Assembly: GCA_026545225.1 (NCBI GenBank)
Contig: CM048850.1
Span: 1,798,001-1,862,000 of the forward strand
Direction of reading: 5' to 3'
Length of the DNA: 64,000 nt
From: Cornus controversa
Taxonomy: Eukaryota > Streptophyta > Magnoliopsida > Cornales > Cornaceae
The notes under the pieces were generated by a model. That model saw only the letters and a program-made list of their open reading frames with translations, was not told where the DNA came from and did no database searches. A program made the position numbers and the translations under genes. Shown in pieces: positions 1 through 64,000 of the stretch. The stretch's first letter is position 1, and every line of letters starts with the position of its first letter.

Positions 1-648
1 GCCACCCCATACCATCCTCAAACCAGTGGCCAAGTAGAAGTATCCAATAGGGAGATTAAGAACATTCTTCAGAAAATTGTTCAGCCCGACCGGAAAGATT
101 GGTCATTGCGACTAAACGATGCATTATGGGCATACCGAACCGCATATAAAACTCCCATTGGAATGTCACCTTATCGGTTGGTTTATGGCAAGGCATGCCA
201 TCTTCCGATTGAATTGGAGCATAAAGCTATGTGGGCCACCAAAACTTTCAATTTTGACATGCAAAAGTCCGGATCTAATCGAAAGCTTCAATTAAATGAA
301 TTGGAAGAATTGCGACATGACGCGTATGAGAATGCGAAAATCTATAAGGCAAAGTCCAAAACCTTTCATGATCGTAATATTCGAGTCAAAACATTTTCGC
401 CGGGCCAAAAAGTATGGTTGTACAACTCCCGCCTCCATTTGTTTCCCGGAAAACTTCGCTCCCGTTGGGATGGTCCATTTTTGGTTAATTTCGTCACTCC
501 CCACGGAGCGGTGGAATTAAAGGACTTGAAAGACGGCTCGTTGTTCAAAGTAAATGGGCAGCGCTTAAAACTGTGCGTGGATGACCAAGTCACCACCGAA
601 TACGTGGATGTCGTCACTTTGACGGATCCCATGTATTTTGACTCATGA
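1..648 (+). pseudogene. Integrase, C-terminal part (Athila-type pol), partial
   Basis: The frame is open from base 1. It starts inside the end of the integrase catalytic core (a YHPQTSGQ motif near residue 4, then SNREIK) and runs through the plant Gypsy signature [16 protein letters not shown] to the C-terminal DNA-binding region (RSRWDGPF, then PHGAVEL). Integrase joins element cDNA to chromosomal DNA in the nucleus. The same module in element D (22200-22841) is clearly homologous, which supports the call. The upstream polyprotein lies outside the window. It is a fossil fragment with no sign of host use. Confidence 0.9.
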
Positions 649-817
649 GCCGATCCGGACGTCGCGCCATAGACGTGTAAGGTGGCGAAGCCATGGTAGC
701 TATCATGCTTCCATGATGTCCCTTTAATTTAAAGTAGGTTTGTATCTAAGCAATGTAGTATCTAATTCCCAAATATCCAAGTCCCTGTAGCATACTTGAA
801 GCTGACTGTTTTTGAGC

Positions 818-1180
818 ATCTCGATTGATCGAAACCAAGATCTCGATCAATCGAGATTTCGATTGATCGAGATTTCAGTTTCGATCGATCAAAAAATTGC
901 AGAGAATTTGCCAAGTCCAAAGTCCCGAGAGGTAGTATTCTTCGATTGCACTTCGATAGATCTTTGATCGATCGAAGATTTCGATTGATCGAAATAAAAT
1001 TTCGATTGAATGAATTAAAAGTTCGATTGATCGAAGTAAAAACTCGATTCAGTGAAGGAATTTTTGATTGATCGAGGAAGGAATTTCGATCGATCGAAGC
1101 TGATTTCGATTGATCGAAGTGAGATTTCGATCAATCGAAATCTCGATTGATCGAAATGCACATCTCGATCAATCAAGATG
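818..1180 (+). repeat. Array of short palindromes with TCGATYRATCGA core (element A)
   Basis: About ten palindromic words share the core TCGAT-NN-ATCGA with a variable centre (CA, TG, CG). Arms come in matched forms such as ATCTCGAT/ATCGAGAT and TTTCGAT/ATCGAAA, although mixed forms also occur. The words are separated by unique sequence, so this is not a simple tandem satellite. The array ends about 30 bp before a TATA-like box. The same word recurs at 9126-9240 and, in an unrelated LTR, at 29641-29863. Confidence 0.85.
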
Positions 1181-1204
1181 CACGCGATGCCTGCACGTGA
1201 TCCG

Positions 1205-1260
1205 AAAGCTTATTTAAACCGTTGGGCTTCCCTCTCATTTCAAAACAACCATCCGAATTC
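1205..1260 (+). promoter_or_regulatory. TATA-like box (TATTTAAA, 1211-1218) ahead of the third ORF of A
   Basis: TATTTAAA at 1211-1218 follows the palindrome array and precedes a pyrimidine-rich leader. Element D has the same TATTTAAA at 23313-23320 in the equivalent place, also just after a palindrome array. This suggests a separate promoter for the post-integrase ORF. It is inferred from sequence only. Confidence 0.4.
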
Positions 1261-1441
1261 TTCCCTTCCTCCGTGAGATCCAGACTTTCTCTAAGCACTC
1301 CTGAGCACTCGATCTACCATTCCCGATCATCCGCCGCCGTCCGACACAGTACGAAGCCGCCGCTAGCGCTCGAGCTATCTTCTCTTCGCGGCTGCGAGTG
1401 GGTCTTCTTCTGTTTGAGCCGTTCATCTTCTTCCTCTTGAG

Positions 1442-1829
1442 GTAAGTGATGCATGGCTACTTTTTGTATACTTTTTCACCATTTTTGATAGTTTTACGGC
1501 GTAATAAACATATTTAGATGATATTGGGTTGGATAGGTGCATTTGCGGTGTTTGTAATGAGATTTTTGCAAGTTTCAGGGGGTAGGAATTCATGTAGGAG
1601 TGAGTTTTGGCATTCTTTTTGTTTAAAATGCTTAGTGTACGGTGTCTAACCGCGGCACCTTCGTTTCGGTTACATCCGTTCACACTGCTTCTTTAAGAGC
1701 GACTTTTTGAATTCTTGTCAGCGCCATGGACTAGGACTTCATTTTCATTTTTTCTTCTTTTAGTTTATTCTTAGTTTAGTTTTCTTCTTATTTATCTTTT
1801 ATTTATGCAATTTTTGGAATGAAGTGCAG
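1442..1829 (+). other. Candidate intron in the leader of the third ORF of A
   Basis: A good donor (GAGGTAAGTGAT, GT at 1442) is followed by T-rich sequence and an acceptor (GAAGTGCAG, AG at 1828-1829). About 14 nt further on is an ATG (1844). Spliced messages for the third ORF are known in the Athila lineage. No transcript evidence is available here, so this is inference. Confidence 0.35.
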
Positions 1830-1843
1830 ACTGTTCCGAGACA

Positions 1844-2474
1844 ATGGCGAGGGTGAAGAACGCCGCCGGTTCTGTTCGAGACGTGCCCGGGTGAGCCTTC
1901 TGGTCTCGGAAGTTCCACTCAGAGCAGATTTTTGACTTAGCCGAGTTCGAGAGGCGTCCCGACACCGCGTGGACGGTTGCCGAGCTCAGGAGGCGTCGCC
2001 TCGACCGGCTATGTGTGCCTCCCACCGACGTGGCACACGAGCGCTTAGTGCAGGTCTTTTACGATCACATGACCTACTCCTGCACCGCGCCGGATACACT
2101 AGAGACGGTCATGGGCACTATCACGATCACGATTACGCCGAGCCGAATTGCGCATATGCTCGGCATCCCTCACCAGCAGCCACCGGACATGGTTGGCCCG
2201 GACGGTCAGCCACTTTTCAGGGCCGCACTCCCCGCAGACACGACACTGTTCTCGATCGTGATGGACATGTGTGGCAGGGCGTTCACCACGCCCAGTCACA
2301 ACTGCACGTCCAAATCGATGTGCCCAAGCAGGTTTTGGTTCCTAGACACCGTTCTCATCAAGAACGCGTGTCCGCTACAGCACGTGGCAGAGCGCAGGGG
2401 CGACCTCCTCCGTTGCCTCTACGCTTTCCACACGGGCACTTGGTTTTCTGTCCCATCACTGATCTGGGGGCAGA
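1844..2474 (+). pseudogene. Third ORF of A, N-terminal stretch (plant transposon-protein domain)
   Basis: This sits after integrase, where Athila elements carry an env-position ORF. The stretch from about 2015 matches the third ORF of element D over about 150 residues: LVQVFYDHM against LVKVFYHNL, then SRFWFLDTVLIKN against NHLWFLDAVLLKN, then WGQM. The pattern resembles the domain annotated in plant genomes as a putative plant transposon protein. No biochemical role is established. The nested solo LTR interrupts it at 2475. Its base composition is more GC-rich than that of D, so the two are distant relatives. Confidence 0.7.
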
Positions 2475-2602
2475 TGTAAGGACCGGAATAATTTTGACCG
2501 GTTCCGGGTGAATTTTGGCCGGATTAAATTTTTTTTCTTCGGATTAATTAAATTCCGAAAAGGGGTGTGGATATATTTCCATACAAGTGGATGGTGTATG
2601 TG

Positions 2603-2606
<4 letters not shown>

Positions 2607-2637
<31 letters not shown>
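2607..2637. repeat. (TA)n microsatellite
   Basis: An uninterrupted TA run near the 5' end of the solo LTR. Equivalent TA runs occur near the same end of the related LTRs. Confidence 0.9.
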
Positions 2638-2639
<2 letters not shown>

Positions 2640-2853
2640 AAATATATATATACATAGTACCTATATTTATATTTGATTATAAATATATGGTGGGCTTTTA
2701 CGCAATTATGAGGAAATGTGGGTGCCTATGCATGATTATACGTATAGGTAGATGAAGGAGAATACCCATGTGGTATTTTATACATATAATAAAGATATGA
2801 GTATATGTATAATTATGTAACCAAGTGGGTGAGGATGTGTGGTGCATAATGAA

Positions 2854-3032
2854 ACAAGAAGAGAAGATAAGAAATGAGAGGAGGAGAAAGAATCAGCCGA
2901 AAGGAGAAGAAAAAGAAAAGAAAAGAAAAAGAGAAAAGAAGAAGAAAAGAAGAAAGAAAAGGAAAAAGAAAAAGGAGAGAGAAGAGAGGGAAGTCGGGGA
3001 GAGAGAGAGAACCGAGAGAGAAAGAGAGAGCT
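2854..3032 (+). repeat. Purine-rich (GA) tract in LTR
   Basis: Almost pure A/G on the sense strand of the solo LTR. The E3 and chain LTRs carry the same tract in antisense as CT runs (36053-36150, 46490-46587, 49838-49950), so it is a conserved LTR feature. Reading frames across it are low-complexity artefacts. Confidence 0.85.
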
Positions 3033-4529
3033 GCCGAGAGGGGGGATCGATTCCGGTGGCTCGATCAGCGGCGAAGGGGGGCCATTTCCGGCAGAGGCAC
3101 CGACGGTGACTGTGGTTGCCCACGGTGGTGACGTCCGGCGTTGCGTGACGGCTCGATTCGTCCGAGTTGCTCGCGACTGGGTTGAGTTCGCCGATTCGGT
3201 GGAAGCTTCAACCGGTGATGATCCCGATGGTGGCCATGGCTGCCGACCGTTCACGACGAAGCTCCGGCCTAGACGACGATGACAGCTGGCTCGTGAGTTG
3301 ATGACCGCGGATGGGGGTATTCCCGGCAGTGGGTTCGGACGGCGGTATAGGGCTGAACTCGGCTGAGTTCGGCTTGACTCGGCTGTAGCGGTTTGACGGG
3401 TTCAACCTGTAGCGTGATGGTGGTTTGCGGTGTTTGGTTTCAGTTGTGGGTTGACTGAGTTTTAGGTCCGATCATGGTGGGTTTTGGGCAGTGGCTGACG
3501 GCTTTATCAGCGTCGGTGTGAGGCGGCAATTGGAGTTGACACTACGGCTGGGCAGTGGTTGTCTTGTGTGGCTCTCGATGGTGGTTGATTCCGGTGAAAT
3601 TGGTCTTCACGTGGCTGTGTATGACTGGGCTATTGGGTAGCCCTCGGCAGAAGATGGAGTTTGGGTTGGTTTGGTTTTGGGTTGATGGTGGTAACAGGAT
3701 GGTCTATGGGTTTGTTTCATTTTGTTGTGGTGATGGGGTTGGTTTGGGGTCGGTAGCTAGTGGTTTTGGATTGTGTTCAATTATATCATGGGTGGTGGTC
3801 TCGGGTCTTCATTGGCCGAGTGCACGGCTTGGTTGCGGCAGTTATAACAGCTACATGATGGTTGTTTGGGATTGGATCTTATGCACGGTAGTTTGCTGGG
3901 GCATAATTCAAGGTAATTACAGGGGTTGTGAGTTGTTAAGAGATGGTGGTATATATGGTTTTGAATTAAAGTGGGCTGCCATGGTGGTGCTCGACGGGGT
4001 TGCAAGAGGGACAAGACAGGGGGTTTCTCGGCCAGTTTAGTGGCTGAACATTGGGCTGTCATGGCCTGTTTATGGTAGACTTGGCCGAACATGGTGACTG
4101 ATATGGTTCGTCGACAGTTGTGGATTTTCTTCACGGGCTGCTAGTGTATGGTTTAGTTTAGGGGCAAAACTTGGTTTATTGATTGGGGCCTTGTATGAGC
4201 CACTTTAATTGGTGGCAGATTGTAGAGATGAAATTGGTTGATGATGTGGGTTGAGACATCATGGATTGAGATGTTTGGGCCACAACATGAATTGGGCCAA
4301 GCGTAGAAATTAGCAAGAAGGAAATGAATTGGTCTAGTGGATTTGGTCGTGTGGGTTTTGACACAAGACTGGACCGGACATGGAAAGTGGACCGCTTGGC
4401 AAGCACGGGCTTAGCAAGAGCGGGACTTAAGGCAAGTTGATTCTTGCCTCTATCTCTATGTATTTTAGATATGCTGAGTAATTTTACACATGTTCTTAAT
4501 TTGGTCATATGTGGTGTTTGCATATATAT

Positions 4530-4562
<33 letters not shown>

Positions 4563-5365
4563 AAGGTGTTTATATATATATATATGTGGGATGTGAGGAC
4601 ACTTATATATGTGGGTAGATATATCTATATATATATGCGGGCTTGGACGGTTAGAACATTGTTATACGCATGTTTAGAGATTGAGACATGTAAAGCATGC
4701 TAAATTATATATGTATATTTAGCTAGGTGTTGCCTTGCATGCTCATATGATTCTTATGCAGGAGTTGAGTATACATAAATATATATGTGTTTATATATTT
4801 TTGGTGCAGTGGTATAAATGCATGCTAGATTGATTATAGCATAGAAGGACATTGGAAAAGCATGAAATATGTGAATTGTCCTGTATGTTTTTACTACCTA
4901 TATGGGTGACATGTTATATATATATATGTATATATATATTTGCGTGATTGTATATGATTATAAGAATGCATGTTGGTTGCTCGTAGTAAATGCATGATTA
5001 GAATGAAAGCATGATTATATTTATGCTAATATACGTATACATGTGATTATATGCAAGATGTGACATCTATATATATGTTGTGTACGTGCAAATGTGATTA
5101 TGAATGATTTCCATGAAAAGTGCGTTTATTGGTGAAAATGTGAAGATGTGGTGTTTGCAGATTTATGCATGAAAGAAATGACTTTCTTGACAGATGCATA
5201 AGCATGATGGTTTCCATGATATGAGTGTGATGACATTGTGACAATCTTGGGGTGAAAGGAAAATGCATTGATTTGACAAAAATGCATTCATGGTGTGGAT
5301 AAGTGCATGAGTGTGATTATATGCACTATATATATGATTTTGGGGCAGGAGTGTGAAAATTAAGA

Positions 5366-5478
5366 TAAGGGGATGGCCCCTAGGGTGAAGACCCAAAACT
5401 TGGCCAAGAGGAGGTGCTCCCTTCGGGTTAGTAACCCGATAAAGCACAAGCAGAGTTTGGGTGCCGAAGAGACCCTTA
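5366..5478 (+). other. Foldable block with nested inverted repeats in LTR E1
   Basis: The outer arms are TAAGG near 5366 and CCTTA near 5474. Inside are CCCAAAACT against AGTTTGGG, then GTGCT against AGCAC, then CGGGTTagtAACCCG as an apical hairpin. The same nested design recurs in antisense at 47583-47696, 54250-54363 and 60903-61016. Function is unknown. Confidence 0.6.
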
Positions 5479-6189
5479 CTATTGGAGTGATGAGAAAGCC
5501 CCCTATGAATTAGTTTGGTGTGAGTTATATACGTATGTATTTGCACTTATGTGAAGCATCATGCATGATTTGAGAAACGTGGATGTTTGGGTAAAAATGC
5601 ATGAGCATGTGCATTCATGCATGATTCCATGGATCTTGTTGAGTAAGTGACGTGATATTTGATTTACATTCTTCATGTAAATGCTTCTGTTCATATATGT
5701 TTTCTATACATAATGACGTTGGATGTGTACTGCCTTGAACATGTTGTAAATGATTCTCATAAGTCATGTATAGTTGATTTAAATGTTCATAAATGCTAAA
5801 ACTGCCATGTGCATTATCGGTTCATGTATGTTAGGAGGGGCATGACTTTAAATATTATGATATATTTAAGTGCATGTATAGTTTTGAGAATATGTGAGGA
5901 TCGACCTGCTGCTGCGATGATAGTATGGTTCTATATACCTTGTTGGGCCTTTGAGCTCACCCCCTCCCAGGTTTTGCAGGTATTGCCGAGTAAGGAGTCA
6001 GTTGGGGAAACTGATAGCACCAGTTGCAGAGGTAGTAGTTAGATCCCTTAGAATCTAATTTATGTTCAGGGTAGTAGATGAATGTTGTACATTTGGATTA
6101 GATGTATTTCATTCATGTGATGTATGTATATAATACGGACATTCAAGGACTGAGACATGTATATTTTGATTATATTATGCATGTTGTAG

Positions 6190-6276
6190 AAATGCTGGGG
6201 GGACACGTGCCCAGAAGTGTCCATTTTTATTGTTTAGATATAAATGCTGGGGGGACACGTGCCCAGAAGTGTCCAT
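6190..6276 (+). repeat. Duplicated GGACACGTGCCC...GTGTCC motif
   Basis: Two copies of ATGCTGGGGGGACACGTGCC, each followed by CAGAAGTGTCCAT, lie about 50 bp apart. Each contains a G-box core (CACGTG) and self-complementary arms GGACAC/GTGTCC. E3 and chain LTRs carry both copies in antisense (32085-32155, 32470-32545). F2 has one diverged copy near 41874. Confidence 0.75.
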
Positions 6277-6526
6277 ATGAATTGTAAAGCAGGTGTGATA
6301 TGCCAGGAGCTGATTATTTAGAATGGGTCATGCCCGATTTTTGTGAAAATCCTTTGCAAGGGCCATTGATGATCTTATGTCACCTGAATGGTGTACATAT
6401 AGAATGCTTCCGCAATAAAATAGATTAAAATGAGATTAAGGTGTGGGAACTTGAAGTGAAATTACGGATTCACCCCCGTTTCCCTCGCTCCTAACCGGGT
6501 GCCGGAAACCGGGGCGTGACAGCAGA

Positions 6527-7116
6527 TGTACAAAGTCTGGGAAGGCCTCGTCAACAAGAGGATGAGGCGAGCAGCTAGTTGGCGGCTTCCCTTCCCTTTC
6601 CTGATCGCCGCTTTTCTCAGCAGTGCCAGTATACCGGTCAGTCGTACTGACATTCAGTTGGCACCGCCCACCCGCTTCACATCTACTCAGTGGGAGAGGG
6701 TGAGGCGACACTTAGAGCGACAGGACCACCAGGGTGATCCACCAGACGATGTAGATATGGATGCCCCGGTGGAGACGGATGAGGGAGAGCCTGCAGGGGC
6801 TGACTCAGAGGACGAGGAGATGGAGGAGGAGGAGATGGATGTGGCTGCAGAGCGGCATGATATTTTAGCGACGGGCTATTCCTGCCTGGCGGCTGACGTA
6901 GAGCGGCTCCAGCAGGGTTTTGACGAGCATGTCCAGGTGACGCAGAGTCAGCTGGCAGGCATTCGGACGGACATTTCTTCTCTGGCACAAGGCCAGAGAG
7001 CGATTCTAGACGAGTTCCGAGCCTTCCGGCAGGACCTGCAGTTCCTGTTCGCAGGTCGAGCTTCCGCCTCCACTTCTACTCCCACCGAGCCACCACCACC
7101 ACCCGCCTTCGAGTAG
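6527..7116 (+). pseudogene. Third ORF of A, C-terminal stretch
   Basis: It resumes after the nested LTR. The order of features matches the C-terminal half of D's third ORF (23862-24953): a stretch continuing past WGQM, a strongly acidic segment (DSEDEEMEEEEMD near residue 90), then a long helical, probably coiled-coil region (residues about 115-180) and a Pro/Ser/Thr-rich tail. The acidic-plus-coil layout suggests a protein-protein interaction segment, but no function is established. Confidence 0.65.
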
Positions 7117-8293
7117 CTACATTTTATTCATCTTGTATGCTTTACTTTCTGTATTTTTCTTTCTTTACGTCTGATAGGCCATGTTGGCCATGTTTTTTTT
7201 CATTTTTAGCTTCTTTTTGAGTATTCCACCTACATGTACACTTTGTACTGAAACTCATTTTCATCTATATGGAATACATTTATATTTTCTTTTGCACCAT
7301 GTGTTATCTTTACTGTCTTTATTTTTGCTTTCTGTCAATATATCTGTTCTCTATACTTTGACTATGTATGTAGTACCACTTGTCTACTTGTTATATGCGA
7401 TTCAGTTGATGATTTTCGTTTATTACCGCCTGGTTTCGATTCCCCATACTGTTGAGATTGCTTCAACACAGTATGGCGGTAATAAAGAAAGGCAGCCCCT
7501 TTGCGTGCTATACGTTAGCGTGCCTGGATAGTCAATATCTTATCGCATAGACCTCTTAGACAATTGGGAAACACCAGTTCAGACCCTTAGATATACAGTG
7601 ATATTGGCATTGTCTGTTTGTGCATAATTATTTCATTATGTTCTGTTTATCTACTTTTTGTTCCTTTTAATGCTCGTGGTATCCAGTTGGTGTTCTGTGC
7701 AGGTTTTTCTTATTTTCAGGATGACCGCTGCTGTGGAATACCATTTTTCTCGCATTCTGCCATCCCGGTAACTTCTTTCCTTGTTCTTCTTGTCCAAACA
7801 TTGAGGACAATGTTGCATATAAGTTTGGGGGTGCGGTATGCTATACCACTTGCATACGCATGCAATGTTCAGTCATTATATTGAGTGTCATTATAGAGCA
7901 ATTTTGTTTTCTTGATATTTTTGCATGCTTGCTATGATGTCTGGCTTTTTAAAGGAAGATCATTCGAATAAATGTCCGAGGTAAATGCAGTAGGTAGTTA
8001 AGAACTTTAACATTGTAAATACCCGCACTTTTGCAAGCTATACAGTAGGCTAGAACGGTCTACATTTTTGTCCAAATTCGAGCACGTACAGTTCTTGCCC
8101 TAAATTTGTCCTTAACCGCACAAATTCACACACATGCATTTTAAATTGTGGGGTATAAGTCTGATGGAGAATTTTGTAAATTTCTATTTTTATCTGAACA
8201 ACTTAAAGAATAAGTTCTTCCGGTTGTTGTAAAAAAAAAAAAGGGAAAAAGAAAGAAAAAGAGAAAAATATGCAATAAGCCTTCTCACTCAAT
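7117..8293 (+). other. 3' UTR of A with internal polypurine tract
   Basis: Non-coding and T-rich. Near 7798-7838 it holds the hairpin word CATTGAGGACAATG followed by TAAGTTTGGGGGTG, a second polypurine tract about 1.1 kb upstream of the terminal one. Element D has the same pairing near 25312-25350. Open frames here are T-rich and hydrophobic and have no counterpart in D. Confidence 0.6.
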
Positions 8294-8518
8294 AAACCGG
8301 ATTTCTATGCCTCAAAGCAGGGAATATTCGCGTATAAGTGTGTAAGGTTGAGCAATGATAAGCAGGTGGCTTGCTTACGCTCATCGCCTTGTAAGCTCGG
8401 TTATTAAGTCCGAGGGGTGCTTCTTCACCTAATGCCCTAAAACCAATTGGTTTGGGAGTCATTGGCCCAATGCCGCTACATGGGCTTGCAAGAAAGCAAA
8501 AAGAGCTAAGCATTGCAC
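8294..8518 (+). other. Conserved non-coding block in Athila 3' UTR (A copy)
   Basis: It runs from AACCGGATTTCTATGCCTCA through ATATTCGCGT, GCCCTAAAACCA and TGGTTTGGGAGTCA to GCATTGCAC. The same words in the same order occur in D at 25847-26072, while the surrounding UTR is unalignable by eye. A palindrome AAACCAATTGGTTT lies in its second half. Function unknown. Confidence 0.6.
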
Positions 8519-8925
8519 GGTCATCCGCACATGAGCAATCATGAATGTTTTGTGATAATGAACGAATGTGTCGAGCATTTTCAATGAGTTTTTCTCTTAA
8601 AAACAGATTTGTTCGTTTTCTTCTCCAAATATGACAAAAGCCACACGTTAGAATGCATGTTCACTTTTCAAAGAGGATTTTGGGGTTAGAATTGTTATGT
8701 TTGTTCGGACTGGCCATTATGTGGGGACTGTCGTTTATTTATAGCTTGTGAAAGTCCATTTTTGCTAATGAGAACATAGTTCTATAATACTTGTTGCATT
8801 TGCCAAATGTGAAATGAACGGATGATCGCCCTTTATCTAGTTGATGGCTGAGCACGATTAAACTTTTGTATAAGATAGTTAATTTTATTTTTGTAATATC
8901 GTATTGCTAAGGGACTAGCAATATG

Positions 8926-8939
8926 TAAGTTTGGGGGTG
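8926..8939 (+). promoter_or_regulatory. Polypurine tract of element A
   Basis: TAAGTTTGGGGGTG lies directly before the TGATAAG start of the 3' LTR. This is the usual plus-strand primer of Athila-type elements and is nearly identical to that of D (26609-26621). Confidence 0.85.
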
Positions 8940-10358
8940 TGATAAGTGTTCAATTCTATGCATTTGAACCCTCTTTATTGCATATGTTAGTTCCGTTTTT
9001 GCGTCTACCGAGATATGTTTACGGTATTTTTGTGTTTTTGATGTTTTGCAGGTATTGGAGTAAATGGAGCAAAGTTTGAAGCTTTCTGCAGTCAAGAGAA
9101 GAAATCAGAAAATGCAGCCAAAGGCATCTCGATCAATCGAGATGTTGATCTCGATTAATCGAAATCTCGATTGATCGAGATCTCATTTCGATTGATCGAA
9201 ATCTCGATCAATCGAGATTCAATCTCGATCAATCGAGATTCTGCAGAACCCACTTGGCCACTTGCTCACCTGCTCTCCCACTTGCAACAAAATCCCCCTT
9301 TTTGCACGACTTAGGGGGATTGTCTGACTTGAACAAGACTCTTGGGGGCCTTATTAATGCAATAGATATATATAGTGATATATATATATGGTGGGCCCCA
9401 AGGTTGAAAAAGGAGGCCATAAAGCACAAAAATGAGGCCATATCTCATATATCTCTCAACACACATCAGAATACTTCAAGAGAGACCTTCGGGAGAGGAA
9501 GAGGAGAAGCTGAACCAGACCAAGAAGCTTCACTTTCTTCATCAATGGAAGGGTGCAAGGCAACCATGAGCAACTAACTCTTCTACTAGGGTGTTGGTTT
9601 CAACCCCTAGCCATGTAAACTTGTTCATCTTTGTAGCTCTTGGGATTTGTAATTAAATGTTGATTATTTAGCCTAGTGATTATGTACACAAATACATCTC
9701 TTATATATATTCATTTGATATGGAATTTATTCTTGTCTTAGAGTAGATTTTGTCACTTGAATGCACAACATTTGCATATTCCACAAGAAGTGCAAATGAT
9801 GGCTAGATAATGGTGTTTAAATGAATGTGTGATGTTAGTTTGTATAGACCATGCCAAGACAAAGTAGTTTGGATGCATGTAGTGTTCACTTAGAGAGTAG
9901 AGTAATTAGGTAGTTAGTTAGGTTGAAGAGCTATGCTTGTTGAAGATGGATTATGATAGGTTAGCACACACATTGATCTTTTGATATGTCATTGAGGTCA
10001 CAAGCCTAATGACATTGTTAGGCATTTAATTAATGAATCCCATGCTTGCTACACTTATGAACATGTGAACGGCTAGTGGTGGAAACCAACCCTAGTTCTC
10101 TCTCCCAACTTTAAACTCTTTACTTTTCTTGTCATTTCATTCATGCAATAGTTGATAAACACAAATTCAAAAACCTGTTTTTAGAATTAAAGTGTAATTA
10201 ATCTTCCTTTAAGACAATTGTGACTAGTCCTCGTGGGATCGATACCCTCTATATAGAACCTTATCTACAAAGATTCGTGCTCTTGCGAGTGGTTAAATTA
10301 TATTTTGATAAAAAGGGAAAAATTAAGCTTACAATATAATTTAGTTCCGACCACATCA
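8940..10358 (+). repeat. 3' LTR of element A (1419 bp)
   Basis: It starts TGATAAGTGTTC straight after the polypurine tract and ends GACCACATCA. The end layout (GGGATCGATACCCTC, then ATTCGTGCTCTTGCGAGTGG) parallels the LTR end of D (CGATACCCCTTTCG, then ATTCGTTCTATTGCGAAGTG). It contains a palindrome array (9126-9240) and a TATA-like stretch near 9365. The start is set by the polypurine tract; the right end rests on the CA and the abrupt change into a minisatellite. Confidence 0.8.
9126..9240 (+). repeat. Palindrome array in the LTR of A
   Basis: Six words with the TCGAT-NN-ATCGA core are densely packed, several with perfect 8-bp arms (ATCTCGATCAATCGAGAT). A TATA-like run begins about 125 bp downstream. 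It is the same word family as 818-1180 in the same element. Confidence 0.9.
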
Positions 10359-10494
10359 CTTACTAGGTATTAGGCGATCCCAACATACGTGGCAATCCTG
10401 ACATGCCAAATATAATGTATAGATACCTTATTAGGTATTAGGCGATATCGACACACTTGGCATTCCTAACATGCCAAATATAATGTATAGATAT
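10359..10494. repeat. 68-bp minisatellite, units 1-2
   Basis: Two units of the pattern CTTATTAGGTATTAGGCGAT ... TATAATGTATAGATAC. The first starts exactly at the end of element A and the second ends at the solo LTR. Confidence 0.9.
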
Positions 10495-11344
10495 TGTTGA
10501 ACCAATGTTTCCAACCAAGGTTATGTCAGTTATTTTGATGATAACAAAACATTATGAGTGTTAGGATTTAATGTATACTTGAGTTTGTGCTTAAACAGGT
10601 TACGTTCTAACAAGACTCAAAGTAAGACAAGAGGATCAATGGCACCTGACAAAGGTATCCAAAGCTCACATTGATCATGCCTATCTATGTTCAAAAGCTC
10701 ATATCAAGGACATGAGAAAAGGATGATGGCAATAATATCAAAGAAAGAAGACTTCACCGAATGCACATCAAGCTTAATGAAGATATTGAAGATTAGGTAG
10801 TTTACTCTTGGTGAGTGTATAGGTAATCTTTGTAAAGTTACTTTGATGTTCTCACTTGAAAGCTCTAGGACCAACGCATTTCATGCATATATTTCATAAG
10901 TCCTTAGACCATAAACAATATGCCATGTACTTTATTTATATCATTTAGAATGGTCTCTAAGAATTAGAGAAATAAAGTTTTGAACTTATATGTTTAAATC
11001 ATGAAAAGCCTTAAGTAATATTAAGAGGACTCTAATTGAAAATATATTTAATTCTCAATATTTGCATTTAGTGAATTATGAAGTCAAGGACCATTGATCA
11101 AATTAATTTATTTCATAAGGCCATAGTTGACTTTGAGGAGGTTCAAGATTGTCAAAATATTCAAAGAACCTACCACATAACTTATTTGACTCTAGGACCC
11201 AATGCAACTCATCATATCATTTTAATGGTGTCTAGACATGTAAAAATAGGACTTGATCTTCTTTGAATCATATCTTCAAAGTCCTTGATGGTTTAGGTTT
11301 TGTTTGGATGTCAAAACTCTATATTTTTCATGTTGAGCATAAAT

Positions 11345-11612
11345 CAGTCGACTTATACATTCCTATCAATTGACTTATTCGGACACAATGTTTTGGGCAT
11401 TTCTAGAATAATAAAACAATCGACTTATCAAAGTGCGTCAGTTGACTTTTGTCTTGAAATGATTTTTCAAAAAAGTCTTCTTATCAGTTGACTTATACAT
11501 TCTCATCAATCAACTAATTTGGATAAAGCATTTTTGGCATTTTTAGAGGGGTAAATCAGTCGACTTATTGAGTTTCATCAGTCAACTAATTCTCTGCATA
11601 AGTCTACTAACT
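11345..11612 (+). repeat. Array of TCAGTCGACTT-type palindromic words
   Basis: About seven words of the form ATCAGTCGACTTA or ATCAATTGACTTA are spaced 30-70 bp apart. The core GTCGAC or CAATTG is self-complementary. The array ends about 80 bp before the CTATAAATA box of this LTR. Confidence 0.75.
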
Positions 11613-11691
11613 TTACAAGAACAGATCTGAACGGCTAGTTTTTGCATTTAATGATTCCCAACCACTTCCAAATGGCTAGAATTCATTCTTG

Positions 11692-11704
11692 GGCTATAAA
11701 TACA
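11692..11704 (+). promoter_or_regulatory. TATA box of the SIRE-like LTR
   Basis: GGCTATAAATACA is the clearest TATA box in the window and lies in the expected middle part of the LTR. Confidence 0.6.
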
Positions 11705-13074
11705 CATTGTATATGTATTATACAAGTGGGAGAGACTACCAAACTCATAATTGATCATCCATTGTTGGTTAAATCTATCATTAAGCTTAAAATTCATATT
11801 CGATAGAGAAAGTCACCACACTTGACCATATTCTTCCAAAGATCAATTTATTTGTGGTATTTCATTCATCATTCTAGAGTTGAGGGTTCTTATTGATTCA
11901 TCAATTGTAATTCTAGATTTGAGAGAGCTTTGAATTTGTATATCTTGTCTATTTGAGAGACATTCATTGTACAAAATTCTTTTATTCTTAAGAGAAGAAG
12001 ACCAAGAGGTTCTCTTGTCATGGGTAGCTTGAAGAAGCTTTGTAAAGGTTTTTATCTAAGCCCAAAAAAGAGAAATGTTCATTCTTTACCTTAAAAGGAG
12101 AAAGATTGGGTAGCGCTATCTGCCCTTTAGAGTGAGCAATGATTATCTCTTAATCGTTAAAAGAGAAAGGAAGCCCAAGTCATGCGCTTAGCAAAGAAGT
12201 CTTGGTGAAGTTTTCATTGAGCAAGGAAGCCCAAATAATTCACTTGGTAATTGTACGATTTAATTTCCACCCTTAAGGAAGGCTCTATAGTGAAAACCTC
12301 AAGAAGTGCTCTTGAGGCATGGATGTAGGCAAGAGGGGACGAACCATGTAAAAATCATGGTGTTAATGTTTGCATTTCTCTATCCTTACTCTCCTTACAT
12401 TATTATGTTCATTATCTTTGTTAAATGTCTTTATGAGCTTTAATTTCATTTTAGCATTGATAGACATATATCCACTTAGATCATTTCATTCCTTTTTCAA
12501 TGAACCATTTTATGAATGAATGAGTAGCACTCCAAATGCTTGAATAATTGCCTATGTAAGTTTTACTTTTTACATCATATCCATAGGTAATTGCTCAAGT
12601 ATCATTTTGATAAGTTTACTCCTTTATTTTGCTAGCATTTATTTTATAATTATCTTTTTAATGAATGTTATTTAAATGCTTTATATGAGGAGGATGGGAT
12701 GTATGCTTGTAGTATATTAGTTGAGTTATGAAATTTATTATATTGTAAATTGATTGAGTATTTATTCGATTATCTTTTTGCCATTCAATTTGCATATCAT
12801 GTGTTTGATAAAATGTACAATCAACATTTTCACAAACTTCAAGCATAATATATTGCACTTTCATGAACACTTTATTTGTTGTATCCACTAGAACATTTAA
12901 GTGCATAATAGATATAGCATTCTCATTCCCACTTGTTGAATATATAAGTTTATCAAGTGTTTGACAAAAGTCCAAACATGCATACTTTTGTCAAAATGAG
13001 CTGAACCGAAAAAGTTTCATCGTTTGCCTATTGTCCCTATTCATCCCCCCTCTAGGGACAATTCTTGGGTAACA

Positions 13075-13246
13075 GATACCTTATTAGGTATTAGGCAATC
13101 CCGACACGCCTAACAATCCTGAAATGCCAAATATAATGTATAGATACCTTATTAGGTATTAGACGATCCCGACATGCCTGACAATCCTGACATACCAAAT
13201 ATAATGTATAGATACCTTATTAGATATTAGGCAATCTTGACACGCC
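13075..13246. repeat. 68-bp minisatellite, units 3-5 (last partial)
   Basis: It continues the 10359-10494 array after the solo LTR. Units differ by a few substitutions each. The fifth stops after about 30 bp. Confidence 0.9.
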
Positions 13247-14510
13247 TAGATAATTAACATTTAAATTAAAAAAAGCTCACATACTTAAAAGCATGCTAAT
13301 TAATATCATGTAAATTTATTAATTTAAACAAATAAAAAAAATCATAACATACTATGAATGTAAATGAGTTTATCATACTCCCATAAACTGTTTTAAATAC
13401 CATACAATTAATCAAGAACATTTATTCAAGCAAAAAATAATTAAAGGAAATTAAACAATTATTAAAAAGAAAACCCCACAATAAAGTCAACACCTCTTGT
13501 TAAACCTCAAGTATCTAAACCTAGCTCTAATCCTAGGTTTCCATGGAACATCTGTTTTTAAAAGTCTTAAATTAAATTTTTGAAATTTTCTGGAATTTTC
13601 GGTATTTAAAAAATATTTTCCAAATAAAAGAAAATGAAAACCCAATTTTGAGGCATACTTTTAAAACCAATTTAACCATGAGGGAAGCTTATTTATACTT
13701 GAAATTTAAAACCCAAGTGTATTCTGTCCCTAAAAGGTTACCTAATTTTTTTTATAATTTTCTGAAAATTTTAAAATATTTCCAAAATAAAAGGAAATAA
13801 AAATCTAGTTTTGAGACACACTTTTTATGTTACTTTAACCACAAGGAAACCTCATTTTGACTTGATATTTAAAACGCAACTGCATTCTATTCCCAAAGAT
13901 TACCCAATTTTGTTTAGAATTTTCAGAAATTTAAAAGAAATTTTAAAATTTATTTTTCCTATTTTTCTAATTTAAAAATCAATTTTAAAATTTTTCAAAA
14001 AAATATAAAAATGTCCCGGACTGGGCCCAAAGTGGCCTAGTGTGTGGGCTCGACGAGTGGGACCCAACAGACCTTTCCAGTCCCCAATCGGTGGCGCACG
14101 CGCCCCCATATACAAGCGCCCCCACATTTTTTCTTTTTTTATTTTCTTTGTTTTTTCTTCTTCTTCTTCTTCCTTCTTTTTTCTGCAACTCTTTCCAACA
14201 ACGTGACTTCAAACGGTAGCTATTTTTCCGGCCACTTCCAAGCATCGACTTGTGCGTATGAATATACCATTGAACTCGTCTCGATTTAAGCTATGCATTG
14301 GTACCAAAATCACCCCCTCTTGCATCCTAAATAAAAAATGCCCAATTTCAAGTTTCAAAAAATCTAAAATTTTGAACTCAATTTCCTGTAAATTTACTAA
14401 CGGTTTGTAACCAAAATTTCAAGGATTACTCGGGGAAGCAAGATCTACCTATTAATTGGAAGAAAAATCCTCAAAAATGATGAATACAATAAACTCAATT
14501 TCATGTTCGT

Positions 14511-14543
<33 letters not shown>

Positions 14544-14702
14544 CACTCGCCTATACAGTCATATAACATGCATATACATATGCAAAAATACCCTATAACA
14601 GTACCACACCCCCAGATTCTTCATGTTTAATTCACAGAATTACCCTTAGCATGCGTAATCATTTAATTTCATAATTAAATACATAAAAAATATTTCAGCA
14701 AC

Positions 14703-14705
<3 letters not shown>

Positions 14706-14736
<31 letters not shown>
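14706..14736. repeat. (TA)n microsatellite
   Basis: An uninterrupted TA run in the Tekay-like LTR fragment. A short CA/TA run lies at 14511-14540. Confidence 0.9.
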
Positions 14737-14739
<3 letters not shown>

Positions 14740-15205
14740 TACATATTCAAAGGAGAAGAAAAGAGTTCGAACTTGCCTTGTGATGTTGCGCAAAATCACA
14801 TTTTCTCCCTTTTCCTAGTGTCTACCATTTTCTCCCTGTCTGTGCATAGAAACTATTTTTTTTTTCTCTTATTTAATATTCCTAAATAATTAAACTAATA
14901 AGTATAAAATATTTAGTCCACCTATATATAAATATATATAGAACCCAACCCAATCTGCTAAAAATTTAAAATAAAAGAACATGTAGCCCGAAAACTTATA
15001 TATTTTTATTTAAAATAAAAACTACATTAAAAACAAATAATTCACACATAATTAAAAAATAAATCAACACCTAGAAACAATTCAAACATCCACATTAAAC
15101 AAATAAATAGGCATTGACAAAATTAAAATTTTTTTTAAATAATTAAAACCCAATTAAATAATAAAAACTCAATTTAAATATTCTCAAAATTTACGGGGTA
15201 TTACA

Positions 15206-16854
15206 GTATGGTGGTTCCATAGATGGTGGGTGATGGTAGTTTTTCGGTAGTGGAGTTGGGCTCTCATGGCTGGTTGGTTATGGGTTTTTGGTTGTGTGTC
15301 TCTTGGTTATACATGGCTGGGTCTTCTTCATTTGGGCAACCGATTGTGGTTGATGGTGGTGTTAGGCAGAGGCTATTTGCGCTTGTAGTAGAGGTGGTTC
15401 CACGGGTTGGGTTCACGACTGGGTTGTAGATGGTGATGGCAGCCGTTTGGGATGGTAATGGTGCACAGTTTTGTGAATCTTTGATGCTCCATAGGTTGAC
15501 CACTTAGTGTAGGTGGTGTTGGGGATTGCTTGGGCTATTATTGGGTGCTAGAATGGGACTACTCATACATAGTAAGGGCTGTTTCGCAGCCATAGGTTTT
15601 GTTTATGGATGGCCTTAGGTGGTGTCAATTTCAATGGTGATAGAGGTGAAGGGGTTGGTTCACAGCTTGTGTGAGCTTAGGAAGTACATGAATTGTGGTA
15701 GCATGGATGATGGGTCCTTGCATATGGGTTGCATGATTTGATTTTATCGGATATAATGTGCTTAGAATTGGGTCGATTTAAATTTGGGCTACCATGGAAA
15801 GTGAGTTATATAGACTTTTGGATTGAAAATGGGCTTAACATTTGGGCTTGATGCTGGGCTCAAAATAGGTTGGAGAAATTTTGAAATTGGATTGCAATGG
15901 GGTTTGAGCTTGGCAATGATGGTTTGGTCTTAGAATGTGAATTGGCCCAAAGATTGAAATTAGTGAAAATGATGGATAAATTAGTTGGGCTTGTTGATGA
16001 TGGGTCAGTTGGAAGGTGGTTAAGTTGGATCAGTTGTGTGGGCTACGACACGAGACTAGACCGAAATTGGATATAGGCCGCTTTACAGGCACGGACTCAT
16101 TAAAAGTGGGACCTAAGGCAAGTTGATTCTTACCTCTATCTCTTACGTATATTTATTTATGTTGTGATTTACATATGTTCCTTTAATTGTTCATATGTGG
16201 TAATTATATATATATATATATAAAGGTGATTATTGTGTATACGTATATATACGTGGGATGTGACTATATATGTATATATATATATGTTGAAAATGAAAGC
16301 ATGATATGTAAATGCTTGTTTACATTGTGATATGTATATGGTATAAATTAAAACCATGCAAAGTATGCTAAATAATGATCTGTTTAGCCAAGCGTTGTCT
16401 TGTATGCATATGGGGTTTTAAGCATGAATTTGAATATATATGTAATTATATATTGATGTAGTGGTGGAAATGCATGCTAAATATGATTATAGCATTGACG
16501 AGTATTTGAAAAGCATGAACATGATATGCCAAGTGTTATACACGTCTTTATTAAATATATGGGTGAAAGAATATATATGTGGTTATATATTATGATTGTA
16601 ATACATATACTTGTAGTAAATGCATGCATTGAGTGATAGCATGATTATCACCTACTAAGTTGGAGAACGGTAGGCATATAGGGCTTATATGTAGGATTTG
16701 ACACATACATGATTATATGTGGGTTATGTAAAGGGAAATACATGCTATATACTTTTAAAACTAGCTGGTGCATTGAGATAGCATGAAATAAAATGCTTGA
16801 TTATATATGTATCCACATTGCATATATGGGAGGAAAATGACATATAAGTGATTA
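15206..16854 (+). mobile_element. LTR fragment of the E family
   Basis: It aligns with the middle of the solo LTR E1 (about 3560-5110): GGCAAGTTGATTCTTRCCTC, then TCATATGTGG, then AATGCATGCTA. It starts abruptly after the LTR end at 15205 and stops at GTGATTA, where SIRE-like sequence begins. Missing ends are explained by the neighbouring insertions. Confidence 0.7.
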
Positions 16855-17378
16855 TGAAGAACCTAGAGGGGGAGAGGGTGAATAGGTTCTATGATTTTTC
16901 TTCTAAATATTGTAAGTGTGGTTGGAAAATGCAATCACACAATTATGGACACAAGGATTTATAGAAGAAAATCCGAGGGTGGGGTAAAAAATCTCTTCGA
17001 ACTGAGCTCCATTATGTCTGAAAGGTTAGTACAGTAATTCTCTCAATCACTCTCTCACTCACCCAACTTACCACATAGTCACTCCAACTCTCAACCCAGT
17101 TCATAGCCTCCCTAGGCCTAAACCACTGTCACCAAATCTCACAACAACTTTTTTGCTTTCAACCCAGCCCAGGCTTCCCAAAGCACAAACTATCTCTCAC
17201 CAAACCTCACCACAATCACTCACACTCCCCCTGTCCAAAATATCCCAATACTTGGACTATATATAATGATAGTGGAGTCAATTCAATGTACTGAGCAACA
17301 ACTCTTCAAGCTTTGATTATTGGTCTTCAAAGGTCCAGCTTGATAATGTCACAAACACTTGACTTCTTTGCAGATAAT
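16855..17378 (-). mobile_element. SIRE-like LTR sequence, minus strand, part 1
   Basis: TGAAGAACCTAGAGGGGG, then GGTGAATAGG, is the reverse complement of a typical SIRE-type LTR end. GACACAAGGATTTATAG, also common in this LTR type, follows. It is interrupted by element D at 17379 and probably continues at 28143. The family call rests on short motifs only. Confidence 0.4.
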
Positions 17379-18900
17379 TGATAGGCATTGAATGTTACGC
17401 ATTCTAGCCTCTTAACTTATGTATTTTATTCTCTTAGTGATAGATTATTTTGTGATTTTACTTTGTTTTAGTGTTTTCTGTATTTTCAGGGCCTTAATGA
17501 TTATTTCAGTTAAAATCGTGATTTTGGGCTTTTAAAGATGACATGCAAGATGGTTAGATGAAGCCTACATCAAAGGGATCTATTGAACTCCATATTTTAA
17601 CTCAAATCAGCCCAAGAAAGAGGTCTAAGAGAATTATAAGTGCTTAAGAAGGTTTCGGGCCTGAAGCCCAAATCTGTGCATAATACAATCTTAATCCCGT
17701 TTTAGAAAATGGACCAGAAGTATTCTTTCCGAGCCTCAAATCGACATTATTTCCACAAAGGGTTGAACGAAATTTGATTCTGCACACTTTTGTATTTCAC
17801 AAAAATTCCGTAAATCAGACTTCTAGTGGGTCAAAAGTTGAGCCGAAGTCAGCAGAAAAAACCCACCTGATTAGTGCTACGGGAAACCCTAATTTATTCC
17901 TAATTGGATTAGGACTTTGGTGTATTCTCTTGGGGAATAAAGTGAAGACTTGGAGGCTGAATTGAGGAGATTAGAGACAGAGAGAACAGAGCTTGGAGAG
18001 TCTGAGAAGGCTAAGAAGAGAACAGAAACATAATTGCAGAGCCATTGGAGAACGAAGTCATACGCGTAATTCAGAAAGATGATGTCTTCTTCCTCAACAG
18101 TTGAAGCTTCTTCTTCTACCATGAGCGGCTAGTTTATCCACTAGGGTTTTGATGTAGCCCTAACAAAGCATCAATGGTTTGATTGTTTTAATTATTGGGG
18201 ACCTTTATATACATGCATAGATTGTGTAATTCAGAGGATTCTTATTATAGAATTGAGCAATAAAAGTCTTGTAAATTCAGTTTCAATGATTTCTTATCTT
18301 GTCTTAGATATTTAGTTGTTGTTATTGAACTCAATCTCTCTTGTTTTCTGTGATTATGAGAGCGATTATTACACAATGGTAATCACTGAATATATTGTTA
18401 AGAGCTTTGATGGATTATGCCTAGAGAAGATGAACCATACTGCACCCTAGATTAGAGTAGTTAGGCAGATGGCCCATGCCAATCGAAGATAGTCCATGGC
18501 TTAGCCTTAATCATATGTTATCTTCTTGACGGATGAAGGTGAGCTTGTAGCCACCGACACCATGTATGCATGATGTAATTCCCCATAGTTGATTCAATTG
18601 ACCATTGATTGTGGAGTTAGTGGTGAAGTCAAACACCCTAGATTTCTCTCCAATTATCTTCACTATCTTGTTTACTTTGATTTATTCTATTTTATCTTTT
18701 TAATTAATTTAGTTTAAAAATCAGAATTCTTTTCTTGATAAATTTAATTAGAATTAATTCAGTATTCCAACTCAACAGACCATAATCCCTGAGGTACGAT
18801 ACCCCTTTCGATAGCCCTATTCTGCAAAGAATTCGTTCTATTGCGAAGTGTGGTAATTTTTAATTGATATACTTTTTGAGTCACACTCACACACGAATCA
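17379..18900 (+). repeat. 5' LTR of D (1522 bp)
   Basis: Bounded by the ATAAT target copy on the left and by the primer-binding site 5 bp to the right. It pairs with 26622-28142 along its whole length. Confidence 0.95.
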
Positions 18901-18905
18901 ATTTT

Positions 18906-18923
18906 TGGCGCCGTTGCCGGGGA
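18906..18923 (+). promoter_or_regulatory. Primer-binding site of D (tRNA-Asp)
   Basis: TGGCGCCGTTGCCGGGGA is complementary to the 3' end of plant tRNA-Asp including CCA, the primer normally used by Athila-type elements. Confidence 0.9.
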
Positions 18924-19046
18924 TTATCTATTTGATTGATTGGATTTTACAAAATTAATTTCAATTGGATTTTTAGTTTAGGAAATTTTTATATTTTATT
19001 TTTAATTTTGTTTTTGTTTTCTTTTTCAGGTGCTTTTTGCTAATAT

Positions 19047-20792
19047 ATGCAAGGTCATTGTTCTGTAGCTGATCCTTTGATACCTCTTGATCCTGAGCCT
19101 GAACGTACTCTTAGACAACAGAGGAACATCCCTGTTGATACCATTGTGCAAGAGGAAGAAATAATTAAAGACATGGCAGAAGAGAGGAATAACAACCTTG
19201 TTCCTAATGCTGATGGAGAAAGAGCTAGATTGCTGAGGGACTACTATGTTCCTGAGACATATACCTCGCCAGCAGGTTTTCAACTACCCAATGTCACAGC
19301 ACAGAATTATGAGATCAAGTCCAGCATTATTCAAATGCTCACATCTTATTTTGGGTTGACTCAAGAAGACCCTTACAAGCATCTGGATGACTTCATTGAA
19401 GTGTGCTCAACTACAAAAATTCACAACTTCTCTGAAGATGCTTTCAGAATGACACTTTTTCCATTCTCTCTGAAAGACAAAGCAAAGTATTGGTTCAATT
19501 CTCTACCGGCTGGTTCTGTCATGACTTGGACTCAGATGCAACATGAGTTTCTCAAGAAGTTTTTTCCGATAGGGAAGACCAATCAGTTCAGACGTGCTAT
19601 CACCGGTTTCTCCCAACATGAGGGGGAACAATTTTATGAGACATGGGAAAGATTCAAGGACCTTCTTAGGAAGTGTCCCCATCATCAAGTTCCTAAGTGG
19701 CAACTAGTGTAGAGTTTTCATGAAGGGCTCACATAAGCCAACAGACAGATGGTTGATGCGTCGTGTGGAGGTACTTTTATGTTGAAGAGTGAAGAAGAGG
19801 CATGGACCTAATTTGAAAATCTTAGTGACAACTCTCTACAACATGTGTCCTCTACTCGTTCTAGCAGACCTGCCACTACAAGGAAAACTGATGTGATTTT
19901 TGAGGTTGGTGCTTCAGAAGCTATGCCAACTGATATTGAGTTAATTGCACAGAAGGTGGTAGCAATTATGGCTGCCAATCAAACTCCTTCTGCTTCAAAT
20001 TCTTCATTGCTAGGCCCTTGTGAGTTTTGCTCTAGTCCTATGCATAATGTGAGTAATTGTCCTTCAATGGGGCAATTTTCTGATGGTCAACATGAGCAAG
20101 TTCAAGCGACTTTCACTAGACCAATGAATCCTCCATGAGGTAATACTTACAATCCCACATGGAGGAATCACCCTGGTTTTTCTTACAGTAATCAAGGGGC
20201 AGCAATGCAACCATCATATCAACCTAGGACTTTTGTGCCTCAACAACAATTTCAAACACAAAGTCCTATGGCCCAAAGAATTTCTGCTATTGAAGACAAG
20301 CTGACTCTTACCTTGTCTAAATTTGACAAGCTTGATTCTCTTATAGAGACAGTGCAAGCTACTGCAGCAACAGTACAATCTACAGTTCAGCTAGTGCACT
20401 CGCATTCTCAATCCATTGCCAAACTGAAATCTCAGTTTGGACAGCTTGCTAATTCATTATGTAGAAGAGAAGAAGGGAAGCTCCCTAGTCAACCAATTGC
20501 TAATCCAAGAGGGATGCAAGCTTCCACAAGTAACCCACACCATGAGCAAGTTCAAGCTATTACCACTTTGAGGAGTGGGAAAATAATTGATAATAAAGTG
20601 GGTGAGAAGAAAGAAGAAGAAAAAGTGACCACAAGTCCAAGTGCTGAAATTCCTTATGAGCCCAAGGCTCCTTTCCCACAACGTTTCCTTGAAGCATCTA
20701 AATTGGGGAAGCAAGGGGACAAGTTGCATGACATGATGGAGGTGTTTCGACAAGTGAAGATTAATTTGCCACTCCTTGATGCCATCAATTAA
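19047..20792 (+). pseudogene. gag region of D
   Basis: Gag forms the particle that packages element RNA. The N-terminal part shows the plant retrotransposon gag core (DDFIEVCSTTKI, then AKYWFNSLPAGSV, TWTQMQHEFLKKFFP and GEQFYETWERFKDLLRKCP). A CCHC zinc knuckle (C-x2-C-x4-H-x4-C) lies near 20019-20060. A Gln/Pro-rich stretch with a helical region follows (20205-20470), then a lysine- and glutamate-rich tail. The region is broken. Confidence 0.85.
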
Positions 20793-20813
20793 ATTCCTCC
20801 TTATGCGAAATTT

Positions 20814-21422
20814 TTGAAGGACTTGTGCACTCAGAAAAGGTGTTCTAAAAGCCATGTGCCAAAGAAAGTGATGCTGCCACAACAAGTAAGTTTGATAATT
20901 CAGAAGTGTACCCCTCCCAAGTACAAAGATCCTAGTGCTCCAACTATCTCATATATTATTGGGGAGCACCATGTGGATAAAGCTCTTCTTGATTTGGGTG
21001 CAAGTGTGAATTTGTTACCCTATTTAGTTTACTTACAATTGAGCTTAGGAGAATTGAAGCCTACCTCGGTGGTATTGCAATTTGCAGACAGATCAACAAA
21101 GCAGCCCCGAGGAATCATAGAAGACGTGCTCATTAAAGTGGACAAGTTCTACTTTCCTGTTGATTTCATTGTACTTGACACTGAGCCAGTTCACAATCCG
21201 AAGAGGCACATTCCAGTGATCCTTGGTCGACCTTTCTTAGCTACTGCTGATGCTTGCATAAATTGTAGGTCGGGGATCATGGACATTTCATTTGGCAACA
21301 TAAAGGTTAAACTTAATATTTTCAATGCTGTTGAGAAACCTCCAGATCAGACTGATGTTTTCTTCATGAACTCTGAAGATGTGGTTGAATCTACAAATGA
21401 AATAAGGGTGTACGAAAAATAG
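20814..21422 (+). pseudogene. Aspartic protease region of D
   Basis: This matches the Athila-type retropepsin that follows gag: LLDLGASVNLLP near 20990-21020 at the active-site position, a flap-side stretch around VDFIVLD, and the conserved ILGRPFLATADA (about 21210-21250). The enzyme processes the polyprotein. It is part of a broken element. Confidence 0.75.
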
Positions 21423-21434
21423 AAGGAGAAGAAG

Positions 21435-22841
21435 ATGTTTGAAGATCAATTTTCTACCATGGTGGTAACTTCTGTATGCACTACACTTCCCAAAACACTT
21501 CAGAGGGAGCAATTGTTTGGAGTGTCCGATAACTCCACACCATGGTATGCAGATATTGTGAATTATTTGGCCACGAGAAAAGTGCCAAGAGACTGGACCA
21601 AGCGAGAACGTGATCGATTCTTCTCTAAAGTTCATCATTACTTTTGGGAGGATCCAGAGTTATTTAAATACTGTCCAGATCAGATTATTCGGCGATGTGT
21701 CCTAGACCATGAGTTTTAAGATATTCTCAAGTTCTGCCACTCATTGGTATGTGGAGGCCATTTCAGTGCAAGGAAGACAGCAGCAAAGGTACTTCAATGT
21801 GGATTCTTTTGGCCTTCTCTGTTTCATGATGCATATATTTTCTGTAAAACTTATGATCGTTGTCAAAGATTGGGTTTAATGTCGAGGCGAGATATGATGC
21901 CGATGAGCCCCATTCTGGTGGTTGAGATTTTTGATGTTTGGGGAATTGATTTTATGGGACCCTTTCCACCTTCTTTTGGCTACGAATACATTCTGGTTGG
22001 TGTGGACTATGTTTCCAAATGGGTGGAGGCCATTGCAACTCGAACCAATGATCACAAGGTGGTAATCAAATTCATGCATGAGAATATTCTTAGTCGATTC
22101 GGAATTCCTCGAGCCTTGATCAGTGATGGTGGTTCTCACTTTTGCAATAAATTCTTGAGAAGTCTGCTTGCTAAATATTCAGTGACACATAAGGTGGCGA
22201 CACTTTATCATCCTCAGACAAGTGGGCAAGTAGAGTTGTCCAACCGAGAAATTAAGCATGTTCTCGAGAAGACAGTGAGACCGGATCAAAGAGATTGGTC
22301 ATTGCGACTGAGTGAGGCACTATGGGCATATCGGACTGCTTACAAGACTCCTATCGGTATGTCACCATATCGGTTGGTGTATGGGAAAGCATGTCATCTT
22401 CCAGTAGAGATCAAGCATAAGGCACTCTGGGCAATTCAAAAATTTAATTTCGATGCAAAAAGAGCTGGGGAAGAGAGGAAGTTGCAATTGAATGAATTAG
22501 AAGAGTTTAGACGTGATGCTTATGAAAGTTCACGAATTTACAAAGAGAGGACAAAGGCATTTCATGATCGACATATCTCACGAAAGTCCTTCTCTCCAGG
22601 TGATAAAGTGTGGCTCTTCAATTCCAAGGTTCGGTTGTTTCCCAGAAAATTGCGTTCAAGGTGGGATGGACCATTCCAAGTGATTTCGGTTTTTCCTCAT
22701 GGAGCTGTGAAAATTCAAAGCTTTCGAGATAATACTTTGATGAAAGTAAATGGCCAAAGGTTGAAGCATTGTGTGGAAGGATGTGTACCAAGAAGAGACG
22801 TAGAGTCCGTCGACTTGACGGATCCCGTCTATCCAACTTAA
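21435..22841 (+). pseudogene. Integrase region of D
   Basis: It begins with the stretch common just before Athila integrase (PWYADIVNYLATRKVP, then HYFWEDPELFKYCPDQIIRRC). Then come the zinc-binding region, the catalytic core ([14 protein letters not shown] near 21940, GGSHFCNKF near 22135, YHPQTSGQ near 22210), [16 protein letters not shown] and the C-terminal module (SRWDGPFQV). It is homologous to 1-648 in element A. It is a fossil, broken. Confidence 0.85.
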
Positions 22842-23084
22842 TCCCTTCGGAGAGTTGATCGTCCCCTACGGACGTTAAAATGTAGGTTCTGTATGTATTT
22901 TTATACTTTATTTTCTTTAGTTTTCTTTGATTTTAATTTTTAGTTTTAGTTTTCTTAAGTTTTTCTTCAATTCTAGTTGCGTTTTAATGTTTTTTCTTTG
23001 AGTTTTTGATGTATAAGTTACTTCCGGAGGATGCCAAGAGGTGTACCGAGGTATTTGGACTCAAGACGGGTAAAAAATTGTGCT
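22842..23084 (+). other. Spacer after integrase in D
   Basis: Non-coding, with a T-rich run (22885-23010). The sequence around CCTACGGACGTTAAAATGTAGG recalls the equivalent spacer of A. No gene seen. Confidence 0.5.
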
Positions 23085-23281
23085 CTCGGTCGACCTTGGG
23101 AGATGGAGACTCAAAAATATCAAGTCTCGGTCGACCTTGGGCGATGGAGGGTCCAGCAGGGTACCAGAAGGGGGATCGATCGCCCCATTGGAGGGGGATC
23201 GATCGCCCCAGGATTTTTTAAAGAGGAACCCACCAGCAGGTGGGCGATCGATCGCCCACCCTAGGGGGGATTGATCGCCCA
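23085..23281 (+). repeat. Palindrome array in D (CGATCGATCG and GGTCGACC words)
   Basis: Two CTCGGTCGACCTTGGG words are followed by four GATCGATCGCCC words, including the perfect palindrome GGGCGATCGATCGCCC. It occupies the same place (between integrase and third ORF) as the TCGATYRATCGA array of A, with a different sequence. TATTTAAA follows about 32 bp later. Confidence 0.88.
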
Positions 23282-23304
23282 AGGTTAAATGTGGGCTCCC
23301 GAAA

Positions 23305-23330
23305 TTTCTTGGTATTTAAAGCCTCCTTAT
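23305..23330 (+). promoter_or_regulatory. TATA-like box (TATTTAAA) ahead of the third ORF of D
   Basis: TATTTAAA at 23313-23320 matches 1211-1218 in A in both sequence and position relative to the palindrome array. Donor-like sites follow at about 23419 (TTGGTGAGTATT) and 23530 (AAAGTAAGTGAA). Confidence 0.4.
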
Positions 23331-23861
23331 CCTCCTATGTTGCTACTACTTGCATCCTAGACCTCTTTGAACTCCAATTCAAGTCCTACATCATCCGAAA
23401 AATTAATTTCTTCAATTGGTGAGTATTAAACAAGAATTCAATATTGATCATCATCAACTTCAACATCAAATTGGATCAAAAATCACTAATTCTCAAAGGA
23501 AGCTCTCACTTTTTCAAGTTCAACATCAAAGTAAGTGAAGTTTTTCTTTGAAGAAATTGTTCAAATCTTTTTGAGGGCTTTTCAAGACCAAGTTTGGGGT
23601 ATCAATTTGGTGTAATTACTTGTTCGATTTGGGTGAAAAAATTGCCGAAAAGAGGAGGTTGAGGGTTTCAAGTTAATTGTGCACGCCAAGTGTTCGATTT
23701 AATTCCTCAACCACACTTTTTCTACTTCTATGGCACCAAAGAGAGCAAGTCACCAAGGTGCTTCAAGTTCACGTAATCCTCGCCGAGCGAGGCATGATCC
23801 GACCACAGGTTCTTCACGATCTCGCTGAGAAGGTATTCAAGAGAGATGGCATCCAAGGGCG

Positions 23862-24953
23862 TTGAACTTTGAAACCACGTTTGACATAGCCGAACTCTAT
23901 GGTATGTTTCCCAAGACACGATGGGGGATTTTTGACATCCGTCATCGTCGGTCGGCATCCATTTTTGTTCCAATCTCGTCTACTATTTACCCGAGGCTTG
24001 TCAAGGTATTTTATCATAACTTAATGCCGACACCTGATGAGCGGGATGTGCTTACTTCTTCAGTAGATGGAACAATAGTTCGAGTGGACATGTCATCCAT
24101 TGCCATTGCTATGGGTTGTCCTCATGAGTGCCCAGATGATTTATCTCATATCTATACTCCTCTACCCGACGAATTGTCAGTGGGTAATTTGGTGGCACGT
24201 TTGTGTGCTAATCAGTTTTCTGGGCCAAAAAGGAATGCAGCTTCCAAGTCTTCAATGCCAAATCATTTATGGTTCCTTGACGCTGTTCTACTCAAGAATG
24301 TATGTCCAATTGGACATAAGACCGAGAGACGTCAAGAGTTCCTCAGATCATTATATGCTATACATTTTGGGCATTGGCTGTCGTTCCCACAGATTGTCTG
24401 GGGCCAAATGGAGAAGTTCTATTCCAAGGTTGTAGCCAAGGCACCAGACAGTGCAAGTGAATGGGAGTTTCCATTCCCTACTATTATTCACCAGTTGCTT
24501 GTGGCACAGGGGTATGCAGTCCATGAGGATGAGCTTGCCTTTCTACGTGATCTTCATTATGGCACGCATGACTGGAATTTGAGTCGATCTCATATGCACC
24601 AAAGAGTCATAGCGGCGCCTAGTGAGGTATCTCGGGTGGCCCAGGGAGGAGAACATATAGATATACCACCACCAGTGGAAGATCCAGAGGAGATGGAAGC
24701 AGAGGAAGAGGAGGTGCATGCACAGGCTGGTGGCCATGATTATCAATATTTAGAGTGGCAGATTGCTGGGTTGACAGCCCAATTTGGCACCCTACGGACA
24801 GAGGTATCCACACAGTTTGGAGCCATGAGGACTGAGATGGCGGATCACTTTCGTGACACTCGCCAAGAGCAACTAGAGATGAGGAGGATGATGCGTGCAC
24901 TGATGCGCCAAGCAAACTTGGATCCAGATGCTCAGTCACCACTACACCCTTGA
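23862..24953 (+). CDS. Third ORF of D (Athila env-position protein, 363 aa)
   Basis: An uninterrupted frame after integrase. Residues about 1-200 carry the domain shared with A and with proteins annotated as putative plant transposon protein (YPRLVKVFYHNL near 45, SSIAIAMGCP near 78, NHLWFLDAVLLKN near 138, IVWGQM near 185). A region with TIIHQLLVAQGY follows, then an acidic segment (EEMEAEEEEVHA near 275) and a probable coiled coil (300-355). No signal peptide or membrane segment is evident, so an envelope role is not supported by the sequence. An in-frame start further upstream, near 23730 (ATGGCACC), is possible in another exon or frame. Its function is unknown. Confidence 0.75.
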   Translation: MNFETTFDIAELYGMFPKTRWGIFDIRHRRSASIFVPISSTIYPRLVKVFYHNLMPTPDERDVLTSSVDGTIVRVDMSSIAIAMGCPHECPDDLSHIYTPLPDELSVGNLVARLCANQFSGPKRNAASKSSMPNHLWFLDAVLLKNVCPIGHKTERRQEFLRSLYAIHFGHWLSFPQIVWGQMEKFYSKVVAKAPDSASEWEFPFPTIIHQLLVAQGYAVHEDELAFLRDLHYGTHDWNLSRSHMHQRVIAAPSEVSRVAQGGEHIDIPPPVEDPEEMEAEEEEVHAQAGGHDYQYLEWQIAGLTAQFGTLRTEVSTQFGAMRTEMADHFRDTRQEQLEMRRMMRALMRQANLDPDAQSPLHP

Positions 24954-25846
24954 CAGGAAGGTAACTATCTTTTGTATTTTATTTTATTTTTAGTTTTTAT
25001 TTTATTTTTATTATTTTTATTCTTATTTTTCTTTTTATCGTTAGATTTTTATTAAAAAAAAATTTGAAAAATGAAAAAAAAAATATTTTATTTTTTTTAT
25101 TTTTAGGATTTTTCTCTTTCATATTTATTTTCACCCATACTATTTTACTTGATCTTTGGGGTATAGTGGTTTGTTTTGACAGGTTTTAACATCCAAGTTT
25201 GGGGGTGTGCTTGCATTGCCTTCTTACAACTTGGTGTGCTCTATTTTCTTGCCACTACTCCTTGGTCCTGGTAACATCGTTCTTACTCTTCTCTATGCTT
25301 TTATTGGGTGTACATTGAGGACAATGTATAGTTTAAGTTTGGGGGTGAGGCGATGCCTATTTGTGTGCTTATTGCATTATGGGGGGAAATTTGTGTGAAA
25401 TTCTTTTTGTATTAGGATTTTATTTTATTTTATTTTCTTAGTTTGTTTATTTTATTTTATTTTGTTTTATTTTTAGATAGAATGTTTTGACATTATTCAA
25501 AGGATTAATACCTTATGTAGGTGCATAACTTGCCATTTTTGAGTATATTTGAAAATTTTGAAAACTGTGATTTAAATTATGTGGTTTTAATCATGGTTTG
25601 CAATAACATGTTTTGGAGTGATTAATTTTAGTTTCATTACATGCACAAACACACTAGCATAATCTTATGGGGTATAAATTGTGGCTGTGAGTTATTGAGT
25701 TACATATGCTTGATATTAATTAGTATCTCTTGAGAATGAGTACCGATAATGTGTTACTTGACTTCAATGAAAAAGAAAATAAGTGGAAAAAAAAAGAAAA
25801 AAAAGAATGTGATGAATAAGCAATCAATTTGATCCTTTTCATGAGT
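24954..25846 (+). other. 3' UTR of D, first part, with two extra polypurine tracts
   Basis: T-rich, non-coding. CAAGTTTGGGGGTGTG lies near 25193 and TAAGTTTGGGGGTGAGG near 25335. The second is preceded by ACATTGAGGACAATG, exactly as in element A near 7798. An A-rich run is at 25053-25085. Confidence 0.6.
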
Positions 25847-26072
25847 AACCGGGCCTCTATGCCTCAGGAAGCACGGAGTGTTCGCGTCAAAAGTGAAAGG
25901 GTGAGAAAAGATGAGCATTGGTTGTCTTGATTTGTAGCCTGACTGATTCGAGTAATTAGGTCTTCAGGGTATCTTAAAACCTAGTGCCCTAAAGCCATCT
26001 GGTTTGGGAGTCACTGACTGAAAGCTTGCTACATGGATCTTTCAGAAAGCTTAATAAATCAAGACATTGCAC
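25847..26072 (+). other. Conserved non-coding block in Athila 3' UTR (D copy)
   Basis: It has the same ordered words as 8294-8518 in A: AACCGGGCCTCTATGCCTCA, TGTTCGCGT, TGCCCTAAAGCCA, TGGTTTGGGAGTCA, ACATTGCAC. The hairpin arms AAGCCA/TGGTTT replace AAACCA/TGGTTT, so pairing is kept. The surrounding UTR is not similar by eye. Confidence 0.6.
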
Positions 26073-26608
26073 AACCAATAAATCAATGAAAAAAAATGAT
26101 AAGAAAAAAATTGAAAAGTCATGTATTCATGTTTGGAAGTATGATTTCAAAAAGGGGAGCTAGTGAGTTGAAGGGGTATGTGCCTTAATATATTCAGAGC
26201 TTGGTTATACAACATAAGAGGACTGCTAGTTCACTTTACACGAGGGAGCTAGAGTTGATTATTTTGAGATATGTTGATGTGAAATTATGCATGGGGACCA
26301 TTGATTTGAATTATGGAATTTGAAAGTTTGAAACTATTCCTGAATGCAAGTTTGTAACTATGTATTGTAATCTTCTTCTTGAATTGATGTTGAAACAGAA
26401 TGTTGAATGTTTGTGGGTAACATTTCTGGAAACCCTCACGAGACTATACTCGTCCACTAGGGGGAACCTAGGGGTTTAAAGGCTTGTTGCATATGCTAAA
26501 TGCAATCGTTTCTCCCACGAAAGTGGAGTTAGGTAGTTTAGTTAGTATTTGTTAGTTTCTTTTGTTTTAGTTTTGTTTTATTCTATTGCTAAGGGACAAG
26601 CAATATGT

Positions 26609-26621
26609 AAGTTTGGGGGTG
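26609..26621 (+). promoter_or_regulatory. Polypurine tract of D
   Basis: AAGTTTGGGGGTG lies directly before the 3' LTR start at 26622. Confidence 0.9.
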
Positions 26622-28142
26622 TGATAGGCGTTGAATGTTACGCATTCTAGCCTCTTAACTTATGTATTTTATTCTCTTAGTGATAGATTATTTTGTGATT
26701 TTACTTTGTTTTAGTGTTTTCTGTATTTTCAGGGCCTTAATGATTATTTCAGTTGAAACTGTGATTTTGGGCTTTTAAAGATGACATGCAAGATGGTTAG
26801 ATGAAGCCTACATCAAAGGGATCCATTGAACTCCATATTTTAACTCAAATCAGCCCAAGAAAGAGGTCCAAGAGAATTATAACTGCTTAAGAAGGTTTCG
26901 GGCCTGAAGCCCAAATCTGCGTATAATACAGTCTTAATCCCGTTTTGGAAAACAGACCAAAAGTCTTATTTATGAGCCTCAAATCGACATTATTTTTGCG
27001 TGGGGTTGAACGAAATTTGATTCTCCACACTTTTGTATTTCACGAAAATTCCGTAAATCGAACTTTTAGTGGGTCAAAAGTTGGGCCAAAGTCAGCAGGA
27101 AAAACCCACCTGATTAGTGCTGCGGGAAACCCTAATTTATCCTAATTGGATTAGGACTTTGGTGTATTCTCTTGGGGAATAAAGTGAAGACTTTGAGGCC
27201 AAATTGAGGAGATTAGAGACAGAGAGAACAGAGCTTGGAGAGTCTAAGAAGGCTGAGAAGAGAACAAAAACATAATTGCAGAGCCATTGGAGAACGAAGT
27301 CATACGCGTAATTCAGAAAGATGATGTCTTCTTCCTCAACAGTTAAAGCTTCTTCTTCTACCATGAGCGGCTAGTTCATCCACTAGGGTTTTGATGTAAC
27401 CCTAACAAAGTATCAATGGTTTGATTGTTTTAATTATTGGGGACCTTTATATACATGCATAGATTGTGTAATTCAGAGGATTCTTATTATAGAATTGAGC
27501 AATAAAAGTCTTGTAAATTCAGTTTCAATGATTTCTTATCTTGTCTTAGATATTTAGTTGTTGTTATTGAACTCAATCTCTCTTATTTTTTGTGATTATG
27601 AGAGCGATTATTACACAATGGTAATCACTGAATATATTGTTAAGAGCTTTGATGGATTATGCCTAGAGAAGATGAACCATACTGCACCCTAGATTAGAGT
27701 AGTTAGGCAGATGGCCCATGCCAATCGAAGATAGTCCATGGCTTAGCCTTAATCATATGTTATCTTCTTAACGGATGAAGGTGAGCTTGTAGCCACCGAC
27801 ACCATGTATGCATGATGTAATTCCCCATAGTTGATTCAATTGACCATTGATTGTGGAGTTAGTGGTGAAGTCAAACACCCTAGATTTCTCTCCTATTATC
27901 TTCACTATCTTGTTTACTTTGATTTATTCTATTTTATCTTTTTAATTAATTTAGTTTAAAAATCAGAATTCTTTTCTTGATAACTTTAATGAGAATTAAT
28001 TCAGTATTCCAACTCATCAGACCATAATCCCTGAGGTACGATACCCCTTTCGATAGCCCTATTCTGCAAAGAATTCGTTCTATTGCGAAGTGTGGTAATT
28101 TTTAATTGATATACTTTTTGAGTCACACTCACACATGAATCA
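26622..28142 (+). repeat. 3' LTR of D (1521 bp)
   Basis: It pairs with 17379-18900. It is followed by the target copy ATAAT. The frames at 27137-27364 and 17889-18122 are antisense LTR sequence, not genes. Confidence 0.95.
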
Positions 28143-29262
28143 ATAATGACACTTGGATTTCTTCAAAGATGGTCTTCAGTATGAATCAAACAATGACGCT
28201 TGAACTTCTTCAAAGATAGGTTTCATATAGTACACTCTTGAGTGTAGGTGCAATAGACTTGTAATTGAAGGACTCTTTCACTAAATCCGTTCTCAGTTTC
28301 TTGATTAACATTTAACTCGGTATTCATTTTGGACAATAGTCCTGGTATTTCTTTGTCTTCATATATCTTCTTAAAAAAGAACACAGCTGCAACTAAAGTG
28401 GACTTTAGTAGTACATAAATTATAAATCCAAGTTCAGCAAGTAACACTCAAATAACTCAAACAACAACTTAAGTTTTGAACAACAAGTTATAAAATTCAG
28501 CACACGAAAATTTTAGACAGCTTAACAGAATTCAGCATTGCATAGTTTCTGGTAGCAAATATAAATTTCAGTTTCTGCATTTAACATTAAGCCAATCAGC
28601 AATATGAAGTTCTATTTAAAAGTCAACAAATTAGCAATATGAAGTTCAGTTTATACATTTAGAAATCAGCATAATAGCATATAAAAATCAGCATAAAAGC
28701 CTATAGCAATCAGCATAATAACTCATAGCAATCAGCATAATAACAGATAGAAATTAGCAAATATAGGCTTCACAAATTAAATTTTATGGACAGCCAAAAA
28801 CAATTCCATAACTCATATTTTAGACAGCAGATTTCAGAAAAACTAAACAAAATAGATGTTACTCTCAAAACTCAGATATCAGAATACCAAAATAAATATA
28901 CAGAATACATATATGAAATTGTGCGCCTGTGATCAGTGTGTGTCAACAAGTAACCTCAACCAGTGTGCCTGTGCTTGTGAGCATGTATATATGTAAATAC
29001 TCTAACTATTATATGCTTATGATAGGTGAAAAATAATGTATCAGAAAGATTATACCATTGGAACAAATCTGTTGATGCCGACAGAGATTACTCGAGATGA
29101 ATGATGAGAAATCATGATTTTGATAGTTGATCGATGAAGATGATACATTAAAAATAAGCAGACTCTATATATTATCAACAAAATTGATACACAATGATCC
29201 AAAAATCTGTAGATGATGAAAGATGATGGTGGTGTTGAATCAATAGCTAATGGGGTTGAACT
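28143..29262 (-). mobile_element. Probable SIRE-like sequence, part 2 (after D)
   Basis: The flank right of D continues the sequence cut at 17378: both sides share words such as ACACTTGRNTTCTT around the target site. The rest is AT-rich and non-coding with a 22-bp degenerate repeat (28661-28766). Strand and family are inferred only from part 1 at 16855. The right edge is the LTR starting at 29263. Confidence 0.3.
28661..28766. repeat. Degenerate 22-bp repeat, about 4-5 units
   Basis: The unit is AATCAGCATAATANCNNATAG. Two middle units are almost identical. Confidence 0.75.
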
Positions 29263-29640
29263 TGTAACGCCCCGATTCCCCGTCTCCCGGGCAACCGAAG
29301 GTTAACCCGTCCATTAGTCCCAATGGACCCTCATTACCCTTATTCCCTGCGGAAGCTTAACCTAATTCTTGCATATGAATGCACACAAATCCATCTTAAC
29401 CAACCCCCATGGGCCCTACATCAAATCACACACCTTAGTGAACATTTACACGCCCACACTTTTAAGAATCACTCACTTTCGAGTCTCAAAACTTTCTGTG
29501 TTTGGAATCTGGAACTGACGCTTATACCATTGGATAGAGAATCCAAAAATACTCAAGTTCAAAAAAAACCACACTCAATTCCGATCTAGAACGAAGAAAT
29601 TACGTCGAAATGAAGTTTTGGAAAAAAGCTGTGAATAGTA

Positions 29641-29863
29641 ATCTCGATCAATCGAAATTGGCATTTCGATCAATCGAAATGCATCTCGATTAATCGAGAT
29701 TTTGACCCCATCAATCGAAGCAAACACCCTCTCGGTATCTTGGACCTGCATTATTTTGATTAATCGAAACTGGGACTTCGATTGATCGAAATAAGGCCTG
29801 AAAATACATAAAATCTCGCAACCATTTCGATTAATCGAAATGGGCATCTCGATTAATCGAAAT
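29641..29863 (-). repeat. Palindrome array (TTTCGATTAATCGAAA type) in F2 LTR
   Basis: About eight words with core TCGAT-NN-ATCGA or TTGATTAATCGAAA. The motif matches Athila element A, although this is a different LTR family. The F2 solo LTR has a quite different palindrome word at the equivalent place (42227-42382). Confidence 0.85.
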
Positions 29864-30713
29864 GCACTGCCCGGAAATTCCCAAACACCTATACAAGATC
29901 AAATTAAATCCAAATCTCAACCAAACCACCTTAGATCATTCATATTTCATATAAATCATCTACCATTGATATAAATTCATGCTCGCACATCAACCTATAC
30001 ATTTGAATCTCAAATCTTGCATAATCATAGAAATTTCCCTAGGTTCACAATACACCCAAAACTCAAGTGTATAAACCAACCTTGATTTCCAAATTCATTT
30101 CCAAAACACCAATCTCACACTCAAATCACTTTCATAATTGAATTCATACACCAAAATGAATCATTTCTTTCACGCACACAACCCATTCAAAATGAAAACA
30201 TCATCAAAATGAATAAAATGCCACCATGGGCGCTACATATATTAAACCGTTGTCTTTTCACACCCAACAAGTTTATAATCCAATACATACATCAAAAGTA
30301 CATATGTCCAAAGTCCAACCACAACTCAAAACATAATTCACATGCCACAAGCCGGCATGGATAGCCACAAAAATGCTCCAAAACTCAAAAGATAGCAAAG
30401 CCACCACTAGTGTTCCACTTGGACACTCACGTCCCATCCGTCATCGGCGCTTTATCTGTAAAATATTTAGAATAAAGGGGTGAGCACCACTGCGGCTCAG
30501 TAAAGGTTCCCCAACCCTTCTAAGTGCCGACCCGACACGACCTACATGGAATGCATATGAATACACTACATGCCACGTCCACAATCTCACAAACACATCA
30601 ACAATAGCAATTTAAGAGAATTGCACATATCACGAATCATGTATAACATGTTCAAACATAAAAGCATTAAAGTGAGTAAATGCTCTCTCTCTCGGTCCTC
30701 ATCCGATACCCTA

Positions 30714-31034
30714 CATGATTGGTCCGCTCCGAGGATCATGTAACCTTGGACAACTCCGATAACATCCAATGACCGGGACAACTCCGAAGGGTCATTCTAC
30801 CATAGCAATATATGGGATTGCCATAGAGTGAGGGGGCAACTCCGAGGCTCACGACTCATGGACATTCTCCGATAATCATCCTATGACCGGGACAACTCCG
30901 AAAGGTCATTAGTATTGGACATACTCCGATCCTAGGCATTAAGCCTTAGTATGGCGGGTCCACTCCGAGGGCCATACATAGTGGATAATTTTACCACATT
31001 TCACAACACGGTTGGACTACTCCGAAGCCCCGTG
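30714..31034 (-). other. Row of six stem-loops with a constant loop (F2, minus copy)
   Basis: Plus-strand stems in order: CATGAT/ATCATG (30714-30740), ATGACC/GGTCAT (30769-30795), GTGAG/CTCAC (30828-30852), ATGACC/GGTCAT (30883-30909), TATGGC/GCCATA (30950-30976), CACGG/CCGTG (31007-31034). The first five loops are exactly 15 nt and share GGNCNRCTCCGARG; the sixth is 18 nt. Stem sequence changes from unit to unit but complementarity is kept. Confidence 0.85.
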
Positions 31035-31831
31035 TACCTCTTTTGCGTCATTTTTCCCGCAACTTCCCACATATGCAATATGAATGCATAAACACGTGAT
31101 ATTTTACTTTCATGCTCAACTCATGCTCATTGATACTAAAAAGAAGTAATAAGCATATTTTTCATCACCACACACCACATATAGCACATATATGTATTAC
31201 ACATGCATATATCATCTCATATGCATACCACTTCAAAATTAGCATATTTTACTCATGCTACATTCAATGCATAATTTTAGCACATAGAACTAAACATGCA
31301 TTCAACAACCACATTCCCACGTATAATCACATATATGACACTTGGTACACATTTTTCCACATATACGCCAAATTGAGCACATAATACCTATGTATCAATT
31401 TCTTACACTCACATACTTCAAACCCACATGCTACCACCAACACAATATACACAATTGTGAAAAGATAGGACTCTAGAGAAGAAGAAAACATAACTTTCTA
31501 CACCTCTCACCATCCTAAAGCATGTGAAACACAACCTACACCTCTCTTCTTCACCCGAAACCCTAGAATCGATAATTAGAAGAGAAGAAGAACCCCTACC
31601 TCGAAAATGAAGGCCTTCCAAGCACTTCACCAATTTTCCAGCAGAGTCTACCTTGCCGAATCACCACTTTGTTCGGTTCAAAGGGAAGCCCTAGCCGTCC
31701 CCTACGTATCTCCCTCCTTCGGCGAGTCTTGAATCTAAGCCGAACGGGTCCGAAATGTAGAGAGAAGGGAGAGCTTTGAAGATGGAGAGCTTTAGAGAGA
31801 GAAAGAGGCGTGAGATATGGCTGAATATCTC

Positions 31832-32288
31832 TGTCACGCCCCGGTTTCCGACACCCGGTTAGGAGCGAGGGAAACGGGGGTGAACCCGTAATTTCACCTC
31901 AAGTTCCCACACCTTAATCTCATTTTAATCTATTCTATTGCGGAAGCATTCTATATGTACACCCTTCAGGTGACATAAGATCATCAATGGCCCTTGCAAT
32001 TGATTTTCACGAAAATCGGGCATGACCCATTCTAAATAATCAGCTCCTGGCATATAACACCTGCTTTACAATTCATATGGACACTTCTGGGCACGTGTCC
32101 CCCCCAGCATTTATATCTAGACAATAAAAATGGACACTTCTGGGCCCGTGTCCCCCCAATATTTCTACAACATGCATGATAGAATCAAAAATATACATGC
32201 CTCAGTCCTTGAATGTCCGTATTACATCTATACATCACATGAATGAAATACATCTGAAGAAACTGAATCACCATAATTACTCCATACA
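31832..32288 (-). repeat. Tandem chain LTR 1, 3' end part (before E3)
   Basis: TGTCACGCCCCGGTTTCC starts the minus-strand LTR. It matches 53187-53643 with a single difference seen. It stops at ATACA, the target copy of the nested element E3, and resumes at 46972. Confidence 0.92.
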
Positions 32289-33312
32289 TGTCACGCCCCG
32301 ATTCCCGAGGCCCGGAAACCGAGGTGTGAACCCCGTGAGATCACCCTCACGACATAACCTCCACCTGATCATACAATTCAATTCCCTATTATTTTTTACG
32401 AAAATCGGGCATGACCCATTCTAAATAATCAGCTCCTGGCATATTACACCTGCTTTACAATTCATATGGACACTTCTGGGCACGTGTCCCCCCAGCATTT
32501 ATATCTAACAATAAATATGGACACTTCTGGGCCCGTGTCCCCCCAATATTTCTACAACATGCATAAACAATTATAAATATGCATGCCTCAGTCCTTGAAT
32601 ATCCGTATTAAATACATACATCACATGAATAAATACAATTGATGGAACTGAATCAATATAAATCGCTTTATACATTTAATCCAAATGTAAAGCATCTATC
32701 TATCCACTATCCTGGATATACACTAGATTCTAAGGAATCTAGATACTACCTCTGCAACCGGTGCTGTTAGTCCCCTAACTAACTCCAAAACCAGCAATAC
32801 CTGCAAAACCTGGGAGGGGGTGAGCTCAAAGGCCCAACAAGGTATGTAGAACCATACTATCACCGCTGCAGCAAGTCGATTCTCACATATTCTCAAAAAT
32901 ATACATGCACTTAAATATATCACAATATTTAAGACCATGCCCCACCTAGCATGCATAAACCAATGATGTATATGGCTACTCTAGCACATATGAACATACA
33001 AAATCCACTATACATGATTTTAGAAATCATTTTCAACATGCTTGAAAGCAGTAAACATCAGGCATCAATATGTATATAGAACATATATGTCAACACATTT
33101 ACATAACCGATATAAATCAACTACCACATCTCCTACTCGTCAAGTAGCACATCACAAATGCAATAAAGATGCATTTAAACAGGAAAACATGCTTAACAGA
33201 TAAACACATAAGCATAAAGGTATTTTTCACCTTCCACGGTCATAATCCGATACAAAAGACAAGCATCTAAGCTTGCACATACTCTCACTCTCGGTCCTCA
33301 TCCGATACCCCA

Positions 33313-33648
33313 CATGATTGGCCCGCTCCGAGGATCATGTGACCTAGGACAACCCCGATAACCATCCAATGACCTGGACCACTCCGAAAGGTCATTCTAC
33401 TCTGGCAATGTATAGGATTTGCCATTATGTGAGGGGACAACTCCGAGGCTCACATTCATTGGACACACTCCAATGGCAATATATTGGCTTGCATAATCGT
33501 GAGGGGGCAACTCCGAAGCTCACAAATATTGGACATACTCCGATTCTAGGCATAAAGCCCTCGTATGGCGGGCCCACTCCGAGGGCCATACGTAGTGGAT
33601 GATTATACCACTTCTCGTGACACGGTTGGACCACTCCGAAGTCCCGTG
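33313..33648 (-). other. Row of six stem-loops with a constant loop (E3 3' LTR)
   Basis: Stems: CATGAT/ATCATG (33313-33339), ATGACC/GGTCAT (33369-33395), GTGAG/CTCAC (33429-33453), GTGAG/CTCAC (33499-33523), CGTATGGC/GCCATACG (33562-33592), CACGG/CCGTG (33621-33648). Loops of the first five are all 15 nt with GGNCNRCTCCGARG. Stem-less loop words (for example GGACATACTCCGAT) lie between. The other LTR has the same row at 43750-44085. Confidence 0.88.
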
Positions 33649-36052
33649 CACCTCTTTTTGCGTTAGTTTTCCCGCAACCTCCCCTATATGCAATATGGAT
33701 GCATACGTGACCAAGCATTCTATTTTATGCTATCCCAATGCACTAGCTAGTATATAAGTACATAACATGCATTTCTCTCTACACAAACCCACATATAACC
33801 ACGTATGTGTCATTTCCCTCCTATATATGCAATATAGATGCATATATATACAGCATAGTACATTCATGCTTCAACCCATGCTTATGAATACTAAAAAGAA
33901 GTACTTAGCATGCTTTTCACCACATTCTAACACATATAGCACATATATGTTCAAAACCTGCATAACACCTCACATATGCAAACAATTCCCACTTAGCATA
34001 TTTTTATCATGCTATAACCAATGCATACATTTTCTATAAATAGATAGCATGCATTTTATTCACGTAAGCCTACATGTAAACACGTACATGTCAAATCATG
34101 CATATAAATCACATATGCACTTACGCTAGCATAAATACAGTCATGCTCTCATTCAATGCATGTATTCATTACGAGTAGCTAACATGCATTCCAATCACAA
34201 TATATATACACACATATATATATATTACGTCACCCACACATGTATCAAGAACATATAAAACACTTAGCACATTTCATGCTTTTCAAATGCTCGTCAAAAG
34301 TTAAATTCAACTTAGCATGCATTTCTACCACTGCAACCATATATATATATATAATCACATACATATATATATACTTCCTGAACACCATGCATAAGAACCA
34401 CATATGCATACAAGACAACACAGAGCTAAACCGGTATTATTTAGCATGCTTTCCATAGACTCTAATCTATACATACATGCATATCACAATGCAATTAGGC
34501 GATTAATCTAACATGTTATCGCTTCCCAACCCGCACATACATATGTATATACACACGCATACGTATATCCTCTCACATCCCATGTATGTACCACATTCCC
34601 TATACACATATATATATATAAGCGTCTACATATATATGTATATACACATACCACATATGATTAATTTGAAACATATGTAAATTACTCAATATACATAAAA
34701 TATTTGTATGAGATAGAGGCAAGAATCAACTTGCCTTAAGTCCTGCTCTCAACCGGTCCGTGCCTGCAAATCGGCCTCTACCAAGTCCGGTCCAGTCCCG
34801 TGTTCAAGTCACACACGATAATCCTCTGAACCATTTCCTTCGGCGCCAGCCTAAGGAACCATCATCAATACTACCTCAATCCTTCCACGGTAGTCCCATC
34901 ATGGCTGCCACCGTGAGCAAAGTCCCGCCAAATCATAACCAGCTGTGAATCTCTCTAGTTCGGCAACCCAAAACAACCCACAACCCGAGTTGCCAACCGA
35001 ACCCCATGTGCAACCCACACACAACTCACTGCTAAGCCGAACCCGCTAGCAACCAAATCAAACCGCTACCATGGCCGAAACGGCCTTCACTCAAGGCCAC
35101 AAGTCCGAACACCATCAACCGATTCAAATCCAACCCATAATCCATCCGAACATCAGGACCCTCATCAAGCCCAATTTCTACCATGTACGCACCATCACCA
35201 TCATCAAGTTACCCACCTGACACTTGGTTCAACAATGCATAGGGATGCCCAAGTTTTAGAAGTGGAGATCATACAAAAAGAAGACCCAGTTATGGCACTG
35301 TCTAAGCACCACCGAGAACCAAACCCACTTTAATCAAAGCGGCTACCCAAAATCAAACCACCAAGGCCGAGCCTCCACTAGCCACTACTGTAACCTCACG
35401 GCTGCAACTCCCAAACCAGCCGAAGTCAAACACCAACCAAACCGTGATCAACGGAGCACCAAACAGCCCCTAACCTCGAGCCACCCTCATGCTGCCAAAC
35501 GGCCCCTCCGGTGCCACCATGTGCACCCTCAACCCTCAACAATACAGCCACCACCAAACCCGGAAGAGAGTACCCGAACGGTCCCCATAACTAGCCGATC
35601 GAACCCACCAGTCGAAGACCATCACCGGTCTCGGCACCTTCAACCCAAGGAACCACCATCTTTGGTCAATCAACCCTCACCCACGGCCGGCCCAAGGAAG
35701 CCCAGCCGTGAACCCAATCAAGCACCACCAAGCTCGATCCGAAGCCCCCACTGAACCAAACAGGACCCAGTCGTGCTCAGCCCCAAATTCGAACCACCCA
35801 CAGCCACTTCCGGCACCAACTGCACCGGAAATAACCAAGGAGAACCCACCTGCAACCGTCGCCGGCCACCCACCACGGAAGACCCATCCGAACCAACCGA
35901 GCTCAACCCACAACTCCAGCCGCGAAACCCTCGGTCTCGGCCAGCAACCCGCAACTGGCCACCGCCGTCCCCGTCGGCCGCCACTCCAACCGCTGCCGGC
36001 GCACCGCCTTCGCCGTCGCCCAGGCGGAGCCCCGCCGTGAGCACCCCGAGCC

Positions 36053-36150
36053 ACCTCCTCCTTCTTCTCCCGATTCTCTCTCGGTTCTCTCTTTCTTCTC
36101 TTCTTTTTCTTTTCTTTTCTTTTTCTTTTCTTTTCTTTCTTCTTTTCTTT
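36053..36150 (-). repeat. CT-rich tract (GA on element sense strand)
   Basis: Equivalent to 2854-3032 in E1. Copy in the other E3 LTR at 46490-46587. Confidence 0.85.
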
Positions 36151-36532
36151 TGTCCACAACTTTTCTCTACATTACCCACAGCCACATGTATATACATAAT
36201 ACATACAATATATATATATGTATATTTTTATCACATGGGCATCTAATTATACATACACATATGTATATACATCACCACATACTCTTGCCCCTCCACAAGC
36301 ACAAAACTACGAATGTGCACCACTATTTCTCCCTAATTGCATAAGGCCCCCCATATATTTATAATTAAATATAAATATGGATACTATGTATATATATATA
36401 TATATACATATACTCACCTTCCACTTGTCCAGAAATATATCCACGCCCTTTCCGGAATTTATTTAATCCGAAAAAAATTTTAATCCGGTCCAAAATCGCC
36501 CGGAATCGGTCAAAATAATTCCGGTCCTTACA

Positions 36533-36544
36533 ACCTCCCCTCCT
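36533..36544 (-). promoter_or_regulatory. Polypurine tract of E3
   Basis: Minus-strand AGGAGGGGAGGT lies directly before the 3' LTR start TGTAAGG. Confidence 0.85.
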
Positions 36545-39092
36545 TCAAGGAATTTCGTCCTCGAAATTAGCATAGTCATGGTCTTTCCAAAATCAATCCA
36601 TACCGGACGTCATTCTCGCCAATGATCGTCACTTTCTCTCTCCACATACCCTAGGCGCTACACTTGCAACACCTAACTCATGACTCCCAAGTCTTGCACA
36701 ACAGTGCATCTCGACTGCCGTAAGGCAATTTAACCGTTTCCGTGACATGGCTGAGTGACTCCTAAGCTCATGTACTGTTCACTCACGAAATCCTCTGAAG
36801 CACTCGCTTCCTAGAGTCCACAGTCTCTACCTCAAGACCTACCCAGTCCATCTCCATCTCTAGTCTAAGGCAACACCTTCGACTAATCATTCCCATCACT
36901 CACAGTGATACTTCCCCTATAATCCGGGATCATCAATACTCAAAGTCATTCTTTTATTATTAGACATGACTTTCAATCTCTGGCATATCATTCCCGGGCT
37001 TAGTCCAATATCCTGGGCATCGCCACAACACAATCCACGTCAATCCAGTGCACATCACAAGCGCACTCACCAGCAAGGCACATGACGGTGTACTCGCCGA
37101 TAAAAACAACACAAACAGTGTGCTTGCCGCAGCAAGCCACACAATCCTGCCCAGTCTCATAGACTACAACCCACTGGAATCCAATGCCAAGTCCAGGATC
37201 TCACATCCCGCTGATCTCACAATCTCATTATTCAAGAGGAGAAATATTTACCCTTTTTCATCCTTCACACCAAGGAGCCAGTTGACATTTAGAGAGAATT
37301 CCTTTCATATCAGCACTTCACTTTAGACAACCCTTACCAATGAAAGTTTGAGGTCACCTACAGTAGCCAAACAGCAGCCATACAGTGGCCGCAGCCCACT
37401 GCGTCTACACGTCCACTGCGTCCACCTCTCCCCTTCACGGTAAGAAATTATCCTCACTTCAGATACCATATGTTAGGATCCTCATCTACTATCAACCCAT
37501 CCTCCTCTTAACATCATATCCACACTATGATCCAACTGCATCTATCATGCGCATATCACAGTACACCACTGAGGTCAAGGCACATAAGGAGTGCACTTGT
37601 CAAAACAAATCATCCAGTCCCGTCCATTTTTTTTTGTGGACTACGTTCCTTTGGCATTTAGTGCCAAGATTAGGGTTTTACATGCCCTTAACTTCACAAA
37701 TCTCATTTCCTAAGGAATGAATCCAATTTACTTAGTCGTCCATTAATCCTAACGGACGTTTTCGGCTTCCCGGGTATTTATCCATTCCTTTCCAGCATCT
37801 CCTTTGAGACTCCAAGATCCTGACTGTTTCGTCTAGGACCCCACAATTCCAGACTTACTTTCAAAGTCTATCACTACATGTTTATTTCAACATCACCGTC
37901 CACTCGGTTTCAAACCTCTACCCAGGTTTACCAATCCTCAAAACCAGAACTTCTAGGTGACTACATGTCACTACTAGCCATGCAACGCAAAATGAAACAC
38001 TAAAGTGCAATGCTCAATTACATGAATCACATATACCACATAGCATATAACACACAACATGCTAATCAAATAAACACGTACCATGCATGATATGACGTAT
38101 GATGCATAAATCAAGACCCTAGCCCTCGGGCTAATACTAGGAAAATACCCCTGACCGTACACGGTCCTGGTACCTCCTCTACCTGAGCAAGCGTGTAAAA
38201 CACGGCCCAGTCCCCCTAGTATACACACATACTAGAACACAACATCTAGAGTGGTTCAAACCAACCTACTCTCATCCTCTATACCCATTGGTAAACACCT
38301 ACCAATCCATCCACGTCTATAGTCTAAGGTAGCAACCTTGACTATCAATTCCAATCACTTTCAATGACATATACCTACTATTGGGAATTCTTTATCCATC
38401 GTCATCCAGACGAAACAACTCAACATCCACAAGAGCCGACGTATTGTAAGAGAAGCACTAATCCAAGAAAAATGTCTGGCCAGGCCACTTTTCCCAGTTA
38501 GCCCAACTCCGGCAACATGCCTTCCTTGTATCCCATCTCAATCCCAATTGCCAACCTTGGCAATACACTTACCAACAACACATCATAAGCCCCTAAGTGT
38601 CTGTAAGGACTTAAACACTCGCAAACTTCCTTGCGGTATCTCTTCATTGCTCACTAATGAGACTCAATCACCAAATCAAAGGTCTAAACTCAACCAATTC
38701 TGGGAGTTATCACCAATCGAAACCTGTTTCACACACCAACACTTTGATCTTTCATTAGGATTGCTCACACCGAGCAAGTCATTCCACTATCATCCATAGG
38801 TAATCAAACCTATTATCTAGACAACTATTAACCATTGCCTATCTCCAAATCAACACGTGATTTGACCATCTGTCCTTAGGTATTCGAACCTACGACTTTG
38901 ATACCCTAGGTTTTCAAACCTAATGCCTTAACAGCAATCCAGAGTTCCTCAAATCCACAACTCTATCCTGTCGCCCCTAGGTACTCCAACCTAGTGCTCT
39001 CATAGCATTCTGGTATTAGGTACATAATCCAACCTTCTCAACCATACACGTGGCATGTCCATTCCCGTCGTCCCTAGGTATTCCAACCTAGA

Positions 39093-39104
39093 GCTCTGAT
39101 ACCA
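39093..39104 (-). promoter_or_regulatory. Second initiator-Met primer-site copy in E3
   Basis: Minus-strand TGGTATCAGAGC lies 2 bp after the Cassandra-like LTR end (GGGGCGTTACA). This duplicates the E3 primer site about 530 bp away. Confidence 0.75.
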
Positions 39105-39106
39105 TT

Positions 39107-39496
39107 TGTAACGCCCCACCCTATCCCGACACAATATTGTCCGCTTTTGGTTCCCCCAGACCAGAGACTTCCCAGGGGGTCACCCATCCTGGAACTACTC
39201 CCAGCTAAGCACGCTTAACTGTGGAGTTCTGGTGGATTCACAACCATCACGGCTTTAAAACGCGTTGTTTGGGTATCAGAGTGCACACCGCAGCGTAGCA
39301 GACCACACCCCCACAATATTGTCCTCTTTGGGCGCCTACCAGGACTCGAAACCACGATCTCCTGGCGCCTACCCTCAAGGCTTTGTTCCTGGCTACCAAC
39401 TTGGCACCAGAACGCGTTGTGTCATAGAAGGGTGATAAACATACATATAATACTTTCCCATTCCACACCCAGGCGATGTGGGATTGAGCACCCTGT
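39107..39496 (-). mobile_element. Cassandra-like TRIM LTR with 5S rRNA-derived domain
   Basis: On the minus strand it runs from about TACAGGGTGCTCAATCCCAC through a 5S-like domain (39236-39166) and GGACAATATTGTG to GGGGCGTTACA, followed 2 bp later by an initiator-Met primer site. A 5S-like segment inside a short LTR with this primer is the definition of Cassandra. The start is uncertain. A second GGACAATATTGTG near 39313-39325 suggests internal duplication. No coding capacity, as expected. Confidence 0.7.
39166..39236 (-). other. 5S rRNA-like domain inside the Cassandra-like LTR
   Basis: Minus strand CCACCAGAACTCCACAGTTA, then AGCGTGCTTAGC, AGTAGTTCCAGGATGGGTG and ACCCCCTGGGAAGTC, closely tracks the 3' two thirds of plant 5S rRNA (about 85% by eye). 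It is not a working 5S gene: the 5' third is not present. Confidence 0.85.
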
Positions 39497-39624
39497 AGCC
39501 TGCCAGTGTGGTAGCTCGCCCAGTGTCTCGCACCCGCCCACATCACACCTGCCCACAAGGGTCACCACAATCCACCTCCCTAGGAGGCCCGACGTCCCCG
39601 TCGGCACACTTCCGGCTGGGTCAG

Positions 39625-39636
39625 GCTCTGATACCA
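39625..39636 (-). promoter_or_regulatory. Primer-binding site of E3 (initiator tRNA-Met)
   Basis: Minus-strand TGGTATCAGAGC lies 3 bp after the 5' LTR end at 39640. Confidence 0.9.
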
Positions 39637-39639
39637 TCC

Positions 39640-39651
39640 TGTCACGCCCCG
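39640..39651 (-). repeat. Last 12 bp of the E3 5' LTR, cut off by the F2 solo LTR
   Basis: TGTCACGCCCCG equals the first 12 bp of the other E3 LTR (32289-32300). The next LTR base is at 42737, after the F2 insertion and its target copy CCCCG. Confidence 0.9.
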
Positions 39652-40841
39652 TGTAGAGACCGTGACCAATTTTGGCCGGTTTTGCATTTTTCGCATAATA
39701 ATTGCCATAAATGCATTTTGAGTAATGTTTAACATGTTTTGAGTGTGGGGAACATGTTTGGGGAGTGTTTTAAAGGTTTTGGGAACTTTTCGAAAGATTT
39801 GGAGAAGTTTGACTTTTTGGTCAAACCGGGGCCCGAGATGTGACTTAAGTGGGCCCGGGAGTCCGGAAAATTTTTGAAAATAATTATTTTTGGGAATGGC
39901 TTAGATGAAATGTTTAGAGAGTAGAGGAAGTGATTTCAAGACCGTAGGAGTTTTCGAAATCAAAAACGGAGTCCGGGAAGGTACGTTAAGTGGCCGAGGG
40001 GCATTTTAGTCATTGTCCATGCCTTAGATATTTTAAATATCTGGCTGAGGTTGATCCCAGCCATTTCACACGGATCCTTCTCTCTCTAACATTTCCCTCT
40101 TCTCCTCTCTACCTTCTCTCTACATTTCGGAGCCGTTCGGGTGCGATTCGGGTTTCGCCGAAGAAGGGAGATACGTAGGGGACGGCTAGGGCTTCCCTTT
40201 GAACCGATCAAAGTTGCGATTCGGAAAGGTAGACGTCGCTGGAATTTTGGTGAAGTGCTTGGAAGGCCTTCATTTTCGAGGTAGGGGTTCTTCTTCTCTT
40301 CTAATTGTCGATTCTAGGGTTTCGGGTGAAGAAGAGAGGTGTAGGTTGTGTTTCACATGCTTAGGATGGTGGGAGGTGTGGAAAGTTGTATTTTCTCCTT
40401 CTCTAGACTCCTATCTTTTCACAATTGTGTCCATTGTGTTGGTTGTAGCATGTGGGTTTGAAGTGGATGAGTGTGAGAAATTGATACATAGGCATTATGT
40501 GCTCAATTTGGTGTATATGTGAAAAATGTGTGCCAAGTGTCATATATGTGATTATATGTGAAAATGTAGTTGTTGAATGCATATTAGTTCTATGTACTAA
40601 AATTATGCATTGATTGTAGCATGAGTAAAATATGCTAATTTTGAAGTTGTATGCATATGAGATGATATATGCGTGTGTTATACATATATGTGCTATATGT
40701 GGTGTGCGGTGGTGAGAAACATGCTTTTTACTTCTTTTTAGTATTAATGAGCATGAGTTGAGCATGAAAATAAAATATCATGTGTTTATGCATTTATATT
40801 GCATATGTGGGGACTTGCGGGATAATGATGCAAATAAGGTG

Positions 40842-41164
40842 CACGGGGCTTCGGAGTAGTCCAACCGTGTGGTGGAAGGTGGTGAAATTATCCACTATGT
40901 ATGGCCCTCGGAGTAGACCCGCCATGCTAAAGGCATAATGCCTAGGATCGGAGTATGCCCAATACTAATGACCCCTCGGAGTTGTCCCAGTCATTGGATG
41001 GTTATCGGAGAATGTCCAAGATTTGTGAGCCTCGGAGTTGTCCCCTCACTTCATGGCAATCCTATACATTGCTATGGTAGAATGACCTTTCGGAGTTGCC
41101 CCGGTCATTGGATGGTTAGAGGAGGTGTCTAAGGTTACATGATCCTCGGAGCGGGCCAATCATG
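40842..41164 (+). other. Row of six stem-loops with a constant loop (F2 solo LTR)
   Basis: Sense-strand order: CACGG/CCGTG, ATGGC/GCCAT, AATGAC/GTCATT, GTGAG/CTCAC, ATGACC/GGTCAT, CATGAT/ATCATG. Loops read CCTCGGAGTNGNCCC; four are 15 nt. Order and stem sequences match the minus F2 copy (30714-31034). Confidence 0.85.
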
Positions 41165-42226
41165 TTGGGTATCGGATGAGGACCGAGGGAGAGAGCATTT
41201 ACTTTTCTTAATGCTTTTATGTTGAACATGTTATACATGATTTATGAAATATGCAATCCTCTTTAATTGCATTTTGTTAAATTATTTATGAGATTGTGGA
41301 CGTGGCATGTAGTGTATTCATATGCATTCCATGTAGGTCAGTGTCGAGTCGGCACTTAGAAGGGTTGGGGAACCTTTACTGAGCCGCAGTGGTGCTCACC
41401 CCTTTATTCTAAACTCTTTTACAGATAAAGCGCTGATGACGGATGGGACTTGAGGGTCCAAGAAGAGTTCTAGCTATATTTTGCTATATTTTGGACATAT
41501 GTACTTTTGGCTATCTGTGCCGGCTTGTGGCACGGTAATGATTTAGTTGTAGTCATAGTAGAATTTGTGGCATTTTGAACCTTATGCATGAATTCTTGTA
41601 ATGACTATAAACTTGGAAGAACCATATGAATGATATATATACATATCTTTTGAGAAAAGTGTGTGTTGGAGATGTATGGTACCATAGGACCATTTTCCTC
41701 TTTAGTTATAATTTCTCGTATGGTTAATCATGAGCAAATGGAGTATGGAAAGTATGTATGCATGAGTTATGAAGTGAAGGTGGTAAGAAAAATAGATGGA
41801 ATTACATTTCAAGTATGAAATGCATGTTATGTGGATTTACTTGATGGCCATTGAGGCATTAGAGTAGCCATTGGGGGGACACATGCCCAAAAGTGTCCAT
41901 TTTGAGTTCAAGGAGTGAATGGAATTTATGTATATAGTAAGAGAATTATGTTAGCTTCATTTTGATAGGTTATGGACCTTGTTTGGATTTAAATTGAGAA
42001 ATATATGCATGGGTTAGTGCATGAGTGGACAATCTGACCCGCGACCACTAAATTGAGTATAACTTGAGCTGTGGTTGGTATTTTTGAGTGATTCAAATTG
42101 GGTTAGAAACTAGACACGTTGAGGATGATCCATGTCAAATTTCAAGTCAAACGAACTTACGGATTGTGAGATATTAGCATTTGAAGTCAGGTTGAGGAAT
42201 GCTGTCAAAAACTCAGGCACAGGTAT

Positions 42227-42382
42227 TTTCAGCCTGCTGAAAGTCCACTTTCAGCCAGCTGAAAGTGCACTTTCAGCCTGCTGAAAGTTCACTTTCAGGC
42301 GACTGAAAGTGCCAGTTTTGAGAATGCAAGCCCTCTGGAAGTTTCAGGCGACTCAAACTAAATTTTCAGGCGACTGAAAGTC
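42227..42382 (+). repeat. Palindrome array (CTTTCAG-NNNN-CTGAAAG) in F2 solo LTR
   Basis: Five words keep arms of 6-9 bp (CACTTTCAG/CTGAAAGTG) while the 4-nt centre varies: CCTG, CCAG, CCTG, GCGA, GCGA. The minus F2 copy carries TCGATTAATCGA words at the equivalent site instead. Confidence 0.9.
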
Positions 42383-42731
42383 CTGTAACCCTTAAAAATG
42401 TGTTTTTTTTGTGATTTTTCATGATCTAAGAGTAGAAATTGAATGTCGTGGATGCATAAATCGATGTGTGGCCCATTGGAATGGATAGTGATGAGTATAC
42501 GCATGGATAATTACTTGCGTATGATTAGCTTCCGCGGTAATCGAGAAATAGGAGGAGGTTCATTGGGATTTAAATGAACAAGTTCACCTCCAATTTTCTG
42601 GGAGTCGGGAATTGGGGTGTGACAGGATGGTATCATAGCATGGTACTTTATAGAGGGTAAAAAGGGTCCATCGGGACTAATGGACGGGTTAACCTCCGGT
42701 TTCCCGGAGTCGGGGGAACCGGGGCGTTACA

Positions 42732-45700
42732 CCCCGATTCCCGAGGCCCGGAAACCGAGGTGTGAACCCCGTGAGATCACCCTCACGACATAACCTCCAC
42801 CTGATCATACAATTCAATTCCCTATTATTTTTTTACGAAAATCGGGCATGACCCATTCTAAATAATCAGCTCCTGGCATATTACACCTGCTTTACAATTC
42901 ATATGGACACTTCTGGGCACGTGTCCCCCCAGCATTTATATCTAACAATAAATATGGACATTTCTGGGCCCGTGTCCCCCCAATATTTCTACAACATGCA
43001 TAAACAATTATAAATATGCATGCCTCAGTCCTTGAATATCCGTATTAAATACATACATCACATGAATAAATACAATTGAAGGAACTGAATCAATATAAAT
43101 CGCTTTATACATTTAATCCAAATGTAAAGCATCTATCTATCCACTATCCTGGATATACACTAGATTCTAAGGAATCTAGATACTACCTCTGCAACCGGTG
43201 CTGTTAGTCCCCTAACTAACTCCAAAACCAGCAATACCTGCAAAACCTGGGAGGGGGTGAGCTCAAAGGCCCAACAAGGTATGTAGAACCATACTATCAC
43301 CGCTGCAGCAGGTCGATTCTCACATATTCTCAAAAATATACATGCACTTAAATATATCACAATATTTAAGACCATGCCCCACCTAGCATGCATAAACCAA
43401 TGATGTATATGGCTACTCTAGCACATATGAACATACAAAATCCACTATACATGATTTTAGAAATCATTTTCAACATGCTTGAAAGCAGTAAACATCAGGC
43501 ATCAATATGTATATAGAACATATATGTCAACACATTTACATAACCGATGTAAATCAACTACCACATCTCCTACTCGTCAAGTAGCACATCACAAATGCAA
43601 TAAAGATGCATTTAAACAGGAAAACATGCTTAACAGGTAAACACATAAGCATAAAGGTATTTTTCACCTTCCACGGTCATAATCCGATACAAAAGACAAG
43701 CATCTAAGCTTGCACATACTCTCACTCTCGGTCCTCATCCGATACCCCACATGATTGGCCCGCTCCGAGGATCATGTGACCTAGGACAACCCCGATAACC
43801 ATCCTATGACCTGGACCACTCCGAAAGGTCATTCTACTCTGGCAATGTATAGGATTTGCCATTATGTGAGGGGACAACTCCGAGGCTCACATTCATTGGA
43901 CACACTCCAATGGCAATATATTGGCTTGCATAATCGTGAGGGGGCAACTCCGAAGCTCACAAATATTGGACATACTTCGATTCTAGGCATAAAGCCCTCG
44001 TATGGCGGGCCCACTCCGAGGGCCATACGTAGTGGATGATTATACCACTTCTCGTGACACGGTTGGACCACTCCGAAGTCCCGTGCACCTCTTTTTGCGT
44101 TAGTTTTCCCGCAACCTCCCCTATATGCAATATGGATGCATACGTGACCAAGCATTCTATTTTATGCTATCCCAATGCACTAGCTAGTATATAAGTACAT
44201 AACATGCATTTCTCTCTACACAAACCCACATATAACCACGTATGTGTCATTTCCCTCCTATATATGCAATATAGATGCATATATATACAGCATAGTACAT
44301 TCATGCTTCAACCCATGCTTATGAATACTAAAAAGAAGTACTTAGCATGCTTTTCACCACATTCTAACACATATAGCACATATATGTTCAAAACCTGCAT
44401 AACACCTCACATATGCAAACAATTCCCACTTAGCATATTTTTATCATGCTATAACCAATGCATACATTTTCTATAAATAGATAGCATGCATTTTATTCAC
44501 GTAAGCCTACATGTAAACACGTACATGTCAAATCATGCATATAAATCACATATGCACTTACGCTAGCATAAATACAGTCATGCTCTCATTCAATGCATGT
44601 ATTCATTACGAGTAGCTAACATGCATTCCAATCACAATATATATACACACATATATATATATTACGTCACCCACACATGTATCAAGAACATATAAAACAC
44701 TTAGCACATTTCATGCTTTTCAAATGCTCGTCAAAAGTTAAATTCAACTTAGCATGCATTTCTACCACTGCAACCATATATATATATATAATCACATACA
44801 TATATATATACTTCCTGAACACCATGCATAAGAACCACATATGCATACAAGACAACACAGAGCTAAACCGGTATTATTTAGCATGCTTTCCATAGACTCT
44901 AATCTATACATACATGCATATCACAATGCAATTAGGCGATTAATCTAACATGTTATCGCTTCCCAACCCGCACATACATATGTATATACACACGCATACG
45001 TATATCCTCTCACATCCCATGTATGTACCACATTCCCTATACACATATATATATATAAGCGTCTACATATATATGTATATACACATACCACATATGATTA
45101 ATTTGAAACATATGTAAATTACTCAATATACATAAAATATTTGTATGAGATAGAGGCAAGAATCAACTTGCCTTAAGTCCTGCTCTCAACCGGTCCGTGC
45201 CTGCAAATCGGCCTCTACCAAGTCCGGTCCAGTCCCGTGTTCAAGTCACACACGATAATCCTCTGAACCATTTCCTTCGGCGCCAGCCTAAGGAACCATC
45301 ATCAATACTACCTCAATCCTTCCACGGTAGTCCCATCATGGCTGCCACCGTGAGCAAAGTCCCGCCAAATCATAACCAGCTGTGAATCTCTCTAGTTCGG
45401 CAACCCAAAACAACCCACAACCCGAGTTGCCAACCGAACCCCATGTGCAACCCACACACAACTCACTGCTAAGCCGAACCCGCTAGCAACCAAATCAAAC
45501 CGCTACCATGGCCGAAACGGCCTTCACTCAAGGCCACAAGTCCGAACACCATCAACCGATTCAAATCCAACCCATAATCCATCCGAACATCAGGACCCTC
45601 ATCAAGCCCAATTTCTACCATGTACGCACCATCACCATCATCAAGTTACCCACCTGACACTTGGTTCAACAATGCATAGGGATGCCCAAGTTTTAGAAGT

Positions 45701-46971
45701 GGAGATCATACAAAAAGAAGACCCAGTTATGGCACTGTCTAAGCACCACCGAGAACCAAACCCACTTTAATCAAAGCGGCTACCCAAAATCAAACCACCA
45801 AGGCCGAGCCTCCACTAGCCACTACTGTAACCTCACGGCTGCAACTCCCAAACCAGCCGAAGTCAAACACCAACCAAACCGTGATCAACGGAGCACCAAA
45901 CAGCCCCTAACCTCGAGCCACCCTCATGCTGCCAAACGGCCCCTCCGGTGCCACCATGTGCACCCTCAACCCTCAACAATACAGCCACCACCAAACCCGG
46001 AAGAGAGTACCCGAACGGTCCCCATAACTAGCCGATCGAACCCACCAGTCGAAGACCATCACCGGTCTCGGCACCTTCAACCCAAGGAACCACCATCTTT
46101 GGTCAATCAACCCTCACCCACGGCCGGCCCAAGGAAGCCCAGCCGTGAACCCAATCAAGCACCACCAAGCTCGATCCGAAGCCCCCACTGAACCAAACAG
46201 GACCCAGTCGTGCTCAGCCCCAAATTCGAACCACCCACAGCCACTTCCGGCACCAACTGCACCGGAAATAACCAAGGAGAACCCACCTGCAACCGTCGCC
46301 GGCCACCCACCACGGAAGACCCGTCCGAACCAACCGAGCTCAACCCACAACTCCAGCAGCGAAACCCTCGGTCTTGGCCAGCAACCCGCAACTGGCCACC
46401 GCCGTCCCCGTCGGCCGCCACTCCAGCTGCTGCCGGCGCACCGCCTTCGCCGTCGCCCAGGCGGAGCCCCACCGTGAGCACCCCGAGCCACCTCCTCCTT
46501 CTTCTCCCGATTCTCTCTCGGTTCTCTCTTTCTTCTCTTCTTTTTCTTTTCTTTTCTTTTTCTTTTCTTTTCTTTCTTCTTTTCTTTTGTCCACAACTTT
46601 TCTCTACATTACCCACAGCCACATGTATATACATAATACATACAATATATATATATGTATATTTTTATCACATGGGCATCTAATTATACATACACATATG
46701 TATATACATCACCACATACTCTTGCCCCTCCACAAGCACAAAACTACGAATGTGCACCACTATTTCTCCCTAATTGCATAAGGCCCCCCATATATTTATA
46801 ATTAAATATAAATATGGATACTATGTATATATATATATATATATACATATACTCACCTTCCACTTGTCCAGAAATATATCCACGCCCTTTCCGGAATTTA
46901 TTTAATCCGAAAAAAATTTTAATCCGGTCCAAAATCGCCCGGAATCGGTCAAAATAATTCCGGTCCTTACA
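42732..46971 (-). repeat. 5' LTR of E3, main part
   Basis: About 99.7% identical to 32289-36532 by hand comparison. It includes the target copy CCCCG of the F2 solo LTR at its left edge, the stem-loop row at 43750-44085, and the CT tract at 46490-46587. It ends at the ATACA target copy. Confidence 0.92.
43750..44085 (-). other. Row of six stem-loops (E3 5' LTR)
   Basis: Copy of 33313-33648 in the other LTR. One substitution falls in a stem-less loop word (CTTCGA), and none was seen in the stems. Confidence 0.85.
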
Positions 46972-47582
46972 ATACATCTAATCCAAATGTCCTAGTTATA
47001 CATTAAATTCTAAAGAATTTAACTACTACCTCTGCCACCGGTACTATGAGTCCTCTAACTGACTCCGAAATCAGCAATACCTGCAAAACCTGGGAGGGGG
47101 TGAGCTCAAAGGCCCAACAAGGTATATAGAACCATACTATCATCGCAGCAGCAGGTCGATCCTCACATATTCTCAAAAATATACATGCACTTAAATATAT
47201 CACGATATTTAAAGTCATGCCCCTCCTAGTATACATGAACCAACAATGCACATGGCAGTTTTTGCATTTATGAACATTTAAATCAACTATACATGACTTA
47301 TGAAAATCATTTACAACATGTTCAAGGCAGTACACATCCCACGTCATTATGTATAGAAAACATATATGAACAGAAACATTTACATGAACAATGTAAATCA
47401 AATACCACGTCACCTACTCAACAAGATCCATTGAATCATGCATAAATGCACATGCTCATGCATTTTTACCCAAACATCCACATTTCTGAAATCATGCATG
47501 ATGCTTCACATACAGTGCAAATACATACGTATATAACTCACACCAAACTAATTCATAGGGGGCTTTCTCATCACTCCAATAG

Positions 47583-47696
47583 TAAGGGTCTCTTCGGCAC
47601 CCAAACTCTGCTTGTGCTTTATCGGGTTACTAACCCGAAGGGAGCACCTCCTCTTGGCCAAGTTTTGGGTCTTTCACCCTAGGGGCCATCCCCTTA
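47583..47696 (-). other. Foldable block in chain LTR 1
   Basis: Nested arms TAAGGG/CCCTTA, CCCAAACT/AGTTTTGGG, GTGCT/AGCAC, with apical hairpin CGGGTTACTAACCCG at 47623-47637. Counterpart of 5366-5478. Repeated in LTR 2 and LTR 3. Confidence 0.6.
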
Positions 47697-48417
47697 TCTT
47701 AATTTTCACACTCCTGCCCCAAAATCATATATATAGTGCATATAAGCACACCCATGCACTTATCCACACCATGAATGCATTTTTCTCAAATCAATGCATT
47801 TTCCTTTCACCTCAAGATTGTCACAATGTCATCACACTCATATCATGGAAACCACCATGCTTATGCATTTTTCAAGAAGACAGTCATTTCTTTCATGCAC
47901 AAATCTGTAAACACCACATCTTCACGTTTTCACCAACAAACACACTTTTCATCAGAATCATTCATAATCACATTTGCACATACACAACATATATATAGAT
48001 GTCACATCTTGCATATAATCACATGTATGCGTATATTAGCATAAATATAATCATGCTTTCATTCCAATCATGCATTTACTACGAGCAACCAACATGCATT
48101 CTTACAACTATACATAATCACGCAAATATATAAATATATATACATCATGTCACCCATATAGGTAGTAAAAACATACATAACATTTCACATATTTCATGCT
48201 TTTCCAATATCCTTCTATGCCATAATCAATTTAGCATGCATCTCTACTACTGCACCACATATATAATCACGGATATACTTACATATATTCAACTCATGTA
48301 TAAGAATCATATATACATGCAAGGCAACATCTAGCTAAATATACATATATAATTTAGCATGCTTTACATGTCTCAATCTCTAAACATGCATATAACAATG
48401 CCCTAACCCTGCAAGCC

Positions 48418-48427
<10 letters not shown>

Positions 48428-48462
<35 letters not shown>
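48428..48462. repeat. (TA)n microsatellite, long allele
   Basis: 14 bp longer than the same run in LTR 2 (about 55096-55116) and LTR 3 (about 61749-61769). It is the main length difference between chain units. Confidence 0.9.
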
Positions 48463-48464
<2 letters not shown>

Positions 48465-50445
48465 ACCCACATATATATGCGTCTTCACATCCCACGTGTC
48501 TATATATATAAACACCTTTATATATATATATGCACATATATATATATGCAAACGCCACATATGACTAAATTAAGAACATATGTAAAATTAATCAATATAG
48601 TCAAATATACATAGAGATAGAGGCAAGAATCAACTTGCCTTAGGTCCCGCTTTTACTAAGCCTGCGTCTGCAAAGCGGTCCGTCTCCAAGTCCCGGTCCA
48701 GTCCCGTGTCGAAGCCCACCCGAACAAATCCACTGGACCACTCAAACAGGCCATCCTCATCCAGACCAAGGGAACCCACAAACCAGCCACACCGAGCTTT
48801 ACAAACCCAAGTAATTCCCAACACTACCTACACCAAGTGTCAACCCATATCCTACCAAAATCATACCAATACTAAATGAGCATATCAAGTCCATGGAACC
48901 ACTAAGCCCAACCAAACAATTACCACACTACCTCAACTGTGCCAAAATTCACAAGCTACCAACACCATGGTAGCCACCGTATCTCCACAACCGAAGCTAG
49001 CAATTAAAGACCCAATTCTTCACAATCCAATTCAAGACACAATTCCTAACATCCTGTTATCCAAGACCCATCAATCCAATACCAAGGCCGACACCACCAT
49101 GTCTTCCGAAAACCACCCAGTCAAAGCCCCAAGCTTCGGCACCATTATAGACCCCAAAGCTGAACCCACCATCCGAAACCCAGCCGAAAAATCCCAGCCG
49201 AGCCCCCACAGTTGGACACCACCACCACCATTCGGTCCACCACCACAACCCCATCCAAATCCTCACCACCAAACCCAGCCGAATCACCATCAGTAACTCA
49301 ACAACCCACACGGCCGTTGCCGTCCACGGCCGCCACTGACCACCCAAAAGAAAGCACCCGGACTGTTCCCAAAATTTGGACCCGAATCAACTCACCGTAA
49401 CAGGTCTACCAGCCGAAGCCACCGTCGGCACCAGCCACGGCCAACCCAGCCCCATTCGAAGCCTCTGCCGTCGCCGGAGTGCCACCTCAACAGCCGTAAT
49501 CAGCCGAAATCAACACGACCCAGAACCCTCGGCCAAACAAACCCAACCACTACCACCAAATCCATGAACCAGTCACCGAACCCACCATCTACACCACGGT
49601 CGAACCCAGCCGAGCCCAACCCCAGCCGAATAGCGCCTCGCCGGCCGTCGCGATCGCCGTCGCCGTCGCCCAGGTGAAACCCCCCATTCGCGAATAGCCC
49701 AGTCGCGAACCGAGCCACCACGCGACATTGAACAACTCCACCGTGGGCAACGCCTGTTACTGTCGACGCCCCTGCCGGAAACGGCTTCCCGCCGCTGCTG
49801 ATCGGCCGCCGGAACTGATCCCCTCTCGGTTTCTCTCTCCCCGACTCCCCTCTCTCTCTCTCCTTTTCCTTTTTCTTTTCTTTTCTTTCTTTTTCTTCTC
49901 TTTTTCTTTTCTTTTCTTTTCTTTCTCTTTTCCTCTTTTTCTCCTTCAGCCGATTCTTCTTATCTTTATTCTCTCTTTAAATGTGCACCACAACTTTACT
50001 TACACCATCCTCCTCCACATAAAATCATACTATATATCTAATATACATATATAACACCACACATTCTCACCAACCCCTCTTTTGTCCATCTATATATGTA
50101 TATGTATATATTATATATATATACACTATAATACACATATACTTGTACACATACACCTTTCTCCATCTACCATACTTATACATATGTATACCCATATATA
50201 TATAATTAAATAAAAATACACCATGACTATATATATATATATCCTCATATATATATAATCACATCCTCCATCTACATATGTAATCCCACATATATGATCA
50301 TCCCTTTCTATATATATATCTATATAATTCCATTTATATATATATATATATATATATCCACATATTTTTCAAAATTAATTTATTCGAAAAATTAAATCCG
50401 GTCAAAATCCACCCGGAACCGGTCAACAAAATTCCGGTCCTTACA

Positions 50446-53186
50446 ACCTCCCCTCCTTTAAGGAATTTCGTCCTCGAAATTAGCATAGTCATGGTCTTTC
50501 CAAAACCAATCCTTACCAGACGTCATTCTCACCAATGATCGTCACTTTCTCTCTCCACATACCCTAGGCGTTACACTTGCAACACCGAACTTATAACACT
50601 CAAGTCTGGCATAATCAGTGCGTCTCAACTGCCGTGAGGCAATATAACCACTTCCGTGACATGGTTGAGTGACTCCTAAGTCCATGTACGGTTCACTCAC
50701 GAAATTCTCCGAAGCACTTGCTTCCTAGAGTCCACAGTCTCTACCTCAAGACCTATCTAGTTCATCTCTACCTCTAGTCTAAGGCAACACCTTTGACTAA
50801 TCAAATCAATCACTCACAGTGATACTTCCCTATACTCCGGGATCATCAATATTCAAAGTCATTCATTTAATATCCAACATGACTTTCAATTCCTGGCATA
50901 CCATTCCCGGGCTCAGTCCAATATCCTGGGCATCATCACAGCACAAACCATATCAATCCAGTGCACATCACAAGCGCACTCACCAGCAAGGCACATGACA
51001 GTGCACCTGCCGATACAAACCACATAAGCAGTGTACTTGCCACATCAAGCCACATAACTCTGCCCAGTCTCATAGACCACAACCCACTGGAATCCAATGC
51101 CAAGTTCAGGATCTTACATCCCACTGGTTTCACAATCTCCTTATTCAAGAGGAGAAACATCTACCCTTTTTCATCCTTCATACCAAGGAATTAGTTGACA
51201 ATTAGAGAGAATTCCTTTCATATTAGCACTTCACTTTAGACAATCCTTACCAATGAAAGTTTGAGGTCACCTACAGTAACCAAACAACAAACCATACAGT
51301 GGCCGCAGCCCACTGCATCTACACATCCACTGCGTCCACCTCTCCCCTTCACAGTAAGAAACTATCCTCACTTCAGATACCATATGTCAGGATTCTCATC
51401 CATTATCAACTTATCCTTCTCTTAACATCATATCCACACTTTGATCCAACTGCATCAATCATGTGCATATCACAGTACACCACTAAGGTCAAGGCACATA
51501 AGGAGTGCACTTGTCAAAACAAATCCTCCAGTCCTGTCCATTTTCGTGGACTACATTCCATTGGCATTTAGTGCCAAGATTAGGGTTTTACATGCCCTTA
51601 ACTTCACAATTTCATTCCTTGACGAATGAATCTCACTTACTCGTCCATTGATCCTAACGGACGTTTCCGACTTGCTGGGTATTTATCCATTCCTTTCCAG
51701 CATCTCACTTGATACCCCAAGATCCTGACTGCTTCGTCTAGGACCCCACAAATCCTTCCATGCATCACTATAATCCTGGTACCCCAATACCACCAATATC
51801 CTTAGTCAATTAACTGACCTCTAGTCCTCCCTAACGGTGCAAGAGTGCAACGTAAATCTGGACTACCAAATTCTCAGTTTGGAAAGTCCCAAGGCAAATC
51901 ATGCCCCTCTTCATCAACACTAGACTCCTACCCTCAAGGTCTATCACAAGATGTCTATTTCAACATCACAGTCCGTTCAACTCCAAACCTCTACCTAGGT
52001 TTGCCAATTTTCAAGACTGAAATTTCTAGGTGACTACATGTCACTACTAGCCATGCAACGCAAAATGAAGCACTAAAGGGTAATGCACAGTCACATGAAT
52101 CACGTATAGCACATAGCATATAACATACAACATGTAAATCATATAAACACGTACCATGCATGATATGAAATATGATGCATCAAATCAAATCAAAATCCTA
52201 GCCCTCGGGCTAACACTAGGAAAATATCCCTGACCATACACGGTCTCGGTACTTCCTTTGCCTGAGCAAGTGTGAAACATGGCCCAGTCCCCCTACTACA
52301 CACATACTAGAACACAAAATCTAGAGCGGTTCAAACCAACCTACTCTCATCCTCTGTACTCATTGGTAAGCACCTACCAATCCATGCACATCTATAGTCG
52401 ATGGTAGTATCCTTGACTATCTACACCAATCACTTTCAGTGACATATCCCTACTATTGGGAATTCTTTACCTGTCGTCATCCGGAGGAAACAACTCAACG
52501 CCTACAAGAGCCAGCGTATTGTAAGAGAAGCACTAATCCAAGAAAAATGTCTAGCTAGGCCACTTTTCCCAGTTAGCCCAACCCCGACAATATGCCTTCC
52601 TTGTATTCCATCTCAATCCTGATTGCCAACCTCGGCAATATACTTACTAATAACACATCGTAAATCCCTAAGTATCTGTAAGGACTTAAAACACTCGGGA
52701 CATTCTTTGAGTTATCTCTTCGTTGTTCACTAACAGGACTCAATCACTAAGTCAAAATCTAAGCTCAACCAATTCTGGGAGTTATTACCAATCGAAATCA
52801 GTTTCACACACCAACACTTTGATCTTTCATTTGGATTGCTCAAACCGACCAAATCATTCCACTATCATCCATAGGTAATCAAACCCATCATCTATACAAC
52901 TATCAACCATTGCCTATCTCCAAATCAACACGTGATTTGACCATCTGCCCTTAGGTATTCGAACCTATGACCTTGATACCCTAGGTTTTCAAACCTAATG
53001 CTTTAACAGTAATCCAGAGTCCCTCAATTCCTCAACCCTTACCCGTCGCCCCTAGGTATTCTAACCTAGTGCTCTGATACCATGCTGTTGGTATCAGACA
53101 CTTGATCTAATCCTCATAATCCCAAACGTGATCCAACCATCACCCGTCGTCCTCAGGTTTTCTAACCTGATGCTCTGATACCATGT
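50446..53186 (-). other. Chain internal region 1 (2741 bp, non-coding)
   Basis: On the minus strand it runs from primer site TGGTATCAGAGC (53183-53172) to TTCGAGGACGAAATTCC and polypurine tract AGGAGGGGAGGT (50457-50446). No gag or pol domain in any frame. Homologous to the E3 internal region. Confidence 0.88.
53172..53183 (-). promoter_or_regulatory. Primer-binding site, chain unit 1
   Basis: TGGTATCAGAGC on the minus strand, 3 bp inside the LTR end at 53187; complementary to initiator tRNA-Met. Confidence 0.9.
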
Positions 53187-55084
53187 TGTCACGCCCCGGT
53201 TTCCGACACCTGGTTAGGAGCGAGGGAAACGGGGGTGAACCCGTAATTTCACCTCAAGTTCCCACACCTTAATCTCATTTTAATCTATTCTATTGCGGAA
53301 GCATTCTATATGTACACCCTTCAGGTGACATAAGATCATCAATGGCCCTTGCAATTGATTTTCACGAAAATCGGGCATGACCCATTCTAAATAATCAGCT
53401 CCTGGCATATAACACCTGCTTTACAATTCATATGGACACTTCTGGGCACGTGTCCCCCCCAGCATTTATATCTAGACAATAAAAATGGACACTTCTGGGC
53501 CCGTGTCCCCCCAATATTTCTACAACATGCATGATAGAATCAAAAATATACATGCCTCAGTCCTTGAATGTCCGTATTACATCTATACATCACATGAATG
53601 AAATACATCTGAAGAAACTGAATCACCATAATTACTCCATACATCTAATCCAAATGTCCTAGTTATACATTAAATTCTAAAGAATTTAACTACTACCTCT
53701 GCCACCGGTACTATGAGTCCTCTAACTGACTCCGAAATCAGCAATACCTGCAAAACCTGGGAGGGGGTGAGCTCAAAGGCCCAACAAGGTATATAGAACC
53801 ATACTATCATCGCAGCAGCAGGTCGATCCTCACATATTCTCAAAAATATACATGCACTTAAATATATCACGATATTTAAAGTCATGCCCCTCCTAGTATA
53901 CATGAACCAACAATGCACATGGCAGTTTTTGCATTTATGAACATTTAAATCAACTATACATGACTTATGAAAATCATTTACAACATGTTCAAGGCAGTAC
54001 ACATCCCACGTCATTATGTATAGAAAACATATATGAACAGAAACATTTACATGAACAATGTAAATCAAATACCACGTCACCTACTCAACAAGATCCATTG
54101 AATCATGCATAAATGCACATGCTCATGCATTTTTACCCAAACATCCACATTTCTGAAATCATGCATGATGCTTCACATACAGTGCAAATACATACGTATA
54201 TAACTCACACCAAACTAATTCATAGGGGGCTTTCTCATCACTCCAATAGTAAGGGTCTCTTCGGCACCCAAACTCTGCTTGTGCTTTATCGGGTTACTAA
54301 CCCGAAGGGAGCACCTCCTCTTGGCCAAGTTTTGGGTCTTTCACCCTAGGGGCCATCCCCTTATCTTAATTTTCACACTCCTGCCCCAAAATCATATATA
54401 TAGTGCATATAAGCACACCCATGCACTTATCCACACCATGAATGCATTTTTCTCAAATCAATGCATTTTCCTTTCACCTCAAGATTGTCACAATGTCATC
54501 ACACTCATATCATGGAAACCACCATGCTTATGCATTTTTCAAGAAGACAGTCATTTCTTTCATGCACAAATCTGTAAACACCACATCTTCACGTTTTCAC
54601 CAACAAACACACTTTTCATCAGAATCATTCATAATCACATTTGCACATACACAACATATATATAGATGTCACATCTTGCATATAATCACATGTATGCGTA
54701 TATTAGCATAAATATAATCATGCTTTCATTCCAATCATGCATTTACTACGAGCAACCAACATGCATTCTTACAACTATACATAATCACGCAAATATATAA
54801 ATATATATACATCATGTCACCCATATAGGTAGTAAAAACATACATAACATTTCACATATTTCATGCTTTTCCAATATCCTTCTATGCCATAATCAATTTA
54901 GCATGCATCTCTACTACTGCACCACATATATAATCACGGATATACTTACATATATTCAACTCATGTATAAGAATCATATATACATGCAAGGCAACATCTA
55001 GCTAAATATACATATATAATTTAGCATGCTTTACATGTCTCAATCTCTAAACATGCATATAACAATGCCCTAACCCTGCAAGCC

Positions 55085-55115
<31 letters not shown>

Positions 55116-57098
55116 CTACCCACATATATATGCGTCTTCACATCCCACGTGTCTATATATATAAACACCTTTATATATATATATGCACATATATATATAT
55201 GCAAACGCCACATATGACTAAATTAAGAACATATGTAAAATTAATCAATATAGTCAAATATACATAGAGATAGAGGCAAGAATCAACTTGCCTTAGGTCC
55301 CGCTTTTACTAAGCCTGCGTCTGCAAAGCGGTCCGTCTCCAAGTCCCGGTCCAGTCCCGTGTCGAAGCCCACCCGAACAAATCCACTGGACCACTCAAAC
55401 AGGCCATCCTCATCCAGACCAAGGGAACCCACAAACCAGCCACACCGAGCTTTACAAACCCAAGTAATTCCCAACACTACCTACACCAAGTGTCAACCCA
55501 TATCCTACCAAAATCATACCAATACTAAATGAGCATATCAAGTCCATGGAACCACTAAGCCCAACCAAACAATTACCACACTACCTCAACTGTGCCAAAA
55601 TTCACAAGCTACCAACACCATGGTAGCCACCGTATCTCCACAACCGAAGCTAGCAATTAAAGACCCAATTCTTCACAATCCAATTCAAGACACAATTCCT
55701 AACATCCTGTTATCCAAGACCCATCAATCCAATACCAAGGCCGACACCACCATGTCTTCCGAAAACCACCCAGTCAAAGCCCCAAGCTTCGGCACCATTA
55801 TAGACCCCAAAGCTGAACCCACCATCCGAAACCCAGCCGAAAAATCCCAGCCGAGCCCCCACAGTTGGACACCACCACCACCATTCGGTCCACCACCACA
55901 ACCCCATCCAAATCCTCACCACCAAACCCAGCCGAATCACCATCAGTAACTCAACAACCCACACGGCCGTTGCCGTCCACGGCCGCCACTGACCACCCAA
56001 AAGAAAGCACCCGGACTGTTCCCAAAATTTGGACCCGAATCAACTCACCGTAACAGGTCTACCAGCCGAAGCCACCGTCGGCACCAGCCACGGCCAACCC
56101 AGCCCCATTCGAAGCCTCTGCCGTCGCCGGAGTGCCACCTCAACAGCCGTAATCAGCCGAAATCAACACGACCCAGAACCCTCGGCCAAACAAACCCAAC
56201 CACTACCACCAAATCCATGAACCAGTCACCGAACCCACCATCTACACCACGGTCGAACCCAGCCGAGCCCAACCCCAGCCGAATAGCGCCTCGCCGGCCG
56301 TCGCGATCGCCGTCGCCGTCGCCCAGGTGAAACCCCCCATTCGCGAATAGCCCAGTCGCGAACCGAGCCACCACGCGACATTGAACAACTCCACCGTGGG
56401 CAACGCCTGTTACTGTCGACGCCCCTGCCGGAAACGGCTTCCCGCCGCTGCTGATCGGCCGCCGGAACTGATCCCCTCTCGGTTTCTCTCTCCCCGACTC
56501 CCCTCTCTCTCTCTCCTTTTCCTTTTTCTTTTCTTTTCTTTCTTTTTCTTCTCTTTTTCTTTTCTTTTCTTTTCTTTCTCTTTTCCTCTTTTTCTCCTTC
56601 AGCCGATTCTTCTTATCTTTATTCTCTCTTTAAATGTGCACCACAACTTTACTTACACCATCCTCCTCCACATAAAATCATACTATATATCTAATATACA
56701 TATATAACACCACACATTCTCACCAACCCCTCTTTTGTCCATCTATATATGTATATGTATATATTATATATATATACACTATAATACACATATACTTGTA
56801 CACATACACCTTTCTCCATCTACCATACTTATACATATGTATACCCATATATATATAATTAAATAAAAATACACCATGACTATATATATATATATCCTCA
56901 TATATATATAATCACATCCTCCATCTACATATGTAATCCCACATATATGATCATCCCTTTCTATATATATATCTATATAATTCCATTTATATATATATAT
57001 ATATATATATCCACATATTTTTCAAAATTAATTTATTCGAAAAATTAAATCCGGTCAAAATCCACCCGGAACCGGTCAACAAAATTCCGGTCCTTACA
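53187..57098 (-). repeat. Tandem chain LTR 2 (3912 bp)
   Basis: Serves as the 5' LTR for internal region 1 and the 3' LTR for internal region 2. No difference from LTR 3 was found by eye. Foldable block at 54250-54363. Confidence 0.93.
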
Positions 57099-59839
57099 AC
57101 CTCCCCTCCTTTAAGGAATTTCGTCCTCGAAATTAGCATAGTCATGGTCTTTCCAAAACCAATCCTTACCAGACGTCATTCTCACCAATGATCGTCACTT
57201 TCTCTCTCCACATACCCTAGGCGTTACACTTGCAACACCGAACTTATAACACTCAAGTCTGGCATAATCAGTGCGTCTCAACTGCCGTGAGGCAATATAA
57301 CCACTTCCGTGACATGGTTGAGTGACTCCTAAGTCCATGTACGGTTCACTCACGAAATTCTCCGAAGCACTTGCTTCCTAGAGTCCACAGTCTCTACCTC
57401 AAGACCTATCTAGTTCATCTCTACCTCTAGTCTAAGGCAACACCTTTGACTAATCAAATCAATCACTCACAGTGATACTTCCCTATACTCCGGGATCATC
57501 AATATTCAAAGTCATTCATTTAATATCCAACATGACTTTCAATTCCTGGCATACCATTCCCGGGCTCAGTCCAATATCCTGGGCATCATCACAGCACAAA
57601 CCATATCAATCCAGTGCACATCACAAGCGCACTCACCAGCAAGGCACATGACAGTGCACCTGCCGATACAAACCACATAAGCAGTGTACTTGCCACATCA
57701 AGCCACATAACTCTGCCCAGTCTCATAGACCACAACCCACTGGAATCCAATGCCAAGTTCAGGATCTTACATCCCACTGGTTTCACAATCTCCTTATTCA
57801 AGAGGAGAAACATCTACCCTTTTTCATCCTTCATACCAAGGAATTAGTTGACAATTAGAGAGAATTCCTTTCATATTAGCACTTCACTTTAGACAATCCT
57901 TACCAATGAAAGTTTGAGGTCACCTACAGTAACCAAACAACAAACCATACAGTGGCCGCAGCCCACTGCATCTACACATCCACTGCGTCCACCTCTCCCC
58001 TTCACAGTAAGAAACTATCCTCACTTCAGATACCATATGTCAGGATTCTCATCCATTATCAACTTATCCTTCTCTTAACATCATATCCACACTTTGATCC
58101 AACTGCATCAATCATGTGCATATCACAGTACACCACTAAGGTCAAGGCACATAAGGAGTGCACTTGTCAAAACAAATCCTCCAGTCCTGTCCATTTTCGT
58201 GGACTACATTCCATTGGCATTTAGTGCCAAGATTAGGGTTTTACATGCCCTTAACTTCACAATTTCATTCCTTGACGAATGAATCTCACTTACTCGTCCA
58301 TTGATCCTAACGGACGTTTCCGACTTGCTGGGTATTTATCCATTCCTTTCCAGCATCTCACTTGATACCCCAAGATCCTGACTGCTTCGTCTAGGACCCC
58401 ACAAATCCTTCCATGCATCACTATAATCCTGGTACCCCAATACCACCAATATCCTTAGTCAATTAACTGACCTCTAGTCCTCCCTAACGGTGCAAGAGTG
58501 CAACGTAAATCTGGACTACCAAATTCTCAGTTTGGAAAGTCCCAAGGCAAATCATGCCCCTCTTCATCAACACTAGACTCCTACCCTCAAGGTCTATCAC
58601 AAGATGTCTATTTCAACATCACAGTCCGTTCAACTCCAAACCTCTACCTAGGTTTGCCAATTTTCAAGACTGAAATTTCTAGGTGACTACATGTCACTAC
58701 TAGCCATGCAACGCAAAATGAAGCACTAAAGGGTAATGCACAGTCACATGAATCACGTATAGCACATAGCATATAACATACAACATGTAAATCATATAAA
58801 CACGTACCATGCATGATATGAAATATGATGCATCAAATCAAATCAAAATCCTAGCCCTCGGGCTAACACTAGGAAAATATCCCTGACCATACACGGTCTC
58901 GGTACTCCCTTTGCCTGAGCAAGTGTGAAACATGGCCCAGTCCCCCTACTACACACATACTAGAACACAAAATCTAGAGCGGTTCAAACCAACCTACTCT
59001 CATCCTCTGTACTCATTGGTAAGCACCTACCAATCCATGCACATCTATAGTCGATGGTAGTATCCTTGACTATCTACACCAATCACTTTCAGTGACATAT
59101 CCCTACTATTGGGAATTCTTTACCTGTCGTCATCCGGAGGAAACAACTCAACGCCTACAAGAGCCAGCGTATTGTAAGAGAAGCACTAATCCAAGAAAAA
59201 TGTCTAGCTAGGCCACTTTTCCCAGTTAGCCCAACCCCGACAATATGCCTTCCTTGTATTCCATCTCAATCCTGATTGCCAACCTCGGCAATATACTTAC
59301 TAATAACACATCGTAAATCCCTAAGTATCTGTAAGGACTTAAAACACTCGGGACATTCTTTGAGTTATCTCTTCGTTGTTCACTAACAGGACTCAATCAC
59401 TAAGTCAAAATCTAAGCTCAACCAATTCTGGGAGTTATTACCAATCGAAATCAGTTTCACACACCAACACTTTGATCTTTCATTTGGATTGCTCAAACCG
59501 ACCAAATCATTCCACTATCATCCATAGGTAATCAAACCCATCATCTATACAACTATCAACCATTGCCTATCTCCAAATCAACACGTGATTTGACCATCTG
59601 CCCTTAGGTATTCGAACCTATGACCTTGATACCCTAGGTTTTCAAACCTAATGCTTTAACAGTAATCCAGAGTCCCTCAATTCCTCAACCCTTACCCGTC
59701 GCCCCTAGGTATTCTAACCTAGTGCTCTGATACCATGCTGTTGGTATCAGACACTTGATCTAATCCTCATAATCCCAAACGTGATCCAACCATCACCCGT
59801 CGTCCTCAGGTTTTCTAACCTGATGCTCTGATACCATGT
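57099..59839 (-). other. Chain internal region 2 (2741 bp, non-coding)
   Basis: Same length as internal region 1, with one substitution noticed (52254 region against 58907 region). Primer site at 59825-59836, polypurine tract at 57099-57110. Confidence 0.9.
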
Positions 59840-61737
59840 TGTCACGCCCCGGTTTCCGACACCTGGTTAGGAGCGAGGGAAACGGGGGTGAACCCGTAAT
59901 TTCACCTCAAGTTCCCACACCTTAATCTCATTTTAATCTATTCTATTGCGGAAGCATTCTATATGTACACCCTTCAGGTGACATAAGATCATCAATGGCC
60001 CTTGCAATTGATTTTCACGAAAATCGGGCATGACCCATTCTAAATAATCAGCTCCTGGCATATAACACCTGCTTTACAATTCATATGGACACTTCTGGGC
60101 ACGTGTCCCCCCCAGCATTTATATCTAGACAATAAAAATGGACACTTCTGGGCCCGTGTCCCCCCAATATTTCTACAACATGCATGATAGAATCAAAAAT
60201 ATACATGCCTCAGTCCTTGAATGTCCGTATTACATCTATACATCACATGAATGAAATACATCTGAAGAAACTGAATCACCATAATTACTCCATACATCTA
60301 ATCCAAATGTCCTAGTTATACATTAAATTCTAAAGAATTTAACTACTACCTCTGCCACCGGTACTATGAGTCCTCTAACTGACTCCGAAATCAGCAATAC
60401 CTGCAAAACCTGGGAGGGGGTGAGCTCAAAGGCCCAACAAGGTATATAGAACCATACTATCATCGCAGCAGCAGGTCGATCCTCACATATTCTCAAAAAT
60501 ATACATGCACTTAAATATATCACGATATTTAAAGTCATGCCCCTCCTAGTATACATGAACCAACAATGCACATGGCAGTTTTTGCATTTATGAACATTTA
60601 AATCAACTATACATGACTTATGAAAATCATTTACAACATGTTCAAGGCAGTACACATCCCACGTCATTATGTATAGAAAACATATATGAACAGAAACATT
60701 TACATGAACAATGTAAATCAAATACCACGTCACCTACTCAACAAGATCCATTGAATCATGCATAAATGCACATGCTCATGCATTTTTACCCAAACATCCA
60801 CATTTCTGAAATCATGCATGATGCTTCACATACAGTGCAAATACATACGTATATAACTCACACCAAACTAATTCATAGGGGGCTTTCTCATCACTCCAAT
60901 AGTAAGGGTCTCTTCGGCACCCAAACTCTGCTTGTGCTTTATCGGGTTACTAACCCGAAGGGAGCACCTCCTCTTGGCCAAGTTTTGGGTCTTTCACCCT
61001 AGGGGCCATCCCCTTATCTTAATTTTCACACTCCTGCCCCAAAATCATATATATAGTGCATATAAGCACACCCATGCACTTATCCACACCATGAATGCAT
61101 TTTTCTCAAATCAATGCATTTTCCTTTCACCTCAAGATTGTCACAATGTCATCACACTCATATCATGGAAACCACCATGCTTATGCATTTTTCAAGAAGA
61201 CAGTCATTTCTTTCATGCACAAATCTGTAAACACCACATCTTCACGTTTTCACCAACAAACACACTTTTCATCAGAATCATTCATAATCACATTTGCACA
61301 TACACAACATATATATAGATGTCACATCTTGCATATAATCACATGTATGCGTATATTAGCATAAATATAATCATGCTTTCATTCCAATCATGCATTTACT
61401 ACGAGCAACCAACATGCATTCTTACAACTATACATAATCACGCAAATATATAAATATATATACATCATGTCACCCATATAGGTAGTAAAAACATACATAA
61501 CATTTCACATATTTCATGCTTTTCCAATATCCTTCTATGCCATAATCAATTTAGCATGCATCTCTACTACTGCACCACATATATAATCACGGATATACTT
61601 ACATATATTCAACTCATGTATAAGAATCATATATACATGCAAGGCAACATCTAGCTAAATATACATATATAATTTAGCATGCTTTACATGTCTCAATCTC
61701 TAAACATGCATATAACAATGCCCTAACCCTGCAAGCC

Positions 61738-61768
<31 letters not shown>

Positions 61769-63751
61769 CTACCCACATATATATGCGTCTTCACATCCCA
61801 CGTGTCTATATATATAAACACCTTTATATATATATATGCACATATATATATATGCAAACGCCACATATGACTAAATTAAGAACATATGTAAAATTAATCA
61901 ATATAGTCAAATATACATAGAGATAGAGGCAAGAATCAACTTGCCTTAGGTCCCGCTTTTACTAAGCCTGCGTCTGCAAAGCGGTCCGTCTCCAAGTCCC
62001 GGTCCAGTCCCGTGTCGAAGCCCACCCGAACAAATCCACTGGACCACTCAAACAGGCCATCCTCATCCAGACCAAGGGAACCCACAAACCAGCCACACCG
62101 AGCTTTACAAACCCAAGTAATTCCCAACACTACCTACACCAAGTGTCAACCCATATCCTACCAAAATCATACCAATACTAAATGAGCATATCAAGTCCAT
62201 GGAACCACTAAGCCCAACCAAACAATTACCACACTACCTCAACTGTGCCAAAATTCACAAGCTACCAACACCATGGTAGCCACCGTATCTCCACAACCGA
62301 AGCTAGCAATTAAAGACCCAATTCTTCACAATCCAATTCAAGACACAATTCCTAACATCCTGTTATCCAAGACCCATCAATCCAATACCAAGGCCGACAC
62401 CACCATGTCTTCCGAAAACCACCCAGTCAAAGCCCCAAGCTTCGGCACCATTATAGACCCCAAAGCTGAACCCACCATCCGAAACCCAGCCGAAAAATCC
62501 CAGCCGAGCCCCCACAGTTGGACACCACCACCACCATTCGGTCCACCACCACAACCCCATCCAAATCCTCACCACCAAACCCAGCCGAATCACCATCAGT
62601 AACTCAACAACCCACACGGCCGTTGCCGTCCACGGCCGCCACTGACCACCCAAAAGAAAGCACCCGGACTGTTCCCAAAATTTGGACCCGAATCAACTCA
62701 CCGTAACAGGTCTACCAGCCGAAGCCACCGTCGGCACCAGCCACGGCCAACCCAGCCCCATTCGAAGCCTCTGCCGTCGCCGGAGTGCCACCTCAACAGC
62801 CGTAATCAGCCGAAATCAACACGACCCAGAACCCTCGGCCAAACAAACCCAACCACTACCACCAAATCCATGAACCAGTCACCGAACCCACCATCTACAC
62901 CACGGTCGAACCCAGCCGAGCCCAACCCCAGCCGAATAGCGCCTCGCCGGCCGTCGCGATCGCCGTCGCCGTCGCCCAGGTGAAACCCCCCATTCGCGAA
63001 TAGCCCAGTCGCGAACCGAGCCACCACGCGACATTGAACAACTCCACCGTGGGCAACGCCTGTTACTGTCGACGCCCCTGCCGGAAACGGCTTCCCGCCG
63101 CTGCTGATCGGCCGCCGGAACTGATCCCCTCTCGGTTTCTCTCTCCCCGACTCCCCTCTCTCTCTCTCCTTTTCCTTTTTCTTTTCTTTTCTTTCTTTTT
63201 CTTCTCTTTTTCTTTTCTTTTCTTTTCTTTCTCTTTTCCTCTTTTTCTCCTTCAGCCGATTCTTCTTATCTTTATTCTCTCTTTAAATGTGCACCACAAC
63301 TTTACTTACACCATCCTCCTCCACATAAAATCATACTATATATCTAATATACATATATAACACCACACATTCTCACCAACCCCTCTTTTGTCCATCTATA
63401 TATGTATATGTATATATTATATATATATACACTATAATACACATATACTTGTACACATACACCTTTCTCCATCTACCATACTTATACATATGTATACCCA
63501 TATATATATAATTAAATAAAAATACACCATGACTATATATATATATATCCTCATATATATATAATCACATCCTCCATCTACATATGTAATCCCACATATA
63601 TGATCATCCCTTTCTATATATATATCTATATAATTCCATTTATATATATATATATATATATATCCACATATTTTTCAAAATTAATTTATTCGAAAAATTA
63701 AATCCGGTCAAAATCCACCCGGAACCGGTCAACAAAATTCCGGTCCTTACA
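59840..63751 (-). repeat. Tandem chain LTR 3 (3912 bp)
   Basis: Exactly 6653 bp from LTR 2. Foldable block at 60903-61016. Confidence 0.93.
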
Positions 63752-64000
63752 ACCTCCCCTCCTTTAAGGAATTTCGTCCTCGAAATTAGCATAGTCATGG
63801 TCTTTCCAAAACCAATCCTTACCAGACGTCATTCTCACCAATGATCGTCACTTTCTCTCTCCACATACCCTAGGCGTTACACTTGCAACACCGAACTTAT
63901 AACACTCAAGTCTGGCATAATCAGTGCGTCTCAACTGCCGTGAGGCAATATAACCACTTCCGTGACATGGTTGAGTGACTCCTAAGTCCATGTACGGTTC
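63752..64000 (-). other. Chain internal region 3, first 249 bp
   Basis: Begins with the polypurine tract and TTTCGTCCTCGAAATTAGC as in units 1 and 2, so the chain continues past the window. Confidence 0.9.

Follow-up and report, generated by a model that had tools for sequence, protein, structure and literature searches.

A row of constant-loop hairpins with variable but paired stems in the long terminal repeats of a plant Ty3/gypsy retrotransposon group

An array of small hairpins is repeated many times in this plant genome, within the LTRs of one retrotransposon group. Each hairpin carries the same loop, and the stems vary in sequence yet keep their pairing. The array occurs in high copy number, lies on the gag-pol strand, is shared by two element types, here called A and C, and is conserved between them above its own spacers. 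We read it, at a probability of about 0.4, as a cis-acting LTR array, typically of six hairpins, of a plant Ty3/gypsy group whose integrase is chromovirus-like; it may act as a multivalent RNA platform for Gag or a host factor. Support for the fold is good, and the function is what we infer from it.

The array was studied in a window, the whole stretch of 64,000 nucleotides analyzed here, which is plant DNA with many nested LTR elements. Four copies of the row lie in it, in these host elements:

32289..36532, minus strand: 3' LTR of element A, with TG..CA ends; contains the row
36533..39107, minus strand: internal region of element A; the primer-site complement GCTCTGATACCA is at 39093 and the polypurine tract adjoins 36532
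42726..46971, minus strand: 5' LTR of element A, joined at U5 to a short end of another LTR
43748..44085, minus strand: the row again, within that 5' LTR
30712..31035, minus strand: row in the truncated LTR C1, which belongs to another family, has minus as its sense strand, and has its U5 end near 29263
40842..41165, plus strand: row in C2, a sense-plus LTR spanning 39652-42624 (~2.97 kb), its start set by likeness to the element L040 described below

The two LTRs of element A (LTR length 4,244 bp) are 99.6% identical, and a 5-bp duplication, ATACA, read from the sequence, flanks the element at 32284-32288 and 46972-46976. It inserted within an LTR of a relative, element B, parts of which lie at 31832-32288 and from 46972 onward. 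The sense strand of A is minus, as follows from the placement of GCTCTGATACCA and the polypurine tract at the ends of the internal region. That region holds one open reading frame of at least 120 aa wholly inside it, without a Pfam match at E 0.01, and a single 103-bp match to the gag-pol frame of L040. With long LTRs and a non-coding internal region, element A is of the LARD type. C1 and C2 belong to one other family, distinct from A, with C2 oppositely oriented. Element B repeats every 6,653-6,667 bp (99.9%) across 46972-64000 in the order LTR-internal-LTR-internal, a near-perfect repetition that unequal recombination or assembly could explain.

The row in the 3' LTR of A comprises the following units:

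33311..33341, minus strand: hairpin H1, stem CACATGAT/ATCATGTG, loop of 15 nt
33347..33360, minus strand: half copy of the loop without a stem, between H1 and H2
33368..33396, minus strand: hairpin H2, stem AATGACC(T)/(A)GGTCATT
33427..33455, minus strand: hairpin H3, stem ATGTGAG/CTCACAT, loop of 15 nt
33499..33523, minus strand: hairpin H4, stem GTGAG/CTCAC
33562..33592, minus strand: hairpin H5, stem CGTATGGC/GCCATACG, loop of 15 nt
33621..33648, minus strand: hairpin H6, stem CACGG/CCGTG, loop of 18 nt

An earlier note, made from the letters of this window, had described six stem-loops here. They are real, with units at 33311-33648 and the constant loop CYTCGGAGYNGNCC on the coding strand, and perfect inverted-repeat stems of 5-8 bp were confirmed in all six units of element A. 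Other details needed amendment. The loop had been given as a plus-strand sequence, and the coding strand here is the minus strand. A length of exactly 15 nt, claimed for five of the six loops, holds for units 1, 3, 4, and 5; unit 2 has 15 or 13 nt depending on how its stem closes, and unit 6 has 18 nt. The description of the stems as unrelated between units was too strong: units 3 and 4 of A both have GTGAG, and units 2 and 4 of the C rows both have ATGACC. Older families point to a shared ATGAT-like ancestor. Between units, the loop was also found as half-copies that have no stem.

At one mismatch or fewer, the loop pattern has 24 matches in the window against 0.28 expected, all of them in the four rows (33311-33648, 43748-44085, 30712-31035, and 40842-41165). 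With the second LTR of A omitted as near-identical, three distinct rows remain, and in these each unit's own arms pair over at least 5 bp in 18 of 18 cases. Swapped arms of different stem type reach 5 bp in 0 of 256 combinations, and random anchors do so in 3.4%. Fifteen of the 18 units could be aligned without gaps, H6 being omitted for its longer loop. The six inner pairs of these units are paired in 96.7% of cells versus 52.7% after shuffling, between-unit covariation is 1.146 versus 0.293 (0/500 shuffles reach it), and pairing drops to 21-43% in wrong registers. The 15 units come from just four stem types, so there is less independent evidence than the number of cells suggests.

Other structured sequences were seen in the window. 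Palindromes CTTTCAG..CTGAAAG cluster near the U5 end of C2 (42225-42390), and TCGATTAATCGA-like palindromes lie at a comparable place in C1 (29650-29860) and again at 815-1180. A lone loop-like hairpin (three mismatches to the loop, stem of 5-6 bp) occurs at 36753, 50667, and 57320, in the internal regions of A and B, at a level that a covariance model places at chance (E 5.8 for the B copies). The sole Rfam match above gathering score in the whole window is to the plant snoRNA snoR71, at 19585-19690 on the minus strand, overlapping a gag-like open reading frame of another element (19044-19712); no Rfam family matched the row. A further hairpin block is common to the LTRs of A, B, and C2, the remainder of which has mostly diverged from C2:

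About 200 and about 250 bp from the U5 end of the A LTR; 41877-41898 in C2; also in the B LTR: GGACAC..GTGTCC block

Across the assembly (771.7 Mb, 61 contigs), we counted 3,031 adjacent loop pairs (1,515 + 1,516), compared with 1 for a reversed-pattern control. Among 43 rows examined, six units with a stem of at least 5 bp were present in 22, seven in 1, and fewer in 20. Counting half-copies, these rows gave 313 loop copies, of which 206 had such a stem; at random anchors in the same loci, the rate was 5.6%. Spacings between stem-bearing neighbors were mostly 55-59 or 65-70 nt (145/164), loop copies including half-copies often stood ~28 nt apart, and the orientation of the loop was constant within the rows read. 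Scans of viral and general genome contig collections returned 0, 0, 1, and 10 stretches. We read these 11 as chance, since none has more than one match and the 10 named records are prokaryotes.

The rows also record how units change. Slot 4 has the stem GTGAG in A, ATGACC in C1 and C2, and TATGGC in the row L026, where the hairpin is a copy of the H5 type, indicating unit swapping within the row. Rows of an old family, D, lack slot 4, judged by spacing, and in many D copies the half-copy slot between H2 and H1 has a stem, AGTGT/ACACT. Units thus duplicate and replace each other, and we read the stems as derived from a single ATGAT-like hairpin. Duplicating units and the frequent ~28-nt period are what a plain minisatellite with meaningless palindromes, or chance, would also give. 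We consider this highly improbable, as the controls already disfavor it: the failure of swapped arms to pair (0/256), the stems at 206 of 313 loop copies versus 5.6% of random anchors, and the covariation between families presented below.

Next, we considered which elements carry the row. Among 40 scored matches of the A row were seven same-strand pairs 6,360-6,981 bp apart, a spacing that fits 4.2-kb LTRs with a short internal region, and two C-like pairs spaced 7,775 and 7,867 bp; each pair presumably represents the two LTRs of a single element. L040, which lies between a C-like pair, has a single open frame (988-5607, 1539 aa) with the domain order Retrotrans_gag, zf-CCHC, RVP_2, RVT_1, RT_RNaseH, Integrase_H2C2, rve, and SH3_Tf2-1, the rve match of 24.5 bits being under its cut-off of 32.6. 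The carrier of the row is thus a Ty3/gypsy element (Metaviridae), with gag followed by protease, RT, RNase H, and integrase in one polyprotein. In L041, the same domains are spread across two frames. Weak Chromo matches were found at the C-terminal end of the integrase in L040 (E 0.0034; 17.7 bits, cut-off 25.1) and L041 (E 0.0057). The LTR ends and polypurine tract are of a kind that we take to be Tekay-clade-like. In both L040 and L041, the row is on the gag-pol sense strand.

Comparison by blastn, of LTRs against C2 and of internal regions against L040, identified the parts common to A and C as the primer-site region (76%), the 103-bp gag-pol piece (83%), the polypurine tract (89%), the row (79%), its flanking block (76%), and the hairpin block (29-34 nt). 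The two types, C autonomous and A non-autonomous, otherwise share little beyond replication signals, and the row has been retained in LTRs that lost most other similarity. Element B has the same parts in common with C, minus the row and flanking block and plus two scraps of 22-26 nt. This related non-autonomous element lacks the row, though it has the primer site, polypurine tract, and gag scrap.

When the rows of A and C are compared, stems differ least: identity is 0.95-0.97 for stems (defined on A, with the H4 block omitted), 0.90-0.91 for loops, 0.74-0.76 for spacers, and 74-82% for flanks. In the old family D, which makes up 30 of the 40 places scored and is 83-100% identical to the query, the values are 0.87 for stem, 0.85 for spacer, and 0.79 for loop, and the gap to the lower loop value narrows once CG/TG/CA sites are removed. 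Pairing across the 30 D copies is at the shuffled level, which suggests that copies decay freely once inserted. The earlier note had held that stems mutating without compensation in genome-wide copies would speak against the fold. Old copies do mutate in this way, and we take this as neutral decay after insertion; the constraint thus seems to act on active elements.

To compare families, arms were placed independently by likeness to row A in 21 hand-picked rows, with 13-20 usable per slot (L081 lacks H1). Double Watson-Crick changes were more frequent than in shuffles that ignore relatedness, which reached the observed count in 0/1000 for H2, 0/1000 for H3, 8/1000 for H5, and 19/1000 for H6; the H1 stem showed no double changes in this count. 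The changes fall mainly at five pair positions, namely H2 pairs 2 and 7, H3 pair 1 (G-C in 8/17 rows, T-A in 6/17), H5 pair 2, and H6 pair 3 (C-G in 4/14, T-A in 8/14). This count replaces an earlier one on the same 21 rows in a fixed register (H1 1/500, H2 0/500, H5 1/500, H3 61/500, H6 131/500), which we discarded because it scored a one-base-displaced H1 stem as a double change and took the wrong unit as H2 in L076 and L078. In A/C-like units, nine double transitions were observed, with 0.35 expected if the changes were independent.

A tree-aware null, in which substitutions were moved among stem columns, gave a mean of 0.463 and a maximum of 0.629 paired cells, compared with 0.739 observed (0/400). 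Since displaced rows inflate substitutions, the null was repeated on A/C-like units alone (151 units, omitting L042 and L071) with the same outcome, 0.775 against a mean of 0.454 and a maximum of 0.662 (0/400). Double changes on single branches exceed the null modestly, at 5 versus 1.8 (15/400 reach this) and 5 versus 2.3 (31/400), and among divergent rows alone at 2 versus 1.3 (134/400). For the middle pair of H6 genome-wide, we counted C-G 742, T.G 24, C.A 46, and T-A 5; 24 × 46/742 gives 1.5 T-A expected, and the five observed are only a weak excess. An R-scape-like covariation check, as the earlier note had proposed, found no single pair at E<0.05, yet stem pairs were six of the seven top-ranked among 378 column pairs, and four of seven without family D. 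The note's central claim, that a fold rather than a sequence is kept, stands on the compensated stems between units and between families and on pairing above the tree-aware null. From these comparisons, we conclude that pairing is probably constrained in active lineages; the formal support is good, not decisive.

These data also bear on whether the palindromes could be products of mutation, with template switching during reverse transcription perfecting imperfect palindromes and unit duplication spreading the array. Such an origin would account for units that were duplicated and swapped (GTGAG, ATGACC, or TATGGC in slot 4) and for pairing within D that is no better than shuffled. It does not predict a loop of one orientation in the rows read, stems as the most conserved class between A and C, integrated D copies without correction, or a row kept in LTRs that have otherwise mostly diverged, and we judge it improbable.

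We then asked which molecule folds. Local folding with shuffles gave z -0.6 to -2.7 for the row, with flanks equally extreme, and the whole-row fold energy (z -1.35 and -1.16) did not single the row out; with DNA parameters, the row reached z -3.0. Half-changed pairs showed no wobble preference for the coding strand, with G.U 61 versus C.A 64 in family D, 31 versus 30 in A/C-like units, 40 versus 68 in a further count with a confounded register, and 24 versus 46 at the one H6 pair genome-wide. Excluding loop-closing pairs tilts the 61/64 and 31/30 counts toward G.U, a post-hoc choice that we did not count. The wobble data do not show coding-strand RNA to be the folding molecule. We looked on the sense strand for CTCCGA, as a kissing partner for the loop. 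It is missing from the LTR and the internal region of both A and B and from the C2 LTR; L040 has it at three places, all within the gag-pol frame. TATA-like sites lie downstream of the row by ~440 bp in C1 and C2 and by 640-810 bp in A, which would place the row in U3.

An action of the fold in DNA fits several of these results. U3 palindromes might extrude as small cruciforms or fold in single-stranded cDNA, forming, near the promoter, an enhancer-like or chromatin array whose constant center is a protein site. The missing coding-strand preference is what folding of both strands would give, and the DNA-parameter z of -3.0 and the TATA-like sites some hundred bp downstream agree with it. Repeated core motifs in U3 are also typical of LTR enhancers. 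Set against this, a double-stranded binding site needs no matching arms of free sequence, stems of 5-8 bp with 15-nt loops are short for cruciforms, and the wobble counts tell us little about active copies, as many of the half-changed pairs in them probably belong to dead ones. We regard a DNA-level action as rather unlikely.

The RNA platform is our best guess given the constant loop, its repetition, the zinc-knuckle Gag, and sharing by autonomous and non-autonomous elements. Matching arms of free sequence point to a strand folding on itself. In the mechanism we propose, every unit would display CYTCGGAGYNGNCC on a stem that is free to change in sequence provided that it still pairs. Genomic RNA would carry the row near its 3' end if the row is in U3, and the loops could jointly form a multivalent docking site for a single protein. 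The likeliest candidates are the Gag of the element itself, which has a CCHC zinc knuckle, and a host factor for RNA export. A shared site would let C-type proteins take A-type RNA in trans. RNA packaging, dimerization, and binding of a Gag-like protein, suggested in the earlier note, are candidate roles. Confidence is limited, and room is left for a DNA-level role, because B lacks the row, folding energy is ordinary, and the coding strand shows no wobble preference. A more specific version, in which the hairpins are a fold-coded recognition tag that directs chromovirus-like and non-autonomous RNAs to one shared Gag or export machinery while the stems drift under a pairing constraint, seems to us doubtful though conceivable. 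Hairpins in such copy number might instead be a decoy for, or source of, small RNAs, their transcripts being processed into host silencing RNAs or escaping them. The usual substrates of Dicer need stems far longer than these 5-8 bp, and the constant loop would have no role, making this explanation very unlikely.

The row may bear on how plant LTR retrotransposons select their own RNA and on the borrowing of proteins by non-autonomous ones. Structured cis elements that recruit host export factors are known from retroviruses, as in the CTE. Element A resembles LARD-type elements in its 4.2-kb LTRs and an internal region without a Pfam-matching frame. LARD RNA structure has been described in the internal domain, not the LTR; unlike that description, the row is in the LTR, and A has a C-type primer site and polypurine tract. 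In satellite tobacco necrosis virus 1, several short AxxA stem-loops have been proposed to be read by capsid protein (PMC6475782, in the part consulted). The likeness, on that same part of the paper, is in short stem-loops with a common loop motif and variable surrounding structure; STNV-1 is a positive-strand RNA virus with short AxxA loops across its genome, whereas the row has a long constant loop and is compact and inside an LTR. The IAP RTE and MusD MTE, as described in part of PMC12786077, are folded sequences through which LTR elements attract host export factors in cis. They are single complex folds of mammalian elements, whereas the row consists of many small hairpins, and we liken them by description. 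LTR stem-loops are known, for example in long R regions and around the polypurine tract in Sire elements, and for plant Metaviridae LTRs, length variation prevented a model, according to the abstract (PMC3601003). The conserved LTR structure models, in the parts of that paper examined, contain no row of constant-loop hairpins. Among the matches listed from full-text literature, in which subscription journals are mostly outside coverage, no such LTR row appeared by title or abstract start, and the loop strings led to no retrotransposon paper by title. As a short repeated array with a conserved fold and many copies, the row is a concrete target for binding and mutation tests.
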